DNA of 64,000 bases, from NCBI GenBank assembly GCA_938007965.1, contig CALLMH010000004.1, positions 62,001-126,000 on the forward strand. Reading direction: 5' to 3'. The notes under the pieces were generated by a model that worked only from the letters and a program-made list of their open reading frames with translations, searched no databases and had not been told where the DNA came from. The position numbers were made by a program, and so were the translations under genes. This DNA comes from an uncultured Saprospiraceae bacterium (GTDB lineage Bacteria > Bacteroidota > Bacteroidia > Chitinophagales > Saprospiraceae). Positions 1-64,000 of the stretch are shown here, one piece after another; the first letter of the stretch is position 1, and the number at the start of each line of letters is the position of its first letter.

Positions 1-249
1 AGCCAAGTCTATGGAGCACTTTCTTTATTAAATGCTGGTCATACTTCCGAAGCTATAGCCTTTATGGAAAATCAATTGCGCTCTATGGATTACGAAGACT
101 ATCATGATATTATCAGATGGTATTATTCATTGGCAGTTTTACAACAAGGTGATAAGAAAAAAGCTATTAATCAGCTTCAGTTTATCAAAAAATCTAAAGG
201 GTATAAAAACAAGGAAGCCGCTGAAATATTAGACGAATTATATAGATGA
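1..249 (+). CDS. C-terminal fragment of a TPR-type helical repeat protein (partial)
   Basis: The reading frame is open from the first base of the window to a TGA stop, so the 5' end lies outside. The visible 82 residues alternate small and aromatic residues in the way tetratricopeptide helices do: a GALSLLNAGHTSEAIAF helix pair, then a WYYSLAVLQQGDKKKAINQL repeat with the usual Y/A/L/G spacing. The end of the frame, EAAEILDEL, looks like a capping helix. Function cannot be told from this piece; such repeats mediate protein-protein contacts in many Bacteroidota surface or regulatory proteins. An internal ATG at 64 is not needed as a start. It converges on the next gene with 45 bases between stop codons. 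Confidence 0.75.
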   Translation, partial: SQVYGALSLLNAGHTSEAIAFMENQLRSMDYEDYHDIIRWYYSLAVLQQGDKKKAINQLQFIKKSKGYKNKEAAEILDELYR

Positions 250-294
250 TTAATATATATTGTGGGTTGATATTTATAGTTTATTGACCTAAGA

Positions 295-3200
295 TTAGGC
301 TTTTGCTCTTGACTTGATAATGAAATAAATCAATAATAAAAATACAGTGCCTAATACGATCCATAATGTAAGATTTCCATACGATGATGATATATCTATA
401 GTCGTATCTTCTCCATAATATACAAAACCTGCCCAATAATATGGATGCCTCATCACTTCTGGCGCTGAGGATAGATAATCCAATTTGGCGTTTTGTAACG
501 CGGTAGATTTACCTTGACCTTTCTTCAGATTAGTGTAGTAGTTACTCATTAATTGGGTAGTAGACTTATCATTGGCGGGCCACAGACTGATGAGCTGATT
601 TTTGCATCCAGCAAAGGCAAATGCTCGGCCTAAGCTGGCTACACCTTCACCACTCTTTATAGCACCTACTCCTGTATTGCATGCACTGAGAGTGACGAGT
701 TCAGTTTGACTCAGATCTAGATTCATGATTTCGAAGGCATTTAGTTTGCCGTCTTCCTTACTAGTGCTATCTGGGTAAAAATACAGTCTAGACCTGTCGG
801 GATTCTCATGATTGACGAAGCCGTGCGTAGCCATATGTATGAAGCCTGATTTTGGTGCCATTTTTTTGAATGTTGCTTCCGTAGCATCAGCTCTTAGTAA
901 GTATTGACCAGTGAATAGATCTCTTATTGCTTTGATTTCGTTTTCGGATTCTTTGAGTTCGACCATTTCGTTTCTATAGATATCATTTTCGTTTTTATCG
1001 TATAAAGCGGCAATAGGATGTGTTTCTTTTTCAATCCCTTCGAATATAGGTGCTATGGCTAGGAAGCCGTTTTGGCTATTTTTATTTTGCTTATTCATGA
1101 CCTTTACCGTTGCAGAATACTGATGCGAAATTGTCATTTTCTCAAACAGGAATGGTTTATCGGCGGATTCTCTGATAAGTCCAAAAGGAATAAGTCCAAA
1201 TATTCCATCGGCGATTATAGTAAGGTGAGTTGTGTGATCTAGATCAATAGGACCTACTATAAGATCATACATTTTTGCTGAGGCAATATTGAAATTATCA
1301 ATGTGTGTTTTATCTTTTACCGCTGATAGAAAGTTGGTGAGTTGATCTACAATGAGATCTCTATCGCCCAAGTTATAAATTTTAGAATTCTCACTTGCTA
1401 CTTTTAAAGCTAGCATGGAGTTTTCTCCATTGTAAAAAGTTATTGAAGTTTCATTAGGAGCTAATCTACTTTGATATTCCGATAATGAGACAATGTTGAA
1501 ATTTAATATTGATTGAAAATATTTAGGATATTCGAGCTCGATTTTTTTGATGAGATTGTATTGTTTTTTCTTGTATTCAGCAATCTTATTGAAAATGTAT
1601 GGGTCCTCTTTATTTTCAATGATTTTGTTTTCGTAGCTTGTAAGGCTATCCTCAATGATTCGTTTTTGATCTATGATTTCTTTCGGCATTCCTAGAAGAG
1701 TTGAGCTATTTTCAGCTCCGATTTTCTCATAAATCATACCATTGTTTCCGTCTTCAATTAGTCTGAATATGAGTGCAATAGCCTCTTCATTTGCATCGTG
1801 ATCGTATTTTGTTAAGTGGGCAGTTATAGCTTGATCATACACATACTTTTGTTTTTGTCTGAAGATTCGTCTAGATGTAGGATCGTCAAGGTAATCTTTC
1901 ATATATGTTATAAGAGTATCTATTTTTTTAGCTTGATGTCTTATCAAGTTGTAGTTAGCCTCTGTAGGGTTGTTTTTGTATTCTCGCGTAAGAAGCGTAA
2001 TATCAACTCCAAATAGTTCGGTCATCAGAAATGGATTTGATACTTTTTCAAAATCAAAGTTGTTTTCCCTCGTATAACCATTGTTTTTATAAGCTGTTTC
2101 TAGCATTGATTTTGCCACGTCTGGTCTGTTCTGATTTTCGTAGATTAAAGCTAAATTAGTATGGATTCGCAAGAGTTCAGGATCTTGAAGATTTCCTATT
2201 TTCTCTCTGATATCAAGTGCATTTTCAAAATATGGCAAGGATTCTTGAAATTTCTTTTGTTGTATATATGCTGACCCAATAACCTGATGGCAATGAGCGA
2301 TATCTTTATGTGTTGGGTCTAAATATTTTTGACGAATTATGAGGGAAGATTCGAATCGTTCAATAGCTTTTTCAAATTCCTTTTTTTGTAGGTGAACCAT
2401 TCCTAGGTTGAAATTTAGGCGACCCATTTCAAAGGATTCTACCCCTTTAGTTTCTTTAATTGCGTCATAATATCTACTATAATATATCTCAGCATTATCG
2501 TAATTTTCAAGCTTTGTATGTGCAAGTGCTAAATTTTGAATGTTGCGCAATGTCCTTGGATGTTTTGGGCCATACTTCTCGATATTTATAGCCATTGATT
2601 TTTCGAGGTAGTACTTAGTGGGTCCATAATCCCCATCTACAAAATGACTCACGGCAATATTAGTATTGAATCTAGATATATTTAATGAGTCCTTTTCAGC
2701 TTCTGCAAGCTCTAATAACTGTATGTACGTCTCTTTTGATTTTTTGTTTTGACTTGTATTGCTGTAGAATACAGCTTTCTCGTTTAGTAAATTTACCCTA
2801 GCGTAGTATTTATCTTCTGGCGAATCTATTTGTTCTACAAGATCTAAGCCTTTATTTATATACGCAAAAGTACTATCTTCCATTTTCATATTTCGGTAGC
2901 TATTAGCCAATTGTACGTAGACTTGGATTGATAGCAATGGATCTATTTTATTTCGATTTATTATTTGTGTAGCTTTCTTTAGTACGATGGTTTTATCTTT
3001 ATAATTCTTATCAACAGATAATATTATCGAATTTGTATGGTAGATTCTTACGATCAGTTCATCTAGAATCTGATTTGAGGAGTTTTGTATTTTTACTAAA
3101 TCTGTAAAAGCAGATTTTGCCTTTTCATACTTTTTCTTTTGTACAAAAGCCCTAACTTCATAAGTAAGTAATTCTAATTTTTGGAGATTATTTTCACTTA

Positions 3201-3348
3201 ATTTTTGACGATCTTTTATCAATGTTAGAGCATTATCATATTCTCTACTTCGGATCAGTTTTTTTATATCACTATTCACTTGTTGCGCTTCTAGATTATA
3301 GCTCACGATACTAAGCAGAATAAGAAATAGGTATTTTTTTACTTCCAT
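295..3348 (-). CDS. Signal-peptide, TPR and CHAT-domain protein with C-terminal membrane anchor
   Basis: A 1017-residue protein. Residues 1-21 form a signal peptide ending ..NLEAQQ. Residues about 40-430 hold many tetratricopeptide repeats, followed by a helical linker. Residues about 690-985 form a CHAT domain, a caspase/separase-like peptidase fold. Both catalytic positions are present: His842 in HMATHG and Cys890 in LSACNTG, followed by the typical GEGVASLGRAF helix. Residues about 994-1010 are one hydrophobic helix followed by basic KSRAKA. I infer an inner-membrane protein with the TPR and CHAT parts in the periplasm. CHAT proteins are established as cysteine peptidases (for example the TPR-CHAT partner of type III-E CRISPR), but secreted versions in Bacteroidota have no known substrate. 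It stands alone, with a palindrome in its leader. Peptidase activity is likely; its target is unknown. Confidence 0.88.
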   Translation of the reverse strand: MEVKKYLFLILLSIVSYNLEAQQVNSDIKKLIRSREYDNALTLIKDRQKLSENNLQKLELLTYEVRAFVQKKKYEKAKSAFTDLVKIQNSSNQILDELIVRIYHTNSIILSVDKNYKDKTIVLKKATQIINRNKIDPLLSIQVYVQLANSYRNMKMEDSTFAYINKGLDLVEQIDSPEDKYYARVNLLNEKAVFYSNTSQNKKSKETYIQLLELAEAEKDSLNISRFNTNIAVSHFVDGDYGPTKYYLEKSMAINIEKYGPKHPRTLRNIQNLALAHTKLENYDNAEIYYSRYYDAIKETKGVESFEMGRLNFNLGMVHLQKKEFEKAIERFESSLIIRQKYLDPTHKDIAHCHQVIGSAYIQQKKFQESLPYFENALDIREKIGNLQDPELLRIHTNLALIYENQNRPDVAKSMLETAYKNNGYTRENNFDFEKVSNPFLMTELFGVDITLLTREYKNNPTEANYNLIRHQAKKIDTLITYMKDYLDDPTSRRIFRQKQKYVYDQAITAHLTKYDHDANEEAIALIFRLIEDGNNGMIYEKIGAENSSTLLGMPKEIIDQKRIIEDSLTSYENKIIENKEDPYIFNKIAEYKKKQYNLIKKIELEYPKYFQSILNFNIVSLSEYQSRLAPNETSITFYNGENSMLALKVASENSKIYNLGDRDLIVDQLTNFLSAVKDKTHIDNFNIASAKMYDLIVGPIDLDHTTHLTIIADGIFGLIPFGLIRESADKPFLFEKMTISHQYSATVKVMNKQNKNSQNGFLAIAPIFEGIEKETHPIAALYDKNENDIYRNEMVELKESENEIKAIRDLFTGQYLLRADATEATFKKMAPKSGFIHMATHGFVNHENPDRSRLYFYPDSTSKEDGKLNAFEIMNLDLSQTELVTLSACNTGVGAIKSGEGVASLGRAFAFAGCKNQLISLWPANDKSTTQLMSNYYTNLKKGQGKSTALQNAKLDYLSSAPEVMRHPYYWAGFVYYGEDTTIDISSSYGNLTLWIVLGTVFLLLIYFIIKSRAKA

Positions 3349-3830
3349 TAATAGGTGGTTTTGTTGGAGTGAGCATTAAGATATCAATTTACGGGTTAAG
3401 TGCCAAATGACGAATCCTATGTTTTGCTATCAGTTGTTTCACAACTGAATACCATGGATCTTATCTATTCCATAAAATCATCAAAATTATTTGGATTTAT
3501 ATGTCTATTTTTTGTGGAATCTGTATCAACTATGGTATAAACTATTGTAAAACCTATACTATGCTAGTAATGGACTATTCACTAATCGGCCACTTTATCG
3601 GAATGATAGCAATTGGTCTACCTAGTAGTATTTGTATCGGAAGTAATAATAATGACTTTGGTATTTCTAATCTTCCTATAGATAAGTTGACATCTATCTA
3701 TTTATAAATAAGAACCAAGAACTGTTGAAAAATAGACATCAAAGCACATGTATTGAAATTTAAAAATCAAATTTTGAAAATAGAAGTAGATTATATTTTG
3801 CCGATTATATAGTAACACTAAATATTAAAA
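3349..3830. other. Divergent intergenic region between the TPR-CHAT gene and the S74-domain gene
   Basis: This 482-base spacer must carry promoters for two divergent genes. It contains the palindrome described separately. Close to the right-hand gene there is a TTTG at 3773-3776 and a TATATTTTG at 3792-3800, which resembles the Bacteroidota -33/-7 promoter but has one extra base in the -7 box, so it is only a weak candidate. A 68-codon open frame at 3501-3707 has no recognisable protein features and I do not regard it as a gene. Confidence 0.5.
3430..3448. promoter_or_regulatory. Perfect 8-bp inverted repeat with 3-base spacer in the leader of the TPR-CHAT gene
   Basis: The sequence TCAGTTGTTTCACAACTGA reads as two perfect 8-base arms around TTC. 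It lies 82-100 bases upstream of the TPR-CHAT start codon. On DNA it could be an operator for a dimeric regulator; on RNA it could form a short hairpin. No T-run follows on either strand, which argues against a terminator. Confidence 0.4.
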
Positions 3831-6800
3831 ATGAATTACTCCAATATCTTCTCCATCTTAAAGCGTATTTTGATAGTCATTACTTTCTTTAATATGACGA
3901 TGCTTCATGCCCAAATCCCCAACAATACCTGTGACGGTGCTCTAGAGATTCTAGTACAGCAGTTGGGTGATACACCTATTATGACAGATGTTATATTTAT
4001 CAATAATACTATAGAGAGTTATGGTACTTCAGAAAATCCAGGTGGCTACGCATGGTGTGTCCCAAATAATCAAAGTAATCCCAACAATATTTCTGTTATT
4101 GATAATTTCTTCTCATTTGTAGCACCGTCTTCTGGCGCAGTATTTATTGTTCTAGACGAAGATTTGGACAGTGATATGCAAGGGTCAATAAGAAGTTCTT
4201 GTACTACATTCAATAATCCAGTCATAACATGTCTTAACAGTAAAGGCACCAATAACATAGCTATAGAAGATCTGACTCCTGGTCAGTCTTATATACTGAG
4301 TTTTATGGTGGAAGTAGATTCCAACACAAATCTTTCAGAAAAAAATAGAACTGTTTCAATTTTTGAAGTTATACCTTTTGTCCTAGATTGTCCTAAAGCT
4401 AGAATTACTGAGATTCACTATGATGATAGTGAGGGAGATGTGCATGAATTTATAGAGATAACAGCTCTAGCTGGAGAATCTCTAGCTGGATACACGGTCG
4501 AAGTCCATAATGAAAGTATTAACCTCGTTGACATACCAGTACAGTATGTATTTACTTTGGATGGGAATTCTACTCCCGTACCAAATAGTGATATCTCAAT
4601 TGATACTATTTTATTTCCAGAAGAATATTTATATTTTGGGTTCACTGCTACTAGTCTTCTGCCAGATAATGCTACTGCAATTTCTTTAAGAGACCCATCA
4701 GGAAAGATTGTAGATCTTATTTCTTACGAGGGAAATGTGATTGTCGATGGATTGATCCCATTGGACATCATAGTCCAAGAAAACAGCCTAGATCCTATAA
4801 TCCACTCCTTGAGATCTCAGGATATAAGTGGTCATAGTATCTGGGCGCGAAGTATCGATACCTCACCTAATATGTATAATAGTGAACTAAGTCCAGTTAT
4901 AGAATCAGCTACGGCTATATGGCAAGGTGGTACAGGCAATTGGGCATCTGCGAATTGGGAAGGCGCATCAGGGTTTGGTGGTTTGTCTATTTATAATGGG
5001 ACAGCAGTGACTATTCCATCAGGTACAGTTACAGTGGATGCTATATTTGAAAATGGTTCTGACTGCTACAGTACTTCAAGTGAAAAATATTATGAAACAT
5101 CTATCAAGAGTTTAGTGTCAGATGGAGATATGATAGTTACTACTAATGGAGGATTGTCAGCGGAAGAATCAATTGTAATCAATGGAGTGCTTGATATTAA
5201 TGCAGCTATATCTGCACCCGTCATACAAGTAAAAGATATGAATATAGGTGCTGTGGATATAGTATCTGTAGATATTACAGGTGATTTACAGATCGACAAT
5301 AAATTATCATTTGGGATTGAGGGCTTGGTAGGGGCAGGATCAGCTGGGGGCAGTGACTATCTATCTGTGAATGGAGATTTAGAGATCAATGCTCCTGTAG
5401 AAATTACGATTTCAGATACATATCCAGAGGGGACTAGTATTCCCCTGATTTCGTATGGATCATTTGATCAGGTACTCAACGAGCAAAATCTACCAGCAGG
5501 ATGGATATTAGAAAATAATGGTTCTACGAAGATTATTTCTGCAATAAAAGCGGAGAGACCAATTAATGATCTTTGTCTGGGAGCTATCGATATACCTCTT
5601 TCTCAAGATGCTAATGTGGCTTCGATCGATTCTACATCGAACACCTATGCTCAATTCGATATTCAGGACGAGTGCAGTAACGATAACTCTTCAAGAGGTG
5701 TCTGGTACTCTATCAATGCTCCAGAAGATGCTACCTATACAGTATCGGCGGATAATTTTTCATCTAATGTGAATTTACAACTTTTTGAGGGAGACTGTAC
5801 TACACTGACTTCGCTGTCCTGCGGGAATACAACACTTTCTTACGAATTAGAGTCTTCTAAATCATATTACATCTTAGCAACAACGGACAACAATCAATTT
5901 TCATCTTTTGATCTTACATTTATAAAATACGAGTCTCCATTTACTGATATCACACCTGTGGGTATCAATGTGTCACAGCCATTGAGTACGTTAGATGTCG
6001 ATGGATCTATCAGGATAGGTAATGACAGTACGGCTCTTCCAGGAGTTTTGAGATTCCGTAGAAATAGATTTGAAGGATTTACAGGCTTACAATGGAAAAG
6101 TCTCGATGATAGCAATGACAACCTGGGAGATCACAAAGCTACCCAAAACATTGATGGGTCAGGATACGCCATCAAAAACATATTGAGTCCTTCGGATCCA
6201 AATGATGCAGCGACAAAGCAATATGTGGATAGCCATGAGGATGCAGATAGTGATGCTACCAATGAACTTCAAACACTATCAATTTCAAATAATCTAATCT
6301 CTTTGACAGACGGAGGAACGATAAGTTTACCACAAAGCAATCCTTCTTGGTCTCAGATTACTAGCAAACCTAATGGGTTCGCGGACAATGTCGATAATGT
6401 AGATGATGCAGACAATGACCCCAGCAATGAAATAGAAACTTGGGCTACCCTTAGCGGGATTCCATCTGGATTCTCTGATAATATTGATAATATCAACGAC
6501 GCAGATAGTGATGATGATAACGAACGTATCTCTGATATTCAATTGACGAATACTATACTAAACATCGAAGAAGGTGCAACGAGCAAATCAATCGACCTTA
6601 CACCCATCGCATCACAATGGGACAATCTTGCAAACAATGAAATCCACTACAGTGATGGACAAGTAGGCGTCGGAGTCAGCTCAAGTATCAATGATAGAAT
6701 GCATATCAGATCTTCTGCTGGAGAGAATGCGCTAAGAGTACAAGTTGGCACAGCGACTAAGTTCAGAGTATATGCAAACGGAGGGATCGCGCTAGGATCG

Positions 6801-7550
6801 AATCCATCAAATATTGGTGCTAATAATGTATTCGTCTCGGACTCTATTGGTATAGGTGAAATAGCTCCACAAGAAAAACTACATATAGATGGAGGCGTTA
6901 TAATAGAAAAAAATTCATCATCAGGCAATCCGACACTAAACCTACTAGAGACGGGTTCGGGTGAGGATTTTATCAGACTATATATGGAGAATGAGACTGG
7001 TAATCGAGCTGTGATCGCCGCTCGTCCTAGAACAAATACCGATGATTCTCAGATGAATTTTTTCTTAGATGGTCCTGGCGATGTGATGATCATCAGAGGA
7101 GATGAGAAAATAGCCATGCATAGAGGTACTCCTCTGCATCCACTACACATCGGGGATAATACCACAAATGGAAACGGTGCACACCTGACCGCCGGAGGTA
7201 CCTGGACAAACGGATCCAGCCGATCTTTCAAAGAAAATATTACTACTGTCAATTCCGCATTGATACTTCAGAAATTGTCCGAGTTGGATATTGCGACTTG
7301 GGATTATATAGATTCTGATGAGGGTCCGCATATTGGACCAATCGCAGAGGAGTTTTACGCAACCTTTGGATTTGGAGGAAATCAAAAGTACATCTCTACC
7401 GTAGATGCTGACGGGGTAGCGTTAGCGGCTATAAAAGCCCTTTATGAGGAAAATATAGATCTAAAGAATCAGTTAGAAACACAAAATGAATTACTTAAAC
7501 AGGTATTGGATAGACTAGGAAAATTAGAAACTGGTATAAGTAAGAAATAA
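3831..7550 (+). CDS. Secreted multidomain protein with C-terminal S74 (endosialidase-type) intramolecular chaperone
   Basis: A 1239-residue protein. The N-terminus has a signal peptide ending near LHAQIP. Residues about 185-320 resemble a lamin-tail domain (ARITEIHYDDSEGDVHEFIEI). Residues about 580-700 resemble a pre-peptidase C-terminal beta domain (SRGVWYSINAPEDATYTV). Residues about 770-930 contain ATKQYVD and repeated Asn/Asp-rich segments as in trimeric tail fibres. From about 1130 comes SRSFKENI, the hallmark of peptidase S74 chaperones that drive trimerisation and then cleave themselves off, followed by a coiled coil at about 1200-1235. I infer a trimeric surface or released fibre. 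There are no phage genes nearby and no T9SS sorting domain, so the export route past the periplasm is unclear. The next gene is convergent. Confidence 0.82.
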   Translation: MNYSNIFSILKRILIVITFFNMTMLHAQIPNNTCDGALEILVQQLGDTPIMTDVIFINNTIESYGTSENPGGYAWCVPNNQSNPNNISVIDNFFSFVAPSSGAVFIVLDEDLDSDMQGSIRSSCTTFNNPVITCLNSKGTNNIAIEDLTPGQSYILSFMVEVDSNTNLSEKNRTVSIFEVIPFVLDCPKARITEIHYDDSEGDVHEFIEITALAGESLAGYTVEVHNESINLVDIPVQYVFTLDGNSTPVPNSDISIDTILFPEEYLYFGFTATSLLPDNATAISLRDPSGKIVDLISYEGNVIVDGLIPLDIIVQENSLDPIIHSLRSQDISGHSIWARSIDTSPNMYNSELSPVIESATAIWQGGTGNWASANWEGASGFGGLSIYNGTAVTIPSGTVTVDAIFENGSDCYSTSSEKYYETSIKSLVSDGDMIVTTNGGLSAEESIVINGVLDINAAISAPVIQVKDMNIGAVDIVSVDITGDLQIDNKLSFGIEGLVGAGSAGGSDYLSVNGDLEINAPVEITISDTYPEGTSIPLISYGSFDQVLNEQNLPAGWILENNGSTKIISAIKAERPINDLCLGAIDIPLSQDANVASIDSTSNTYAQFDIQDECSNDNSSRGVWYSINAPEDATYTVSADNFSSNVNLQLFEGDCTTLTSLSCGNTTLSYELESSKSYYILATTDNNQFSSFDLTFIKYESPFTDITPVGINVSQPLSTLDVDGSIRIGNDSTALPGVLRFRRNRFEGFTGLQWKSLDDSNDNLGDHKATQNIDGSGYAIKNILSPSDPNDAATKQYVDSHEDADSDATNELQTLSISNNLISLTDGGTISLPQSNPSWSQITSKPNGFADNVDNVDDADNDPSNEIETWATLSGIPSGFSDNIDNINDADSDDDNERISDIQLTNTILNIEEGATSKSIDLTPIASQWDNLANNEIHYSDGQVGVGVSSSINDRMHIRSSAGENALRVQVGTATKFRVYANGGIALGSNPSNIGANNVFVSDSIGIGEIAPQEKLHIDGGVIIEKNSSSGNPTLNLLETGSGEDFIRLYMENETGNRAVIAARPRTNTDDSQMNFFLDGPGDVMIIRGDEKIAMHRGTPLHPLHIGDNTTNGNGAHLTAGGTWTNGSSRSFKENITTVNSALILQKLSELDIATWDYIDSDEGPHIGPIAEEFYATFGFGGNQKYISTVDADGVALAAIKALYEENIDLKNQLETQNELLKQVLDRLGKLETGISKK

Positions 7551-7679
7551 CTTGGGATGATCATGAGTAAGGGCACTTTCTGAATTCTTGTATTTTATAA
7601 ATTTGCTAAAACAAGTTAAAGTGGACTTAGTCAGTATAGATTTTCGTAGACTAATTTTCGTTAAAAACAGAACCATCTT

Positions 7680-7710
7680 GGAATAAAGGCATTCGTTATT
7701 TACGGATATC
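7680..7710. repeat. Dispersed intergenic repeat, copy 1
   Basis: This 31-base stretch matches 33375-33405 at 25 of 31 positions without gaps, starting GGAATAA and ending GGATATC in both. Both copies lie between convergent genes. A looser, gapped resemblance exists at 26224-26254 (AAGG, ATTC, then TTATTT and ACGGATAT). There are no flanking direct repeats and no coding capacity, so the nature of the element is unknown and chance similarity is not excluded. Confidence 0.35.
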
Positions 7711-7763
7711 CCGAACTTGTCAAAGAAAACGGTCTTTAATTAAAGAAGTTTACCAGCAAATTT

Positions 7764-8321
7764 TTATTTCTGATATTGAGAAGGTACACTCAGCGCTATC
7801 GCTACTTCCTTGCCCACTGTAAATCCAAATAGATTGCCATTGATATTATAGTCTTTACGGTTGATCGTCGTAGTCCCATTGAGATATTTAGCATCATTGA
7901 TAGTTTCATATTTGAATGGAATCGATATCTCCTTGGTGACATCTTTGACAGTAAGGTTACCTACGGCGATATAAGATTCGCCAGATTTCGAAATATTCGT
8001 CGCCACGAATTTCATCAGTGGATACTGGGCAGCATCAAACCATTTTGAGTTTCTCGCATGATCGTCCTTTTTAGTATTTCCAGTCTGTATGGTTGCTACT
8101 TGTACAGATACATCTATTTGAGCATCCTGATATAGATCTGGATCGAAATCAACAGTTCCTTTTAGTCCATTAAAAGTACCCTCCGCTTTACCAGTTTCAA
8201 ATTTTATAGAATATGTATCTGAAACTGTATACTTATGAAGATCATATTCTGCGAATGTTATCGCTAGCAGAGAGCTGATAAAAAATGAAAGGGCCAATGC
8301 AGTTTGTTTTGTGTTTTTCAT
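7764..8321 (-). CDS. YceI family periplasmic lipid-binding protein
   Basis: A 185-residue protein with a signal peptide (about residues 1-24, ending TFAEYDL). The rest follows the YceI beta-barrel pattern: YTVSDTYSIKFE, then GTFNGLKGTVDFDPD, DDHARNSKWFDAAQYP, and the closing FGFTVGKEVAIALSV strand. YceI proteins are lipocalin-like and bind long polyisoprenoid or amide lipids in the periplasm; the physiological role is mostly unknown. It is probably cotranscribed with the small membrane protein just upstream, 18 bases apart, which may be related to its membrane supply of ligand (inference). Length is normal for the family. Confidence 0.92.
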   Translation of the reverse strand: MKNTKQTALALSFFISSLLAITFAEYDLHKYTVSDTYSIKFETGKAEGTFNGLKGTVDFDPDLYQDAQIDVSVQVATIQTGNTKKDDHARNSKWFDAAQYPLMKFVATNISKSGESYIAVGNLTVKDVTKEISIPFKYETINDAKYLNGTTTINRKDYNINGNLFGFTVGKEVAIALSVPSQYQK

Positions 8322-8339
8322 ACTTTTTGATTTGATACG

Positions 8340-8594
8340 TTATCGTTTATCATTTTTATCTCGAACTTCATCCTCATATCTGATTCTATATCTAATAGAG
8401 TCCACAAACAGTACCAAGCCGCTCATCAATACTATCAAAGATACAGTGCCGGCAGCAATCCACTTCCAATTGTCAGGATGAGTATGCTTATAGAATCCAG
8501 CTTTGATGACCATCGATATACCAGCTCCAGTCATAAGTATACCTATGGTTCCTTGTGTAAACCATCGACGATATATTTTATTTGAAAAGTCCAT
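8340..8594 (-). CDS. Small two-helix membrane protein upstream of the YceI gene
   Basis: I choose the ATG giving MDFSNKIYRRW (84 residues). A longer frame begins 16 codons earlier, but the extra stretch has no family-like features. The sequence holds a hydrophobic helix at about residues 14-29 (GTIGILMTGAGISMVIK), a short HTHPDNWKW loop, a second helix at about 42-62, and a highly charged tail ending EVRDKNDKR. I do not recognise a family. The position directly before the YceI gene with an 18-base gap suggests one transcript and perhaps a shared membrane role. Confidence 0.7.
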   Translation of the reverse strand: MDFSNKIYRRWFTQGTIGILMTGAGISMVIKAGFYKHTHPDNWKWIAAGTVSLIVLMSGLVLFVDSIRYRIRYEDEVRDKNDKR

Positions 8595-8826
8595 ATATAA
8601 AACGACACATTTTACTAGATATAGTTCATCTGTACATATCAATAGTACAAATATTTCTATTTAGATGCGTTTATTTTATATAACTTAAATATTTGTAAAT
8701 CAATTAATTAGTTCCATTTTTTCGTTTAAATATTCTTTTTGGCATCCATTTTGCACTACATATATGGAGTACAATATTTATTATTCAATATTGTAATTGA
8801 ATGTTAATAAAAAAACCACTGAGCAG

Positions 8827-9492
8827 ATGGCTAGTAGTATAGCGGTGTTAGATTGTCAGAAGATGTTTGTAGAGGGGATGGAATCTCACTTCAAACTTAC
8901 GCAAAGCAAGTACGAAGTTGTAACAAGCATGTGTAGTTCTGAAAGCCTTCATAAAGCTATACAAGAAATAAGTTTCGAATTTTTAATACTAGACCTTAAT
9001 ATACCTGATCAAGATGGTTTGCACATAATTGAAGAGTTAAGAAGTTTATTTCCTCAATTATTTATCATAGTCTTATCATCTTATACAGATGTGAAATTGG
9101 TAAAAGGTGCGATGGTAAACGGTGCAGATGGATATGTAAGAAAATCTAGCACCTTTTCAGAATTGATTTTTGCATTAGACGAAGTCGCAGCGGGTAATAC
9201 GTACATAGGTGACGGATTGAGAACATCACCTCCCTCGGCAACTAGTAGAAGATTACTTAAAGAAAAATCTTCTAAATATGAAGATCGATTTACAATAAAA
9301 CAAAAACTAACAAAACGTGAATCAGAAATTTTAGAATTACTGACACAAGGAATGAGCAATAAAAGTATTGCAGGAAAATTATATATAAGTGACCAGACCG
9401 TGGGCGTCCATCGAAAAAATATGATGAAAAAGCTAGGTTTGAATAATACGGCTTCACTTATAAAATTTGCCCTTGAAAATCATTTGGTATAG
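8827..9492 (+). CDS. LuxR/NarL-type response regulator without adjacent sensor kinase
   Basis: From the ATG at 8827 the protein has 221 residues. A TTG 30 bases earlier is in frame, but the ATG places the phospho-acceptor at the usual number, Asp56 in LILDLNIPDQDG. Conserved Ser/Thr (VLSS) and Lys106 (YVRK) are present. The usual acidic pair near the N-terminus is Asp-Cys (VLDCQKMF) instead of Asp-Asp, which may weaken magnesium binding and phosphorylation. The C-terminal helix-turn-helix starts LTKRESEILELLTQGMSNKSIA and continues with the recognition helix SDQTVGVHRKNMMKKL. Such regulators bind promoter DNA as dimers. No kinase gene is near, and the next gene is a giant T9SS cargo in the same direction, a plausible target. 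A TTTGCACTA at 8750 resembles a promoter -7 region. Confidence 0.9.
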   Translation: MASSIAVLDCQKMFVEGMESHFKLTQSKYEVVTSMCSSESLHKAIQEISFEFLILDLNIPDQDGLHIIEELRSLFPQLFIIVLSSYTDVKLVKGAMVNGADGYVRKSSTFSELIFALDEVAAGNTYIGDGLRTSPPSATSRRLLKEKSSKYEDRFTIKQKLTKRESEILELLTQGMSNKSIAGKLYISDQTVGVHRKNMMKKLGLNNTASLIKFALENHLV

Positions 9493-9604
9493 TTTATGCT
9501 GTACATAAAATAATAATACCTTTTTTCCAACTATCTGAGATTTACAGAAAGCCTGTATTGATCATATAGAATAGAAAAGAAATTATAATAATCGTTTGAA
9601 ATTT

Positions 9605-9621
9605 GAGTTCCCCCCGAACTC
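9605..9621 (+). promoter_or_regulatory. Small hairpin with a C-tract loop in the leader of the T9SS cargo gene
   Basis: GAGTTC, five C, GAACTC form a perfect 6-bp inverted repeat. The cytosine run is unusual in this AT-rich sequence. It lies 87 bases before the start codon of the next gene and could be an operator or a leader-RNA hairpin. There is no T-run after it. Confidence 0.3.
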
Positions 9622-9707
9622 TTTCGCTTGATTCTCTTCTCTAATAATCGAACAAATAATTTAGACAGAATCATTTTTTAGAAAAATTTTTAAAACCGAT
9701 TTATCTC

Positions 9708-12700
9708 ATGAATATGGAGAATTTTACCACAAAAACGAAAACCTCGTTTGATAAGTTTATCAGAACAGGTTTTCTCTCTGCCGCATTATTCTTGCTGGCA
9801 TTTGGCACAGCTCAGGCTCAGTGTCCTCTTGGATGTAATAATAGTGTACAGATCTCGTTAGATACAGACTGTATGGTAGAAGTAACACCCGATATGGTGT
9901 TAGAAGGACAAGGTACTACAGGATGTGATTACACAGTCCAAGTATTAGGTTCTGACAACCAACCGATACCTACTTCACCTATCGTAGGTGCAGCTTATAT
10001 CGGCGAAACTTTAACTGTAAAAATATCGCTAGGAGCTAATAGCTGTTGGGGTAGTATTACTATTGAAGACAAATTACCACCTGTGATTGACTGTCCTGGA
10101 GACATGACAGTATCTTGTTACCAATCAAGTGACTTTCCTAATCCAATTGCAACAGACAATTGTGATGGAAATATCGCCGTTGATGTAGTTTCGGATGATA
10201 TCGTAGATCTTGACTGTAATAATGAGTTCAGTGCAAGAAGAACAATCATCTATCAAGCTACTGATGGATCAGGTAACAAATCAGCTTTCTGTACTAAGAA
10301 TATCTTCTTTGAGCGTATTGAGCTTACGGATATCGTATTCCCAGAGAACAGAGACGATGTCGAGTTACCATCTCTTGAATGTGACAATATTCCAGCTTGG
10401 GATACTAACAATGATGGATATCCTCAACCAGAAGAAACAGGAACTCCAACTACACTTGATGGATTTAACATCTTCCCTAATAACTCATACTGTGAGTTGA
10501 ATGCTACGTTTGCAGATCAGGTATTACCTATTTGTGAGTCTAGCTTCAAAGTATTGAGAACATGGACTGTTCTTGATTGGTGTACAGCTGAGATCAGAGA
10601 AGAATTCCAGATTGTAAAAGTTGTAGATAATGAGAATCCTATTGTGACAACATTACAAGATCTACCATTTGCTACCTCTGCAGATCCTTATGATTGTGAG
10701 GCTGATTGGTTAGTACCAGCACCGATCATAATCTTTGACTGTAGTTCTACATCATATACAGTACAGTATCTACTTGCTGATAATAATGGTGCACCGCCAG
10801 TAGATGGCTTATACATCGATGATGATGTAACGACTAATCCTGATGGAACATTCACTATCAATAATCTTCCACTAGGAAGAACTTGGGTAAGATATACTGT
10901 AATGGATGCTTGTGGTAATATTACATTTGCATTCGTCGAGATTGACGTTGTAGATGATGTACCTCCAGTTCCAGTATGTGATGAGTTCACAGTAGCAACA
11001 TTGACTAACAATGGTTACGCTCACATATTTGCTGAGACATTTGATGATGGATCGCATGACAATTGTAGCGATGTGACTTTCGAAGTAAGAAGAATGACTC
11101 CAGGTTGTGGCGCTTCTACATCTGCATGGACTGAATTCGCAGAATTCTGCTGTGATGATATAGGGAGCGAAGTAATGGTTTCTCTAAGAGTAACTGATGA
11201 AAGTGGTAACTCTAACACTTGTATGGTTATCGTAAACGTACAGGATAAGTTGGACCCAGTAATAGAATGTCCTCCAAATATCACTGTAGATTGTGGAACT
11301 GACATCAGTGACTTAGGTATCACTGGTATGGCTACAGCTTCTGATAACTGTGGTGATGCAGAAATAACAATGAACGATTCTGGATCATTAAATGATTGTG
11401 GAGTAGGTACTATCTTCAGAAGATTTACAGCTACAGATGCTGGTGGAAGATCAGTGAACTGTACTCAGAGAATAACAGTTGAAGACGACTCTCCTTTCTT
11501 AGGTGGATCAATCAACTGGCCTCCAAACAGAACCTTGAATGGTTGTGCAATGATCGATACTGATCCAGAAAATACGGGTGTGCCGACATACAACGATGAC
11601 TTATGTAGTCAGGTAGCTGATACATATGAAGATCAGACATTTACATTCGTAGATGATGTATGTCTTAAGATCTTAAGAACTTGGACAGTAATAGATTGGT
11701 GTACATTCGATCAGAACAATCCTAACGATGGAGGTATCTACCAATATACTCAAGTAATAAAAGTAAGTAACAATGTGAAGCCAGTCTTCAATACTTGTTC
11801 AGACATCACAGTTGATGCATTCGGTCAAGACTGTAATGGATTCGCTGAGATTATCGTAGGAGCTACGGATGATTGTACTCCAGAAGAAGAATTGAACTAT
11901 GCTTACACGCTTGATGAATTCAATGACGGATCTATCGATGCTGTCGGTAGTACAAATGATGCAAGTCAAACTTTAGAAGTAGGAACACACAGTATCACAT
12001 TTACTGTAGAAGATCAGTGTGGTAATCAAGAGATATGTTCATTCTTAGTAAGAGTATTGGACAAGAAGAAGCCGACTCCTTACTGTCTTTCTGAGATTAC
12101 AACTGTAATCATGCCTTCATCAGGTCAGATTGATATATGGGCATCAGATTTCGATCTTGGAAGTGTAGATAACTGTCCAGGTGATGTACTTATCTCATTC
12201 TCTAGTAATGTGAATAATACACAGAGATTCTTCAACTGTGATCAGTTAGGAATGAATGATGTAGAGATCTGGGTAACAGATGCGTCTGGTAATCAAGATT
12301 TCTGTACGACTACGATCAATATCCAAGATAATGGTGGATGTACAGGAAGTAAAATCTCTGGCTTAATAGCTAACACAAACGATGAGATGATCAACGAAGT
12401 GAAAGTTACTAAGACTAATATGACTAACTACTCATCTGAGTTCTATATGACTCCATTCGGAGGAGGTTACAACTTTGTAAACCCTGCGATAGAGACGAGT
12501 TATGAGATCAAAGCTGAGAAGGATACAGATCATACAAATGGTGTATCGACTCTTGACCTTGTACTTGTACAAAGACATATCTTAGGACTACAGGAGCTAG
12601 ATTCTCCATACAAAGTAATAGCTGGTGATGTAAATAACAGTGAATCATTAACTTCTTCTGATTTATTAGAATTGAGAAAATTGATCTTAGGTATTAAGAC

Positions 12701-13589
12701 AGAATTCTCTAACAATCAGTCTTGGAGATTCGTAGATGCGACACAGACATTCAGTGATAACAGTGATCCGTTCCCATTCAATGAGGAATTAATGATAATC
12801 AACTATAACAACGAAAACGTAAGTGGTAAGAACTTCGTAGGAGTGAAGATAGGAGATGTAAATGGTAGTGCATCAGTGAGCAACTTGACAGAAGGTAATA
12901 CTTCATCAACAAGAAGTAACAACACACTATCTCTTAGTATGGATAACGTAGCTTACGAAGCGGGTGATCTAGTATCTATTCCAGTAACAGCTGAAAACTT
13001 TACTGATATGGTTGGATTCCAATTTACTTTGGAAGCAGCGGGACTATCACTAGAGGATGTGAAAGCTGGAGCACTTAATATTACGGCTGATAATGTAGCA
13101 ACATTCAATAAAGAAGAGTCTATGACTTTCTCTTGGAATACTGCGACAGAACTATCGACTGATGAGAACGAAGTATTGTTTACACTAGTAATGAGAGCTA
13201 ATACGAATAGTGAGTTAAGTAACTCAATCGAAGTGACTTCAAAAATAACTACAGCTGAAGCGTATAATTCTTCACTAGAGATTGATGGAGTAGAGGTGAA
13301 TGTAAGAGGAGAATACGCAAACGTAGATGTAGAGTTTGAGTTGTTCCAAAATACACCGAATCCTTTCGATGGATATACTACGATTCCTTTCAACTTGCCA
13401 GAAACTGGTAACGTAACATTGAATGTATTCGATATCACTGGTAAAGTGATCTACAATACAAGAGGAGAATTCACGAAAGGTATGAATGAAATAACACTTG
13501 ATAATTCAATCATGACTGCAAAAGGCATCATGTATTATCAACTAGAATACAACGGTACAGTTGCTACCAAGAAGATGATATCTCTATAA
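9708..13589 (+). CDS. Giant HYR-repeat protein with dockerin-like and cohesin-like modules and T9SS sorting domain
   Basis: A 1293-residue secreted protein. The signal peptide ends AQAQCPLG (about residue 37). Residues about 120-880 contain repeated HYR-type Ig modules with the pattern PVIxCPxxxTVxC...DNC. Residues about 935-990 hold two dockerin-like calcium repeats, DTDHTNGVSTLDLVLVQRHI and DVNNSESLTSSDLLELRKLI. Residues about 1075-1200 form a cohesin-like sandwich (AGDLVSIPVTAENFTDMVGF). Residues about 1215-1293 are a type A T9SS sorting domain, with FQNTPNPFDGYTTIPFNLP and a final KKMISL. It should be carried through the outer membrane by T9SS and anchored or released there, acting as adhesin or scaffold (inference). 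Many Cys suggest disulfides. It ends at a strong terminator. Substrate or partner is unknown. Confidence 0.9.
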   Translation: MNMENFTTKTKTSFDKFIRTGFLSAALFLLAFGTAQAQCPLGCNNSVQISLDTDCMVEVTPDMVLEGQGTTGCDYTVQVLGSDNQPIPTSPIVGAAYIGETLTVKISLGANSCWGSITIEDKLPPVIDCPGDMTVSCYQSSDFPNPIATDNCDGNIAVDVVSDDIVDLDCNNEFSARRTIIYQATDGSGNKSAFCTKNIFFERIELTDIVFPENRDDVELPSLECDNIPAWDTNNDGYPQPEETGTPTTLDGFNIFPNNSYCELNATFADQVLPICESSFKVLRTWTVLDWCTAEIREEFQIVKVVDNENPIVTTLQDLPFATSADPYDCEADWLVPAPIIIFDCSSTSYTVQYLLADNNGAPPVDGLYIDDDVTTNPDGTFTINNLPLGRTWVRYTVMDACGNITFAFVEIDVVDDVPPVPVCDEFTVATLTNNGYAHIFAETFDDGSHDNCSDVTFEVRRMTPGCGASTSAWTEFAEFCCDDIGSEVMVSLRVTDESGNSNTCMVIVNVQDKLDPVIECPPNITVDCGTDISDLGITGMATASDNCGDAEITMNDSGSLNDCGVGTIFRRFTATDAGGRSVNCTQRITVEDDSPFLGGSINWPPNRTLNGCAMIDTDPENTGVPTYNDDLCSQVADTYEDQTFTFVDDVCLKILRTWTVIDWCTFDQNNPNDGGIYQYTQVIKVSNNVKPVFNTCSDITVDAFGQDCNGFAEIIVGATDDCTPEEELNYAYTLDEFNDGSIDAVGSTNDASQTLEVGTHSITFTVEDQCGNQEICSFLVRVLDKKKPTPYCLSEITTVIMPSSGQIDIWASDFDLGSVDNCPGDVLISFSSNVNNTQRFFNCDQLGMNDVEIWVTDASGNQDFCTTTINIQDNGGCTGSKISGLIANTNDEMINEVKVTKTNMTNYSSEFYMTPFGGGYNFVNPAIETSYEIKAEKDTDHTNGVSTLDLVLVQRHILGLQELDSPYKVIAGDVNNSESLTSSDLLELRKLILGIKTEFSNNQSWRFVDATQTFSDNSDPFPFNEELMIINYNNENVSGKNFVGVKIGDVNGSASVSNLTEGNTSSTRSNNTLSLSMDNVAYEAGDLVSIPVTAENFTDMVGFQFTLEAAGLSLEDVKAGALNITADNVATFNKEESMTFSWNTATELSTDENEVLFTLVMRANTNSELSNSIEVTSKITTAEAYNSSLEIDGVEVNVRGEYANVDVEFELFQNTPNPFDGYTTIPFNLPETGNVTLNVFDITGKVIYNTRGEFTKGMNEITLDNSIMTAKGIMYYQLEYNGTVATKKMISL

Positions 13590-13618
13590 AGTAACTAACG
13601 GTTTTAAAATGATATGTA

Positions 13619-13650
13619 GCCTCTGTCGAGTAATCGGCAGAGGCTTTTTA
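13619..13650 (+). terminator. Rho-independent terminator after the HYR/dockerin gene
   Basis: An 11-bp stem (GCCTCTGTCGA with TCGGCAGAGGC, one G-U pair) closes a GTAA loop and is followed by TTTTTA and more T. It begins 30 bases after the stop codon. Confidence 0.9.
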
Positions 13651-13922
13651 TGTTTTTTAGACAAATACAATAAAACTAGGATCCTATATGCAATTTCTGT
13701 AAGGATTCTCAGGCAGCAAATTAGTTGTCATTTTACAAACTATACATCTCCAAAGTCCGTTATAAAGTACGGATACACGACCAATCTGCCAAATATTGCC
13801 TCATTTCGCCAACAATTAGACTGAGAATTGCTTAATTTTATATATGAAATAAACAATTCAATAGATTTTTATTTTAGGCTTCAATTATTCTTTAAGCTAA
13901 AAACAGAAAAAACTACAATAAC
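13651..13922. other. Leader region before the PorU2-like gene
   Basis: The region from the terminator to the next start codon is AT-rich and holds no convincing gene; an open frame that runs over the terminator to 13824 is rejected. A short hairpin is possible at 13756-13773 (TCCGT/ACGGA). I see no clear promoter box. Confidence 0.4.
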
Positions 13923-16900
13923 ATGCGGTATTTACTACTGATACTAACCATCATAATATCTTTCGATCTATCCGCTCAGATGGTCGACAACAATGAGACT
14001 CTCTTTGGTAATGAATGGATAGATTATGACAAAACATATGCGAAAATCATAGTCGACAAGGATGGGATTTATAGAGTCACGCGCCAAGAGCTTGCAGAGA
14101 ATGGTATTCCTGTCAGTTCTATCTCATTTGATAGATTGCAACTTTGGAATTATGGAAAAGAGGTCGGTTTTTATATTGGTCCAGATGATAGTTATATCGA
14201 ATTCTACGGAGAAAAAAATAAAACTCAGATAGATAGATTTTTATTTGAGGATCAAGATTTGATGTTGAATAGAAAATATAGCTTCATTACTGATGATGCA
14301 GCATACTTCGCAACATGGACAGAAGAAATCAACGATTTAGTTTTCGAAGAATCAATAGTAGATCTCTCGAATAATACTTTGTCGCCAGAAGCCTATTACT
14401 TACATACAGAGGAAGTAGTACTCTCCAGCACTCATTATAAATCATCGCTTGCAGAACAGGTGAGATACTCTGATTTTGTTTCTACAGAAGGTTACGGCTC
14501 CGGACTAAAAACAGAGAATAATGTAAATGTACCCATAGTAAGAAAAGCGGGTGTCGATATCAATGGCGCATTATATGTAAGGTATGGCGGAAACAATTTT
14601 CCACATCGAACCTCAGCAACTATAAACGGTGTGGCTCAAGGCGAGTTTCAGTCAGTTTTGGATACTGTGCAAGAGCTAAATTTTGAGGTGCCAGCTCCTA
14701 TGTTGGAAGATAATAGTATAGAAATCAAACTGAGAGGAACCTTACCTGGCACCAATGATAAAAATATTATTTCTGAAGTCGCTCTTACGTATCCTAGAGA
14801 ATTTCATATGGGCGAAAATTCTGTGTACAGAGTAAGTTTATCACCATCTGCAACTATCAGATACGTAGAAATAGACGGCTACTCGGAATCTGAGTTGCCT
14901 GTGATATATGATATTAGAAATAATACGAGGATTATTGCAGAATTTACACTCGATGGTAAAGTAGGGGTCTTAATCGATCCTTCATCTCAAGGCAGCGAAC
15001 TTCTAATTAGTAAACCTTCTACAGCTTTCGATCAGCCAAAGGAGGTAGTAAGAAGAAATTTCGTTTCGTATGCCGACCGATCGGATGCTGAGTTTTTGAT
15101 GGTCACTAGTGCCGACTTAAGAACTGACGGCAATACGGACTGGGTTCAAGCATATTCTGATTATAGGTCTTCTGAAGTCGGTGGTGATTATATTACCAGT
15201 ATTGTAGATGTAGATCAATTATATGATCAATTTGCATATGGAGTGAATAGACATTTTATCAGTTTGAAAAATTATGCACACTGGGTAATAGCGAACTATG
15301 ATGATCCGAAGTTTCTATTCATCGTAGGTAAAGGGATGGAATATCCAGAAATAAGAAACGAAGCCGTAGCGGAAGAAATGACGGATTTTCAAGTGCCTAC
15401 TTGGGGAGTACCTGGCTCAGATAATCTCTTGTTATCTACATTTGATTCGCATGTACCTTTGCTTCCTGTAGGTAGGATTGCTGCAACTAGTGCAGAAGAT
15501 GTCAAAAACTATCTTGATAAAGTAAGAGATCAAGAATTAAATGTAAACAATCCAGCTACTCTAGAAGGTAGAAGATGGCAAAAAAACGTTTTGCACCTTA
15601 GTGGTGGTGCTGGAGCAAATGAGCAACAATCTCTTTTTAATTCATTGGCTATCATGGCTGATACCATCGAAAATAATTTGATGGGTGCGAATGTCAGTAC
15701 ATTCCGAAAGACATCGACGGACCCTATTGAAAATGCTACCTCGGATTTGATATTTGATGAGATAAAGAATGGACTTTCGCTTATCAGTTTTTTTGGTCAT
15801 GCGAGTGTAGGGGCTTTCGACTTCAATCTTGATAATGTGGAAAATTATGAGAACAAAGGTAAGTACCCATTACTGATGTCCCTTGGCTGTTATTCTGGCA
15901 ATATACATACAAGATTTGGTGGAATATCGGAGAGTTTTGTACTTACTAAAGATAAGGGATCCATAGCTTTTGTTGCAGCATCTGGTTCTGCATATATAAG
16001 TACTCAGAACCTATTTGGAAAGGAGTTTTATTCTGAGTTAGGAGGTGATTCTTATGGAGACCCTATTGGAATTGCACTGGTCAAAGTTATCGATACATTT
16101 AGTGCTTTTCAGAATTCAGGCTCAGTGACTTTCTATCAGCAGCTTACTTATCATGGAGATCCAGCTGTAAGACTTCCGAGTTTTCGTACGCCTGATTATC
16201 TAGTAGATGCATCAAGTGTGAATACCAATCCGCAGATTATTGATACCTATGAAGAAAGCTTTGAAGTTTGTTTTGATGTAGTCAATATTGGAAAGAATAC
16301 GGCAGATAGTATCGACGTACTTATCCAACATGAAAATCCGCAAGGAGGAATAGAATATGAAACAACTAGCAGGATCAAGGGTCCAGCAAATAATCAAAAT
16401 CTATGCGTAAATATACCGATTAGTTCTACTGACCTAGTGGGAAGGAACAAGATACTAGTAACTGTAGATAACGCAAATGAGATAGAAGAACTACCTGCTC
16501 CAGACGCTGAATCTAATAATATCCTAAGAAATCAAAGCGGTACAGAAGGACACGAGTTTTTTATATTGAATAATAGTGCTGTGCCCACATTTCCAGAAGA
16601 GTTTGCAATTGTAAATACAGAAAAGGTAGTACTTACAGCGAATACCTTCAATGCATTCGGTGATCCTCAGACCTATTTTGTAGAGATTGACACTACGATT
16701 TTGTTTGACAGTCCTTCATTACGTAAAAGAGAATTCAATGAAATAAAGTCATTGGTAAAGTGGGAGTTAGACTTCGCACTGGCAAATGAAACAGTATATT
16801 ACTGGCGTGTAGGATCGAGAAATGACGCGTCTAGTGATATCATATGGAGAGAAAGCTCTTTTGTGTACGAACCAGGTCAACGAGCTGGATGGAGTCAAGA

Positions 16901-18938
16901 ACATTATTTCCAATTCTTAGAAAATGATTTTGATAATATTGAATATGAAGATGGTACGAGGCAGATGAAGTTTGTGGATAATGTGAAGGAAGTGAAAATG
17001 GATAATGGTATTGTATCTCAACCAGATGCATTCACAGAATTTTTTATCAACTCTCAATTATGGAATAGATGGAGGAGCAACAATAATGGTATAAATTCAG
17101 GTGTAGGACTTGTCGTTTTTGATCCAGTGCTAGGAAATACATTAATAAGTTACGCGGATAATCCTTTGTGGGGTAGTGCTCCGCCTGATGCTGCATTGAG
17201 TTTTTATATTCAATTTCCAACATCGACACAAGAAGAAAGACAACATTTAATTTCTGTTTTAAAAGATTCAATTCCTTCTGATCATATAGTATGTGTTAAT
17301 TTTCTTCAAGTAAATCTTGTGAATAGAAATAATCTTGAAGAGTGGGAGGAAGATAAAGATGTATTAGGTACTACCATATTTGAAGTGTTAGAGGAGAGAG
17401 GGGCTCAGCGTTTAGACGAGTTGAAAGATTTAGGTCCTTTGCCATACATATATGTTTATGAGAACAAATTTGAGAATGGCTTCTATAAAACGATATCGGA
17501 AGAAATTGCTTTATCTGAAAATGAACAAGCAAATTCACTTTTTCAAGTAAAAACATTGTGGGATAGAGGTGAAGTAGCTACTAGTTATATAGGTCCTGCT
17601 TCTCAATGGGATGAATTAGAATGGAATGTTAATTTTTCGAATTTTCCTGAAAATGATACTGTTAATGTTGACATAATTGGTCTTAATGTAGATGGTGAAG
17701 AAGTATTGCTATTTGAAAATTTGCCTCTTGCTAATTTTGATCTTAGTGAAATAGACGCCAATTCATACCCATACATAAAGCTTAAAATGTTCTCTAGTGA
17801 TTCCGAAAATTTATCGACAGCTACGCTTGATAAATTGAGGGTGTATTATACAGGGATTGGTGATCTAGCACTTAATACGGATGAAGGTTATAAGTTTGAA
17901 TCGAGTAAGCTAGATGAAGGCGAAAAGCTGTCTCTTTCACTCAGAATTGATAATATATCTAATGTTTCAGTCGGGAATACAAATTTAGATTTTGATGTAA
18001 CAGATGATCAAAATAATACGACGAAGTATAGTACAGAAGTACCTGCACTTGGTGCGAATGAATCCTCAATTCAAAGTATTGATATAGACACAAGAGGTCT
18101 GGTTGGCGATCATATATTACAAGTTCAACTTAATCAAAATAAAAGCCCTAATGAGAAGTACTATTTTAATAATTTCTCTTTAGCGAAATTCGAAGTTGTA
18201 AAAGACTCTATCAATCCTCTACTGGATGTGACATTTGATGGAGTACAGATTATGAATGATGATATCGTATCTTCTAAGCCTCTGATTCGTATAGAATTGG
18301 ATGATAGTAATCCATACTTGTTACTAGATGATCCTACAAGCTTTGTGATTGCTCTCACCGCACCTGATCAAGAACAAGTACAAATATCTGTGGATGATCC
18401 TTCGATCAACTTCCTACCAGCTGAATCAGGCGAAGAGAACAGAGCCGTCATAGAATATAATCCAGAATTTTTAGAAGATGGAAGATATACACTATCTGTG
18501 CAGTCAAGGGATGCATCTGGGAATTCTTCTGCGAATCTTGATTATGAGATTAATTTCCGAGTATTCAATGAGGAGATGGTATCTAATGTATTTAACTACC
18601 CGAATCCATTTAGCACAAGTACACAGTTCATATTTACACTGACAGGCAATGAAGAGCCAGCTAATATGCTGATCCGGATCATGACGATGACAGGTAAGGT
18701 AGTAAGAGAAATAACAGCGTCAGAGTTGGGGACACTACGAATAGGTACAAATAGGACAGACTTCAAATGGGATGGTACGGACGAATTTGGCGAACAACTA
18801 GGGAATGGTACATATCTCTACCAAGTTATTACTAAAAAACTAGATGGTAGTGACTACAATAGCTTTACAGATCCATCACAGGACAATACAGATCATTTGT
18901 TTACCGAAGGTTTTGGTAAGTTGGTAATAATGCGATAG
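13923..18938 (+). CDS. porU2: PorU2-like C25 (gingipain-family) peptidase linked to type IX secretion
   Basis: A 1671-residue protein with signal peptide MRYLLLILTIIISFDLSAQ. Residues about 410-770 form a C25 cysteine peptidase domain; the catalytic pair is visible as His626 (FFGHAS) and Cys656 (SLGCYSG). Residues about 775-880 look like a CARDB-type Ig domain. Residues about 1555-1671 are FlgD-like (YPNPFSTSTQF, then KWDGTDEFGEQLGNGTYLYQ). PorU is the T9SS sortase that removes sorting domains from cargo and attaches them to lipopolysaccharide. PorU2 is a longer relative found beside or instead of PorU in many Bacteroidota, with less certain function. The neighbouring upstream gene is a T9SS cargo, which fits. 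Its own C-terminus looks more like a FlgD fold than a cargo sorting signal. Naming as PorU2 rather than PorU rests on length and C-terminal architecture. Confidence 0.85.
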   Translation: MRYLLLILTIIISFDLSAQMVDNNETLFGNEWIDYDKTYAKIIVDKDGIYRVTRQELAENGIPVSSISFDRLQLWNYGKEVGFYIGPDDSYIEFYGEKNKTQIDRFLFEDQDLMLNRKYSFITDDAAYFATWTEEINDLVFEESIVDLSNNTLSPEAYYLHTEEVVLSSTHYKSSLAEQVRYSDFVSTEGYGSGLKTENNVNVPIVRKAGVDINGALYVRYGGNNFPHRTSATINGVAQGEFQSVLDTVQELNFEVPAPMLEDNSIEIKLRGTLPGTNDKNIISEVALTYPREFHMGENSVYRVSLSPSATIRYVEIDGYSESELPVIYDIRNNTRIIAEFTLDGKVGVLIDPSSQGSELLISKPSTAFDQPKEVVRRNFVSYADRSDAEFLMVTSADLRTDGNTDWVQAYSDYRSSEVGGDYITSIVDVDQLYDQFAYGVNRHFISLKNYAHWVIANYDDPKFLFIVGKGMEYPEIRNEAVAEEMTDFQVPTWGVPGSDNLLLSTFDSHVPLLPVGRIAATSAEDVKNYLDKVRDQELNVNNPATLEGRRWQKNVLHLSGGAGANEQQSLFNSLAIMADTIENNLMGANVSTFRKTSTDPIENATSDLIFDEIKNGLSLISFFGHASVGAFDFNLDNVENYENKGKYPLLMSLGCYSGNIHTRFGGISESFVLTKDKGSIAFVAASGSAYISTQNLFGKEFYSELGGDSYGDPIGIALVKVIDTFSAFQNSGSVTFYQQLTYHGDPAVRLPSFRTPDYLVDASSVNTNPQIIDTYEESFEVCFDVVNIGKNTADSIDVLIQHENPQGGIEYETTSRIKGPANNQNLCVNIPISSTDLVGRNKILVTVDNANEIEELPAPDAESNNILRNQSGTEGHEFFILNNSAVPTFPEEFAIVNTEKVVLTANTFNAFGDPQTYFVEIDTTILFDSPSLRKREFNEIKSLVKWELDFALANETVYYWRVGSRNDASSDIIWRESSFVYEPGQRAGWSQEHYFQFLENDFDNIEYEDGTRQMKFVDNVKEVKMDNGIVSQPDAFTEFFINSQLWNRWRSNNNGINSGVGLVVFDPVLGNTLISYADNPLWGSAPPDAALSFYIQFPTSTQEERQHLISVLKDSIPSDHIVCVNFLQVNLVNRNNLEEWEEDKDVLGTTIFEVLEERGAQRLDELKDLGPLPYIYVYENKFENGFYKTISEEIALSENEQANSLFQVKTLWDRGEVATSYIGPASQWDELEWNVNFSNFPENDTVNVDIIGLNVDGEEVLLFENLPLANFDLSEIDANSYPYIKLKMFSSDSENLSTATLDKLRVYYTGIGDLALNTDEGYKFESSKLDEGEKLSLSLRIDNISNVSVGNTNLDFDVTDDQNNTTKYSTEVPALGANESSIQSIDIDTRGLVGDHILQVQLNQNKSPNEKYYFNNFSLAKFEVVKDSINPLLDVTFDGVQIMNDDIVSSKPLIRIELDDSNPYLLLDDPTSFVIALTAPDQEQVQISVDDPSINFLPAESGEENRAVIEYNPEFLEDGRYTLSVQSRDASGNSSANLDYEINFRVFNEEMVSNVFNYPNPFSTSTQFIFTLTGNEEPANMLIRIMTMTGKVVREITASELGTLRIGTNRTDFKWDGTDEFGEQLGNGTYLYQVITKKLDGSDYNSFTDPSQDNTDHLFTEGFGKLVIMR

Positions 18939-18960
18939 TTACTGAAAAAATAATAATTGT

Positions 18961-19003
18961 AAAATGTGCTGAACTTCATGATGATGGTCAGCACATTTTT
19001 TAT
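18961..19003 (+). terminator. Rho-independent terminator after the PorU2-like gene
   Basis: AAAATGTGCTGA pairs perfectly with TCAGCACATTTT over 12 bp around a 15-base loop, and the right arm merges into a T-run. It ends about 14 bases before the next start codon, so it separates the secretion genes from the O-polysaccharide export genes. Confidence 0.88.
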
Positions 19004-19016
19004 TAGGTTGTGATTT

Positions 19017-19832
19017 ATGGAAAAGACGATCATCGATGCTGGGTCAAGGTCAATACTGCCAAATTTTGGAGAGGTATATAGGTATCGACAGTTATTATTC
19101 AGTCTAGCATGGCGAGATATTAGAGTCAAATATGCACAAACTTATATTGGATTGATTTGGACATTTATTAATCCTATATTTAATCTTATAGTACTTAGTT
19201 TTGTATTTGGCGTGGTAGCAAAGGTAGACACAGGAGAAGTACCACATTTGTTGTTTACAATAGCAGGACTATCAGCATGGACATATTTTTCTACACTATT
19301 AAGTGATGCGGGATCTTCGATCGTAGGCGCTCAGAGTATGATCAAGAAGATATATTTCCCTAGGATAGTAATTCCACTATCAAAAGCCATCTCAGGGCTT
19401 GTTGATTTTGGCGTTACCCTTATATGTTTATTTGCATTGATGATATACTATGGTTATGCGCCAGGACCTTATATTATATGGCTTCCATTATTTCTGCTTT
19501 TGGCACTGTTCAGTGGTTTGGCTGGAGGTATATTGGCGAGTGCACTATCTGTAAGATACAGGGACTTTGGGTTTGTGATACCTATGATAGTACGTCTTGG
19601 CCTATATGCGACACCAGTAGCTTACCAAGCTTCGGCTGTGCCAGAATCATATAAAACACTATTTTACTTAAATCCTATGGTAGGTGTGGTAGAAGGATTC
19701 AGATGGTCTCTATTTGGAACTAATCCGCCTGACCCAATGATGTTTTATTCTATTGCGATCATTTTTGTAGTTTTTATAATCGCTGTGATGTACTTTCATA
19801 AAGTAGAAGCGACTATGGCCGATATCCTTTAA
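19017..19832 (+). CDS. wzm: ABC-2 type O-polysaccharide export permease (Wzm-like)
   Basis: A 271-residue integral membrane protein of the ABC-2 class with about six helices. A cytosolic N-terminus with YRQLLFSLAWRDIRVKYAQT, the typical start of Wzm/KpsM-type permeases, precedes the first helix. The coupling segment SMIKKIYFPRIVIPL and the re-entrant YLNPMVGVVEGFRWSLFG near the C-terminus are also family features. It would form a dimeric channel that moves undecaprenyl-linked O-antigen or another polysaccharide across the inner membrane. The ATPase gene follows 38 bases downstream on the same strand, so the two form an operon. Confidence 0.93.
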   Translation: MEKTIIDAGSRSILPNFGEVYRYRQLLFSLAWRDIRVKYAQTYIGLIWTFINPIFNLIVLSFVFGVVAKVDTGEVPHLLFTIAGLSAWTYFSTLLSDAGSSIVGAQSMIKKIYFPRIVIPLSKAISGLVDFGVTLICLFALMIYYGYAPGPYIIWLPLFLLLALFSGLAGGILASALSVRYRDFGFVIPMIVRLGLYATPVAYQASAVPESYKTLFYLNPMVGVVEGFRWSLFGTNPPDPMMFYSIAIIFVVFIIAVMYFHKVEATMADIL

Positions 19833-19870
19833 TAAGAAATTAAACTAACGAATTAATTACTTTTACTATT

Positions 19871-21010
19871 ATGAGTGATATAGCTATCAAGGTGGAAGAT
19901 TTATCTAAGAAATTCAGTATTGGTAGTAATACCCATAGCACACTGCGTGATACGCTATCAAATGTTTTGTCGAAACAGAAGAAAGAGGAATTTTGGGCTC
20001 TGAAAAATATCAACTTCGATATTAAAAAAGGAGAAGCCGTAGGAATCATTGGTAGAAATGGAGCGGGGAAGAGTACATTACTAAAAATCCTGTCCAAGAT
20101 TACTCGTCCGACTTCAGGAAGGATCGAAATAAATGGTAGACTGTCATCACTCTTGGAAGTGGGAACAGGATTTCACCCAGAACTTACAGGCAGAGAGAAT
20201 ATCTTTCTGAACGGTTCACTTCTAGGTATGTCCAAGGCAGAGATTAAGAGTAAGTTTGATGAGATAGTTGATTTTTCAGGAGTAGAGAAGTTTATTGATA
20301 CACCTGTAAAGCATTATAGTTCTGGGATGTATGTAAGGTTAGCATTTGCAGTAGCGGCTTATTTAAATACAGAAATATTACTTGTTGATGAAGTCCTTGC
20401 TGTTGGAGATGCCGAGTTTCAGAAAAAATGTTTGGGCAAAATGGACGAAGTCACTCAAAGGGGCAAAACGGTACTAATCGTTTCGCATGACAGTAACATT
20501 ATTAAGTCCTTAACTAATAGAGCAATCTTACTTAATAAGGGAGTAATTAAAAGTATTGAAAATTCAAAAAACATATTTGATGTTTATTACGGTCAAGATG
20601 AAATTAGCAATTACATAAGATTCGATAATGCACCACTTAAATCCGTACAGGTGCATTATGTTGATAGACTAGAAATTGAAGTTGACCTTAATATTCCAGA
20701 TAACGTTGATGTGCCTCATTTTTGCTTTATGATATCTAATTCTAGTGGGGATATTATTGGTGCGAATAACCCTAAGTATGAAAAACTAGAAATTCCTGTG
20801 GGCGAAAATCAAAGTAAAATGACTATTTCAGTTGATTCTCCGAGATTGAGATATGGCAAGTATTTCCTTTCAGTTTGGTTAGCGGATGGCGCGAAAAATA
20901 TTTTTGTGTCTCGGGATTGTGTTTCTTTTGATGTTACCACATCTGGAAAAAATGATAGGCATCTTGGATTTATTATACCTCAATTTGATTTAAATTTCGA
21001 TACCCGATAA
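19871..21010 (+). CDS. wzt: ATPase of the O-polysaccharide ABC exporter with carbohydrate-binding tail (Wzt-like)
   Basis: A 379-residue protein. Residues about 1-240 are the nucleotide-binding domain, with Walker A GRNGAGKST, signature YSSGM and Walker B LLVDEVLAVGD. The segment SSLLEVGTGFHPELTGRENI is typical of polysaccharide exporters. Residues about 255-379 form an extra beta-sandwich; in Escherichia coli O9a this Wzt domain binds the modified non-reducing end of the glycan before export. The last 38 bases overlap, tail to tail, the end of a convergent FkbM methyltransferase gene. A methyltransferase and a sulfotransferase beside it suggest that the recognised cap might be a methyl or sulfate group (inference). 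Confidence 0.93.
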   Translation: MSDIAIKVEDLSKKFSIGSNTHSTLRDTLSNVLSKQKKEEFWALKNINFDIKKGEAVGIIGRNGAGKSTLLKILSKITRPTSGRIEINGRLSSLLEVGTGFHPELTGRENIFLNGSLLGMSKAEIKSKFDEIVDFSGVEKFIDTPVKHYSSGMYVRLAFAVAAYLNTEILLVDEVLAVGDAEFQKKCLGKMDEVTQRGKTVLIVSHDSNIIKSLTNRAILLNKGVIKSIENSKNIFDVYYGQDEISNYIRFDNAPLKSVQVHYVDRLEIEVDLNIPDNVDVPHFCFMISNSSGDIIGANNPKYEKLEIPVGENQSKMTISVDSPRLRYGKYFLSVWLADGAKNIFVSRDCVSFDVTTSGKNDRHLGFIIPQFDLNFDTR

Positions 21011-21770
21011 TTGATGAAAAATGTCTGTTGTTTCTTGAAATAGTAAATCCTTTTTTTTCAAAGAACTTTTCATAGTACATTAGACTTTGGTTTTTATTCA
21101 AATGGAATTCAATATTAAAACTTTGTAAGTTATCTAGCCAACTATGATTGCTGTTTGATAAGATGTCAATTTCAGCTCCTTCAATATCCATTTTTAGAAA
21201 ATCTACTACTCCATAGCTTTTTACTATTTCATTGATATCTACCAATTGGACTGTTATCACATCTTCATTTTTGGGATCTAAGTCTTCGACTCTATAAGCA
21301 TTAGTTTTATTTTTGATGGAATACGTCGAAGTGATATTCTTTGACCATACGCCTTGTTGTTTTATCTCAATGTTTTCATATGGAGATATATTAGTAAGTG
21401 CTAGGATTGCATTGTCTTTATCTAATTCATAGCCTATTATTGAAGCATTGGGATATAGACTTGCATAATGACAACATGTCGAGCCTATATTTGCTCCTAG
21501 ATCTAAAATGGTAGGCTTATCGGATAATTGTATTTCAGAGGGAGGTAGGTGATACTCAAGATTAAAAGTACCTAGAAGCGTTCTTTCATCAATTCTATTA
21601 TTTCGAATAAGTATTGGGAAATTCAACTTTCGGGGCGAAACTAATATCTCTTTTTCTTCGCTATATACATAAGAGAACATGACAAGCTTTAAGGAATCTA
21701 CTACTGGCAGAATTTTAAACAAATGCTTACATCTAGACAATATAGCTAGTGTTTTTTGAATATATTTCAA
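20973..21770 (-). CDS. FkbM family SAM-dependent methyltransferase
   Basis: A 265-residue protein with the FkbM pattern: SAM-binding loop ILDLGANIGST near residue 90, acidic ribose-binding YELDKDN, then VDFLKMDIEGAEIDIL, the family signature. FkbM enzymes O-methylate sugars or polyketides and are common in O-antigen and capsule loci. The only canonical in-frame start near the upstream gene is TTG. The sulfotransferase gene lies 4 bases upstream, so they are cotranscribed. Its end overlaps the wzt end by 38 bases on the other strand. The pair looks more AT-rich than the wzm gene, which may mean it was acquired or exchanged separately (impression, not measured). Confidence 0.88.
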   Translation of the reverse strand: MKYIQKTLAILSRCKHLFKILPVVDSLKLVMFSYVYSEEKEILVSPRKLNFPILIRNNRIDERTLLGTFNLEYHLPPSEIQLSDKPTILDLGANIGSTCCHYASLYPNASIIGYELDKDNAILALTNISPYENIEIKQQGVWSKNITSTYSIKNKTNAYRVEDLDPKNEDVITVQLVDINEIVKSYGVVDFLKMDIEGAEIDILSNSNHSWLDNLQSFNIEFHLNKNQSLMYYEKFFEKKGFTISRNNRHFSSIIGYRNLNQIEV

Positions 21771-21774
21771 TGTT

Positions 21775-22425
21775 TTAGTTGATTGTTTTTATTTTATTAT
21801 ATAATGCTATATCGTCTTTGTAAACTTCATTTACAATGCGTTTCATCTCCGAGGTATAGCGATAAGTTGTACTTGAATAATTAGTCCTATTTTTGTGCTC
21901 AAATATAACGTTTACTAACTTTTCTAAATTATCCATTCTTTCATGATTACCGATATCAAATATGTCATCATATGCAATTTGAATCGACATATTTATTTTT
22001 TCTAGCTCAACAGTCATTGCATATGTTTGTGGAGTAAGGTGCATATCTCTCAAAAAAACACTTGGTAGTAACTCAATGAATTTCTCGTAGGTCATTGATT
22101 TAAATGCAATAATTTTTTCAGAATCGGATGTGTCTTTGCTAATCCCTAAATATTCAAAAAATATTTCTTGGCAATGTTCCCATTTGGAAAAGCTATCTGC
22201 AAGCACTATTTTATTTGCGTAAAATGATTCTAGTTTGCGGATTGGATCCCGAAACAATAGATAAAATGGTTTTTTACTTAAGCCTATTTTTTTTAGTAAA
22301 TTTTGAACGAAAAAATCTTTATTATTTATTAAGATAAAATTTTTATCATGCATCAATGAAGAGTACATGACTTTATAATTGGTACATATATAAAATTCTC
22401 TATCTTGAGTTGAAAATACTTTCAC
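21775..22425 (-). CDS. Sulfotransferase family 2-like protein (carbohydrate sulfotransferase)
   Basis: A 216-residue protein starting at GTG. The segment YLLFRDPIRKLESFYANK (Arg59, Ser67) matches the 3'-phosphate binding motif of PAPS-dependent sulfotransferases, especially the family 2 (Sulfotransfer_2) carbohydrate enzymes. The following DMHLTPQTYAM also resembles that family. The N-terminal phosphosulfate-binding loop is degenerate (ICTNYKVMYSSLM), so activity is not certain. It would transfer sulfate from PAPS to a sugar hydroxyl. Cotranscribed with the FkbM methyltransferase and next to an O-polysaccharide exporter, it suggests a sulfated surface glycan. Confidence 0.72.
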   Translation of the reverse strand: MKVFSTQDREFYICTNYKVMYSSLMHDKNFILINNKDFFVQNLLKKIGLSKKPFYLLFRDPIRKLESFYANKIVLADSFSKWEHCQEIFFEYLGISKDTSDSEKIIAFKSMTYEKFIELLPSVFLRDMHLTPQTYAMTVELEKINMSIQIAYDDIFDIGNHERMDNLEKLVNVIFEHKNRTNYSSTTYRYTSEMKRIVNEVYKDDIALYNKIKTIN

Positions 22426-22532
22426 TAATGGTACTTTAGAAATTACCTAAATCGTATAATATTGAAACATAAAGATAGAAGGAATTTCTTTTTAAAATAT
22501 GTACAATTCATTCAATATCACTGCACTAATAT

Positions 22533-23420
22533 ATGAATATAACAATAATCATTTGTACATATAATCGTGGTAGTATTTTAAATGTTATATTAGATAGCCT
22601 TTATGCGCAGATTGGAAATATGGATTCTTTTGAAATTATTGTAATAGATAATAATTCAAATGATAATACCGAATCCATAGTCAAAGATTATCAAATTGTT
22701 GAGCCTAGGATCAAATATGTTTTGGAACGAAGTCAAGGCCTCTCCTTTGCAAGGAACAGAGGGGTAATTGAAGCAAAAAATGATTGGCTGTTTTTTCTAG
22801 ATGACGATGCTAAACTTTTACCAGATAGTCTTTCTCATATTATTGAAATGACAAAAGAATACGATCTATGTACAGGTATTTGGAAAGCATGGTACAAGTC
22901 ACCGCCTCCGAAGTGGTTACCACATTCGACTGGTAATTATATTCTCAAAGGAACAAATGAAATAAGAGATATAGGGGAGGACTACGTAAGTGGAGGAGTC
23001 ATGCTCATCAACAAACATAGACTCCAAGAAATAGGAGGTTTTCCAACTCACCTTGGAATGACAGGTGATAAAGTAGCCTATGGCGAAGAAACCTACGTTG
23101 AAGAAGAATTCAAAAAGCGAGGCTGGAAAGTGGGTATCAATCCCAATATAGTAATCGATCATCTAGTCGGCGAACATAAGTATAATCTCGATTGGCACTT
23201 AGAAGCTGCAGAGGCAAAAGGAAGAGATATGCAGCTGATCAGAAAATCGAATAGTAAGATGTCTGCATGGTTGGGACTTATCAAGAGCGTCCTTTTCGAT
23301 TGGATAAAACCACTGGTAAAATTAATCGTTAGGTCTGAATATTATCGTCAAAACTTCATTATTGACTACATCGGCAATATTAGATTCTATAAAGGGATTC
23401 TTGGAACATTTAAAAAGTAA
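22533..23420 (+). CDS. Family 2 glycosyltransferase
   Basis: A 295-residue GT-A fold enzyme. The N-terminus ITIIICTYNRGSIL and IDNNSNDNT bind the nucleotide sugar, SFARNRGVIEA follows, and the metal-binding acidic motif is FLDDDA (Asp90-92). A basic, aromatic C-terminal third could contact the membrane, but no clear transmembrane helix is present. It likely adds a sugar to the surface polysaccharide exported by the neighbouring Wzm/Wzt pair. Donor and acceptor cannot be predicted. The next gene is convergent, with only 14 bases between the stops. Confidence 0.9.
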   Translation: MNITIIICTYNRGSILNVILDSLYAQIGNMDSFEIIVIDNNSNDNTESIVKDYQIVEPRIKYVLERSQGLSFARNRGVIEAKNDWLFFLDDDAKLLPDSLSHIIEMTKEYDLCTGIWKAWYKSPPPKWLPHSTGNYILKGTNEIRDIGEDYVSGGVMLINKHRLQEIGGFPTHLGMTGDKVAYGEETYVEEEFKKRGWKVGINPNIVIDHLVGEHKYNLDWHLEAAEAKGRDMQLIRKSNSKMSAWLGLIKSVLFDWIKPLVKLIVRSEYYRQNFIIDYIGNIRFYKGILGTFKK

Positions 23421-23434
23421 TTGAGTCTCTTTAT

Positions 23435-24298
23435 TCACCCTAACAACACAATCTTCCAATACCTCACCCACGTCATTGGTAATATACTTTTCTTGATACC
23501 TTTCATTATTGTTTTTAGTTCGGAGTATGATACGCCCATTTCATTAGCATTGACCATACAAGAGAGGAGATATTGCTGTTGTACTGGGCCAAGATAGAGG
23601 TCACGATATGATACATCGGCTAGGTACTTCTCCATGATATCGAGTGTCTTATTCATGCTAGGTATATCTTCGTATGCATGTAGGATACTTCTACCAGCAT
23701 GTTCTAGTGCTACTACTGTTCTCAGTTCTATTTGTTTCCACTGCGCTCGATAGAGGATCGGAATCATGTAAGCTTTGTCTTCCCAAGATTTTATATCCGG
23801 GAATCTGGTTGATTTTGCAAGTGACTCGTGTATACATAGATCTAATACTCCAGCATAATTCTGCAGGATAAATGGTATCTGTTCGTACTCCGATGAGTGA
23901 AATGTAGATTCGGATAATATGGCTCCATTTTCTTTTTTGAAGGTGACTCCAGTCTTGAAAATCTCAGCTTGTGGATGATCTTTCATTCCATTTTCAAACG
24001 CTTCTAAGTGATCCTCAAGGTACCAATCATCACTGTCTAGAAAACAGATCCAAGTCCCTCTAGCATTATGCAGTCCAGCATTTCTCGCGATACTTCTTCC
24101 CTTGTTTTCTTGGAATCCATACATGATTCTACGATCTTTGAAGGAAAACACCACTTCCTTCGTATTGTCAGTAGATCCATCATCGATGATGATCAGTTCC
24201 CAATCTGTGACGGACTGAGCTATTACACTTGCTATAGCAGTCGATATCAGATGTGATCGATTATATGTGGGCAGTATGATAGAAAATTTTGGCTCCAT
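23435..24298 (-). CDS. Family 2 glycosyltransferase
   Basis: I use the ATG giving MEPKFSIILPTYNRSHLIS (287 residues). An upstream in-frame extension of 29 codons is not family-like. The protein shows the GT2 start IILPTYNR, IIDDGSTDNT, SIARNAGL and the metal-binding CFLDSDD. The C-terminal part (PVQQQYLLSCMVNANEMG and beyond) is helical. It probably works on the same cell-surface glycan as the convergent glycosyltransferase gene next to it. The opposite strand and separate promoter mean it is regulated on its own. Confidence 0.9.
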   Translation of the reverse strand: MEPKFSIILPTYNRSHLISTAIASVIAQSVTDWELIIIDDGSTDNTKEVVFSFKDRRIMYGFQENKGRSIARNAGLHNARGTWICFLDSDDWYLEDHLEAFENGMKDHPQAEIFKTGVTFKKENGAILSESTFHSSEYEQIPFILQNYAGVLDLCIHESLAKSTRFPDIKSWEDKAYMIPILYRAQWKQIELRTVVALEHAGRSILHAYEDIPSMNKTLDIMEKYLADVSYRDLYLGPVQQQYLLSCMVNANEMGVSYSELKTIMKGIKKSILPMTWVRYWKIVLLG

Positions 24299-24972
24299 AT
24301 TGTGTGTAAAGGTAATCAATGATTTGATGAAAAGTGTAATCAATTTATTCAAGTGGATTGCGTGATATTGATTTTTAAGCTGCAATAGATTTTCTAATAC
24401 ACAGTTCGGTTTAGAATATATAAATACAATTGCCCGCTAGTTTTTTCGAAAATGACAAACTAAAATTAAACCTAAGATTCACTCAGTTCTCATTCAAAAC
24501 GTATAATGAACAGACAGTGAAGTGATTTATACAAAAGCTTGGACCCTTAATCATCTGAACCGATCTTATTGATCCTTTGGTCAGTAAAAATCTTAGAGCC
24601 TGAAGTATTAAACTACTCATAAAATTCTATTGACCAATAATAATTTGTCAATCTATTCGTCCTAATTAGCCCAATAATAATAAAGTAGGACAGGTAAAAA
24701 TCAACTTAGGTATAATATTTGATATTAGATATATATGTAATATGTAAAACGACGTTTAATCTATGATTTCGTTCTTTTTTTAATGTTCGTAATTTATAAT
24801 TATGTAAAACTCCAAAGTCTGATCAATAGGAAATTACTATTTCTGACGTTGATCTAAGTCATAGCTAATAGACAGTCTAGTAATCGAAAGTCGATAAGCG
24901 AAGGTTAAGCATGACTTGTGAAAGCAAACGCGAATAATTGTACAATCTATCAGTCTAAAAAAATATGAGCTC
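24299..24972. other. Long AT-rich intergenic region
   Basis: A 674-base spacer between divergent genes. I see no open frame with protein-like character, no tRNA and no strong hairpin. Two short near-identical pieces (CCAATAATAAT) occur around 24630 and 24670. It probably contains promoters for both flanking genes, but no box matches the Bacteroidota consensus well. Confidence 0.5.
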
Positions 24973-26145
24973 ATGAAAATTTTGTTATCACTTATTTTTT
25001 CTGGATTATTTTGTCTTGTTCATGCTGAGGACAATAGCAAACTGGCGCAGAGCTATATCAATAGTTACAAAGCGGTAGCTATTCAGGAAATGCATCGGAC
25101 AGGCATCCCCGCGAGTATCAAATTAGCTCAAGGATTATTGGAGTCAGATTGGGGGAGAAGTGATCTCGCCAAAACTGCCAACAACCACTTCGGTATCAAG
25201 TGTGGGGGTAAGTGGAAAGGAGGAACATTCTACAAAGAAGATGATGATAAAAACTCTAGAGGTCAATTGATAGAAAGTTGTTTTCGATCATTTGGTAGCC
25301 CTACAGAATCCTACATGGCGCACTCTGATTTTTTGTCTGATCCAAAGAAGGAATACAGGTATGGTTTCTTATTTGATTATAGCTCGACCGATTACAAGGC
25401 ATGGGCAAAAGGTCTAAAGAAATCAGGATACGCTACAGATCCAAATTATCCCAATAAACTTATACAAATCATAGAAAACTATGAATTATACAAGTATGAT
25501 CAGCCAATAAAGACCGTCCATACTGAGAAATCATATGCTTCTGTCAATAGTAGTGACCGAATCCCTGATAGGGTGTCATTACCTAAGACCAATACCAGAG
25601 ATACAAAGAAGAAACACAGTAAAATAAAGGAAAGAACTTCGACCAATGCAGAAGCAAAAGTAGATTCAAAACCTACCCTAAGGATGCCAGCAAAGCACGT
25701 CTCTAGACTAAGTTACAGCATAGATGCGATTAATAAATGCAGGAAAGTCACCGCCAAAGGAGGTGAGACCTTGGGAGAATTATCTCGCATTGTTGGTGTA
25801 TCTGTAGATGAAATAATCGCTTTCAATGAAATCTATATTACGAAAGATGATCTCCTAGAATCTGGAGTAAATGTATATCTAGAAAAGAAAAAAAGAAGCT
25901 ATAGAGGTGGAGATGCTTTTCATCTTGTAAAAGAAGGTGAAACTATGGAATCAATCGCACAACTATATGGGATAAGAGTAAAAAGCTTATATGCCAAAAA
26001 TAGAATGCCAAAAGGTAGTAAAACCATCCCTGGTGTGAAATTAAGTCTAGCCAAAAGTGTCAGTCTTAGCGAACGACCAAGATTTGACTTAGGAAATAGC
26101 GCCAGAAGGCACAAATTCTTATTTGAAGATGAAGCAAAAAAATAA
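24973..26145 (+). CDS. Secreted glucosaminidase (FlgJ/LytG type) with two LysM domains
   Basis: A 390-residue protein. The signal peptide ends CLVHAED (about residue 18). Residues about 25-165 form a mannosyl-glycoprotein endo-beta-N-acetylglucosaminidase domain; the catalytic Glu57 sits in KLAQGLLESDWG, followed by NNHFGIKC and the C-terminal YATDPNYPNKLI. A charged linker follows. Two LysM modules at about 256-305 and 316-362 (FHLVKEGETMESIAQLYGI) bind peptidoglycan. It cleaves peptidoglycan glycan strands in the periplasm, for growth or for inserting large envelope complexes. It stands alone between two long spacers. Confidence 0.92.
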   Translation: MKILLSLIFSGLFCLVHAEDNSKLAQSYINSYKAVAIQEMHRTGIPASIKLAQGLLESDWGRSDLAKTANNHFGIKCGGKWKGGTFYKEDDDKNSRGQLIESCFRSFGSPTESYMAHSDFLSDPKKEYRYGFLFDYSSTDYKAWAKGLKKSGYATDPNYPNKLIQIIENYELYKYDQPIKTVHTEKSYASVNSSDRIPDRVSLPKTNTRDTKKKHSKIKERTSTNAEAKVDSKPTLRMPAKHVSRLSYSIDAINKCRKVTAKGGETLGELSRIVGVSVDEIIAFNEIYITKDDLLESGVNVYLEKKKRSYRGGDAFHLVKEGETMESIAQLYGIRVKSLYAKNRMPKGSKTIPGVKLSLAKSVSLSERPRFDLGNSARRHKFLFEDEAKK

Positions 26146-26470
26146 TTTTGTTAAAATATATACATAATTACGTTTATAAAATAGGAATGTTGGGCCTCGA
26201 TGGAGTGGATATTCCTTATCATTAAGGTATTCATACCATTATTTTTACGGATATAAATAATAATTAATTTTATTACATATTATGATCTTTTAAAATGGGA
26301 AAACTAAAGATTCTATGTTACTAGCAATTCCCAAAAAGGACTATTTTTGCAATCATTGACTATTATTTTTTAAGATTCAAATTATTGAAAATCAGAAGAT
26401 TGAAAAATAGTTGTAAAAATATTGCCTTTTGGTATAAGTTTTAAAGGGTATTTATTCGTTAGTAAGTAGC
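26146..26470. other. Intergenic region before the lipid A operon
   Basis: A 325-base spacer with no gene. It carries a loose third match to the dispersed intergenic repeat (26224-26254) and, near its right end, the likely lpxD promoter listed separately. Confidence 0.45.
26410..26442 (+). promoter_or_regulatory. Candidate promoter of the lpxD operon
   Basis: GTTG at 26410-26413 and TAAGTTTT at 26435-26442 are 21 bases apart, close to the Bacteroidota pattern TTTG / TAnnTTTG, with seven of eight positions matching in the -7 box. The box ends 28 bases before the start codon. Confidence 0.35.
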
Positions 26471-27535
26471 ATGAAAATAACAACCGGACAAATAGCAACT
26501 ATAGTTGAAGGTACCGTTGACGGCGATCCCGACGTAGTTATTCACGGACCTAGTCCTATAGAAGAGGGTAGACCTGGAACAGTAAGTTTCCTATCCAATC
26601 CTAAATACGAGCAATTTTTGTACAGTACAAATGCTTCGGCGGTATTGGTACATGAAGATTTCTCTCCTGCCATGAAGATCAATCCGAGTTTGATTAGGGT
26701 GAAGGATGTAGGTGTATCGATTGCAAAATTATTTGAACATTTCAGCACTAGACACGAGACTCCTCATAGTATTTCAGAGCATGCTTATATTCATGAAGAA
26801 GCATTGTTATCTCCTAATATAAGCGTAGGTATGTACAGTGTGATATCTGCCGATGCGAAGGTGGGGACAGGGACTATCATACATTCTCAAGTATTCATAG
26901 GTAAGAATGTAACACTAGGTAAGAATGTAACCTTACATGCTGGTGTGAAAGTCTATCATGACTGCGTAATAGGGGACAATTGCATCTTACACAGTAATGT
27001 GGTCGTAGGGTCCGATGGTTTCGGATTTACTAAAAATGCAGCTGGCCAATATGAAAAAATCCCTCATCTAGGTAAAGTAATCATAGAATCCAATGTAGAA
27101 ATCGGAAGTAATAGTACGGTAGATAGAGGTACTATCGGGGATACGATCTTGAGAAAAGGAGTGAAACTCGATAATCTGGTCCAAATCGCACACAATGCTG
27201 AAGTCGGTGAGAATACCGTGATGGCTTCTCAATCGGGAGTCGCAGGCAGTTCTAAGGTGGGCAAAAACTGTGTAATCGGCGGTCAGGTAGGTATAATAGG
27301 CCACCTAAAAATAGCCGATGGGACAATGATCCAAGGTCAAAGCGGTGTGACGCGCAGTGTAACGAAGGAAGGTGCTAAGTTATACGGTACTCCCGCTATC
27401 TCTTATCAAAATTACTTGAGGTCATATTCTCACTTCAAGAGTCTGCCAGACCTAGCCAAAGAAGTAAGATTACTAAAACAAGAAATAGATAAATTGAAAA
27501 ATCTAAATTCTTCGAAAATAAACCCCGAAAAATAG
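26471..27535 (+). CDS. lpxD: UDP-3-O-acylglucosamine N-acyltransferase LpxD
   Basis: A 354-residue enzyme of lipid A synthesis. It transfers a 3-hydroxyacyl chain from acyl carrier protein to the 2-amino group of UDP-3-O-acylglucosamine, in the cytosol. The N-terminal uridine-binding domain (residues about 1-100, with GTVSFLSNPKYEQFL) precedes a left-handed beta helix of hexapeptide repeats. Catalytic His241 lies in VQIAHNAEVGEN. DGFGFTKNAAGQYEKIPHLG is also a family signature. A C-terminal helix, ending near LKQEIDKLKNL, trimerises. The next gene follows after 6 bases, so lpxD leads a tight operon. Confidence 0.97.
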   Translation: MKITTGQIATIVEGTVDGDPDVVIHGPSPIEEGRPGTVSFLSNPKYEQFLYSTNASAVLVHEDFSPAMKINPSLIRVKDVGVSIAKLFEHFSTRHETPHSISEHAYIHEEALLSPNISVGMYSVISADAKVGTGTIIHSQVFIGKNVTLGKNVTLHAGVKVYHDCVIGDNCILHSNVVVGSDGFGFTKNAAGQYEKIPHLGKVIIESNVEIGSNSTVDRGTIGDTILRKGVKLDNLVQIAHNAEVGENTVMASQSGVAGSSKVGKNCVIGGQVGIIGHLKIADGTMIQGQSGVTRSVTKEGAKLYGTPAISYQNYLRSYSHFKSLPDLAKEVRLLKQEIDKLKNLNSSKINPEK

Positions 27536-27541
27536 GTAGGG

Positions 27542-28930
27542 ATGAAAAAACAAACCATAGCAAAACCAACTACACTATCTGGTAAAGGACTCCATAGCGG
27601 AATATTTGTCAATCTTACCATAAATCCTGCCGAGGGTAATCATGGGATCAAATTTAGAAGAACTGATCTAGAAGGTCAACCTACCTTGAATGCTGATGTC
27701 AATCTCGTAACAGAAACGAACAGAGGAACAAAACTATCTAATGCTAAGATGGAAGTAGGTACTGTAGAACATGTAATGTCAGCATTATATGCACTAGGTA
27801 TAGATAATGCACTACTAGATATAGATGGTGCAGAGGTCCCGATCATGGATGGTAGTGCTCTACCATTTGTAGAGGCGATTCAAAATGCAGGGATAGTAGA
27901 ACTAGAAGACGATAGAGAATACTTCGAAGTAGAAGAGACGATTACATACACAGACGAGGAGAGTGGAGCCGAATTAGTGCTCATGCCTTCTGATAAGTAT
28001 GAGATTACGACCATGATAGATTTTGATTCTCCTGTATTGGGTCAGCAATTCGCTGAGTTGGATGATTTGGCAAATTATAGTGAGGAGATAGCGCCATGTA
28101 AGACATTCGTATTCGTACATGAGCTCGTGAGTCTCATCGATCAAGATTTGATCAAAGGAGGAGCTTTAGAAAATGCAATCGTGATTGCCAATGATAAGAT
28201 CACGCAAGATAGCTTAGACGTAATCGCTGAGAAAGTTGAAATTCCGGAAATAGAATTCAACAAAGAAGGTATCGTCAATAAATCTGATCTTAAATTTAGC
28301 AATGAACCAGCACGTCACAAATTATTGGATGTGATTGGAGATCTCGCTCTCGTCGGCAAACCAATAAAAGGTAAAATAGTAGCCTCAAGACCAGGTCATA
28401 AATCTAATATCGAGTTTGCAAAAATCATAAAGAAACAGGTCATCCAGGCCAAGAAGCTTAAAGGAAAACCTAAGTATGACCCAAATCAGCCACCTATCTA
28501 TGATATAGAACAGGTAAAAGCGTACCTGCCACATAGGTACCCGTTCTTGATGCTGGATAAAATCATACAATTAGAATCTGACCTCGTAGTCGGTGTGAAA
28601 AATGTTACTGGTAATGAAAATTTCTTTCCTGGACATTTTCCTGGTAATCCGGTATTTCCTGGCGTACTACAGATGGAGGCATTAGCGCAGACAGGCGGTA
28701 TATTGGCCCTACACACTGTAGAGGAACCATCGTTATGGGATACCTACTTTCTCAAGATGGACAATGTGAAATTTAAACGAATGGTGAAGCCAGGAGACAC
28801 ACTTGTTCTCAAGATGGCACTCCTCTCACCCATCAGAAGAGGCATAGTACATATGCAAGGAACTGCTTATGTAGGCAATAATATAGTGTCAGAAGGAGAA
28901 CTGACGGCACAAATCATCAAAAGACCATAG
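27542..28930 (+). CDS. lpxC-fabZ: Bifunctional UDP-3-O-acyl-GlcNAc deacetylase / 3-hydroxyacyl-ACP dehydratase (LpxC-FabZ fusion)
   Basis: A 462-residue fusion. Residues about 1-305 are LpxC, the zinc deacetylase committing to lipid A: His77 in VEHVMSAL, and His259 and Asp263 in RHKLLDVIGDLAL are the metal-binding residues. Residues about 320-462 are FabZ, the hot-dog dehydratase of fatty acid elongation: YLPHRYPFLMLDKI, catalytic His365 in FFPGHFPGNPVFPG and Glu379 in QMEAL. The fusion is established for Bacteroidota and links acyl-chain supply with lipid A synthesis. Both active sites look complete. Its stop codon is followed directly by the lpxA start. Confidence 0.97.
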   Translation: MKKQTIAKPTTLSGKGLHSGIFVNLTINPAEGNHGIKFRRTDLEGQPTLNADVNLVTETNRGTKLSNAKMEVGTVEHVMSALYALGIDNALLDIDGAEVPIMDGSALPFVEAIQNAGIVELEDDREYFEVEETITYTDEESGAELVLMPSDKYEITTMIDFDSPVLGQQFAELDDLANYSEEIAPCKTFVFVHELVSLIDQDLIKGGALENAIVIANDKITQDSLDVIAEKVEIPEIEFNKEGIVNKSDLKFSNEPARHKLLDVIGDLALVGKPIKGKIVASRPGHKSNIEFAKIIKKQVIQAKKLKGKPKYDPNQPPIYDIEQVKAYLPHRYPFLMLDKIIQLESDLVVGVKNVTGNENFFPGHFPGNPVFPGVLQMEALAQTGGILALHTVEEPSLWDTYFLKMDNVKFKRMVKPGDTLVLKMALLSPIRRGIVHMQGTAYVGNNIVSEGELTAQIIKRP

Positions 28931-29722
28931 ATGTCGATCAGTAAACTAAGTCATATAGATCCCAATGCTCAGATAGGCAGAAATGTTACTATCGAACCTT
29001 TTTGTGTGATCGAAGGTGATGTAGAGATAGGTGAAAATTGTTGGATTGGTCCTCATGTTACCATTATGAATGGTACGAAAATCGGTAATAACTGCAAAGT
29101 ATTTCCAGGGACGGTTTTAGGTTCTATACCGCAAGACTTAAAATTCGAAGGAGAAGATTCTCTACTCGAAATAGGGAATAATGTAGTAATTCGTGAATAT
29201 TGTACAGTAAATAGAGGAACCAAGGCCAACTTCAAGACGCATATTAAAGACAATACGATGCTGATGGCTTATGTACACGTGGCTCACGACTGTATTATCG
29301 GAGAGCACAGCGTATTGGTCAATAATGTAAACCTTGCAGGACATATCGAAATAGGAAAATACGTCATCATGGGTGGTATGTCAGCTGTGCATCAGTTTGT
29401 GAAAATAGGAGACTATTGCATGATCGGGGGTGGTTCACTGGTACGAAAAGATGTACCTCCATACGTGAAGGCAGCAAGAGAACCACTATCTTATGCAGGG
29501 GTTAATTCTATAGGGTTGCGAAGAAGAGGATTCTCCAATAAACAGATTAATCACATACAAGATATCTATCGGATATTATTTGTAAAAGGACATAATACAA
29601 GACAAGCAATACAAATCATAGAAGCGACAATCAACTCAACAGCAGAACGAGAAACCATCTTGGACTTTATGGGGCAGACTGATCGTGGTATTATGAAAGG
29701 TTTTAGACAGATAAGTAGTTAG
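28931..29722 (+). CDS. lpxA: UDP-N-acetylglucosamine O-acyltransferase LpxA
   Basis: A 263-residue acyltransferase for the first step of lipid A synthesis, adding a 3-hydroxyacyl chain from acyl carrier protein to the 3-OH of UDP-GlcNAc. Hexapeptide repeats form a left-handed beta helix (IDPNAQIGRNVTIEPFCVIE onwards). Catalytic His119 sits in VHVAHDCIIGEH. The C-terminal helical part starts near SIGLRRRGFSNKQINHIQDI. Start and previous stop abut without spacing, which implies translational coupling with the LpxC-FabZ gene. Length is normal. Confidence 0.97.
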   Translation: MSISKLSHIDPNAQIGRNVTIEPFCVIEGDVEIGENCWIGPHVTIMNGTKIGNNCKVFPGTVLGSIPQDLKFEGEDSLLEIGNNVVIREYCTVNRGTKANFKTHIKDNTMLMAYVHVAHDCIIGEHSVLVNNVNLAGHIEIGKYVIMGGMSAVHQFVKIGDYCMIGGGSLVRKDVPPYVKAAREPLSYAGVNSIGLRRRGFSNKQINHIQDIYRILFVKGHNTRQAIQIIEATINSTAERETILDFMGQTDRGIMKGFRQISS

Positions 29723-29758
29723 TGAAGGCAGAACTAGGATACTAGATTTATCAATTAT

Positions 29759-30364
29759 ATGGAAGTCATCATTCAAAATCTATCGAAGCGTTATCTATAT
29801 GACTGGATCATCAGAGATCTAAGCCATACATTTGCTCAAGGATCTGTATCTGGTGTCAACGGCATCAATGGAAGTGGTAAATCTACATTCATTAAGATGC
29901 TGTGCGGATTCCTATCACCTAGCGAAGGGAAGATCTTATATACATCAGATGATAGAAAAATTTCTAGAGGAGACATATACCAATATATGACCCTTGCTGC
30001 TCCATATACTGATGTTATCAATGAATATGATGTGGTGGAGATGTTCGATTTTCATACGAAATTTAAGAAGCTTAGATTAGATATCGACACAAAACAATTT
30101 CTAGAATTGGTAAAGCTCAAAGGTAATAGAGGAAAGCAAATCCAATTCTATTCTTCAGGAATGAAGCAGCGGCTGCAACTCGCGCTCGCATTGATTACAG
30201 ATTCGAAACTGCTTCTACTTGACGAGCCCACATCTTATCTAGATGATGAGAATAAAGCTTGGTTCTATGATTTACTTGCTGCACATCGACATGACCGAAC
30301 GATAATAATAGCCTCTAATGATAAAGCCGATTTTGAGCTTTGTAATGAAGTGATTTCACTCTAG
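29759..30364 (+). CDS. ABC transporter ATP-binding protein in the lipid A operon
   Basis: A 201-residue stand-alone nucleotide-binding domain. Walker A is GINGSGKST, signature YSSGMKQRLQL, Walker B LLLLDEPTSYLDD. It follows lpxA by 36 bases on the same strand and is probably part of that operon. It is shorter than a typical ABC ATPase and its closest look is that of CcmA or LolD-like small ATPases. No permease gene is adjacent, so the partner must be encoded elsewhere. A link to export of envelope lipids is only suggested by position. The gene ahead is convergent. Confidence 0.85.
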   Translation: MEVIIQNLSKRYLYDWIIRDLSHTFAQGSVSGVNGINGSGKSTFIKMLCGFLSPSEGKILYTSDDRKISRGDIYQYMTLAAPYTDVINEYDVVEMFDFHTKFKKLRLDIDTKQFLELVKLKGNRGKQIQFYSSGMKQRLQLALALITDSKLLLLDEPTSYLDDENKAWFYDLLAAHRHDRTIIIASNDKADFELCNEVISL

Positions 30365-30463
30365 AATAGGTATTATAATTTCTGTGATTTATATTGAGAG
30401 AGGTGTATCAGTATTACATTAATAAGGATTTTATCTAGTGATGTTAAGAATTAATGGTACTAA

Positions 30464-30799
30464 CTAATCCCTATCCAATTCTTGAAGTAAGTTTTCCATT
30501 TTCTTTTTCAGAGCTCTGAGTTTGTTTACAGCTTCAGATTTCTTGATCTGCGGTTTCTTTTTGAGTTCTTTCTTAGCACCTTCTAGTGTAAATCCCCTCT
30601 CTTTGACCAGCGTATAGATTTTCTCCAAGTTACGAATGTCCTTGACCATGAAACGCCGATCACCTTTACTATTTTTGCTTGGTTTCAAGATCGAAAATTC
30701 AGCTTCCCAATACCGAATTAGGGAATTAGATACATCAAACATTTCTGAGACCTCCCCGATAGAGTAGTATAGTTTAGTTAGTTCTTTTTCGATTTTCAA
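30464..30799 (-). CDS. MerR family transcriptional regulator
   Basis: A 111-residue protein. The N-terminal winged helix-turn-helix reads YYSIGEVSEMFDVSNSLIRYWE, followed by the wing GDRRFMVKDIRNLEKIY, typical of MerR. The remainder (LVKERGFTLEGAKKELKKK and LRALKKKMENLLQEL) is a basic dimerisation coiled coil without cysteines or a ligand-binding domain, so the effector is unknown. No canonical ATG is placed well; the frame can start at TTG. Small MerR proteins of this kind are common and widespread in Bacteroidota. It may regulate itself or the neighbouring acetyltransferase gene upstream. Confidence 0.88.
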   Translation of the reverse strand: MKIEKELTKLYYSIGEVSEMFDVSNSLIRYWEAEFSILKPSKNSKGDRRFMVKDIRNLEKIYTLVKERGFTLEGAKKELKKKPQIKKSEAVNKLRALKKKMENLLQELDRD

Positions 30800-30881
30800 A
30801 TATATAATATTTTGATTACAACCATGAAAACGACTAATCTACTGAATTAGTTGCATTTGCCTATGTATATATAAACCTTTA

Positions 30882-31325
30882 CTAGAATATAATTTTACAA
30901 TCCCACCAACATTTCTCTACAGTGGCACCATTTTTTTCATAAAATTTTACAGCTTTTTGGTTCCAATCGAGAACTTCCCATTTCGCCAATTTACAATTTC
31001 GATTCTTCGCCTCTGTGATATATTCATCGAATAATAATTGTCCTACGCCCTTTGATCTATACTCTCCCTTTACATAGAAATCTTCGAGATATAGCATCTT
31101 GCCCTTCCAAGTGGAAAAGGTATCATAGTACAGTGCCATACCGATGACCTCCTCATTATCTTCCGCAATATGTGCGCTGATCAGTCCATCTTCGAATGCA
31201 GCCTTATAATCATCTAAAGTAGCCGTGACTGCTTCTGGCATTTTCTCATAAAGTGCAAGTCCATTTACAAGATCTAAAATTGATTGAAGATCTTTTTTTG
31301 TTGCTTTTCGTGTCGTTATGCTCAT
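30882..31325 (-). CDS. GNAT acetyltransferase, spermidine/thialysine acetyltransferase-like
   Basis: A 147-residue GNAT protein. LALYEKMPEAVTAT resembles the substrate region of spermidine/spermine or thialysine N-acetyltransferases. The central strand LYLEDFYVKGEYRSKGVGQLLFDE contains the acetyl-CoA binding motif (R/Q-x-x-G-x-G/A). WEVLDWNQKAVKFYEKNGA is the conserved C-terminal motif. It would acetylate a small amine in the cytosol; the real substrate is not predictable. It lies 82 bases upstream of the merR gene on the same strand. Confidence 0.88.
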   Translation of the reverse strand: MSITTRKATKKDLQSILDLVNGLALYEKMPEAVTATLDDYKAAFEDGLISAHIAEDNEEVIGMALYYDTFSTWKGKMLYLEDFYVKGEYRSKGVGQLLFDEYITEAKNRNCKLAKWEVLDWNQKAVKFYEKNGATVEKCWWDCKIIF

Positions 31326-31350
31326 CTTTAAGTTTTATTGATCGATGAGC

Positions 31351-31410
31351 AAATAAACAAATAAACCACCAACCAACAAACCAATTAGTGAATCAATCAA
31401 TAACCAAATC
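31351..31410. repeat. Low-complexity AAC/AAT-rich tract
   Basis: A stretch of imperfect short tandem-like units (AAATAAACAAATAAACC, AACCAACAAACC, AATCAATCAATAACC) nearly lacking G. It sits between two divergent genes. It may come from slippage; no function is evident. Confidence 0.5.
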
Positions 31411-31544
31411 TACCCAATCGATAAGAAAGTCAATCTTACCATGGATACGGACAACTTTCAACTCGTGCGCTCTGTAACTTTTTAGTATTTTTACAATATA
31501 TTCACAAATCACTTCACTAAGAATCTATATCTCAATTATAATCT

Positions 31545-32063
31545 GTGACTGAAAACGCATCAAAAACCAAGATCATATACAAAGGAGATGTAATGGCGGG
31601 TAGCTTTTATCTACTCATAGGAGTTATATCTGCGATTGGAGCCTTGCTGCTGTATTTTTTTTCTACCAGGTTAGGCTTGTATTATCTGACTATTGGTCTT
31701 ACTATGTTAGCGATCTACCTCATAGGAAAGGGGATTGTAATGATATATTTGTACTATAGCCGATACAAATACTATAAGGAATATAGCATCTTAGATCCTA
31801 ATGAGATCAAAGAAGAGCGGAGATATAGTCGGTGGCGAGTGTTGAAAAAAAAGAAGGGAAGAAGGATATATATATACGCACTTATATTTGGTTGTGTTGT
31901 AGCATTCGGAGGTATGTTTCACCAAGAAAAAGGACTCATAGTGTCTACTTGTATTCCTATTATAATGATGTCTGCCATAGAGTTTACGGTTGGTTTATTG
32001 ACAGAATTTCGCTTGACAGAATACTTGAAGCACTTACATAAGTTGACATTAAAAGAATTATAA
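31545..32063 (+). CDS. Four-helix membrane protein of unknown function
   Basis: I do not recognise a family. With the GTG start it has 172 residues; an ATG 16 codons in (MAGSFYLLIG) is an alternative. Two hydrophobic helices (about residues 18-38 and 43-70) are followed by a basic cytosolic stretch with many Tyr, Arg and Lys (RYKYYKEYSILD, RWRVLKKKKGRR), and then two more helices (about 110-125 and 131-150). The charged loop could contact lipids or RNA. It lies 11 bases before coaX and is probably cotranscribed with it. Confidence 0.72.
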   Translation: MTENASKTKIIYKGDVMAGSFYLLIGVISAIGALLLYFFSTRLGLYYLTIGLTMLAIYLIGKGIVMIYLYYSRYKYYKEYSILDPNEIKEERRYSRWRVLKKKKGRRIYIYALIFGCVVAFGGMFHQEKGLIVSTCIPIIMMSAIEFTVGLLTEFRLTEYLKHLHKLTLKEL

Positions 32064-32074
32064 ATAATTGAAAT

Positions 32075-32842
32075 ATGTTTTTAGCTGCCGATATAGGGAA
32101 CAGTAATATAGTCTTAGCTCTTCATGATGGTAAGGAGTGGAGCCATAAGTATCGCTATGAGACGAAGGATTATCAACCAGAACTATTCTACGAGACAGGG
32201 GTAAGAGATATATTACTAGAATGGGGGATTTCCGCATCAGATATCAAAGGTGCTGCAGTAAGTAGCGTGGTGCCAGAGGTGACAGATCGGATTATGGAAG
32301 CATTGGTAAACAATATAAGATTCGTACCCGTATTATTGAGTCCTGAGCTTTTTATCAATTTAGATATGAGGATCCCCAAGGTGTATGAGATAGGTTCTGA
32401 TCTTGTGTCAAATGCCTATGCAGTAAGAGAGATCTATAAGCAGAATTGTATTGTTGTTGATTTTGGTACTGCACTTACTTTTACCGTATATGATCACGAT
32501 GTCGGTATTACAGGTGTCACGATAGCACCGGGTCTTAAGACCATTATCTCCACATTGTCAGATAGTACATCATTGCTCCCTGAGATCGATATAGATATGC
32601 CTGATTCCGCTATAGGTAAGAGTACGTCTACGGCGATTAGAGCGGGAGTGCTGTTTGGATTTATCGGCATGGTCAAAGAGATTCTTGGACGAATCAAATC
32701 AGAATTGGATGATACCTATAAGATCATAGCAACCGGTGGCCTTAGTTCTGTAATCAAAGAACTCAATAGCGAATACGATGACATAGATAAAAATCTCACC
32801 TTGGATGGTATCCGCCTGCTCGCACAAGAAGAAATAGGATAG
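32075..32842 (+). CDS. coaX: Type III pantothenate kinase
   Basis: A 255-residue member of the CoaX family, which phosphorylates pantothenate with ATP as the first step of coenzyme A synthesis. The N-terminal phosphate loop is DIGNSNIVLAL. The catalytic-domain segments are VSSVVPEVTD, then VDFGTALTFTVYD with the conserved Asp. ITGVTIAPGLKT and IATGGLSS close the ASKHA fold. This type does not respond to CoA feedback and usually needs a monovalent cation. The next acetyltransferase gene follows after one base, so the three genes here form an operon. Confidence 0.95.
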   Translation: MFLAADIGNSNIVLALHDGKEWSHKYRYETKDYQPELFYETGVRDILLEWGISASDIKGAAVSSVVPEVTDRIMEALVNNIRFVPVLLSPELFINLDMRIPKVYEIGSDLVSNAYAVREIYKQNCIVVDFGTALTFTVYDHDVGITGVTIAPGLKTIISTLSDSTSLLPEIDIDMPDSAIGKSTSTAIRAGVLFGFIGMVKEILGRIKSELDDTYKIIATGGLSSVIKELNSEYDDIDKNLTLDGIRLLAQEEIG

Positions 32843-32843
32843 T

Positions 32844-33302
32844 ATGATAAGAGTCGAAAAAACAAATGCCAGTGATCCTGTATTCGTCAAACTAGTAGCC
32901 GACCTAGATCGTTTTCTAGCAGTCACCGATGGAGAGGATCATGCATTCTACGATCAATTCAATCAATTAGATGATATCAAATATGCTATCGTCACCTATA
33001 TAGATGATCAACCTATCGGATGTGGAGCGATCAAAAGATACGACTCGGATAGTTTCGAGGTCAAGCGCATGTACACTGCAGAAACTCACCGAGGAAATGG
33101 CTACGCTAGCATCCTCCTAGACAATCTAGAAAAGTGGGCGATAGAATTAGGTGCTCAGATGTGCATCCTCGAAACAGGAGTCCGCCAACCTGCAGCTATA
33201 AGATTATACCAAAAAAATGGTTACGAAAGGATCCATAACTACGGCCAGTATACAGATGTAGAGGATAGTGTTTGTTTTAGAAAGGTGTTGAGCACTGAGT
33301 AA
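32844..33302 (+). CDS. GNAT family N-acetyltransferase
   Basis: A 152-residue GNAT protein. AIKRYDSDSFEVKRMYTAETHRG leads into the acetyl-CoA motif HRGNGYASILLDNLEKWA, followed by CILETGVRQPAAIRLYQKNGYE, the usual C-terminal strand and helix. It starts one base after the coaX stop codon, so translation is probably coupled. The substrate is unknown. The C-terminus (IHNYGQYTDVEDSVCF) is similar to that of many small GNAT proteins acting on amino acids or antibiotics, but nothing more specific can be said. Confidence 0.88.
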   Translation: MIRVEKTNASDPVFVKLVADLDRFLAVTDGEDHAFYDQFNQLDDIKYAIVTYIDDQPIGCGAIKRYDSDSFEVKRMYTAETHRGNGYASILLDNLEKWAIELGAQMCILETGVRQPAAIRLYQKNGYERIHNYGQYTDVEDSVCFRKVLSTE

Positions 33303-33374
33303 AGCACCGTTTTTAGGCTAAAAGACCAATAAGCAGGGTAATCTTCTCAGAAGTAGTTAAAAAAAATCTGTTGT

Positions 33375-33405
33375 GGAATAAGGGTGTTCGGTTTTTATGG
33401 ATATC
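33375..33405. repeat. Dispersed intergenic repeat, copy 2
   Basis: It matches 7680-7710 at 25 of 31 positions without gaps. Like that copy, it lies between convergent genes (an acetyltransferase and an ABC exporter). No hairpin is visible. Confidence 0.35.
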
Positions 33406-33414
33406 ACTAAATAC

Positions 33415-35250
33415 CTATTTATACCCTTCGGCTTGGAGTAGAAATAACTCCGCATACAATCTATCTCCTTCCATCAACTCTTCATGCGTGCCCATTTCTA
33501 GAATCTTACCGTCTTTCAACACGATGATTCGATCTGCCATCCGTACAGTAGAGAATCTATGCGAGATTATGATACTCGTCTTACCTTTGGTCAATCCTAT
33601 GAATCGCTGAAATGCCTCATACTCCGCTCTCGCATCCAATGCAGAAGTGGGCTCATCGAGAATCATGACTTTTGCATCTTTCATATATGCTCTAGCCAAT
33701 GCTATTTTTTGCCATTGACCACCTGATAGATTTTTTCCCTTGGCAAATCGTCTTCCGAGCTGCTGGTCATAGCCCATACTCATCTCAGCTACTACCTCAT
33801 CAGCTAGCGATCTTCTGGCAGCTTCTTCTAATGCTTCTTGATCATCTAATTTGGATATATCGCCCACAGCAATATTTTCTCTCACTTTGAATTCATATCT
33901 AATGAAATCTTGAAAGATCACTCCAAATTGCTTCTGATAGTCTGCCTTGTCGAACGCGGTAATATCTATACCGTCCAATAATATACACCCCGAATCAGGT
34001 TCGTAAAATCGAAGTAACAACTTGATCAATGTAGTCTTTCCTGCCCCGTTCTGTCCCACGAATGCCATCTTCTCTCCAGCATTGATTTCGAATGATACAT
34101 TATCCAATACTTTATGCTCTCCACCTGGATATGTAAATGAAACATCCACCAATTCGAACCCTAGTTTTATCTCTTTTGGGATGGCTCTAGTCAAGAGATT
34201 ACTAGACGGTGGTACGATATCTATATAGTCGAAGTAGTCTTTTAAGTACAGTGCGCTCTCTGCGATCCTCGTGAATTGGGCAAAGTTACTTTGTAAGCTA
34301 TTCCGTAACCGATTAAATGATCCACTTAGAAAAGTAAGATCTCCAATAGAAATAGAACCACTTACAGCCCTATATATGATCAAGATATATGCCCCATAAT
34401 AGCTAATCGTACCGAGCAAGTTGAACACTGCACCGAGAAACGTCCTACGGATAGCAAGTTTCTTGTGAATGTTGAAATATTTATCTGATAAGTTTTTAAA
34501 TCGATCCGAGATGAAGTCTACCAATCCGAAGAGTTTCATCTCCTTAGCGGTCGTATCATTGGCCCCGATATACCTGAGGTAGTCTAGTTCCCTCCGCTCC
34601 GCAGTCCAGCTCCGAGCTATAGAGTACTTACTAGAGCTAAATTTCAATTCGTTGATAAATGCTGGAATGATACTCAAGATTAATATCAAAATCAACCAAG
34701 GCTCGAAATAGATCAAACCGGCGATCAATGAGATGATTACGATGAGGCTTTGTATTTGAGAGAGTGTATTGGACATGAGTGACACTCTGCCTGATGTCTG
34801 AGTTCGAGCGCGTTCTAGTTTATCGTAAAATTCAGAATCTTCGAGCTGACTGATGCTAAGATCTTTTGTCTTGGTGATGATCTTGACGGACGAAGCGTTA
34901 GAATATAAGTCCCCGATCAATCCATCGGTAAGACTGATGATACGATTTATGATATCAGACAATATAGCGATACCTAATTCGATCGCTACATAAAACCAAA
35001 TCTTAGAAAAATCCGCTACTTCGGCATTTACTTGAAGTATGATCTCGTCGATCAATAACTTACCTACATACAATAATATGACGGGAGATAGCGCATTGAT
35101 CAATCTACAAATTACATTAAATGTAAAGGCGACTTTGCCAGCTTCATATACCTCACCAAAAAATCTTGGGAGTAAACGCATCGCAGAAAATCCACCTTTC
35201 CAGTCTATTTCCTTTTTATCTTTTATGGATGCCAGCCTTTTTCGCGCCAT
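33415..35250 (-). CDS. ABC exporter with fused membrane and ATPase domains
   Basis: A 611-residue half-transporter. Residues about 30-330 form a six-helix type IV ABC exporter membrane domain (IILSLIAGLIYFEPWLILIL is one helix). Residues about 360-611 are the ATPase: Walker A GQNGAGKTTLIK, Q-loop VIFQDFIRYEF, signature LSGGQWQKIALARA, Walker B VMILDEPTSALD, and H-loop ISHRFSTVRM. It should work as a homodimer pumping lipids, peptides or drugs outward through the inner membrane. There is no peptidase C39 domain, so it is not a bacteriocin-type processor. It lies 50 bases after the gene for a conserved secreted protein on the same strand, possibly cotranscribed. Confidence 0.92.
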   Translation of the reverse strand: MARKRLASIKDKKEIDWKGGFSAMRLLPRFFGEVYEAGKVAFTFNVICRLINALSPVILLYVGKLLIDEIILQVNAEVADFSKIWFYVAIELGIAILSDIINRIISLTDGLIGDLYSNASSVKIITKTKDLSISQLEDSEFYDKLERARTQTSGRVSLMSNTLSQIQSLIVIISLIAGLIYFEPWLILILILSIIPAFINELKFSSSKYSIARSWTAERRELDYLRYIGANDTTAKEMKLFGLVDFISDRFKNLSDKYFNIHKKLAIRRTFLGAVFNLLGTISYYGAYILIIYRAVSGSISIGDLTFLSGSFNRLRNSLQSNFAQFTRIAESALYLKDYFDYIDIVPPSSNLLTRAIPKEIKLGFELVDVSFTYPGGEHKVLDNVSFEINAGEKMAFVGQNGAGKTTLIKLLLRFYEPDSGCILLDGIDITAFDKADYQKQFGVIFQDFIRYEFKVRENIAVGDISKLDDQEALEEAARRSLADEVVAEMSMGYDQQLGRRFAKGKNLSGGQWQKIALARAYMKDAKVMILDEPTSALDARAEYEAFQRFIGLTKGKTSIIISHRFSTVRMADRIIVLKDGKILEMGTHEELMEGDRLYAELFLLQAEGYK

Positions 35251-35300
35251 GTTTTAGTATTGATTTATTCGTCAGCTATTATTACCAACTCACGAATAGC

Positions 35301-36575
35301 TTAAGTCTTTCGTTTCTTCTTCTCAGCGGCCGGAAAGAGGATGTTATTCAGTATTAATCTATATCCAGGACTTTTCGGATGTAGCGATAGGTCTGTTTCA
35401 GGATCATTTACATAATGTCTGTAATCTTCAGGATCATGCCCTCCGTAGAAAGTCCATGTTCCATAGCCATGATTTCCATGGATATATCTCGCTTCACTTG
35501 CTGCTTTATTCTCACCCATGATCAATATTTCTGACTTAATTTGACTCTTTTTGAATCCTGTAGACTGACCCATGAATCCCTTGACAGTAAGTGTGTGATT
35601 CTGACAAAGCATCGTAGGTATAGGATCCCATTTGGCAGAAAATTCGAATAACTTGAAGTAGTCAGTCTCCGGTGTTACTTTCCTTTGCTTATTGTCGATT
35701 GACGAATGCTCATAAGTAAGTGGATTCTTAATCAGGGTAAAATCTTTGAATGCCAAGGTCTTACTAAAGTCCAATTTTGATTCTGCATTTGGATCCGCAT
35801 CATCACCATCATAGATGGCTGCACATATATCTAGTCCTTCTGCAGCGAGTGCTATATCATACGTATCTGTAGCGGAGCACATGGCAAACATGAATCCACC
35901 GCCTTCTACATATTCTTTTATTCTCTTGGCCACGGCCAATTTCAGTTGAGATACTTTCTTGAATCCTAATTCTGCAGCTAGAGCTTCCATCTTCTTCTGA
36001 TTCGCTTTGTACCATGGCTTCCCTCCTTGAGAACCATAAAACTTTCCATACTGACCAGTGAAATCTTCATGGTGTAAATGCAGCCAATCATATTCTGCCA
36101 ATTTATCACCAAGGACCTCTCTATCATACACAGTTTCATATGGTATCTCGGCATAAGTGAGTACCATAGTTACGGCATCATCCCAAGGCTGTACTTTCTC
36201 CCCTTTAGAATTCGTATCGGGAGTGTATACTGCAATCTTAGGTGCCTGCTCTAGTTTTACCACCTCTTGGTTTTTCTCAGTATCATTGATCGAAGTTCTG
36301 ATTTGAGCAAACTGTGCATTGGAGATCACCTCATAAGACACACCCCTAACTTTGCACTCTGTCTCGAACAATGGATTGTGTTCGAATGCAAAACTACCTC
36401 CGCGATAGTTGAGTAGCCAGTATGCCTCCAAACCATTATCGATAATCCAATAAGTAATCCCATATGCCTTCAGGTGGTCTTTTTGACTGTCATAATCCAT
36501 AGGAAGTAAAATGTAGGATGCTTTGGCAGATATAGACAATAGGATAAAGCTGCAAATTATAAGGATTTTATTCAT
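35301..36575 (-). CDS. Conserved secreted Bacteroidota protein (often mislabelled asparagine synthetase B)
   Basis: I choose the ATG giving MNKILIICSFILLSISAKAS, a clear signal peptide; an ATG eight codons earlier is less likely. The mature protein (about 400 residues) carries strongly conserved segments: WLLNYRGGSF, WDDAVTMVLTYAEIPYE, WLHLHHEDFTGQYGKFYG, GGGFMFAMCSATDTYDIALA, FSAKWDPIPTMLCQNH and FYGGHDPEDYRH. Near-identical proteins occur across Bacteroidota and are labelled asparagine synthetase B. However, no N-terminal Cys nucleophile, no SGGxDS pyrophosphatase loop and no cytosolic location are visible, so the name is probably wrong. The central part resembles a class I glutamine amidotransferase-like or DUF4159-type fold (weak inference). 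Function unknown; probably periplasmic. Confidence 0.85.
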   Translation of the reverse strand: MNKILIICSFILLSISAKASYILLPMDYDSQKDHLKAYGITYWIIDNGLEAYWLLNYRGGSFAFEHNPLFETECKVRGVSYEVISNAQFAQIRTSINDTEKNQEVVKLEQAPKIAVYTPDTNSKGEKVQPWDDAVTMVLTYAEIPYETVYDREVLGDKLAEYDWLHLHHEDFTGQYGKFYGSQGGKPWYKANQKKMEALAAELGFKKVSQLKLAVAKRIKEYVEGGGFMFAMCSATDTYDIALAAEGLDICAAIYDGDDADPNAESKLDFSKTLAFKDFTLIKNPLTYEHSSIDNKQRKVTPETDYFKLFEFSAKWDPIPTMLCQNHTLTVKGFMGQSTGFKKSQIKSEILIMGENKAASEARYIHGNHGYGTWTFYGGHDPEDYRHYVNDPETDLSLHPKSPGYRLILNNILFPAAEKKKRKT

Positions 36576-36783
36576 GGATCTTTTCTTTAAAAATAACATT
36601 TAAAAATTTATGTTTTTATGATTCACTTATCACTAGATGTACACACAAAATAAAACTTCGCTTGCATAACTAGTGCTACGGAAAGTGGTAATATGGTTTT
36701 TTACTCTCTTCCTCGTGTAAAACTATGTAGATATAACTAAGGTCAGCATTGATTAATTACAAAAAGTATGTTAAAATAAAGCT

Positions 36784-36795
36784 GGCTGATCAGCC
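36784..36795 (-). terminator. 12-bp palindrome just after the GH113-like gene
   Basis: GGCTGATCAGCC is a perfect palindrome 8 bases past the stop codon. It could fold as a 4-bp stem with a GATC loop, followed on the minus strand by AGCTTTATTTT. As a terminator it is weak; a binding site is the alternative. Confidence 0.3.
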
Positions 36796-36803
36796 CTCAA
36801 CAA

Positions 36804-37763
36804 TCATCTGCACCTACTATAATATTCGGCTATGACAGATTGGGACAATTTATTTTGTGGAGTATAGTCTCTTTCTGGGTATCCTTCGTGTCCCATCCCC
36901 GCGGGAAACCACTTCCATAAGAATCCACCTCCCCACCAGTCTTCGGCCATGAAGTTCTCCAAGAGTGCAGCGTATGCATTGGCTTGCGCTTCTTGATTGA
37001 TTGGCGCTTTTCTTACTCCTTTTTCTAATTCCCAAGTCTTACCTGCACATCCATCGATACTTAGATATCCATATTCTGTAAATACGATCTGCTTACTGTG
37101 TTTCTTGGAAAATTGTCGCAGCTTCTTCTCTGTAGGGAGCCATTTATCTATCAACTCAGATTTGGTAGGAGTGTCTTTATCAGATAATGGGAAGTAGGCA
37201 CTTACTCCGATATAATCTAGATCATCCCATATAGGCACTTTGTCGTAGCTATCCCAATTAGAAGAATAGATCAACTCACCATCGTAATATGACCTAATCT
37301 CTTTGATAAGCGTTCTCCAAAATTCAGGTCTTTTTTGTACTGCAAGTTTATATTCTGTGGCTATACACAACATTTCGACATTGCGTTTGGCGGCAATTTT
37401 ACCATAGAAATGTATAAATTCTCTATATCCATTTTCCCAAGCCTTCCAGTCGTTTTCATTGTCATAGGATATATCTCCAACCCATGCTCCATGGATATAT
37501 ACCTGTGGTTTTAGCATGATTTTGATCCCTTTTTCATGGGCAAGTGAGATACATTTTTCGATTCCTTCCGCTCTTTCTCCCCACCACTGCCTATCAAGAT
37601 TGTATCGGATTTTAGGATCATCGATGCCCCTAGAGAATCCATAAGGAACCAGTGATATCCACTCTGCATTCACTTCTTGGATCGCATCTATTTCAGCCGG
37701 TCCGATTGGTTGAGAAGGTGCTACCATTGTGATGCCCTTCATAGGTGGAGACTGAGCATTCAT
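36804..37763 (-). CDS. GH113-like glycoside hydrolase (GTA TIM-barrel), probably secreted
   Basis: From the first ATG the protein has 319 residues. Catalytic candidates are Glu137 (LCIATEYKL, acid/base) and Glu230 (IVFTEYGY, nucleophile), placed as in GH113 beta-mannanase-type TIM barrels. WWGGGFLWKWFP near the end is a typical substrate-cleft motif. The ATG gives MNAQSPP, which looks like the residue run just after a signal peptidase site. In frame upstream the codons read KKILVLIFGICCIQMNAQ, a good signal peptide, but the codon where ATG is expected (37806-37808) is ATC and no ATG, GTG or TTG occurs before a stop. So either a rare start or a mutation is involved. It likely cuts beta-mannose or related glycans. 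Confidence 0.83.
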   Translation of the reverse strand: MNAQSPPMKGITMVAPSQPIGPAEIDAIQEVNAEWISLVPYGFSRGIDDPKIRYNLDRQWWGERAEGIEKCISLAHEKGIKIMLKPQVYIHGAWVGDISYDNENDWKAWENGYREFIHFYGKIAAKRNVEMLCIATEYKLAVQKRPEFWRTLIKEIRSYYDGELIYSSNWDSYDKVPIWDDLDYIGVSAYFPLSDKDTPTKSELIDKWLPTEKKLRQFSKKHSKQIVFTEYGYLSIDGCAGKTWELEKGVRKAPINQEAQANAYAALLENFMAEDWWGGGFLWKWFPAGMGHEGYPERDYTPQNKLSQSVIAEYYSRCR

Positions 37764-37859
37764 CTGAATACAACAGATGCCAAAAATAAGTACAAGTATC
37801 TTTTTGATAAGTTTTGATTTTAATTTAACTAAATAACTTCACACGGGAGACAATACATA

Positions 37860-38999
37860 TCATATTGCTCTGTCTCTTAGCCATGGACTGACTCTGTAAC
37901 GTTCTTCATGATACCGATCATAAAGCCCATCAAGTAACTCAACAATATAATCGAATCCTAGTTCTCTACCCCAAGAAATTAGTCCTTTCGGATAGTTGAC
38001 TCCTTTGGTCATTGCTGTCTCTACAGATTCTTCATTACAGATACCCATGTAGATTGTATCTGCCGCCTCATTGATCAGCATAGCAAGTACTCTATGGAGT
38101 ATTTTTTTGCCCGACTTTTGGTCAGTATTGGGAGTTGGGTTGTCAGCATTCTCAGCATAATCATAGAAGCCCTTACCACTTTTTCGACCTAAGTAACCCG
38201 CATCTACCAAAGCCTTCTGCACGAAAGATGGCTTATACCGACCATCATAGTAGAATGCTTTCCACACAGTTTCTGTCACCTTATAGTTGACATCATGACC
38301 AATATAGTCTGTCAATGCGAATGGTCCCATTCTGAATCCTCCCATTTCTTTCATCACCCAATCAATGGTAGCATAATCGGCGATTCCTTCTTCGTATATT
38401 TTGAAGCTCTCACTGTAAAAAGGACGTGCTACTTTATTGACGATGAACCCAGGAGTATCTCTTGCGATCACAGTATACTTCCCCCAACTGTCAACTATTT
38501 TTTGAGCTCGTGATACAACATCAGGACTTGATTGCACGGCGGGTATGATCTCTACCAATTTCATCAATGGCGCGGGATTAAAAAAATGTATACCCACCAT
38601 CCTCCAAGGATTATCTAAAGAACCAGCAATCTGTGTTACAGAAAGAGAAGAAGTATTGGTCGCCAATATGCAATCAGTACTTACTATTGTTTCTATCGAT
38701 CTGAAGACTTTCTTTTTGACCTCCATATTCTCCACTATAGCTTCTATGATAAGATCCGCTTTTTCGAATGCTTGCATAGAACTACCAAAGTAGATGCGAC
38801 CCATAATTCCCTTGACTTCGATATCACTCATCCGTCCCTTTTCTACTTGACGGTTTAGTATTTTCTGAAGTTTGGTTCTAGCGGTAACTATCGCTTCTTC
38901 ATTAATGTCTACGAGCTGAACTTCCCATCCATAAGTCGCCGCTACTTGTGCTATTCCCGAGCCCATAGCTCCTGCTCCTAATACTCCGAGTACTGACAT
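37860..38999 (-). CDS. paaH: 3-hydroxyacyl-CoA dehydrogenase (PaaH-like)
   Basis: A 379-residue NAD-dependent dehydrogenase. The N-terminal Rossmann fold has GAGAMG at residues 8-13 and the ribose-binding acid in LVDINEEA. The catalytic pair is His138 (GIHFFNPAP) and Glu150, twelve residues apart as in the family. The C-terminal helical dimer domain contains GPFALTDYIGHDVN and a second GFDYIVELLDGLYDRYHEERY unit. It oxidises 3-hydroxyacyl-CoA to 3-oxoacyl-CoA, in fatty acid or phenylacetate breakdown. It is divergent from paaZ across a 417-base spacer, which favours a phenylacetate role, although the other paa genes are not seen here. Confidence 0.88.
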   Translation of the reverse strand: MSVLGVLGAGAMGSGIAQVAATYGWEVQLVDINEEAIVTARTKLQKILNRQVEKGRMSDIEVKGIMGRIYFGSSMQAFEKADLIIEAIVENMEVKKKVFRSIETIVSTDCILATNTSSLSVTQIAGSLDNPWRMVGIHFFNPAPLMKLVEIIPAVQSSPDVVSRAQKIVDSWGKYTVIARDTPGFIVNKVARPFYSESFKIYEEGIADYATIDWVMKEMGGFRMGPFALTDYIGHDVNYKVTETVWKAFYYDGRYKPSFVQKALVDAGYLGRKSGKGFYDYAENADNPTPNTDQKSGKKILHRVLAMLINEAADTIYMGICNEESVETAMTKGVNYPKGLISWGRELGFDYIVELLDGLYDRYHEERYRVSPWLRDRAI

Positions 39000-39416
39000 T
39001 ATTTTTCTATTTGATTCTTCAATACAAAAATAGGGAATAAGATTGGACTAGTGGAATATCAAAGGTCACTTTCGTGAACTCTTTTGGATACTTCGATCTA
39101 ACAGTATTTCTATAATAATACTATCGCCAATGTCAATTTCAGAAATATATGAAGGGACTTTAGTTGTTCGTTAAGCTCATATATCAGATCAATCCGTATG
39201 AAGACCCATGGCAAATCCACATCCCGGGGGATTACCGAAAATTAAAAATAGTGAAAAATATACTTACTAAAGACTGTTTCAGTTAGATGTAAGTATCGGA
39301 TTCGTGGAAATTGATTTCTTGAGATATTGGCATATTAAATTAAAATATCAAGTTTGATTTAAGTGAAAAATGAGTTCACAATTCTATATCTTCACACCAC
39401 CTAAACAAATGAACAG
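39000..39416. other. Divergent promoter region between paaH-like and paaZ genes
   Basis: A 417-base spacer without a gene. It should hold both promoters. No consensus -7 box stands out. The stretch CACTTTCGTGAACTCTTTT at about 39067 weakly resembles CACTTTCTGAATTCTTGT at about 7575. Confidence 0.4.
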
Positions 39417-41468
39417 ATGAAATTAAAAAACTACGCGCTCGGAAGCTGGATAGAAGGTCAAGGTGATGGACAAGCATTGATAGATGGAGCCAATGGTGAA
39501 ATCATAGGATACGCAACAAGTAAAGGCCTCGATTGGGCAGATATGCTAGAGTATGGTCGTAAGACGGGAGGGCATACGCTGCGTAAGATGACTTTTCAGC
39601 AGAGAGGAAGAATGATCAAGTCGCTGGCATTGTATCTTCATGAGAAAAGAAGATCTTATTATCCGATCAGTTACAAAACAGGAGCGACAAAGTCGGACAG
39701 TTGGGTAGATATCGAAGGAGGAATTGGTAATCTCTTTGCGAATGCGAGTCTCAGAAAGAAATTTCCTGATCAGCCCTATTATGTAGATGGCGAGATGGCA
39801 CCACTATCAAAGGGAGGATCATTCATCGGGCAGCATATCATGGTGCCGAAGGAAGGTGTAGCGGTCCATATCAATGCCTTTAACTTTCCTATCTGGGGAA
39901 TGCTAGAAAAATGTGCAGTAAATTGGTTAGCAGGAATGCCGGCGATTGTGAAGCCCGCAACATTGACATCATTCCTTACTGAGGCGATGGTGAGAGATAT
40001 TATAGCATCTGGAATATTACCAGAAGGAGCATTACAATTGATAAGTGGAAGTGCAAGAGGAATTCTTGATCATGTGACGAGTCAGGATGTAGTTACTTTT
40101 ACAGGGTCCGCTGATACGGGACGAATGCTAAAGTCAACACCTCAGATCATAAATGAAGCCGTGCCATTTAATATGGAAGCGGATTCGCTCAACTGTATCA
40201 TCTTAGGCCAAGATGCTGTGCCAGGCACGGATGAGTTTGATCTATTTCTCAAAGAAGTAAGAAGAGAGATGACTACTAAGTGTGGTCAGAAATGTACTGC
40301 GATCAGGAGAATCATGGTACCAGAAAACCTCATGGAAGATGTACAGATACAACTCGGTAAAGCACTCGCCAAAACAACAATCGGAGATCCAAGAGTAGAA
40401 GGCGTAAGAATGGGCTCTCTGGCAGGGCCACAACAAGTCAAAGAAGTAAGAGAGAGAATAGAACAACTATTAGAGACTTCCCAACTTGTCTACGGAGATT
40501 TGGATGAAGTGATGCTTGTCGAAGGAACAAATAAAGCGGGATCGTATATGAATCCTATATTGATGAGGCAGGACAAGCCATTCGAAAATACTGATGTTCA
40601 TGATATAGAGGCGTTTGGTCCAGCGAGTACCATCATGCCTTATCAGAATATAGATGAAGCTATAGAATTAGCTAAGATGGGTAAGGGGTCGTTGGTCTGT
40701 TCTATTACAACGAATGATGATAAGACGGCCCGAAAATTCGTATTGGGTGCAGCCAGTCATCACGGCAGGATCCTCGTGCTCAATAGAGAATCTGCCCAAG
40801 AAAGCACTGGTCATGGCTCTCCGATGCCGCTTCTGGTTCATGGTGGTCCTGGCAGAGCTGGAGGTGGAGAAGAAATGGGAGGTATGCGCGGTGTAAAACA
40901 CTACATGCAGAGATGTGCAGTACAAGGTAGTCCGACCACGCTGACAGAAGTCACGGGGCAGTTTCAGTACGGTGCCAAATATAATGAAGATGCAGGTCAT
41001 CCATTCACAAAGCACTTCGAAGATATAAATATCGGAGATACAGTCATCACTGCAAAACGAACAATAACAGAGTCTGATATTGTTAATTTTGCCAATGTTT
41101 CATGGGATCATTTCTACGCACATACAGATGTTACTTCACTTGATGGTACGATCTTCGAGCAGAGGGTAGCACATGGGTATTTCATATTGAGCGCAGCAGC
41201 AGGGTTATTCGTCCATGCAGCAAAGGGGCCAGTATTATTGAATTATGGATTAGAAGATTGTAGATTCACCAAGCCAGTATATGCAGGCATGACGATTGGT
41301 GTGAGATTCACCGCCAAAGAAAAAATTGCTCAGGAAAAACGAGATGAAGATGATATCCCAAAAGGTATCGTCAAATTCCTAGTAGATGTATATGATGAGA
41401 CGGGTGAGACAGTAGCGATTGCAACGATCCTGACTATGGTCAAGCGAAGATTACCTTTAAATTTATAA
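39417..41468 (+). CDS. paaZ: Phenylacetate degradation bifunctional protein PaaZ (aldehyde dehydrogenase / enoyl-CoA hydratase)
   Basis: A 683-residue fusion. Residues about 1-520 are an aldehyde dehydrogenase: Glu254 in FNMEADSLN and catalytic Cys293 in KCGQKCTAIRR, with NAFNFPIWGMLEK upstream. Residues about 535-683 form a MaoC-type hot-dog hydratase (FEDINIGDTV, then SWDHFYAHTD and VAHGYFILS). In the phenylacetate pathway the hydratase half opens the oxepin-CoA ring by hydrolysis, and the dehydrogenase half oxidises the resulting semialdehyde. Both active sites look intact, so it is the full enzyme. A GNAT acetyltransferase gene follows 11 bases later. Confidence 0.95.
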   Translation: MKLKNYALGSWIEGQGDGQALIDGANGEIIGYATSKGLDWADMLEYGRKTGGHTLRKMTFQQRGRMIKSLALYLHEKRRSYYPISYKTGATKSDSWVDIEGGIGNLFANASLRKKFPDQPYYVDGEMAPLSKGGSFIGQHIMVPKEGVAVHINAFNFPIWGMLEKCAVNWLAGMPAIVKPATLTSFLTEAMVRDIIASGILPEGALQLISGSARGILDHVTSQDVVTFTGSADTGRMLKSTPQIINEAVPFNMEADSLNCIILGQDAVPGTDEFDLFLKEVRREMTTKCGQKCTAIRRIMVPENLMEDVQIQLGKALAKTTIGDPRVEGVRMGSLAGPQQVKEVRERIEQLLETSQLVYGDLDEVMLVEGTNKAGSYMNPILMRQDKPFENTDVHDIEAFGPASTIMPYQNIDEAIELAKMGKGSLVCSITTNDDKTARKFVLGAASHHGRILVLNRESAQESTGHGSPMPLLVHGGPGRAGGGEEMGGMRGVKHYMQRCAVQGSPTTLTEVTGQFQYGAKYNEDAGHPFTKHFEDINIGDTVITAKRTITESDIVNFANVSWDHFYAHTDVTSLDGTIFEQRVAHGYFILSAAAGLFVHAAKGPVLLNYGLEDCRFTKPVYAGMTIGVRFTAKEKIAQEKRDEDDIPKGIVKFLVDVYDETGETVAIATILTMVKRRLPLNL

Positions 41469-41479
41469 ATGATCGACTG

Positions 41480-41929
41480 ATGAATTATAATATCAAGATA
41501 CCATCAAAAAAAGAAATACATCAATTGGTATCGCTGTGTGCAGCTCATGCGGCATTCGAGAAATGCGAGTTTGATAGGAAAGGAAAAGCTGAAAGGCTAT
41601 CGGAGGACTTATTTTCTACTGCTCCTAAATTGGAATGTAGAGTGGTAGACCACGATGGACAATACATAGGATATATAACATGGATGAGGCAATATTCGAC
41701 ATGGAATGCTGAGGAGTATTTGTATATGGACTGCTTATATCTAGATGATAATTATCGAAGTCAAGGTATTGGGGTAGCGTTGATCGATGAGATGAAGGCT
41801 TATGGGAAAGAAAATAATATTACAATCATTCAGTGGCAAACGCCTGACTTTAACAAGCGAGCGATTAAGTTTTATCGCAAGATCGGCGCTACTTCTTTGA
41901 ACAAAGAGCGATTTTTTCTGCGGGTTTAA
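41480..41929 (+). CDS. GNAT family N-acetyltransferase downstream of paaZ
   Basis: A 149-residue GNAT protein. It has HAAFEKCEFDRKGKAERL near the N-terminus, the strand YLYMDCLYLDDNYRSQGIG, which carries the acetyl-CoA loop, and WQTPDFNKRAIKFYRKIGA at the end. It resembles diamine or spermidine acetyltransferases in length and layout. Located 11 bases after paaZ, it may share that transcript, but no functional connection to phenylacetate is known. Similar to, though clearly not a copy of, the SSAT-like gene near 31 kb. Confidence 0.87.
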   Translation: MNYNIKIPSKKEIHQLVSLCAAHAAFEKCEFDRKGKAERLSEDLFSTAPKLECRVVDHDGQYIGYITWMRQYSTWNAEEYLYMDCLYLDDNYRSQGIGVALIDEMKAYGKENNITIIQWQTPDFNKRAIKFYRKIGATSLNKERFFLRV

Positions 41930-42021
41930 TTTTTTAGAATTATACGTTTCTGAAGAACAATTGGGTATGTTTTCTTCTTCAACCGTTGGAACTTACATTA
42001 ATCTACCCGGTCAATCAGCGC

Positions 42022-44520
42022 ATGAGACATATATTTACATTTGCAACCATTTTATTATTGGTTAATTTCTTGACAGCACAAAGGCCCAATCGAGGTCAGG
42101 GTAAGCCTACAATGACGATGATAAAAGGGGTAGTCATCGATCAATCTTCTCAGTCGGCACTTGAATTTGCGACCATATCTATATTTGCTAAAAAAGACTC
42201 CTCACTTCTTACAGGAGGTATATCTGAAGCGGATGGCTCTTTTTCTTTTAATGTCAATCCTGTTGGTCCTATGTATGCCGAGGTCGAATTTATTGGCTAT
42301 GAATCACTACTTATTGATGATATTGTTCCTGAGAAAGGAAAACCAATCATTGATATGGGTAAGATAGAGATGTCAGTGGGAGGTGTCAACTTGGATGAGA
42401 TCGTAGTCAGAGCGGAAAAAAGCGACATGCAGTTTTCGTTGGATAAGCGAATTTTCAATGTTGGAAAAGATCTCGCATCGAGAGGGGGTAATGCATCTGA
42501 TGTATTGGATAATATTCCATCTGTTACTGTAGGAGTAGAAGGTGAAGTCAGTCTCAGAGGAAGTGAGAATGTGCGTATTTTGATCAATGGACGTCCATCA
42601 GGTCTGATAGGGCTCAATGGGACAGACGGTCTCCGAACCATCAATGCCAGTATGATCGAGCGAGTAGAAGTAATAACCAATCCTTCTTCAAAATTCGAAG
42701 CGGAAGGGATGGCCGGAATTATCAATATCATTCTCAAAAAAGACAGAGCAAAAGGATTTAATGGGTCTTTCGAATTGACAGGTGGAGCGCCATTACAATA
42801 TGGCGGGGGGGCCAATCTGAACTATCGACAGGATAAGCTCAATTTCTTTTTGAATTATAGCTATCGGAAGCGAACAGGAGATTCCAATGGAAATAGATAT
42901 CAAGAATTTTATCTCGAAGATGTCACAAGAGTATCTCTTCAAAAACAAGTCCGAGAAAGATCTGGTGAAGATCATAGTTTTAGATTTGGAAGTGATTATA
43001 TGTTGAGTGATAATGAAGTGCTGACAGCTGCATTTCTGTATAGATACGGAGAAGACAACAATAACAACTTTGTAACATACCGAGATGCGGACTTTCCATC
43101 GGGAGCGATCATGACTCGACCTACGAATGATTCTTTTGATGAGTACATATTGAGGACAGATACAGAAAATGAACTAGAACCCACTCTAGAGTATAGTCTC
43201 AGATATGATAAAAAATTCAAAACGAAAGGACATAAGTTAACTGCAGATGTCAGTTTTCAGAGTAATGACGAAGAGGAGTCTTCTTTTTTTCGAGAGTCAC
43301 TTTTTCAGAATGACATGTTGGTCAATGATGCGCTATTACTTCAAAGATCGGCCAATCAAGAGGGACAAAGGCAGTGGAGATTACAGCTGGATTATACCAA
43401 ACCATTTGAGAATGGCTATAAATCAGAAATGGGAGCATTGGGTACATTTCGACAAATCACGAATAACTTCCTAGTAGAAACATTTGGCACTACTGCCGCC
43501 TCTCCAGAAGATATGGTTTGGTTTACTGAGGAAGGCCTGTCCAACGATTTTATATACGATGAAGATGTATTAGGGGCTTATGGAAATATCGGCAAAGACT
43601 TTGAAAAAATCTCATTTCAAGTAGGTGCGAGAGTAGAATATTCTCACATTAGAACTGAACTCATCCAAACCAATGAACTGAATGATAGAGACTATATAAA
43701 TTTCTTTCCGAGTGGGTTCATATCATATAAGATGGCAGGAGAAAATTCATTTCAGGCCAGTTACAGTAGGAGGATCAGACGACCAAGATTTTGGGACTTG
43801 AATCCATTTTTTACATTTACTGATAGGAGAAACTTCTTTAGTGGGAATCCAGATTTAGATCCAGAATTTACGGATAGCTACGAAATCGGACACCTGAAAT
43901 ACTGGGAATCAGGAAATATAGGATCATCAATATACTACAGACGCACAAATGACAATATCCAAAGAGTCCAAACACAAAATGTCCAAGATCAAACTACTAT
44001 AAGAAGACCAGAGAATGTAGGAACTGAGGAAAATATGGGAGTCGAGTTCCTATTTGCATATACTGGTATCAAATGGCTGAGGGTCGACGGTAGTATCAAT
44101 GGATTCAGATTCATAACCAAAGGTGCAATCGATGGAGGCCAGGAGTTTAATGTAGATAATTTTGCATGGACCTCTAATCTTAATTCTAGAATATCATTTT
44201 GGCAGAATGCTGATCTGCAATTCAGACTAAATTATAGAGCACCGAGACAAACACTTCAAGGGAATCGGAAGTCAATCACATCGCTTAATGTTGCTTTTTC
44301 AAAAGATTTTACGCCGGACCTTACATTTACACTTGCCATCCAAGATGTATTCAATAATCGGAAAAGAAGAGGAGAGTTCATCGCTGACAACTTCTATGAA
44401 GAGAGTGATTTCCAATGGAGACCACGGACACTCACAGCAACGGTAAACTATAGAATAAATAAAAAGAAAGAGCGACCAAAACGTGGCGGATATAATGGCG
44501 GTGGTGGTGGAGAGTTTTAG
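42022..44520 (+). CDS. TonB-dependent outer-membrane receptor (OMP beta-barrel family 3)
   Basis: I start at the ATG giving MRHIFTFATILLLVNFLTAQ, a signal peptide (832 residues); an in-frame TTG twelve codons earlier is less likely. Residues about 35-120 are a carboxypeptidase-regulatory-like sandwich (IKGVVIDQSSQSALEFATIS). Residues about 125-240 form the plug (SDVLDNIPSVTVGVEGEVSLRG). The rest is a large beta-barrel whose C-terminus ends in a glycine-rich GGYNGGGGGEF. No partner SusD gene is present, so this is the SusD-less type often used for metal or peptide/siderophore uptake; the ligand is unknown. The next gene is convergent, 5 bases away. Confidence 0.92.
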   Translation: MRHIFTFATILLLVNFLTAQRPNRGQGKPTMTMIKGVVIDQSSQSALEFATISIFAKKDSSLLTGGISEADGSFSFNVNPVGPMYAEVEFIGYESLLIDDIVPEKGKPIIDMGKIEMSVGGVNLDEIVVRAEKSDMQFSLDKRIFNVGKDLASRGGNASDVLDNIPSVTVGVEGEVSLRGSENVRILINGRPSGLIGLNGTDGLRTINASMIERVEVITNPSSKFEAEGMAGIINIILKKDRAKGFNGSFELTGGAPLQYGGGANLNYRQDKLNFFLNYSYRKRTGDSNGNRYQEFYLEDVTRVSLQKQVRERSGEDHSFRFGSDYMLSDNEVLTAAFLYRYGEDNNNNFVTYRDADFPSGAIMTRPTNDSFDEYILRTDTENELEPTLEYSLRYDKKFKTKGHKLTADVSFQSNDEEESSFFRESLFQNDMLVNDALLLQRSANQEGQRQWRLQLDYTKPFENGYKSEMGALGTFRQITNNFLVETFGTTAASPEDMVWFTEEGLSNDFIYDEDVLGAYGNIGKDFEKISFQVGARVEYSHIRTELIQTNELNDRDYINFFPSGFISYKMAGENSFQASYSRRIRRPRFWDLNPFFTFTDRRNFFSGNPDLDPEFTDSYEIGHLKYWESGNIGSSIYYRRTNDNIQRVQTQNVQDQTTIRRPENVGTEENMGVEFLFAYTGIKWLRVDGSINGFRFITKGAIDGGQEFNVDNFAWTSNLNSRISFWQNADLQFRLNYRAPRQTLQGNRKSITSLNVAFSKDFTPDLTFTLAIQDVFNNRKRRGEFIADNFYEESDFQWRPRTLTATVNYRINKKKERPKRGGYNGGGGGEF

Positions 44521-44525
44521 ATTTT

Positions 44526-45653
44526 CTAATTTAAATTTCTGTTTTTCCACTTGTATCTAGAAGGGAATAAGGCCCACCATGCAGCTATCACTATATATAC
44601 CATAAACATCAGTGAAGCGGGCAAGAATGATTTGAGTGCATCTTTTGATTTGAAGTATTCTTGAAGCTTTGCGAGATACATGTAGTCTATAGATAACTTA
44701 ATAAACAGTCCGAAAAGGAATCCAAAAAAACTGAGACCTGTTCCAAAAAAAGATAATCCAAGATTAAAAAGCAATAGCATAACGAAAAAGAAAACGTAGC
44801 CTTGAATTTTCATGATTCTCTTATCGCTGTAAAACTTAGTTTTCGTGGCCCATCGTTTTCTTTGTTGTATCAAACCGCCGAGACTGTCTTCAGGTTGAGT
44901 ATGAACGATTGCTTCTTTAGATTTTAAGAATCTTATAAGTTTAGGGTCCAACTTAGCGGCTTCTTGTATCATAAACATATCATCTCCCGAAGCTATTTTT
45001 TCACTTCGCTGAAATCCTCCAAGTTCCATGAATAGCGACTTCTCATAGGCCAGATTTGCACCATTGGCCATGAAATAGGCATTGGAGAGGATGCCATTTG
45101 CAGTAACAGCCATATTGTTGATACAATCTATATATTGGAATCTTTGGATTAATGACTTATCTATATCATATTGTACGGGGGCCGCGATCAGTCTCGCTTT
45201 ACTGTTTTCATAGTAACTTACTATGGATAGAAGCCATTGGTGCCCCACTTCGCAATCTGCGTCCGTTGTAATAATCAAATCGCCTTTAGATTTTTCAATT
45301 CCTAGGGATAAAGCGCCTTTTTTGCCTATGTTTTGTTCTGAATGTATAATTCTTAATCGACTACTGCTTAATTGGGTTAATATAGTAGATGTATTATCTG
45401 TGCTTGCATCATTGACCACTATGATTTCGTAAAGGTCAGTTGGGAAATCACTCTTCAGTATAGAATTGATACACTTCTCGATGGTCTTTTCTTCGTTTCT
45501 AGCGGCTATTATGATGCTGGTGAAGGTAGAAGGAATATGTCTTTTTGGGATAATCCATTCAGATGTTCTTTCCCAACCTGTCAGAATCCTAGAAATCATC
45601 ATCACGTACCCAAAGGCTACACAGACGGTAAAAACAAATAAGCCTATCTCCAA
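44526..45653 (-). CDS. Membrane-bound family 2 glycosyltransferase
   Basis: A 375-residue protein. Residues about 1-20 are a membrane helix (IGLFVFTVCVAFGYVMM). The GT2 domain has SIIIAARNEEKTIEKC, VNDASTDNT, metal-binding TDADCEV, then SGDDMFMIQEA and the QQRKRWATKTKFY motif of processive enzymes (Q-x-x-R-W). Two or three helices close the C-terminus. The layout resembles cellulose/hyaluronan-like or N-glycan-type synthases that add sugars at the membrane. The start is TTG, as no ATG keeps the first helix. The gene just upstream on the same strand is a small membrane protein of unknown function, 41 bases away. Confidence 0.88.
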   Translation of the reverse strand: MEIGLFVFTVCVAFGYVMMISRILTGWERTSEWIIPKRHIPSTFTSIIIAARNEEKTIEKCINSILKSDFPTDLYEIIVVNDASTDNTSTILTQLSSSRLRIIHSEQNIGKKGALSLGIEKSKGDLIITTDADCEVGHQWLLSIVSYYENSKARLIAAPVQYDIDKSLIQRFQYIDCINNMAVTANGILSNAYFMANGANLAYEKSLFMELGGFQRSEKIASGDDMFMIQEAAKLDPKLIRFLKSKEAIVHTQPEDSLGGLIQQRKRWATKTKFYSDKRIMKIQGYVFFFVMLLLFNLGLSFFGTGLSFFGFLFGLFIKLSIDYMYLAKLQEYFKSKDALKSFLPASLMFMVYIVIAAWWALFPSRYKWKNRNLN

Positions 45654-45694
45654 TGTCGTGAATTTATGGAAGTTAAATGATGGTCATATATGAC

Positions 45695-46228
45695 TTAAAA
45701 CATATTATCATATTCATTATTGGATTTTGGTTGTGGTTCTACTTTGGGTTGGATAGGTGGAAGATCTAGGAAGTCTTCGTCATCAGTAACTTCTTCATAA
45801 TCTACGAAATCCTCTTCGTCCGCGGGTGCTTCTTTAGGAGCATGTTGGTTAAATACCTTACTGATTTTCTTTTTGATGAAAAACTTACCCAGAAGAAAAC
45901 TACCAGCTAAGGCACCTATGATACCTGGAATAACGGGGAACCAAAGTGCACAAAGTATTATTATGCCAATTGGGATCAAAGGGTTTTTCTTAGCTAGAGC
46001 TATTGCTGATTTGCCAATGCCTAACGCTCCCTTTGGATCTACTGCGACGCCAGCTATGAATAATATAGGAGAGAGCCAAAATAGTAGTGTGAATAATCCT
46101 TTGACTACCATGTAAGCGAAGAGTACTCCGAGAATAAGGATTAGGATCGAGCCAATAGTTCCAAGGGGATTTCCTCCACCGCTGTTAGGGTTTCCGCCAC
46201 CTATTCTATATTGTCTTATTGTTGTCAT
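45695..46228 (-). CDS. Membrane protein with Gly/Asn-rich start and acidic tail, unknown function
   Basis: I do not recognise a family. From the ATG giving MTTIRQYRIGGGNPNSGGGN the protein has 177 residues. Three or four hydrophobic segments lie between about residues 25 and 125 (ILILILGVLFAYMVVKGLFT and IPGIIGALAGSFLLGKFF among them). Basic KKKISK follows, and then a strongly acidic tail (EEDFVDYEEVTDDEDF) ending EYDNMF. It is probably cotranscribed with the glycosyltransferase gene 41 bases downstream. The charged tail may bind a partner in the cytosol. Confidence 0.72.
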   Translation of the reverse strand: MTTIRQYRIGGGNPNSGGGNPLGTIGSILILILGVLFAYMVVKGLFTLLFWLSPILFIAGVAVDPKGALGIGKSAIALAKKNPLIPIGIIILCALWFPVIPGIIGALAGSFLLGKFFIKKKISKVFNQHAPKEAPADEEDFVDYEEVTDDEDFLDLPPIQPKVEPQPKSNNEYDNMF

Positions 46229-46724
46229 TGTATTTTTCTTTACCAATTAGAATTCGTAAAATTAGTCTTTTGTTCTGTAATGGGATTCAAAATCGACAAA
46301 AGAAGTAAATAACTCTATCAAATATTGATGTCAGATTTAACTCTGAACCTATAATTAGGGCATAGAAATAGGATTTATTTATAATATGTAAAACACATTA
46401 TAAAAAATTATATTTGTTTATTTTTCATTCATATTACAATAATGTGATATATGAGTCTTTTTTAGAAATTATATTTTGGCAATAGGCTAAAATGCGGGCG
46501 AAATGAATGTTTACTATAGTGTGATTAAGAATATTTATGATCCTAACATGCAATACAAACCACCTATTTTTGTCGATACTAGGAGAAATAAAGGGCTAGA
46601 GATAAAAAATGAGTAAATGCATGTTGTCTTTTTAATAAAATAATCCTACATTTGCACTCGCTTTTGGGGAAGCCACGTCTTTCTCAAAATATTTCAAATA
46701 AATTAAGATAAAAATAGGTAGCAT
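46229..46724. other. Intergenic region before the ribosomal cluster
   Basis: A 496-base AT-rich spacer between divergent genes. It holds the strong str promoter listed separately, and nothing else gene-like. There is no sign of rplL, rpoB or tuf here, so the str cluster starts directly with rpsL. Confidence 0.55.
46623..46654 (+). promoter_or_regulatory. Promoter of the str operon (rpsL)
   Basis: GTTG at 46623-46626 and TACATTTG at 46647-46654 are 20 bases apart, matching the Bacteroidota sigma-factor pattern TTTG / TAnnTTTG. TCCTACATTTGCACTCG (46644-46660) is identical to the promoter before rpsJ. The rpsL start codon lies 70 bases downstream of the box. Confidence 0.75.
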
Positions 46725-47099
46725 ATGCCAACTATTAATCAGTTAGTTAAGAAGGGTAGAAAGAAGATTGTAGAGAAGAGTAAATCAAGAGCTCTAGATT
46801 CATGTCCTCAGAGAAGAGGAGTATGTACGAGAGTTTATACTACAACTCCAAAGAAACCTAACTCGGCACTTAGAAAAGTAGCTAAGGTAAGACTTACAAA
46901 TGGTATCGAGGTTATCGCTTACATACCTGGAGAAGGTCACAATCTTCAAGAGCACTCGATCGTATTGATCAGAGGAGGAAGAGTAAAAGATTTACCAGGG
47001 GTAAGATATACCATCGTAAGGGGTGCATTAGATACAGCTGGAGTTGCAGATAGAACTCAGAGTAGATCTAAGTACGGAGCTAAGAGACCAAAGAAATAA
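46725..47099 (+). CDS. rpsL: 30S ribosomal protein S12
   Basis: A 124-residue protein of the decoding centre. The [15 protein letters not shown] loop (Lys43, Lys44) and [17 protein letters not shown] loop (Lys and Asp positions) are wild-type, so no streptomycin-resistance substitution is visible. It opens the str operon behind a strong promoter and is followed by rpsG after 30 bases. Length equals that of Escherichia coli S12. Confidence 0.98.
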
Positions 47100-47129
47100 T
47101 AATATCCATTTATCAAGAATAGATAGAAA

Positions 47130-47597
47130 ATGAGAAAAAGAAAGCCAAAAAAGAGAGTCATCCAGCCAGATCCAAGGTTTAATGACATAATGGTAACTCA
47201 ATTCGTAAATAATCTAATGTGGGCTGGTAAGAAAAGTACAGCTTTTAGAATATTTTACGATGCTATGGACAAAATCCAAGAACGTACAGGAGAGGATCCT
47301 CATAAAGTTTGGAAAGATGCATTGAATAATACTACTCCTGCTGTAGAGGTTAGGTCTAGAAGAATCGGTGGTGCTACATTCCAAATACCAACAGAGATTA
47401 GAGCTTCGAGAAAACTATCAATCGGTATGAAATGGTTGGTAAGGTTCTCTAGAGCTAGATCTGGAAAAGGAATGGCTGAAAAGTTAGCTTCTGAGCTGAT
47501 CGCAGCAAGTAAGAATGAAGGAGCCGCAGTAAAAAGAAAAGAAGATACGCACAAAATGGCGGAATCTAACAGAGCATTTGCACACTTTAGAGTATAA
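47130..47597 (+). CDS. rpsG: 30S ribosomal protein S7
   Basis: A 155-residue head-domain protein that starts 16S rRNA 3'-domain assembly. The start MRKRKPKKRVIQPDPRFND and the RSRRIGGATFQIPTEI core are conserved. In Escherichia coli S7 represses its own operon by binding mRNA near rpsG; here the 171-base gap after rpsG holds an 11-bp inverted repeat that could be a control element (inference). Confidence 0.98.
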   Translation: MRKRKPKKRVIQPDPRFNDIMVTQFVNNLMWAGKKSTAFRIFYDAMDKIQERTGEDPHKVWKDALNNTTPAVEVRSRRIGGATFQIPTEIRASRKLSIGMKWLVRFSRARSGKGMAEKLASELIAASKNEGAAVKRKEDTHKMAESNRAFAHFRV

Positions 47598-47700
47598 TTT
47601 CTGAAAGAAGATGTTCTTTAGTACCTCACTGAAACGCGCTACAATCTCTACGAATAGTTTTGAATTTAATGTGTTTTTTGCGGTAACTTAAATAAAAGTA

Positions 47701-47736
47701 AAATAGGTTAGCGGAATTTTTTCTTCTAACCTATTT
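47701..47736 (+). promoter_or_regulatory. Perfect 11-bp inverted repeat between rpsG and fusA
   Basis: AAATAGGTTAG pairs with CTAACCTATTT around a 14-base loop that contains a TTTTTT run. It lies 33 bases before the fusA start. The T-run is in the loop, not after the stem, so a simple terminator is unlikely; an RNA leader or protein-binding hairpin is possible. A TAGTTTTG at 47655-47662 is a potential -7 box for a separate fusA promoter, without a good -33 partner. Confidence 0.4.
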
Positions 47737-47768
47737 CCATTAGATATAAATATATAATCATACATATC

Positions 47769-49898
47769 ATGTCAAAAGATTTAAAATTCACTAGAAATAT
47801 TGGTATTGCTGCGCACATTGATGCGGGTAAGACTACAACAACAGAAAGAGTACTGTACTATACAGGTATGAGCCACAAGATTGGTGAAGTGCACGATGGT
47901 GCAGCTACGATGGATTGGATGGAACAAGAGCAAGAAAGAGGTATCACTATTACTTCTGCGGCCACTAAGACCAACTGGAATTGGAAAGGTCAAGATTTTC
48001 CAATGAACATTATCGATACTCCTGGTCACGTTGATTTCACTGTTGAGGTGAATAGATCTTTGAGAGTGCTGGATGGTCTTGTATTTTTATTCTGTGCAGT
48101 ATCAGGTGTTGAGCCTCAATCTGAGACCAACTGGAGACTTGCGGATAACTACAAAGTGCCTAGAATCGGATTCGTAAATAAAATGGATAGATCAGGTGCT
48201 GATTTCTTCTCTGTTGTAAAAGACGTAAAAGAGAAATTAGGTTCTGAAGCAATACCTCTTCAGGTGCCAATAGGGGCCGAAGAGACATTCAAAGGAGTAG
48301 TTGATCTTATTACAGGAAAAGCTATAATCTGGAATGAACACGATATGGGCTCAACATACGAAGAGATCCCAGTGCCAGAAGATTTAGTTGATATCGTGAG
48401 CGAGTGGAGAGAAAAGCTCCTCGAAGCAGTTGCTGAATACGATGAGACTTTGATGGAGAAATATTTCGAAGATCCAGCTAGTATCACAGAGCAAGAAATG
48501 ATCAATGCAGTAAGAGGTGCAGTATTGGATGCTAAGTTTGTTCCAATGATGTGTGGATCTGCATTTAAGAATAAAGGAGTACAGGCTGTATTAGATGCAG
48601 TATGTGCATATTTGCCTTCTCCGCTTGATATCGATGCGGTAACAGGTACTAATCCTTCAACAGATGAGCCTGAAGAAAGAGCACCTTCTGTAGATGAGCC
48701 TTTCTGTGCGTTAGCATTTAAGATCGCTACGGATCCGTTCGTAGGTAGATTAGCATTCTTTAGAGTGTACTCTGGAGCATTAGATGCAGGATCTTATATT
48801 CTAAATACGAGATCAGGAAATAAAGAAAGAATATCTAGATTATACCAGATGCACTCTAATAAGCAGAATGCAATACCAAGGGTAGAGGCTGGAGACATTG
48901 CTGCCGGTGTAGGATTTAAAGATCTAAGAACGGGAGATACTATCTGTGATGCAAGTGCACCAATCGTACTAGAAAGTATGGTATTCCCTGAGCCAGTAAT
49001 CGGGGTTGCAGTAGAACCAAAATCTCAAAAAGATTTGGATAAGTTAGGTATGGCTTTAGCTAAGTTAGCAGAAGAAGATCCAACATTCAAAGTGAGATAC
49101 GACGAAGATACGAATCAGACTGTAATCTCTGGAATGGGAGAACTTCACTTAGAGATCATTATTGATAGATTGAAGAGAGAGTTCAAAGTAGATTGTAGCC
49201 AAGGAGCTCCTCAAGTAACTTACAAAGAGGCACTTACTTCTATGGTAGACCATACTGAGAAGCTCAAGAAGCAATCAGGTGGATCTGGACTATTTGCTCA
49301 GATGTCATTCAGATTGAGTCCTGCAGACCAAGAATTCTTGGATTCTGATGAATTCAAGTCAGGTAAAACGAAACTACAATTTGTGAACAAGATTGTGGGT
49401 GGATCTATTCCTAAAGAATTTTTCCCATCAATCGTTAAAGGGTTCAATGCTATGATGGACAATGGTGTCCTTGCGGGATACAAAATTGATAGTATGAAAG
49501 TTGAGCTTTATGATGGTAATACGCACGCAGTGGATAGTAAGCCTATCGCATTTGAACTCTGTGCGAAAGAAGGATTCAAAGCTGCAGCTGCAAAAGCGAA
49601 GCCTGTATTACTTGAGCCAATCATGAAGTTGACTATTGTAACTCCTGAAGAGTATACAGGGTCAGTTATCGGTGATTTGAACAGAAGAAGAGGTCTACCA
49701 AAAGGTCAAGTGCCGAGACAAGGTGGAGCTGTAACAATTGATGCAGAGGTTCCATTATCTGAAATGTTTGGATATGTAACAGATCTAAGAACTATCACAT
49801 CGGGTAGAGCTAGTAGTACAATGGAATTTGCTCACTTCAATCCTGCACCTAAGAGTGTTGTCGAGGCTGTAATGGCAGAAGCAAGAGGGGAAGTGTAA
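47769..49898 (+). CDS. fusA: Elongation factor G
   Basis: A 709-residue translational GTPase driving ribosome translocation and, with RRF, recycling. GTP-binding loops are [12 protein letters not shown] (G1), switch [21 protein letters not shown] (G3) and NKMD (G4). Domain IV contains [13 protein letters not shown], and the C-terminal domain is intact ([15 protein letters not shown]). It is the last gene of the str operon here; tuf is absent, as usual in Bacteroidota. A strong terminator follows. Confidence 0.98.
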
Positions 49899-49930
49899 AA
49901 TGTACTTCAAATAAATAAAATTGAATAAAG

Positions 49931-49969
49931 CAAAGGGGCTAATCTTAATTGATTGGTCCCTTTGTTTTT
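49931..49969 (+). terminator. Rho-independent terminator after fusA
   Basis: CAAAGGGGCTAATC pairs with GATTGGTCCCTTTG over 14 positions (two G-U pairs) around a TTAATT loop, followed by TTTTTG. It ends the str operon and separates it from the S10 operon. Confidence 0.9.
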
Positions 49970-50438
49970 GTAAAGCGAATTAGAATATAATAGTATATTA
50001 GGCACTTCGTAATATTTTAAAAACATATTGATTTAGAATAGCTCCAAGCAGGGATCAGAATAGGTAGGAGGATGAAGATTATAATATTGTTAGTCTTTCT
50101 TTTTTTTATAAATGAAAGACAGCGGGCACAATTCAATATTAGAGTGTTAATGTATTGCTATTTGGATCAGCTTATGATTTCAGTGATGTAGATTGCTAGT
50201 GAGGTGTTAATTACTGCTTTCAGTTGCATTTAATAATATTGTATTTCGTATTCAAATATAGCTTTAAAGTCGCTATAAAAATTCTAGATAAGGGGAGTAA
50301 GCCAACGTTTATTTGGCAGCTTCAAATCAAGATGCAACAAACTGCAAGGAATTGCTATTCATATATGAAAAAGCTATATATGACAAGGGGTTCAGCAATA
50401 TTTTTCTTTCTAGAAAATTGTAATTAATTGCGTATTAG
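49970..50438. other. Gene-poor gap between the str and S10 operons
   Basis: The fusA-rpsJ interval totals 608 bases. Apart from the terminator, the possible gene remnant and the rpsJ promoter it holds nothing recognisable. A 67-codon frame at 50224-50427 has no family features. In other Bacteroidota I would expect fusA to be followed closely by rpsJ, so this gap may be a site of loss or insertion. Confidence 0.4.
50072..50191 (+). pseudogene. Possible remnant of a secreted-protein gene (short signal-peptide-like frame)
   Basis: An ATG preceded by AGGAGG opens a 39-codon frame, MKIIILLVFLFFINERQRAQ and onward, in which a hydrophobic core is followed by an RAQF motif resembling a Bacteroidota signal peptide and its cleavage site. 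It then stops at TAG. The downstream sequence gives fragments such as LFGSAYDFSDV in another frame before stops, as expected for a decayed outer-membrane protein gene. The evidence is weak; it may also be chance. Confidence 0.25.
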
Positions 50439-50470
50439 CTTGCAGGATGAGTTTATTCTTCCTACATTTG
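50439..50470 (+). promoter_or_regulatory. Promoter of the S10 operon (rpsJ)
   Basis: CTTG at 50439-50442 and TACATTTG at 50463-50470 are 20 bases apart. Positions 50460-50476 are identical over 17 bases to the str promoter. The start codon of rpsJ lies 36 bases downstream, leaving no room for the long leader used for L4 autoregulation in Escherichia coli. Confidence 0.75.
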
Positions 50471-50506
50471 CACTCGATTTAGAAACAAACATTTTTAAGA
50501 AAGGCT

Positions 50507-50815
50507 ATGAATCAAAAAATTAGAATAAAACTTCGTTCTTACGATCACAATTTAGTTGATAAAAGTACGGAGAAGATCGTCAAAACTGTTCGTAACAGTG
50601 GGGCGGTTATTTCTGGTCCGATTCCGCTGCCCACTAAGAAAGAAATATTTACAGTATTGCGTTCACCGCACGTAAATAAGAAATCTCGTGAGCAGTTCCA
50701 GATGAGAACACACAAACGATTGATTGAAATATTTACACCTACACAGAAAACTGTAGATGCACTATCGAAGCTTGAACTTCCAAGTGGGGTAGATATCCAA
50801 GTCAAATTGACATAA
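50507..50815 (+). CDS. rpsJ: 30S ribosomal protein S10
   Basis: A 102-residue 30S head protein, also the NusE antitermination factor in the NusB complex. [20 protein letters not shown] and the loop [20 protein letters not shown] are conserved. First gene of the S10 operon, directly behind its promoter; a 78-base gap precedes rplC. Confidence 0.98.
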
Positions 50816-50893
50816 TTTCATTTTTTTGAAAATAACAAACGGGTGTGAGCGAGTTGCTTCATATCACGTTAGTAATTATATAAAACCTATAAC

Positions 50894-51520
50894 ATGAACG
50901 GAATAATAGGTAAAAAGATTGGTATGACCAGCATCTTCAATGAAGATGGAAGAAATATTAGTTGTACAATTGTAGAGGCTGCTCCAAATGTAGTGACACA
51001 AGTTAAGAGTGAGGATACAGATGGATATTCTGCTATTCAATTGAGTCATGGTGAAGCTAAAGCTAAAAAAGGACGTACTTCTAAAGCTCTTCAAGGACAT
51101 TTTGATAAAGCTGGAACAACACCAAAAAGAAAGTCTATCGAGTTTAGAGATTGTACTTTAGATAAGTCTCTGGGAGATACTGTTGCTATTAGTGACATTT
51201 TCGAAGAGGGAGATATTGTTAGAGCAATCGGAAAATCAAAAGGTAAGGGTTTTCAGGGTGTAGTAAAGAGATACAACTTTAGAGGTGTAGGTGATGCTAC
51301 TCACGGTCAGCACAATAGACTCAGAGCGCCAGGTTCAATTGGTGCCGCTTCATATCCTGCGAAAGTAGTGAAAGGTATGAGAATGGCCGGTAGAATGGGA
51401 GGCGACAGAGTTACTGTTAAGAACCTGCAAGTAGTAAGAATATTGGAAGATAAAAATCTATTGTTAATCAAAGGTGCTATTCCAGGACACAAAGGTTCTA
51501 TAGTAGTTATCGAAAAATAA
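50894..51520 (+). CDS. rplC: 50S ribosomal protein L3
   Basis: A 208-residue early-assembly protein of the large subunit. The N-terminus [13 protein letters not shown] and the central loop [21 protein letters not shown], which reaches towards the peptidyl transferase centre, are conserved. Only 8 bases separate it from rplD. Confidence 0.98.
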
Positions 51521-51528
51521 CAAGAAGG

Positions 51529-52158
51529 ATGAAATTAGATATAGTAAATATAACAGGTGCAGCTACTGGAAAGAGCATAGATCTTCCAGAAGTTATTTTT
51601 GGAATCGAACCAAATGAGCATGCTGTATATCTTGCAGTGAAGCAATATAATGCTGCACAAAGGCAAGGAACACACAAAGCTAAGGAGAAAGGTGAAATAA
51701 CTGCTTCTACGCGTAAGATAAAGAAACAAAAAGGAACAGGAACAGCAAGAGCTGGTTCATTGAAGTCTGGTGTTTTTAGAGGTGGTGGTAGAATGTTCGG
51801 ACCAAGGCCTAGAAATTATGATTTCAAGCTAAATAAAAAGGTTAAGTCTTTGGCTAGAGCTTCAGCGTTATCACACAAGGTGAAAAATGGGAATCTCTCC
51901 GTTATTGAAGATTTTACTTTTGACGCACCTAAGACAAAGAGCTTTGTATCCGTTCTAGAAGGATTATCATTAGAAGGAAAAAAATCATTATTCATCACTA
52001 CTGAACATAATACGAATGTGTACGTGTCTAGTAGAAATATCCAAAGAACACAGGTTGTGAGCGTAGATGAGGTAAATACTTACCAAATCATGAATGCTAA
52101 TAACGTTGTAATATCTGAAGGAGCGGTGGGTAAATTGAAAGAATTGTACGCCAAATAA
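51529..52158 (+). CDS. rplD: 50S ribosomal protein L4
   Basis: A 209-residue protein that lines the peptide exit tunnel. The extended loop KQKGTGTARAGSLKSGVFRGG is conserved. In Escherichia coli L4 represses this operon, but the leader needed for that is not seen here. It is 10 bases from rplW. Confidence 0.98.
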   Translation: MKLDIVNITGAATGKSIDLPEVIFGIEPNEHAVYLAVKQYNAAQRQGTHKAKEKGEITASTRKIKKQKGTGTARAGSLKSGVFRGGGRMFGPRPRNYDFKLNKKVKSLARASALSHKVKNGNLSVIEDFTFDAPKTKSFVSVLEGLSLEGKKSLFITTEHNTNVYVSSRNIQRTQVVSVDEVNTYQIMNANNVVISEGAVGKLKELYAK

Positions 52159-52168
52159 ATAAGAAATC

Positions 52169-52471
52169 ATGGCTAAGAATATACTTATAAAACCGATCAT
52201 TTCTGAGAAATCTGAGATTTTATCTGCGGGTACACCGAGTCAGTATAGTTTCGTTGTAAATAAAGCGGCGAATAAAATTGAAGTGAAAAAAGCGGTAGAA
52301 GAAATGTATCCAGGTGTGAAAGTCAGCAGAGTAAATACTGCAATGATGCCTGCCAAAGCAAAATCTAGAAATACTAGAGCTGGAGTTTTGAAGGGTAGAG
52401 TTAGTGGCTTCAAGAAAGCTTATGTAACTCTCGCCGAAGGTAGCGAAATAGACTTTTTCGGAGAGGTTTAA
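52169..52471 (+). CDS. rplW: 50S ribosomal protein L23
   Basis: A 100-residue protein at the exit-tunnel mouth, the docking point for trigger factor and SRP. ILIKPIISEKSEIL at the start and NKIEVKKAVEEMYPGVKV in the middle are typical. A 95-base gap to rplB follows, without an obvious terminator or promoter. Confidence 0.98.
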   Translation: MAKNILIKPIISEKSEILSAGTPSQYSFVVNKAANKIEVKKAVEEMYPGVKVSRVNTAMMPAKAKSRNTRAGVLKGRVSGFKKAYVTLAEGSEIDFFGEV

Positions 52472-52566
52472 TACCAATCGACGAAAATGAATGTGATGAA
52501 AACTAGCAATTGATTATTGGTTTATTACTAGTTTATATAATACATACTTGATAAAAAGAAAAAGAC

Positions 52567-53394
52567 ATGCCAATAAAAAAATACAATCCGATAACACCTG
52601 GTACTAGAACTAGAGTAGGCAATGCCTATTCTGAAGTTACTAAACAGAAACCAGAAAAAAGTCTTACTAGCGGTAAGGCACGGACAGGTGGTAGAAACCA
52701 CGATGGTAAAATGACCATGAGACACATTGGTGGGGGTCATAAGAAGAAATATAGAAGTATAGATTTCAAAAGAGAGAAGGATAATATTCCTGCGAAAGTG
52801 AAGTCTATAGAGTATGATCCGAATAGAACAGCGTACATTGCGCTTTTATGGTATGCTGATGGTGAGAAACGTTATATCGTAGCACCTGACAAGTTAGCTG
52901 TAGGATCTGAAATATTATCTGGCGAAAAGGCGCTCCCAGAAGTAGGGAATGCACTATTTTTGAGAGATGTACCTCTAGGGTCTCCAATACATGCAATCGA
53001 GATGACACCTGGTAAGGGTGCTGCATTAGCAAGGTCTGCGGGGACATATGGAACACTAGTAAGTAGAGAAGGGCAATATGTAATAGTAAAGTTGCCGTCT
53101 GGTGAAGTTAGAAAAATATTATCTACTTGTAAGGCTACAATTGGTACTACAAGTAATCCTGATCACGGTCTAACTGTATTAGGTAAAGCGGGTAGAAGAA
53201 GATGGTTAGGTAGAAGACCTAGAGTTAGAGGTGTAGCTATGAACCCGGTAGATCACCCAATGGGTGGGGGTGAAGGTAGATCTTCTGGAGGTCATCCAAG
53301 ATCTAGAACTGGTGTAATGGCAAAAGGTCAGAAAACTAGAAACCCTAAGAAAGCTTCTAACAAGCTGATAATAACGAGAAGAAAGAAAAAATAA
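52567..53394 (+). CDS. rplB: 50S ribosomal protein L2
   Basis: A 275-residue protein required for subunit association and peptidyl transferase assembly. The C-terminal [20 protein letters not shown] segment, with the conserved functional His, is present, as is [20 protein letters not shown] near the N-terminus. Spacing to rpsS is 23 bases. Confidence 0.98.
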
Positions 53395-53417
53395 TAATTA
53401 GCAATTAATACAATATA

Positions 53418-53681
53418 ATGGCTAGATCAATAAAAAAAGGACCGTACGTATTTCACAAGCTTTTGAATAAGATTAAGAAGGCACAGTCGTCAGAAAGAAA
53501 ATCTGTAATCAAGACTTGGTCACGATCTTCAATGATTATTCCTGGGATGGTAGGATTAACGATTGCGGTTCACAATGGAAAAACTTTCGTACCTGTTTTT
53601 GTTACAGAAAATATGGTAGGTCACAAACTTGGCGAATTTTCTCCTACGAGAACATTCAAAGGTCACGGAGGTAAAAAGTAA
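53418..53681 (+). CDS. rpsS: 30S ribosomal protein S19
   Basis: An 87-residue head protein. [19 protein letters not shown] and [20 protein letters not shown], then [20 protein letters not shown], are canonical. It works with S13 in the A-site finger contacts. Slightly shorter at the C-terminus than Escherichia coli S19. Confidence 0.98.
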
Positions 53682-53712
53682 TTATTAGCGAAAGCTCGAA
53701 AAATTATATAGC

Positions 53713-54093
53713 ATGGAAGCTGTTGCAAAATTAAGAAATTGTCCAATGTCGGCTAGAAAGATGAGAATCGTAGCTGATAATATCAGAGGAAAATCTGTAG
53801 ACGAAGCTTTAAATATTTTAAAGTTTACTAAGAAGGAAGCTGCCACTTGGTTAGAAAAAGTAGTAGTTGCTGCTGTAGCAAATTGGGAGAATAAAGGTGA
53901 TATGGTATATAGTGCCGCCGATTATGATCTTAAGATTAAGACAGCATTCGTTGATGAAGGAACTATGCTCAAAAGATTCAGACCCGCTCCACATGGTAGA
54001 GCACACAGGATCAGAAAGAGACAAAATCACGTAACTATCATTGTTGAAAATGGTGTTGCAATTAATGAAACAAACTCAGTAGAACAAGCATAA
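53713..54093 (+). CDS. rplV: 50S ribosomal protein L22
   Basis: A 126-residue protein; its beta-hairpin (about residues 80-105, [20 protein letters not shown]) lines the exit tunnel where macrolides bind. The start matches the family ([20 protein letters not shown]). The C-terminal end is about 15 residues longer than in Escherichia coli. Confidence 0.97.
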
Positions 54094-54103
54094 CTATTTA
54101 GAT

Positions 54104-54847
54104 ATGGGTCAAAAGACAAATCCAATAGGTAATAGATTAGGAATCATCAGAGGATGGGATTCTAATTGGTACGGAGGTAAATCTTTCGGAGCTAAAGTTG
54201 TAGAGGACGAAAAGATCAGAAGATACCTAAATGCTAGAATCACAAAAGGTGGTGTGGCAAGAATAGTTATAGAAAGAACTCTTAAGAGAGTAACTGTTAC
54301 TATACATACTTCTAGACCTGGTATCATTATCGGAAAAGGAGGTTCTGAGGTTGATAGAATAAAAGAAGAGCTTAAGAAGCTTACAGGTAAGGATATTCAG
54401 ATCAACATTGTTGAAATTAGAAAGCCTGAATTAGATGCTTCTATTGTAGGTGAGAGTATCGCAAAGCAGATCGAATCTAGAATTAATTATAGAAGAGCCA
54501 TCAAGATGGCTATTCAATCTACGATGAGAGCTGGTGCTGAAGGGATAAAAGTCAGAATCTCAGGAAGACTCAATGGAGCAGAGATGGCGCGATCTGAAGA
54601 GTATAAGGACGGAAGAACTCCATTACATACTTTCAGAGCCGATATTGACTATAAGCTTCATGAAGCGCTTACCGTATACGGGAAGATTGGTATTAAGGTA
54701 TGGATATGTAAGGGAGAAGTACTTGGTAAGAGAGATCTCTCTCCAAATGTAGGTGTAGAATCTGGTAAAGGAGGAAGAGGTGACAGAAGAGGAGGTCGTG
54801 ACAATAGAAGAGGGAACGATAGAAGAGGAAACGATAGGAGAAGATAA
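54104..54847 (+). CDS. rpsC: 30S ribosomal protein S3 with Arg/Gly-rich C-terminal tail
   Basis: A 247-residue protein at the mRNA entry tunnel. KH domain ([20 protein letters not shown]) and C-terminal domain ([15 protein letters not shown]) are intact. The last roughly 28 residues are made of GRGDRRGG and [10 protein letters not shown] units, a positively charged, disordered extension compared with Escherichia coli S3. It may touch mRNA or rRNA. A 70-base gap with a possible -7 box follows. Confidence 0.97.
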
Positions 54848-54862
54848 TTAAGTCAATTTGTT

Positions 54863-54870
54863 GTACCTTT
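54863..54870 (+). promoter_or_regulatory. Possible internal promoter -7 box before rplP
   Basis: TACCTTTG fits TAnnTTTG in the unusually wide rpsC-rplP gap, 47 bases before the rplP start codon. No -33 box is found at the right distance, so this is only a candidate. Confidence 0.3.
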
Positions 54871-54917
54871 GCCAATCTTTTGAAAAAAAGAGGGTAAAAA
54901 TATAAAACATTTTTAAG

Positions 54918-55334
54918 ATGTTACAACCGAAAAGAACAAAATATAGAAAGCAGCAGAAAGGAAGATTAAAGGGAATTGCCCATAGAGGTAGTACTATTAA
55001 TTTCGGTTCTTTTGCTTTAAAGTCAATGGACGAGAAGTTTATTACAAACAGGCAGATTGAATCTGCAAGGATTGCAATGACGAGGTTCATGAAGAGGGAA
55101 GGGAAAGTGTGGATTAGAATATTTCCAGACAAGCCTATTACTAAGAAGCCAGCCGAGGTAAGGATGGGTAAAGGTAAGGGTGCACTTGATCATTATGTAG
55201 CGGCGATAAAGCCAGGTACTATTATGTTTGAGATGGATGGAGTACCTATGGATGTAGCACAAGAGGCTATGAGATTAGCTGCACAAAAACTTCCAGTTAA
55301 GACAAAGTTTGTAGTTAGACGTGACTTTGCATAA
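54918..55334 (+). CDS. rplP: 50S ribosomal protein L16
   Basis: A 138-residue protein near the A-site tRNA and the 5S r[22 protein letters not shown] and the [20 protein letters not shown] loop, which carries the hydroxylatable Arg, are conserved. It begins the second half of the S10 operon. Confidence 0.98.
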
Positions 55335-55362
55335 TTTGGTTAAATATTAAAGTTGAACAAAC

Positions 55363-55617
55363 ATGGCAACTAAGAAATTTATAGAGCTTCAAGAGCTCGC
55401 AGATGATGTTTTGAAAAATGAGCTGGTAGAGGCACAGGCTGATCATAATAAGATGAAGTTTGAGCATGCCATCAAGGGATTGGAGAATCCACTAGTACTT
55501 AGAGAGGTGAAAAAGGATATCGCTAGACTTCAGACTGAGATAAGAAGAAGAGAGATAGCTGCTATGACACCACAGCAACTAGCTAAGAGAACTAAGATTA
55601 GATCAAGAAGAAAATAA
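55363..55617 (+). CDS. rpmC: 50S ribosomal protein L29, C-terminally extended
   Basis: An 84-residue helical-hairpin protein at the exit tunnel (Escherichia coli: 63). The pattern [19 protein letters not shown] and [18 protein letters not shown] matches. The additional 20 residues at the C-terminus are basic ([14 protein letters not shown]) and may bind rRNA. Spacing to neighbours is about 30 bases. Confidence 0.96.
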
Positions 55618-55646
55618 TACGGCTTAAGCTGCAAATTAATTTAGCA

Positions 55647-55904
55647 ATGACAGAAAGAGCAATACGTAAACAAAGAATAGGTACAGTTTCCAGCAGTAAA
55701 ATGGATAAGTCTATATCTGTACTTGTAGAAAGAAAATTAAGACACCCGATTTACGGTAAATTCGTAAAGAAGTCGAAAAAATTTATCGCACACGATGAGA
55801 AAAACGAGTGCAATGAAGGTGACAAAGTGAAGATTATGGAGTGTCGTCCGCTTAGTAAGAGAAAAAGATGGAGACTAATTGATATTCTCGAAAGAGCTAA
55901 ATAG
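55647..55904 (+). CDS. rpsQ: 30S ribosomal protein S17
   Basis: An 85-residue OB-fold protein of the 30S body. Conserved stretches are [26 protein letters not shown]-like [14 protein letters not shown] and [12 protein letters not shown]. Same length as the Escherichia coli protein. Confidence 0.98.
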
Positions 55905-55933
55905 TATATTCATAACGCTATAAATTATTAGCA

Positions 55934-56299
55934 ATGATACAACAAGAATCAAGACTCAAAGTAGCTGATAACAGTGGAGCCAAGGAGGTACTATGTATTA
56001 GAGTACTAGGTGGGTCAAAAAGAAGATATGCATCAGTAGGTGATCAAATTGTGGTTACTGTAAAGCATGCAAACCCTGGAGGGGTAAAAAAAGGAACAGT
56101 ATCAAGAGCTGTTATCGTAAGGACAAAAAAAGAGATCCGAAGAAAGGATGGATCTTACATTAGATTTGATGATAATGCAGTAGTATTGTTAACAGCTAAT
56201 GAAGAGCCAAGAGGATCTAGGATTTTTGGGCCTGTGGCGAGAGAGTTAAGGGATGGTGATTATATGAAGATTATATCTTTAGCACCAGAGGTACTTTAA
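55934..56299 (+). CDS. rplN: 50S ribosomal protein L14
   Basis: A 121-residue protein on the inter-subunit face; partner of the silencing factor Rsf[20 protein letters not shown] and [14 protein letters not shown] are canonical. Normal length and context. Confidence 0.98.
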
Positions 56300-56326
56300 T
56301 TTGTTGAACATTTAGCATATTAAGAA

Positions 56327-56662
56327 ATGAGTAACAGTAAAAGATTTGCACCTAAGTTTAAGATAAAGAAGGGTGACAACGTAAAGGTAATATCAGGTTC
56401 TAATAAAGGAGCTACGGGTAATGTGCTTGAGATTCATGCCAAGACAGGAAAAGCTGTTGTAGAGGGTGTCAATCTTGCGAAGAAACACACAAAGCCTACA
56501 AATGATAATCCTGGTGGAATTAATGAAATTTCGCTGCCAATAGATATATCAAATCTTGCATATATAGATTCAAAATCTGGTGAGACTACGAGAGTAGGAT
56601 ACAGAATTGAAGATGGAAAGAGTGTAAGGTATTCTAAAAAATCTGGAGAAACTATCAAGTAA
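56327..56662 (+). CDS. rplX: 50S ribosomal protein L24
   Basis: A 111-residue KOW-domain protein needed early in large-subunit assembly ([20 protein letters not shown]). [19 protein letters not shown] is typical. Its stop codon TAA overlaps the rplE start by one base, so the two genes are translationally coupled. Confidence 0.98.
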
Positions 56663-57219
56663 TGAGTTATACACCAAGATTAAAGACAAAATATAAAGAA
56701 GAGATAATCTCTGCATTGAATGAGCAGTTTGGATACAAATCTATAATGCAAGTTCCTAGGTTAGAGAAAATATGTATCAATCAAGGTGTAGGTGATGCTA
56801 CTCAAGATAAAAAATTGGTTGATAATGCTCTTGATGAAATAACAAGGATAGCTGGGCAAAAAGCTGTAGCTGTGAAGGCTAGAAAATCGGTCTCTAACTT
56901 CAAGTTGAGAGAAGGAATGCCAATAGCCGCGAGAGTAACGCTAAGAGATGAGCAGATGTACGAATTCTTAGACAGGTTGATTGCCGTTGCTTTACCAAGG
57001 GTTAGAGATTTCAGAGGTATAAATGATAAGAGTTTTGACGGAAGAGGTAACTACTCTTTAGGCATCAAAGAGCAGATCATATTTCCTGAGATTGTACTTG
57101 ATCAAGTTAATAAAATAACTGGTATGGACATAAATTTCGTGACGACTGCTAAAACTGATGCGGAGGCATTGGCTTTGCTAAAAGCGTTAGGTATGCCTTT
57201 TAAAAATCAGAATAACTAA
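56662..57219 (+). CDS. rplE: 50S ribosomal protein L5
   Basis: A 185-residue protein that carries the 5S rRNA. The sequence [20 protein letters not shown], the [20 protein letters not shown] loop and [17 protein letters not shown] are conserved. It overlaps rplX by one base and is 6 bases from rpsN. Confidence 0.98.
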
Positions 57220-57225
57220 TATACT

Positions 57226-57495
57226 ATGGCAAAGAAATCATTAATCGCTAGAGAAGTCAAGAGACAAAAGCTAGTCGCTAAGTATGCTGAGCTAAGAGCT
57301 CAATTGAAAAAAGAAGGTAAGTGGGACGAGCTTGATAAGTTACCCAAGAATTCTTCGGCTGTAAGATTACACAACAGATGTTTGCTTACTGGAAGACCAA
57401 AGGGATACATGCGAAAGTTTGGAATAAACAGAGTAACGTTTAGACAAATGGCATTAGACGGTAAGATTCCTGGAGTAACAAAAGCAAGTTGGTAA
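57226..57495 (+). CDS. rpsN: 30S ribosomal protein S14, zinc-free type
   Basis: An 89-residue member of the long, zinc-independent class: [20 protein letters not shown], then [20 protein letters not shown]. Only one Cys (in RCLLTGRP) is present, so no zinc ribbon can form. This means no zinc demand, as for L36 in this cluster. Confidence 0.97.
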
Positions 57496-57550
57496 TAGGT
57501 TGATAATCTATTAGAGAAACAAACTAATATAAAGTAAAAGATATTATAAT

Positions 57551-57955
57551 ATGATAACTACTGATCCAATAGCAGATTATCTTACGAGAATAAGAAATGC
57601 GCAAAAGGCTGGCCACAGAACCGTTGTGATTCCTGCATCGAAAATGAAAAAGGGTATTACTGAGATCTTATATGATCAAGGGTATATTCTAAAATATAAG
57701 TTCGATGATTCTGAAGGAATTGGTGGTGTGATAAGGATAGCTATTAAATATGATCAAGAGACAAAAGAGCCTATAATTAAAAAATTAGGTAGAATAAGTA
57801 AGCCTGGTCTTAGAAAATATGCACCTGCCAATGAAATTCCTAGAATAATCAACGGTTTGGGTGTGGCAATCGTGTCAACATCGAAAGGTTTGTTGACTGA
57901 CAAACAGGCAAGAAACGAAAATGTTGGTGGTGAACTTGTTTGCTACGTATATTAG
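57551..57955 (+). CDS. rpsH: 30S ribosomal protein S8
   Basis: A 134-residue primary 16S rRNA-binding protein. TTDPIADYLTRIRNAQKAGH and GVAIVSTSKGLLTDKQARNE with the final GGELVCYVY are canonical. In Escherichia coli it autoregulates the spc operon by binding mRNA near rplE; a similar hairpin was not identified. Confidence 0.98.
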   Translation: MITTDPIADYLTRIRNAQKAGHRTVVIPASKMKKGITEILYDQGYILKYKFDDSEGIGGVIRIAIKYDQETKEPIIKKLGRISKPGLRKYAPANEIPRIINGLGVAIVSTSKGLLTDKQARNENVGGELVCYVY

Positions 57956-57979
57956 TATCAATATTTTAAATTTAATATT

Positions 57980-58534
57980 ATGTCAAGAATAGGCAAAGCA
58001 CCAATAGAAATACCAGGAGGAGTAACTGTAACGGTGGATAACTCTAACGTTGTTAAGGTTAAGGGACCAAAAGGCGAATTATCTCAGCAAATAGATAGGG
58101 ATCTATCTATAGAGATCTCAGAAGGAGAAGCTGTATTATCAAGGCCTACTGATCAGATAAGACACAAGTCAGTACATGGATTGTATAGAAGCCTAGTTGC
58201 GAATATGGTTACCGGAGTTACTGAGGGGTATACAAAAGAAATGGAGCTGATAGGAGTCGGATATAGAGCTGGAAATACTGGAAATTTGTTAGAGCTAACT
58301 CTAGGATACTCGCATCCAATTTATTTTGCTATACCAAGTGAGTTGAAGCTTGAGACAAAAATGGAGAAAGGAACTCCACCTACTGTAATACTATCGGGTA
58401 TCGACAAACAGTTAATAGGACAGGTGGCAGCCAAGATCCGTGCATTTAGATCTCCGGAGCCATATAAGGGTAAAGGTATCAGGTTTAAGGGTGAAGAAAT
58501 TAGAAGAAAAGCGGGTAAAACAGCTGCTAAATAA
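57980..58534 (+). CDS. rplF: 50S ribosomal protein L6
   Basis: A 184-residue protein at the factor-binding site. SRIGKAPIEIPGGVTVTVDN and the closing PEPYKGKGIRFKGEEIRRKA are typical. No substitution that would suggest aminoglycoside resistance can be judged. Normal context. Confidence 0.98.
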   Translation: MSRIGKAPIEIPGGVTVTVDNSNVVKVKGPKGELSQQIDRDLSIEISEGEAVLSRPTDQIRHKSVHGLYRSLVANMVTGVTEGYTKEMELIGVGYRAGNTGNLLELTLGYSHPIYFAIPSELKLETKMEKGTPPTVILSGIDKQLIGQVAAKIRAFRSPEPYKGKGIRFKGEEIRRKAGKTAAK

Positions 58535-58585
58535 TTAGTGTGCACAAAGTAACGTTGCGCAAGATTAATATAAAATACATCAGAA

Positions 58586-58930
58586 ATGATTTCTAAGTTA
58601 AAGAGCAGAAAGAGAATTCAGAAGAGAATTAGGAAGAAAGTTAGTGGAGTGCCTACTAAGCCAAGACTAGCTGTTTTCAGAAGCAATAAGGGTATCGCTT
58701 GCCAGTTGATAGATGACGTGAACGGTGTAACCTTAGCTAGTGCTTCTTCAAAAGAAGTAAAGAGTGCAGGTAACAAATCTGAAATATCGAAGCAAGTTGG
58801 TTCATTAATAGCCAGTAAAGCCAAATCAATTGGTGTTGATGCCGCTAAATTTGACAGAGGTGGTTATTTGTATCATGGTAGAGTGAAGTCATTAGCGGAT
58901 GGTGCCAGGGAGGCTGGTTTAAATTTTTAA
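58586..58930 (+). CDS. rplR: 50S ribosomal protein L18
   Basis: A 114-residue 5S rRNA-binding protein with a basic N-terminus ([18 protein letters not shown]) and the conserved [18 protein letters not shown]-type core; [20 protein letters not shown] closes it. 13 bases to rpsE. Confidence 0.98.
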
Positions 58931-58943
58931 AATAGAATAAACA

Positions 58944-59459
58944 ATGGCAAAGAATACTGATAGAGTAAAACCGGCTGATGCTGAACTAAAGGAAAAGTTA
59001 GTTAATCTAAGTCGTGTTGCTAAAGTAACAAAGGGTGGTAGAACTTTTAGTTTTTCTGCACTTGTAGTAGTAGGTGACGAAAATGGGACAGTGGGTCATG
59101 GTCTAGGAAAGGCTAGAGATGTTTCTGAATCAATTTCAAAGGCTGCTGATGATGCTAAAAAGAACCTAGTTAAGGTTCCTATTTTTAACGGGACTATTCC
59201 TCATGAGCAGTTAGGAAAGTATGGAGCTGGAAAAGTTCTTATCAAGCCAGCTGCTGATGGTACTGGTGTGATTGCTGGAGGAGCGATGAGGGCCGTACTT
59301 GAGATAGCGGGTGTACATAATGTACTTGCAAAATCACAAGGGTCTTCAAATCCGCATAATGTTGTGAAAGCAACAGTAGATGCTCTAAGAAGATTAAGAA
59401 GTCCTCTTCAGATAGCTAAGGATAGAGGTATATCATTAAACAAACTTTTTGAGGGATAG
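58944..59459 (+). CDS. rpsE: 30S ribosomal protein S5
   Basis: A 171-residue fidelity protein. The double-stranded RNA-binding part is [20 protein letters not shown] and [21 protein letters not shown]; the C-terminal half contains [20 protein letters not shown]. The spectinomycin-contact loop (KVTKGGR) is normal. Confidence 0.98.
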
Positions 59460-59473
59460 TCAATATTTAGACA

Positions 59474-59653
59474 ATGATGAAATTAAAAGTAACTCAAGTA
59501 AAGAGTGTTATAGACAGACCAAAGAAACAGAAGGATACTATGTATGCTCTGGGTCTAAGGAAGATGAACCAAGTAGTTGTAAAGGATGCTACACCACAGG
59601 TAGTTGGTATGCTTGGTAAAGTAAAACATTTAGTTAATATCGAAGAAGCATAA
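59474..59653 (+). CDS. rpmD: 50S ribosomal protein L30
   Basis: A 59-residue protein found from the reading frame between rpsE and rplO. It reads MMKLKVTQVKSVIDRPKKQ, then DTMYALGLRKMNQVVVKD and VVGMLGKVKHLVNIEEA, the full L30 pattern with the same length as Escherichia coli L30. Two adjacent ATG codons exist; I use the first. Confidence 0.96.
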   Translation: MMKLKVTQVKSVIDRPKKQKDTMYALGLRKMNQVVVKDATPQVVGMLGKVKHLVNIEEA

Positions 59654-59674
59654 TCTTCGTAGAAAGATAAAGTT

Positions 59675-60121
59675 ATGGAACTGCATAATCTTAGGCCTGC
59701 AAAAGGGGCAACAAAATCAGAGAAGAGAATTGGTAGAGGTCAGGGAGCTGGTACTGGTGGTACAGCCGGCAGAGGTCATAAAGGAGCTAAATCAAGATCT
59801 GGTTACAGTAGGAAGAGAGCTTTTGAAGGTGGTCAAATGCCACTTCAGATGAGACTTCCTAAGAGAGGTTTTAAAAATATAAATAGAGTTGAATACGTTG
59901 GTATCAATGTAGCAAGGCTACAGGAACTGGCTTCAAAATATAATTTATCTGAAATTTCTGACGCGTCATTGGCAGCTGCTGGTATAGTAAAGAAGACGGA
60001 TAAAGTTAAAGTACTAGGTAACGGTGATCTTTCAGTAAAGTTGGCTGTGTCTACAAGTGCAATTTCAACATCTGCCAAAGAGAAGATCGAAGCTGCAGGT
60101 GGATCTGTTAATATTGGATAA
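59675..60121 (+). CDS. rplO: 50S ribosomal protein L15
   Basis: A 148-residue late-assembly protein. MELHNLRPAKGATKSEKRIG, the glycine-rich RGQGAGTGGTAGRGHKGAKS and GGQMPLQMRLPKRGFKNIN are conserved; the C-terminal half is a mixed alpha/beta domain (LAVSTSAISTSAKEKIEAAG). secY starts 9 bases after. Confidence 0.98.
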   Translation: MELHNLRPAKGATKSEKRIGRGQGAGTGGTAGRGHKGAKSRSGYSRKRAFEGGQMPLQMRLPKRGFKNINRVEYVGINVARLQELASKYNLSEISDASLAAAGIVKKTDKVKVLGNGDLSVKLAVSTSAISTSAKEKIEAAGGSVNIG

Positions 60122-60130
60122 GATATAAAA

Positions 60131-61492
60131 ATGAACAAGTTCATAGAAACAATAAAGAATATTTGGAAAATTGATGAGTTAAGAGGTAGAATTCTTTTTA
60201 CTCTTCTGATTTTAGCGGTATATCGTTTAGGTTCTTTTATCGTTCTTCCAGGTGTTAACCCAGAGGTACTAGATACAGCTTCACAAGGTGGAGGAGGTCA
60301 GGGTTTACTTGGATTAATAAATATTTTTACTGGAGGTGCATTTAATAAAGGTGCAATATTTGCCTTGGGTATAATGCCTTATATCACAGCTTCCATTATC
60401 ATTCAGCTTCTCGGTTTTGCGGTACCATATTTTCAAAGATTACAGCAAAAAGAGGGAGAGTCTGGAAGAAAGAAGATTACACAAATTACAAGATTGTTAA
60501 CTGTTGCTATCACTTTAGTTCAAGGTAGTGGATATTTAGCATATATAACATCTCAAGGAGCAATGTCTCCTCACATACCTCAGTCAATATTTTGGTTTAG
60601 TAATATCATAATACTAGCATCAGGTACAATATTTGCAATGTGGTTGGGTGAGAAAATAACTGATAGAGGTATAGGTAATGGTATTTCATTATTGATAATG
60701 ATAGGTATTATAGCCTCTCTACCGGGTGCATTTATTGCGGAAGTACAAGCTAAATTTGCGGGTACGCCACTTATATTGATTATAGAGTTTGCAGCATTCT
60801 TCCTAGTGGTAGTAGCTACAATCTTAATAGTTCAAGGAGTGAGAAGAATTCCAATCCAGTTTGCTAAACGTATGGTTGGTCGTTCGACAGGTGATTTACC
60901 AACTGCAGGCGCAAGAGATTTTATTCCATTAAAGGTAAATGCGGCAGGAGTAATGCCGATAATATTTGCACAGGCAATAATGTTTTTGCCTTTGACAATA
61001 GCTCAGTTTTTTAATGAGAATGCAGCCGCTGAAAGTTCATTTTTAGCTTCACTCAATGATTGGAAGTCTATACCGTATAATGTAGTATTCTTTTTACTAG
61101 TGGTAGTATTTACATATGTATACACAGCATTACTTGTAAATCCTCAGCAGTATTCTGAATATTTGAAAAGACAAAATTCGTTTATTCCTGGAATTAAGCC
61201 TGGAAGTCAGACTCAAGATTACATAGATACTTTGACGACTAGGATAACATTACCTGGTTCTATATTTCTAGGTTTAATATCGATATTACCGGCTTTCATA
61301 GCTAAGTTCGGTGTGAATGATGCCTTTGCGTTATTTTTCGGTGGAACTTCATTGCTAATCCTAGTAGGAGTAGTTCTAGATACGTTACAGCAGATCGAAA
61401 GTTATCTCTTGATGAGAAAATATGACGGTTTAGTAAAATCTGGTAGGCTTAAAGGAAGAAGTGGAATGCAACAAATTGGAGCTAGTTTCTAG
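60131..61492 (+). CDS. secY: Protein translocase subunit SecY
   Basis: A 453-residue ten-helix channel of the Sec translocon, in the inner membrane. Conserved pieces: helix 2 (plug region) FTGGAFNKGAIFALGIMPYI, cytosolic RRIPIQFAKRM, periplasmic/helix 7 FIPLKVNAAGVMPIIFAQAI, and YSEYLKRQNSFIPGIKPG. Signal peptides of the T9SS and envelope proteins in this window depend on it. Genes adk and map, common next in other phyla, are absent. A 274-base gap with hairpins precedes infA. Confidence 0.98.
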   Translation: MNKFIETIKNIWKIDELRGRILFTLLILAVYRLGSFIVLPGVNPEVLDTASQGGGGQGLLGLINIFTGGAFNKGAIFALGIMPYITASIIIQLLGFAVPYFQRLQQKEGESGRKKITQITRLLTVAITLVQGSGYLAYITSQGAMSPHIPQSIFWFSNIIILASGTIFAMWLGEKITDRGIGNGISLLIMIGIIASLPGAFIAEVQAKFAGTPLILIIEFAAFFLVVVATILIVQGVRRIPIQFAKRMVGRSTGDLPTAGARDFIPLKVNAAGVMPIIFAQAIMFLPLTIAQFFNENAAAESSFLASLNDWKSIPYNVVFFLLVVVFTYVYTALLVNPQQYSEYLKRQNSFIPGIKPGSQTQDYIDTLTTRITLPGSIFLGLISILPAFIAKFGVNDAFALFFGGTSLLILVGVVLDTLQQIESYLLMRKYDGLVKSGRLKGRSGMQQIGASF

Positions 61493-61507
61493 TATTCAGT
61501 TATGATT

Positions 61508-61526
61508 TGGCAGATGTGCCATTTTG
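61508..61526 (+). terminator. Possible weak terminator after secY
   Basis: TGGCA and TGCCA form a 5-bp stem around GATG, followed by TTTTG. A second hairpin (CCAGGCT with AGCTTGG, one G-U pair, 61533-61552) lies close by. Stems are short, so partial termination is the most that can be claimed. Confidence 0.35.
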
Positions 61527-61689
61527 AATAATCCAGGCTCGAATAAGCTTGGTGGTATTTTGAGTCAGTTCTATTAAAAAATGAAATGGTTTTAAATATC
61601 GTATTGGGAAGTGTTAATGTTATTATAGGGCTACAATATCTTGATTTGTATTTATCTACTATTATTACTGTATTTCAAATTTAATTTGC

Positions 61690-61697
61690 GATATTTG
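61690..61697 (+). promoter_or_regulatory. Possible promoter -7 box before infA
   Basis: GATATTTG followed by CACTC matches the promoters of rpsL and rpsJ over TTTGCACTC and has one mismatch to TAnnTTTG. No clear -33 box is found. It suggests that infA to rpoA may be a separate transcription unit. Confidence 0.4.
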
Positions 61698-61766
61698 CAC
61701 TCCGAAAAAAAATATTGGAATAATTGAAAGATAGATATCATTAAAGTTGATATCATAATAATTAGA

Positions 61767-61985
61767 ATGGCAAAACAAGACTTAATAAAACTAGATGGTA
61801 TAATCGACGAAGCATTGTCAAATGCTATGTTTAGGGTTAGACTAGAAAATGGTCATTTAATAGTTGCGACTATATCTGGTAAGATGCGTATGAACTATAT
61901 TCGTATTCTGCCTGGAGATAAGGTAGCTGTAGAGATGTCACCATATGATTTATCAAGAGGAAGAATTACCTATAGGTATAAATAG
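61767..61985 (+). CDS. infA: Translation initiation factor IF-1
   Basis: A 72-residue OB-fold protein that blocks the ribosomal A site during initiation. [20 protein letters not shown] and the [20 protein letters not shown] loop, then RGRITYRYK, are canonical. Same length as the Escherichia coli factor. Confidence 0.98.
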
Positions 61986-62011
61986 CCATCAGGCATTAAA
62001 TATATACTGTA

Positions 62012-62128
62012 ATGAAAGTAAGAGCATCAGTAAAGAAGAGATCTACAGATTGTAAGATCGTAAGAAGAAAAGGGAGACTTTATGTGATAAACAAGAAGAA
62101 TCCTAGATTTAAGCAAAGACAAGGATAA
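62012..62128 (+). CDS. rpmJ: 50S ribosomal protein L36, zinc-free type
   Basis: A 38-residue protein. It begins [20 protein letters not shown] and ends NPRFKQRQG. Of the zinc ligands (Cys11, Cys14, Cys27, His33 in canonical L36) only Cys14 remains; the others are Ser, Asn and Phe. It is therefore a metal-free form, as common in Bacteroidota. It lies between infA and rpsM. Confidence 0.97.
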
Positions 62129-62147
62129 TAATCTAAAGTATAATAAC

Positions 62148-62525
62148 ATGGCAAGAATTGCTGGGGTAGATTTACCTAAAAACAAAAGAGGTGTTATTGG
62201 TCTTACCTATATCTATGGTATTGGGAGGTCTAGATCTGAGGAGATTTTAGCAATAGCTGAGATTTCTATTCACACAAAAGTGAAAGATTGGACTGACGAC
62301 AATATTAAAATGATATCTGGTCTAATCCAAAATCAGTATAGAGTAGAAGGAGAATTAAGAAGTGAAATCCAAATGAATATCAAGAGATTAATGGATATTG
62401 CTTGTTACAGAGGTCTTCGTCACAGAAAGGGTTTACCTTTAAGAGGGCAAAGAACTCAGACAAATGCTCGTACTAGAAAGGGTAAGAAGAAGACTGTTGC
62501 TAACAAGAAGAAGGCAACTAAATAA
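62148..62525 (+). CDS. rpsM: 30S ribosomal protein S13
   Basis: A 125-residue head protein in contact with the P-site t[22 protein letters not shown], the helix-two-turn-helix [17 protein letters not shown], and [20 protein letters not shown] are conserved, with a Lys-rich tail. First member of the alpha operon proper. Confidence 0.98.
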
Positions 62526-62547
62526 TCATTTTTAATTAGTTAGAATT

Positions 62548-62934
62548 ATGGCTAAAGGAAAAAAAGTAAAAAAGCGGAATGTAAAAGTTGATTCGGCTGG
62601 TATAGTTTATATACAAGCAAGTTTCAACAATATCATTATCTCTCTTACTAACAAACAAGGACAAGTAATAAGTTGGTCTTCTGCGGGTAAAGCTGGTTTT
62701 AGAGGTTCTAAGAAGAATACTCCTTATGCAGCTCAGATGGCGGCTAATGATGCTGCATCTGTAGCATACGAGGCGGGCATGAGAAGTGCTGAGGTATTCG
62801 TAAAAGGACCTGGATCTGGAAGAGAATCTGCTATCAGGGCGATTGATGGCTCTGGAATCAAGGTTACCAAGATCAAAGATGTTACACCTATACCTCATAA
62901 TGGGTGTAGACCTCCTAAGAAAAGAAGAGTTTAA
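62548..62934 (+). CDS. rpsK: 30S ribosomal protein S11
   Basis: A 128-residue platform protein close to the mRNA exit. Conserved: [20 protein letters not shown], the [20 protein letters not shown] helix, and [17 protein letters not shown] at the end. Normal length. Confidence 0.98.
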
Positions 62935-62968
62935 TTTCAGTTTAATGAACTGATTAAAAATATAGTCA

Positions 62969-63589
62969 ATGGCAAGATATACTGGACCAAGAACTAAAAA
63001 AGCAAGAGCCTTAGGCGAAGCTATATTCGGTGCTGATAAGGCATTTGAAAGAAGAAAATACCCACCAGGTCAGCACGGTGGAGGCGGCGGTGGAAAAAGA
63101 CGTAAGCAGAAATCTGATTACGCTCTTCAACTAATGGAGAAGCAGAAAGCTAAGTACACTTATGGTATGCTAGAGCGTCAGTTCAGAAACTTGTTTAAAA
63201 AGGCAAGTAGTAAGAGTGGCGTTACAGGTGAGATATTACTTCAGTATCTGGAAGGTAGATTAGATAATACTGTTTTCAGATTGGGCATAGCTCCTACTAG
63301 AAGAGGTGCTAGGCAGTTAGTTGGACATAAACACATCATGGTAAATGGTGTAGTGACTAATATACCTTCAATGTTGCTTAAGCCAGGTGATGTTATATCT
63401 GTAAGAGGTAAGAGTAGAAATCTTGAGGTAATAGAGAACTCTGTAAAATCAAAGTCTGATGTAAGAAATTGGGGTTGGCTAGAGTGGAATACTGATAGAA
63501 TGGAGGGTAAGTTTTTAGCTTATCCCGAGAGAGATAAAATTCCTGAAAAGATTAACGAACAGTTAATCGTGGAATTATACTCTAAGTAA
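62969..63589 (+). CDS. rpsD: 30S ribosomal protein S4
   Basis: A 206-residue primary assembly protein. [19 protein letters not shown] is the Bacteroidota-type start; the N-terminal region lacks Cys, so no zinc site. S4 domain: [20 protein letters not shown]. In Escherichia coli S4 represses the alpha operon by binding its leader. A terminator-like hairpin follows before rpoA. Confidence 0.97.
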
Positions 63590-63599
63590 TAAATTGAAA

Positions 63600-63635
63600 A
63601 GACCATCTATTGAGGATGGTCTATTTCTATTTTTT
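63600..63635 (+). terminator. Terminator-like hairpin between rpsD and rpoA
   Basis: AGACCATC pairs with GATGGTCT over 8 bp around TATTGAG, followed by ATTTCTATTTTTTT. It begins 10 bases after the rpsD stop and precedes rpoA by about 24 bases. It could lower or regulate rpoA transcription in relation to the ribosomal genes. Confidence 0.6.
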
Positions 63636-63658
63636 TCTATTTATAAAAAATAAACTGA

Positions 63659-64000
63659 ATGAGCATTCTAAACTTTCAGAAGCCAGATAAGATAATATTA
63701 CAAAAAGCAGATGATTTTGACGGGAATTTTGAGTTCAAACCACTAGAACCAGGTTTTGGTCAAACTATTGGAAATTCTTTGAGAAGAGTTTTATTATCAT
63801 CATTGGAAGGGTATGCAATATCTGCGGTTAGAATAGCTGGTGTAGATCATGAATTTTCAACAATAAGTGGTGTAGTACAGGATGTTGTAGATATCATTTT
63901 GAATCTAAAACAGGTGAGATTAAAGCCAATGATTGTTGATGAAAACAATGCAGAGGAAAAGATTTATCTTACAATAACTGGTAAAGAGGAGTTCAGAGCG
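63659..64000 (+). CDS. rpoA: RNA polymerase alpha subunit, N-terminal part (cut by window end)
   Basis: The first 114 residues are visible and the frame runs through the end of the window. [20 protein letters not shown] with [16 protein letters not shown], then [20 protein letters not shown], is the conserved dimerisation and assembly domain of alpha. The C-terminal DNA-binding domain lies outside. It is the usual end part of the alpha operon, with rplQ expected next. Confidence 0.97.

Follow-up and report, generated by a model that had tools for sequence, protein, structure and literature searches.

Regulated proteolysis of the DegS/RseA/RseP type proceeds by a periplasmic cut at site 1, followed by one at site 2 (PMC8103513). 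Cases related to the locus described here are already in print. Csx29, a TPR-CHAT protease, cleaves Csx30, the inhibitor of an ECF-like factor (PMC10028731), and the ECF factor DdvS is active once its anti-sigma factor DdvA has been inactivated, by a signal given as unknown (PMC4374960). CHAT proteins also occur in the genetic context of group ECF54, for which regulation by proteolysis has been proposed (PMC8999054, section 3.3). Among the CHAT proteins of the systems compared, a substrate has been shown only for the CRISPR-linked Csx29; there may be further cases, such as bacterial gasdermin proteases.

The TPR-CHAT protein considered here is encoded by an uncultured Saprospiraceae bacterium, whose genome (4.19 Mb, listed as 100% complete) holds one CHAT match. 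Its gene occupies positions 295..3348 of the window (the whole stretch of 64,000 nucleotides that was analysed) on the minus strand, on which all of its parts lie, and specifies 1017 residues; the predicted location of the protein is the periplasm, with an anchor in the inner membrane. A signal-peptide-like leader (residues 1–22; 3283..3348; hydrophobicity 2.25 over 12 residues) precedes a TPR superhelix (residues 23–430; 2059..3282), recognized by matches to several TPR families of Pfam and by helices in the structure model. The CHAT domain PF12770 (residues 692–980; 409..1275; E 1.6e-58) scores 198.9 bits against a curated cut-off of 24 bits, which places the protein in this family, and holds the putative catalytic dyad, His842 (codon 823..825) and Cys890 (codon 679..681). 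The chain ends with a membrane helix (residues 990–1011; 316..381; hydrophobicity 2.81; helix 990–1016 in the model) and a short basic (K/R) tail. On all these parts, including the numbering of both dyad residues, the ORF, Pfam, the alignment and the hydrophobicity values agree with the first-pass annotation.

His and Cys are each found in 103 of the 104 rows of the homologue alignment; since the remaining row is truncated at these sites, the dyad is invariant in all 103 rows covering both positions. Of 99 long homologues, 76 have both the leader and the C-terminal helix (summed over rows), and these two features predict a periplasmic, anchored protein rather than a cytosolic one. The structure model (mean pLDDT 91.6) combines the His–Cys dyad with a caspase-like fold, as predicted for CHAT/clan CD cysteine peptidases, and matches caspase-like CHAT and separase structures, the closest being Craspase/Csx29, separase, and DdvA. 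Because of the joint recurrence of leader and helix, the invariant dyad, and the Craspase/separase fold, the best general reading remains a periplasmic, anchored protease with the TPRs as sensor, its location and activity being predicted. This earlier proposal thus holds for topology, dyad and fold, none of the three results named beforehand as refuting it having occurred, but not for the picture of an isolated protein, as the gene is not solitary and CHAT is widespread in Bacteroidota (present in 101 of 198 genomes drawn from the whole phylum). Several genomes have at least 21 CHAT matches each.

The apparent solitude of the CHAT gene is an artefact of the window edge. Just to the left lies an ECF sigma gene (L002 15033-15572, wholly outside the window), whose product matches TIGR02937 with 66 bits (cut-off 42.9; E 3e-18) and hence belongs to the ECF family. 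It is overlapped by a gene for an anti-sigma-like transmembrane TPR (TM-TPR) protein (L002 15569-16249), which starts outside the window and of which the last 82 codons fall within it (1..249, plus strand). This second gene is convergent with the CHAT gene, with 45 bp between their ends, so that the first-pass view of a gene with no substrate gene adjacent gives way to one in which a candidate substrate is the next gene. Its product crosses the membrane once, resembles an anti-sigma factor at its N-terminus and has TPRs on the predicted periplasmic side, and the predicted topologies of the two TPR proteins face each other.

Among inhibitor-like proteins of this kind, 85 of 87 have a transmembrane segment, 80 of 87 are oriented N-inside by charge, and the juxtamembrane stretch is moderately conserved (consensus LxAxYFxPYxxxxxxR). 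The resemblance of their N-terminus to anti-sigma factors, judged from sequence, is weak. An anti-sigma N-terminal motif was found in 23 of 87 proteins, a zf-HC2/ASD match at E up to 0.01 in 5 of 84, and a sub-cut-off zf-HC2 match at residues 7–32 in 4 of 10 chosen members; the Pfam scan gave no zf-HC2/ASD match for the TM-TPR protein of the source locus itself. A search of the source genome with only the N-terminal section of the profile, however, retrieves five other proteins, each encoded downstream of an ECF match on the same strand and within 0.7 kb, which speaks for an N-terminus of the class I (zf-HC2-like) anti-sigma kind. The N-terminus of the inhibitor was modelled poorly, and a Foldseek search with this model, which barely probed the N-terminal half, gave no match at E≤0.001; most of the matches listed, BamD and YbgF among them, have TPR folds.

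In a search of relatives for co-occurring genes, as suggested at the outset, an ECF gene was found within 3 kb of 37 of the 63 CHAT genes with 3 kb flanks, against an expectation of 4.25 derived from 20 control regions, and all 37 loci hold the complete pair of sigma and TM-TPR genes. Of 49 ECF genes near CHAT, all 49 are followed by the anti-sigma-like gene, and 47 of 48 sigma proteins neighbouring CHAT genes match TIGR02937 at E≤0.001. The genes of the trio are found in four orientations, with 17 loci convergent, 13 divergent, and 7 codirectional; this variety speaks for selection and not for one inherited gene order. In a second sample of named genomes, partly overlapping the first, an ECF gene is near 26 of 61 CHAT genes, including those of Zobellia, Kordia, and Fulvivirga.

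The two partners are also inherited together at the level of genomes. With the single TM-TPR sequence as query, homologues were detected in 40 of 69 genomes that carry CHAT and in 2 of 31 that lack it. A profile made from 84 inhibitor-like proteins also picks up generic TPRs and for this reason hits every one of 100 genomes, so that only its best E-values are informative; these reach 1e-26 in 62 of 69 genomes with CHAT versus 2 of 31 without (67 versus 11 at 1e-15, 66 versus 10 at 1e-20, and 57 versus 1 at 1e-30). As the 1e-26 cut-off was picked after the values had been seen and CHAT-rich genomes supplied the sequences of the profile, the single-sequence count is the fairer one. Within genomes, paralogues pair specifically (CHAT–inhibitor r 0.36, p 0.0018). 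Correlated divergence of CHAT protein and inhibitor is also explicable by linkage alone.

On the other hand, no ECF gene is found within 3 kb of 26 of the 63 CHAT genes, and no CHAT within 5 kb of 18 of 36 sigma/TM-TPR pairs of a further set (14 of 25 with 5 kb flanks); therefore, neither partner requires the other next door. ECF matches were absent from the CHAT loci examined in Aureispira (0 of 10) and from those sampled in two other genomes (0 of 4 in G024 and 0 of 2 in G060). Other proteins as partners of the CHAT-less pairs were considered and rejected: around these pairs, where 69 of 70 flanking proteins were scanned (one of 1340 residues was omitted, and those above 2500 were excluded), the commonest family is the T9SS sorting domain (5), followed by DUF4837 (3), among the 25 of 112 families listed.

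The recurrence of the trio in many relatives suggests that the protease cuts the inhibitor and thereby turns on a transcriptional switch. The locus is best read as a split module of sigma factor, anti-sigma factor and protease, with cleavage or gating of the inhibitor as the proposed task of the periplasmic TPR-CHAT protein. In its specific form, to which slightly less than an even chance is given, the module would consist of an ECF sigma factor, a single-pass inner-membrane protein that binds it through an anti-sigma-like cytosolic N-terminus and exposes a periplasmic TPR domain, and a C-terminally anchored periplasmic TPR-CHAT cysteine peptidase having that protein as its substrate. A signal from the envelope or from outside would be sensed by the TPR part of the CHAT protein, whose CHAT domain, positioned at the membrane next to the anti-sigma protein, would then cut the periplasmic part of the latter (site-1 cleavage). 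Its breakdown would be completed by an intramembrane protease of family M50 together with cytosolic proteases, releasing the ECF factor. The source genome does encode an M50 site-2 protease, which is weak support for regulated intramembrane proteolysis, as all 14 control genomes do likewise. If this model is true, anti-sigma factors have caspase-like enzymes among their site-1 proteases, and many CHAT proteins, which are abundant in Bacteroidota, have in the recurring partner a concrete and testable candidate substrate.

Alternatively, the CHAT protein might gate the anti-sigma factor without cutting it, acting as an RseB-like sensor docked TPR to TPR, with CHAT as a binding module and another enzyme as the site-1 protease. 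The TPRs lie on the predicted periplasmic side in both proteins, the CHAT fold of DdvA sits in the anti-sigma chain itself, and, in the sole same-genus pair compared part by part (L002/L093), identity is lowest in the TPR parts (0.33 for the CHAT protein and 0.31 for the inhibitor, versus 0.66 for sigma). Nevertheless, invariance of both dyad residues would be unexpected for a mere scaffold, and this alternative is considered unlikely. It is similarly improbable that the sigma/anti-sigma pair controls the CHAT gene, as that of an effector or processing protease in its regulon, instead of being activated by the CHAT protein. ECF factors often control neighbouring genes, and some CHAT genes have no such pair in their vicinity; however, a sigma regulon sharing a promoter was rejected, as matched sigma and CHAT genes of 20 convergent pairs gave no common upstream signal (p 0.25, a weak test). 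A role of the CHAT protein in housekeeping or defence, as an independent protease of the periplasm that is linked only indirectly to sigma, agrees with the unpaired CHAT genes and the Aureispira loci but is still less likely given the excess over expectation, the four orientations, the co-occurrence and the within-genome pairing.

The palindrome reported in the leader of the gene, the inverted repeat TCAGTTGTttcACAACTGA with 8-bp arms (3430..3448, no strand assigned), is present, but at chance level, and its proposed role as an operator was rejected. By the criterion used (arms of at least 8, spacer of at most 8), the window contains 7 comparable repeats versus 10–20 in five Markov shuffles, and none lies within 300 bp upstream of five other listed CHAT genes. 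Such repeats occur in 10 of 81 CHAT upstream regions versus 1–9 in five shuffled sets, and there may be a slight overall excess upstream of the sampled CHAT genes. Rfam gave no match at the gathering threshold in positions 1-10000 of the window. A known defence system was likewise rejected, since PADLOC gives the CHAT protein only a generic TPR match and the sigma and inhibitor-like proteins none.

Comparison with known systems required a CHAT-only profile, as TPR proteins dominate full-length PDB searches (by name, the 27 sequences listed by phmmer with the whole protein, and the best 60 of 278 with the full-length profile). Its closest CHAT domain is that of DdvA from Myxococcus xanthus (E 1.4e-8, His and Cys aligned), followed by the Craspase TPR-CHAT. 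DdvA (PDB 8rot, 8rw5) shares the TPR and CHAT fold over residues 174–979 (Z 23.3, rmsd 9.3, 588 aligned), and its PDB title, transmembrane anti-sigma factor, was missed by the earlier statement that characterised TPR-CHAT proteins are cytosolic. Its CHAT part, which we take to be periplasmic, lies inside the anti-sigma chain, presumably with the anti-sigma region and TPR-CHAT in one polypeptide, whereas at the source locus they are separate genes; pairing with an ECF gene is common to both.

Csx29 is the best structural match to the TPR-CHAT model (Z 33–24), but it is activated by target RNA within the Cas7-11 complex of type III-E CRISPR, whereas the source protease is predicted to be periplasmic, and no CRISPR gene or Cas7-11 adjoins its gene among the ORFs listed for L002 8–20 kb and window 1–8 kb (nine nearby genes scanned with Pfam and four proteins with PADLOC). 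For the regulator 8797-9492, the PADLOC matches to models named after CARF are centred on the LuxR-type HTH. ECF54, for which the model comes from Geodermatophilus, is described without an anti-sigma factor and with CHAT, subtilase, or carboxypeptidase in context; at the source locus CHAT is present, but the sigma gene is overlapped by one for an anti-sigma-like protein. ECF sigma and TPR (DUF1822) neighbours also accompany the caspase-domain conflict systems (EACC2/caspase and TRADD-N), in the main text of whose description the word CHAT is absent. The DegS/RseA/RseP order of cuts is that proposed for the CHAT module, although DegS is a PDZ serine protease and the source protein a predicted caspase-like cysteine peptidase with TPRs. 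Separase shares the fold (Z 28.5–22) but is a eukaryotic cohesin protease with no functional link to the source protein. In a broader view, which is possible but rather doubtful, envelope signalling systems without CRISPR would form a large and diversified family in Bacteroidota and some neighbours, site-1 cleavage of the TM-TPR anti-sigma factor being the task of a separase-like TPR-CHAT protease in the periplasm. Type III-E Craspase/Csx30/CASP-sigma would be a cytosolic offshoot, and DdvA a fused one, of an older protease/anti-sigma partnership; the trio would thus suggest where the Craspase–Csx30–sigma logic came from.

The CHAT gene (window 295..3348, minus strand; an ORF of 1017 aa) was described as solitary in the first-pass annotation, a description that ends at the window's left edge, which falls inside the adjoining gene. 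On L002, a locus of the same contig extending 16 kb left of the window, genes for an ECF sigma factor (L002 15033-15572; 179 aa; TIGR02937, E 3e-18) and for a membrane-anchored TPR protein, TM-TPR or the putative inhibitor (L002 15569-16249; 226 aa), overlap each other, and the latter lies tail to tail with the CHAT gene, their ends 45 bp apart. The TM-TPR product comprises ~58 residues, then one membrane helix, then a TPR fold (model pLDDT 82.1, with a poor N-terminal part). The source genome (4.19 Mb, listed as 100% complete) holds a single CHAT match and one strong match to the TM-TPR family (E 1.2e-40), the second best (E 7.8e-14) being located on a contig for which no ECF hit is listed.

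The CHAT protein consists of a leader (MEVKKYLFLILLSIVSYNLEAQ), TPRs, the CHAT domain (PF12770, E 1.6e-58), and a hydrophobic helix at the C-terminal end, followed by the tail KSRAKA. The residue numbers first assigned to the dyad, His842 and Cys890, proved right in an alignment of homologues, and the dyad is retained in all 103 rows covering it; Gly902, Trp923, Pro969, and Trp972 are invariant in an 80-row alignment. In the structural comparison proposed by the same annotation, the AlphaFold2 model built from that alignment (mean pLDDT 91.6, pTM 0.87) groups by VIA-align with Craspase/Csx29 (best row Z 33.1, rmsd 8.6, 573 aligned) and separase (best row Z 28.5, rmsd 5.3, 510 aligned); the transmembrane anti-sigma factor DdvA is also matched (Z 23.3, rmsd 9.3, 588 aligned). 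Among 99 homologues of at least 850 aa, judged by hydrophobicity with rows summed, 83 have the C-terminal helix and 76 have both it and the leader; charge places the C-terminus inside in 66 of the 83.

CHAT is present in 69 of 100 genomes (source genome counted) and in 101 of 198 across the whole phylum. The arrangement was surveyed on mechanically called ORFs, with a sigma profile grown from the window's own sigma, in a first sample of 80 regions at CHAT matches, 20 control regions chosen by position on seven long contigs, and 40 further regions surrounding TM-TPR homologues. An ECF gene lies within 3 kb of 49 of 85 CHAT genes (the window's own included), or 37 of the 63 with a 3 kb flank on each side, and in every one of these cases (49/49 and 37/37) the sigma gene is followed by that for a TM-TPR protein. 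At the control density of 3 ECF genes per 400 kb, 4.25 linked genes would be expected versus the 37 observed; control ORFs have an ECF gene nearby in 7/199 cases, or 3/25 for those of at least 600 aa. The 37 linked CHAT genes are convergent (17), divergent (13), or codirectional (7), and 47 of 48 CHAT-neighbouring sigma proteins have a TIGR02937 match (E<=0.001). Over all fetched loci, a TM-TPR protein comes next downstream of 87 of the 98 ECF hits having a same-strand downstream neighbour. Around TM-TPR homologues, a CHAT gene lies within 5 kb of 18/36 sigma/TM-TPR pairs (11/25 of those with 5 kb flanks), and in the flanks of the CHAT-less pairs no family occurs in more than five of the 69 proteins scanned.

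No ECF gene lies within 3 kb of the other 26 of the 63 fully flanked CHAT genes, nor near any CHAT locus examined in genomes G024 (4/4) and G060 (2/2). A second sample, formed by the 80 top-scoring hits among named genomes and sharing several contigs with the first, gave ECF-linked CHAT genes in 26/61 cases with 3 kb flanks and 29/91 overall. The trio occurs in Zobellia russellii (L296), Aureibaculum flavum (L258), Moheibacter lacus (L283), Kordia zhangzhouensis (L276), Aquimarina (L252, L310), Fulvivirga marina (L271), Agaribacillus (L246, L273), a Bacteroidales MAG (L281), and a MAG titled bacterium BMS3Abin03 (L262); it was not found at the Aquimarina muelleri (L237) or Thermoflexibacter (L275) loci. 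None of ten Aureispira CHAT loci (L249, L250, L255, L268, L270, L293, L294, L299, L303, L308) has an ECF hit, and CHAT may have a different partner there or act in a trans arrangement. Two tandem CHAT genes precede one sigma/inhibitor pair in a same-genus relative (L093 6445-12704); tandems are also seen at L132, L135, L251, and L252, and one contig (C619 of G048) lists seven CHAT matches.

By single-sequence search, TM-TPR homologues occur in 40/69 CHAT-bearing versus 2/31 CHAT-less genomes (Fisher 6e-7), although 27 of the latter fall outside the window's family and are therefore more distant; inside the family, the counts are 32/57 versus 0/4. CHAT and, by single-sequence search, the inhibitor-like protein are both unmatched in G002, a genome of the same genus listed as 94% complete, where the two are absent in parallel. 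Over 47 trios, distances correlate for CHAT–inhibitor (0.36), CHAT–sigma (0.39), and sigma–inhibitor (0.43), and, in the same order, p is 0.0018, 0.0002, and 0.0002 when partners are shuffled only among one genome's paralogues (25 trios, 10 genomes). This shows that the trio is inherited as a unit and says nothing on contact. Between L002 and L093, identity is 66% for sigma, 36% for the inhibitor, and 40% for the CHAT protein (TPR 33%, CHAT 47%); in this one same-genus pair, the predicted outward-facing repeats diverge most, as sensors would be expected to do.

Of 87 TM-TPR proteins, 85 have a predicted membrane helix, and in 80 the N-terminal side is the more positively charged, which suggests an N-terminus inside the cell and periplasmic TPRs. 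The N-terminal consensus (IxxYLxxxLxxxExxxFExxL, a pattern fitting 23/87) resembles, in our reading, zinc-finger anti-sigma N-termini minus the zinc ligands; of 10 chosen members, 4 give zf-HC2 matches that stay under the cut-off. In the source genome, a profile search gave five more matches (C4:26773, C17:23832, C9:29781, C69:19228, C36:3952), all wholly within the N-terminal half of the inhibitor profile and none covering the TPR half. Since each sits at most 0.7 kb downstream of a same-strand ECF hit, the TM-TPR N-terminus is a putative ECF-binding region, and these neighbours are the best evidence here for such binding. The five proteins perhaps combine a shared type of anti-sigma N-terminus with periplasmic sensor portions that differ. 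Behind the membrane helix, the moderately conserved stretch LxAxYFxPYxxxxxxR (Arg110 in 82% of 87) is a candidate recognition or cutting site.

Other genes were noticed nearby. Divergent from the CHAT gene is that of a 1239-aa secreted-type protein (window 3831-7550, plus strand). Besides a weak lamin-tail match, this protein has a galactose-binding-like domain associated with T9SS and, C-terminally, a Peptidase_S74 (endosialidase chaperone) domain, known mainly from phage fibres. A 1671-aa protein that combines Peptidase C25 and FlgD Ig-like domains (window 13923-18938, plus strand) is possibly PorU, the type IX secretion sortase. A short ORF of repeated NHRSAF/NHRFAGKRS-type units beside an LpxR-like gene (L002 13047-13379, minus strand) appears to be an array of DNA repeats, not a gene.

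From their predicted topologies, the two tethered proteins, each with periplasmic TPRs, would face each other. Most likely, judging by gene content, conservation, and predicted fold and topology, the TPRs would receive a signal, upon which CHAT would become active and cut the inhibitor outside the membrane; an M50 protease, one of which is present in the source genome, would act next, setting the sigma factor free.

Among the open-access matches listed, mostly titles and abstract openings, no description of the trio was found. PMC8195603 describes caspase-domain systems whose neighbours include ECF sigma and TPR (DUF1822) proteins. Among CHAT domains of known structure, profile comparison ranks those of DdvA (E 1.4e-8) and of the Craspase TPR-CHAT protein (E 2.4e-4) as closest. 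The ECF factor DdvS has DdvA as its cognate anti-sigma (PMC4374960), and Csx30, the inhibitor of the ECF-like factor CASP-sigma, is cleaved by Csx29 (PMC10028731). TPR-CHAT proteins are thus tied to ECF inhibitors in two cases, by fusion in DdvA and by cleavage with Csx29.
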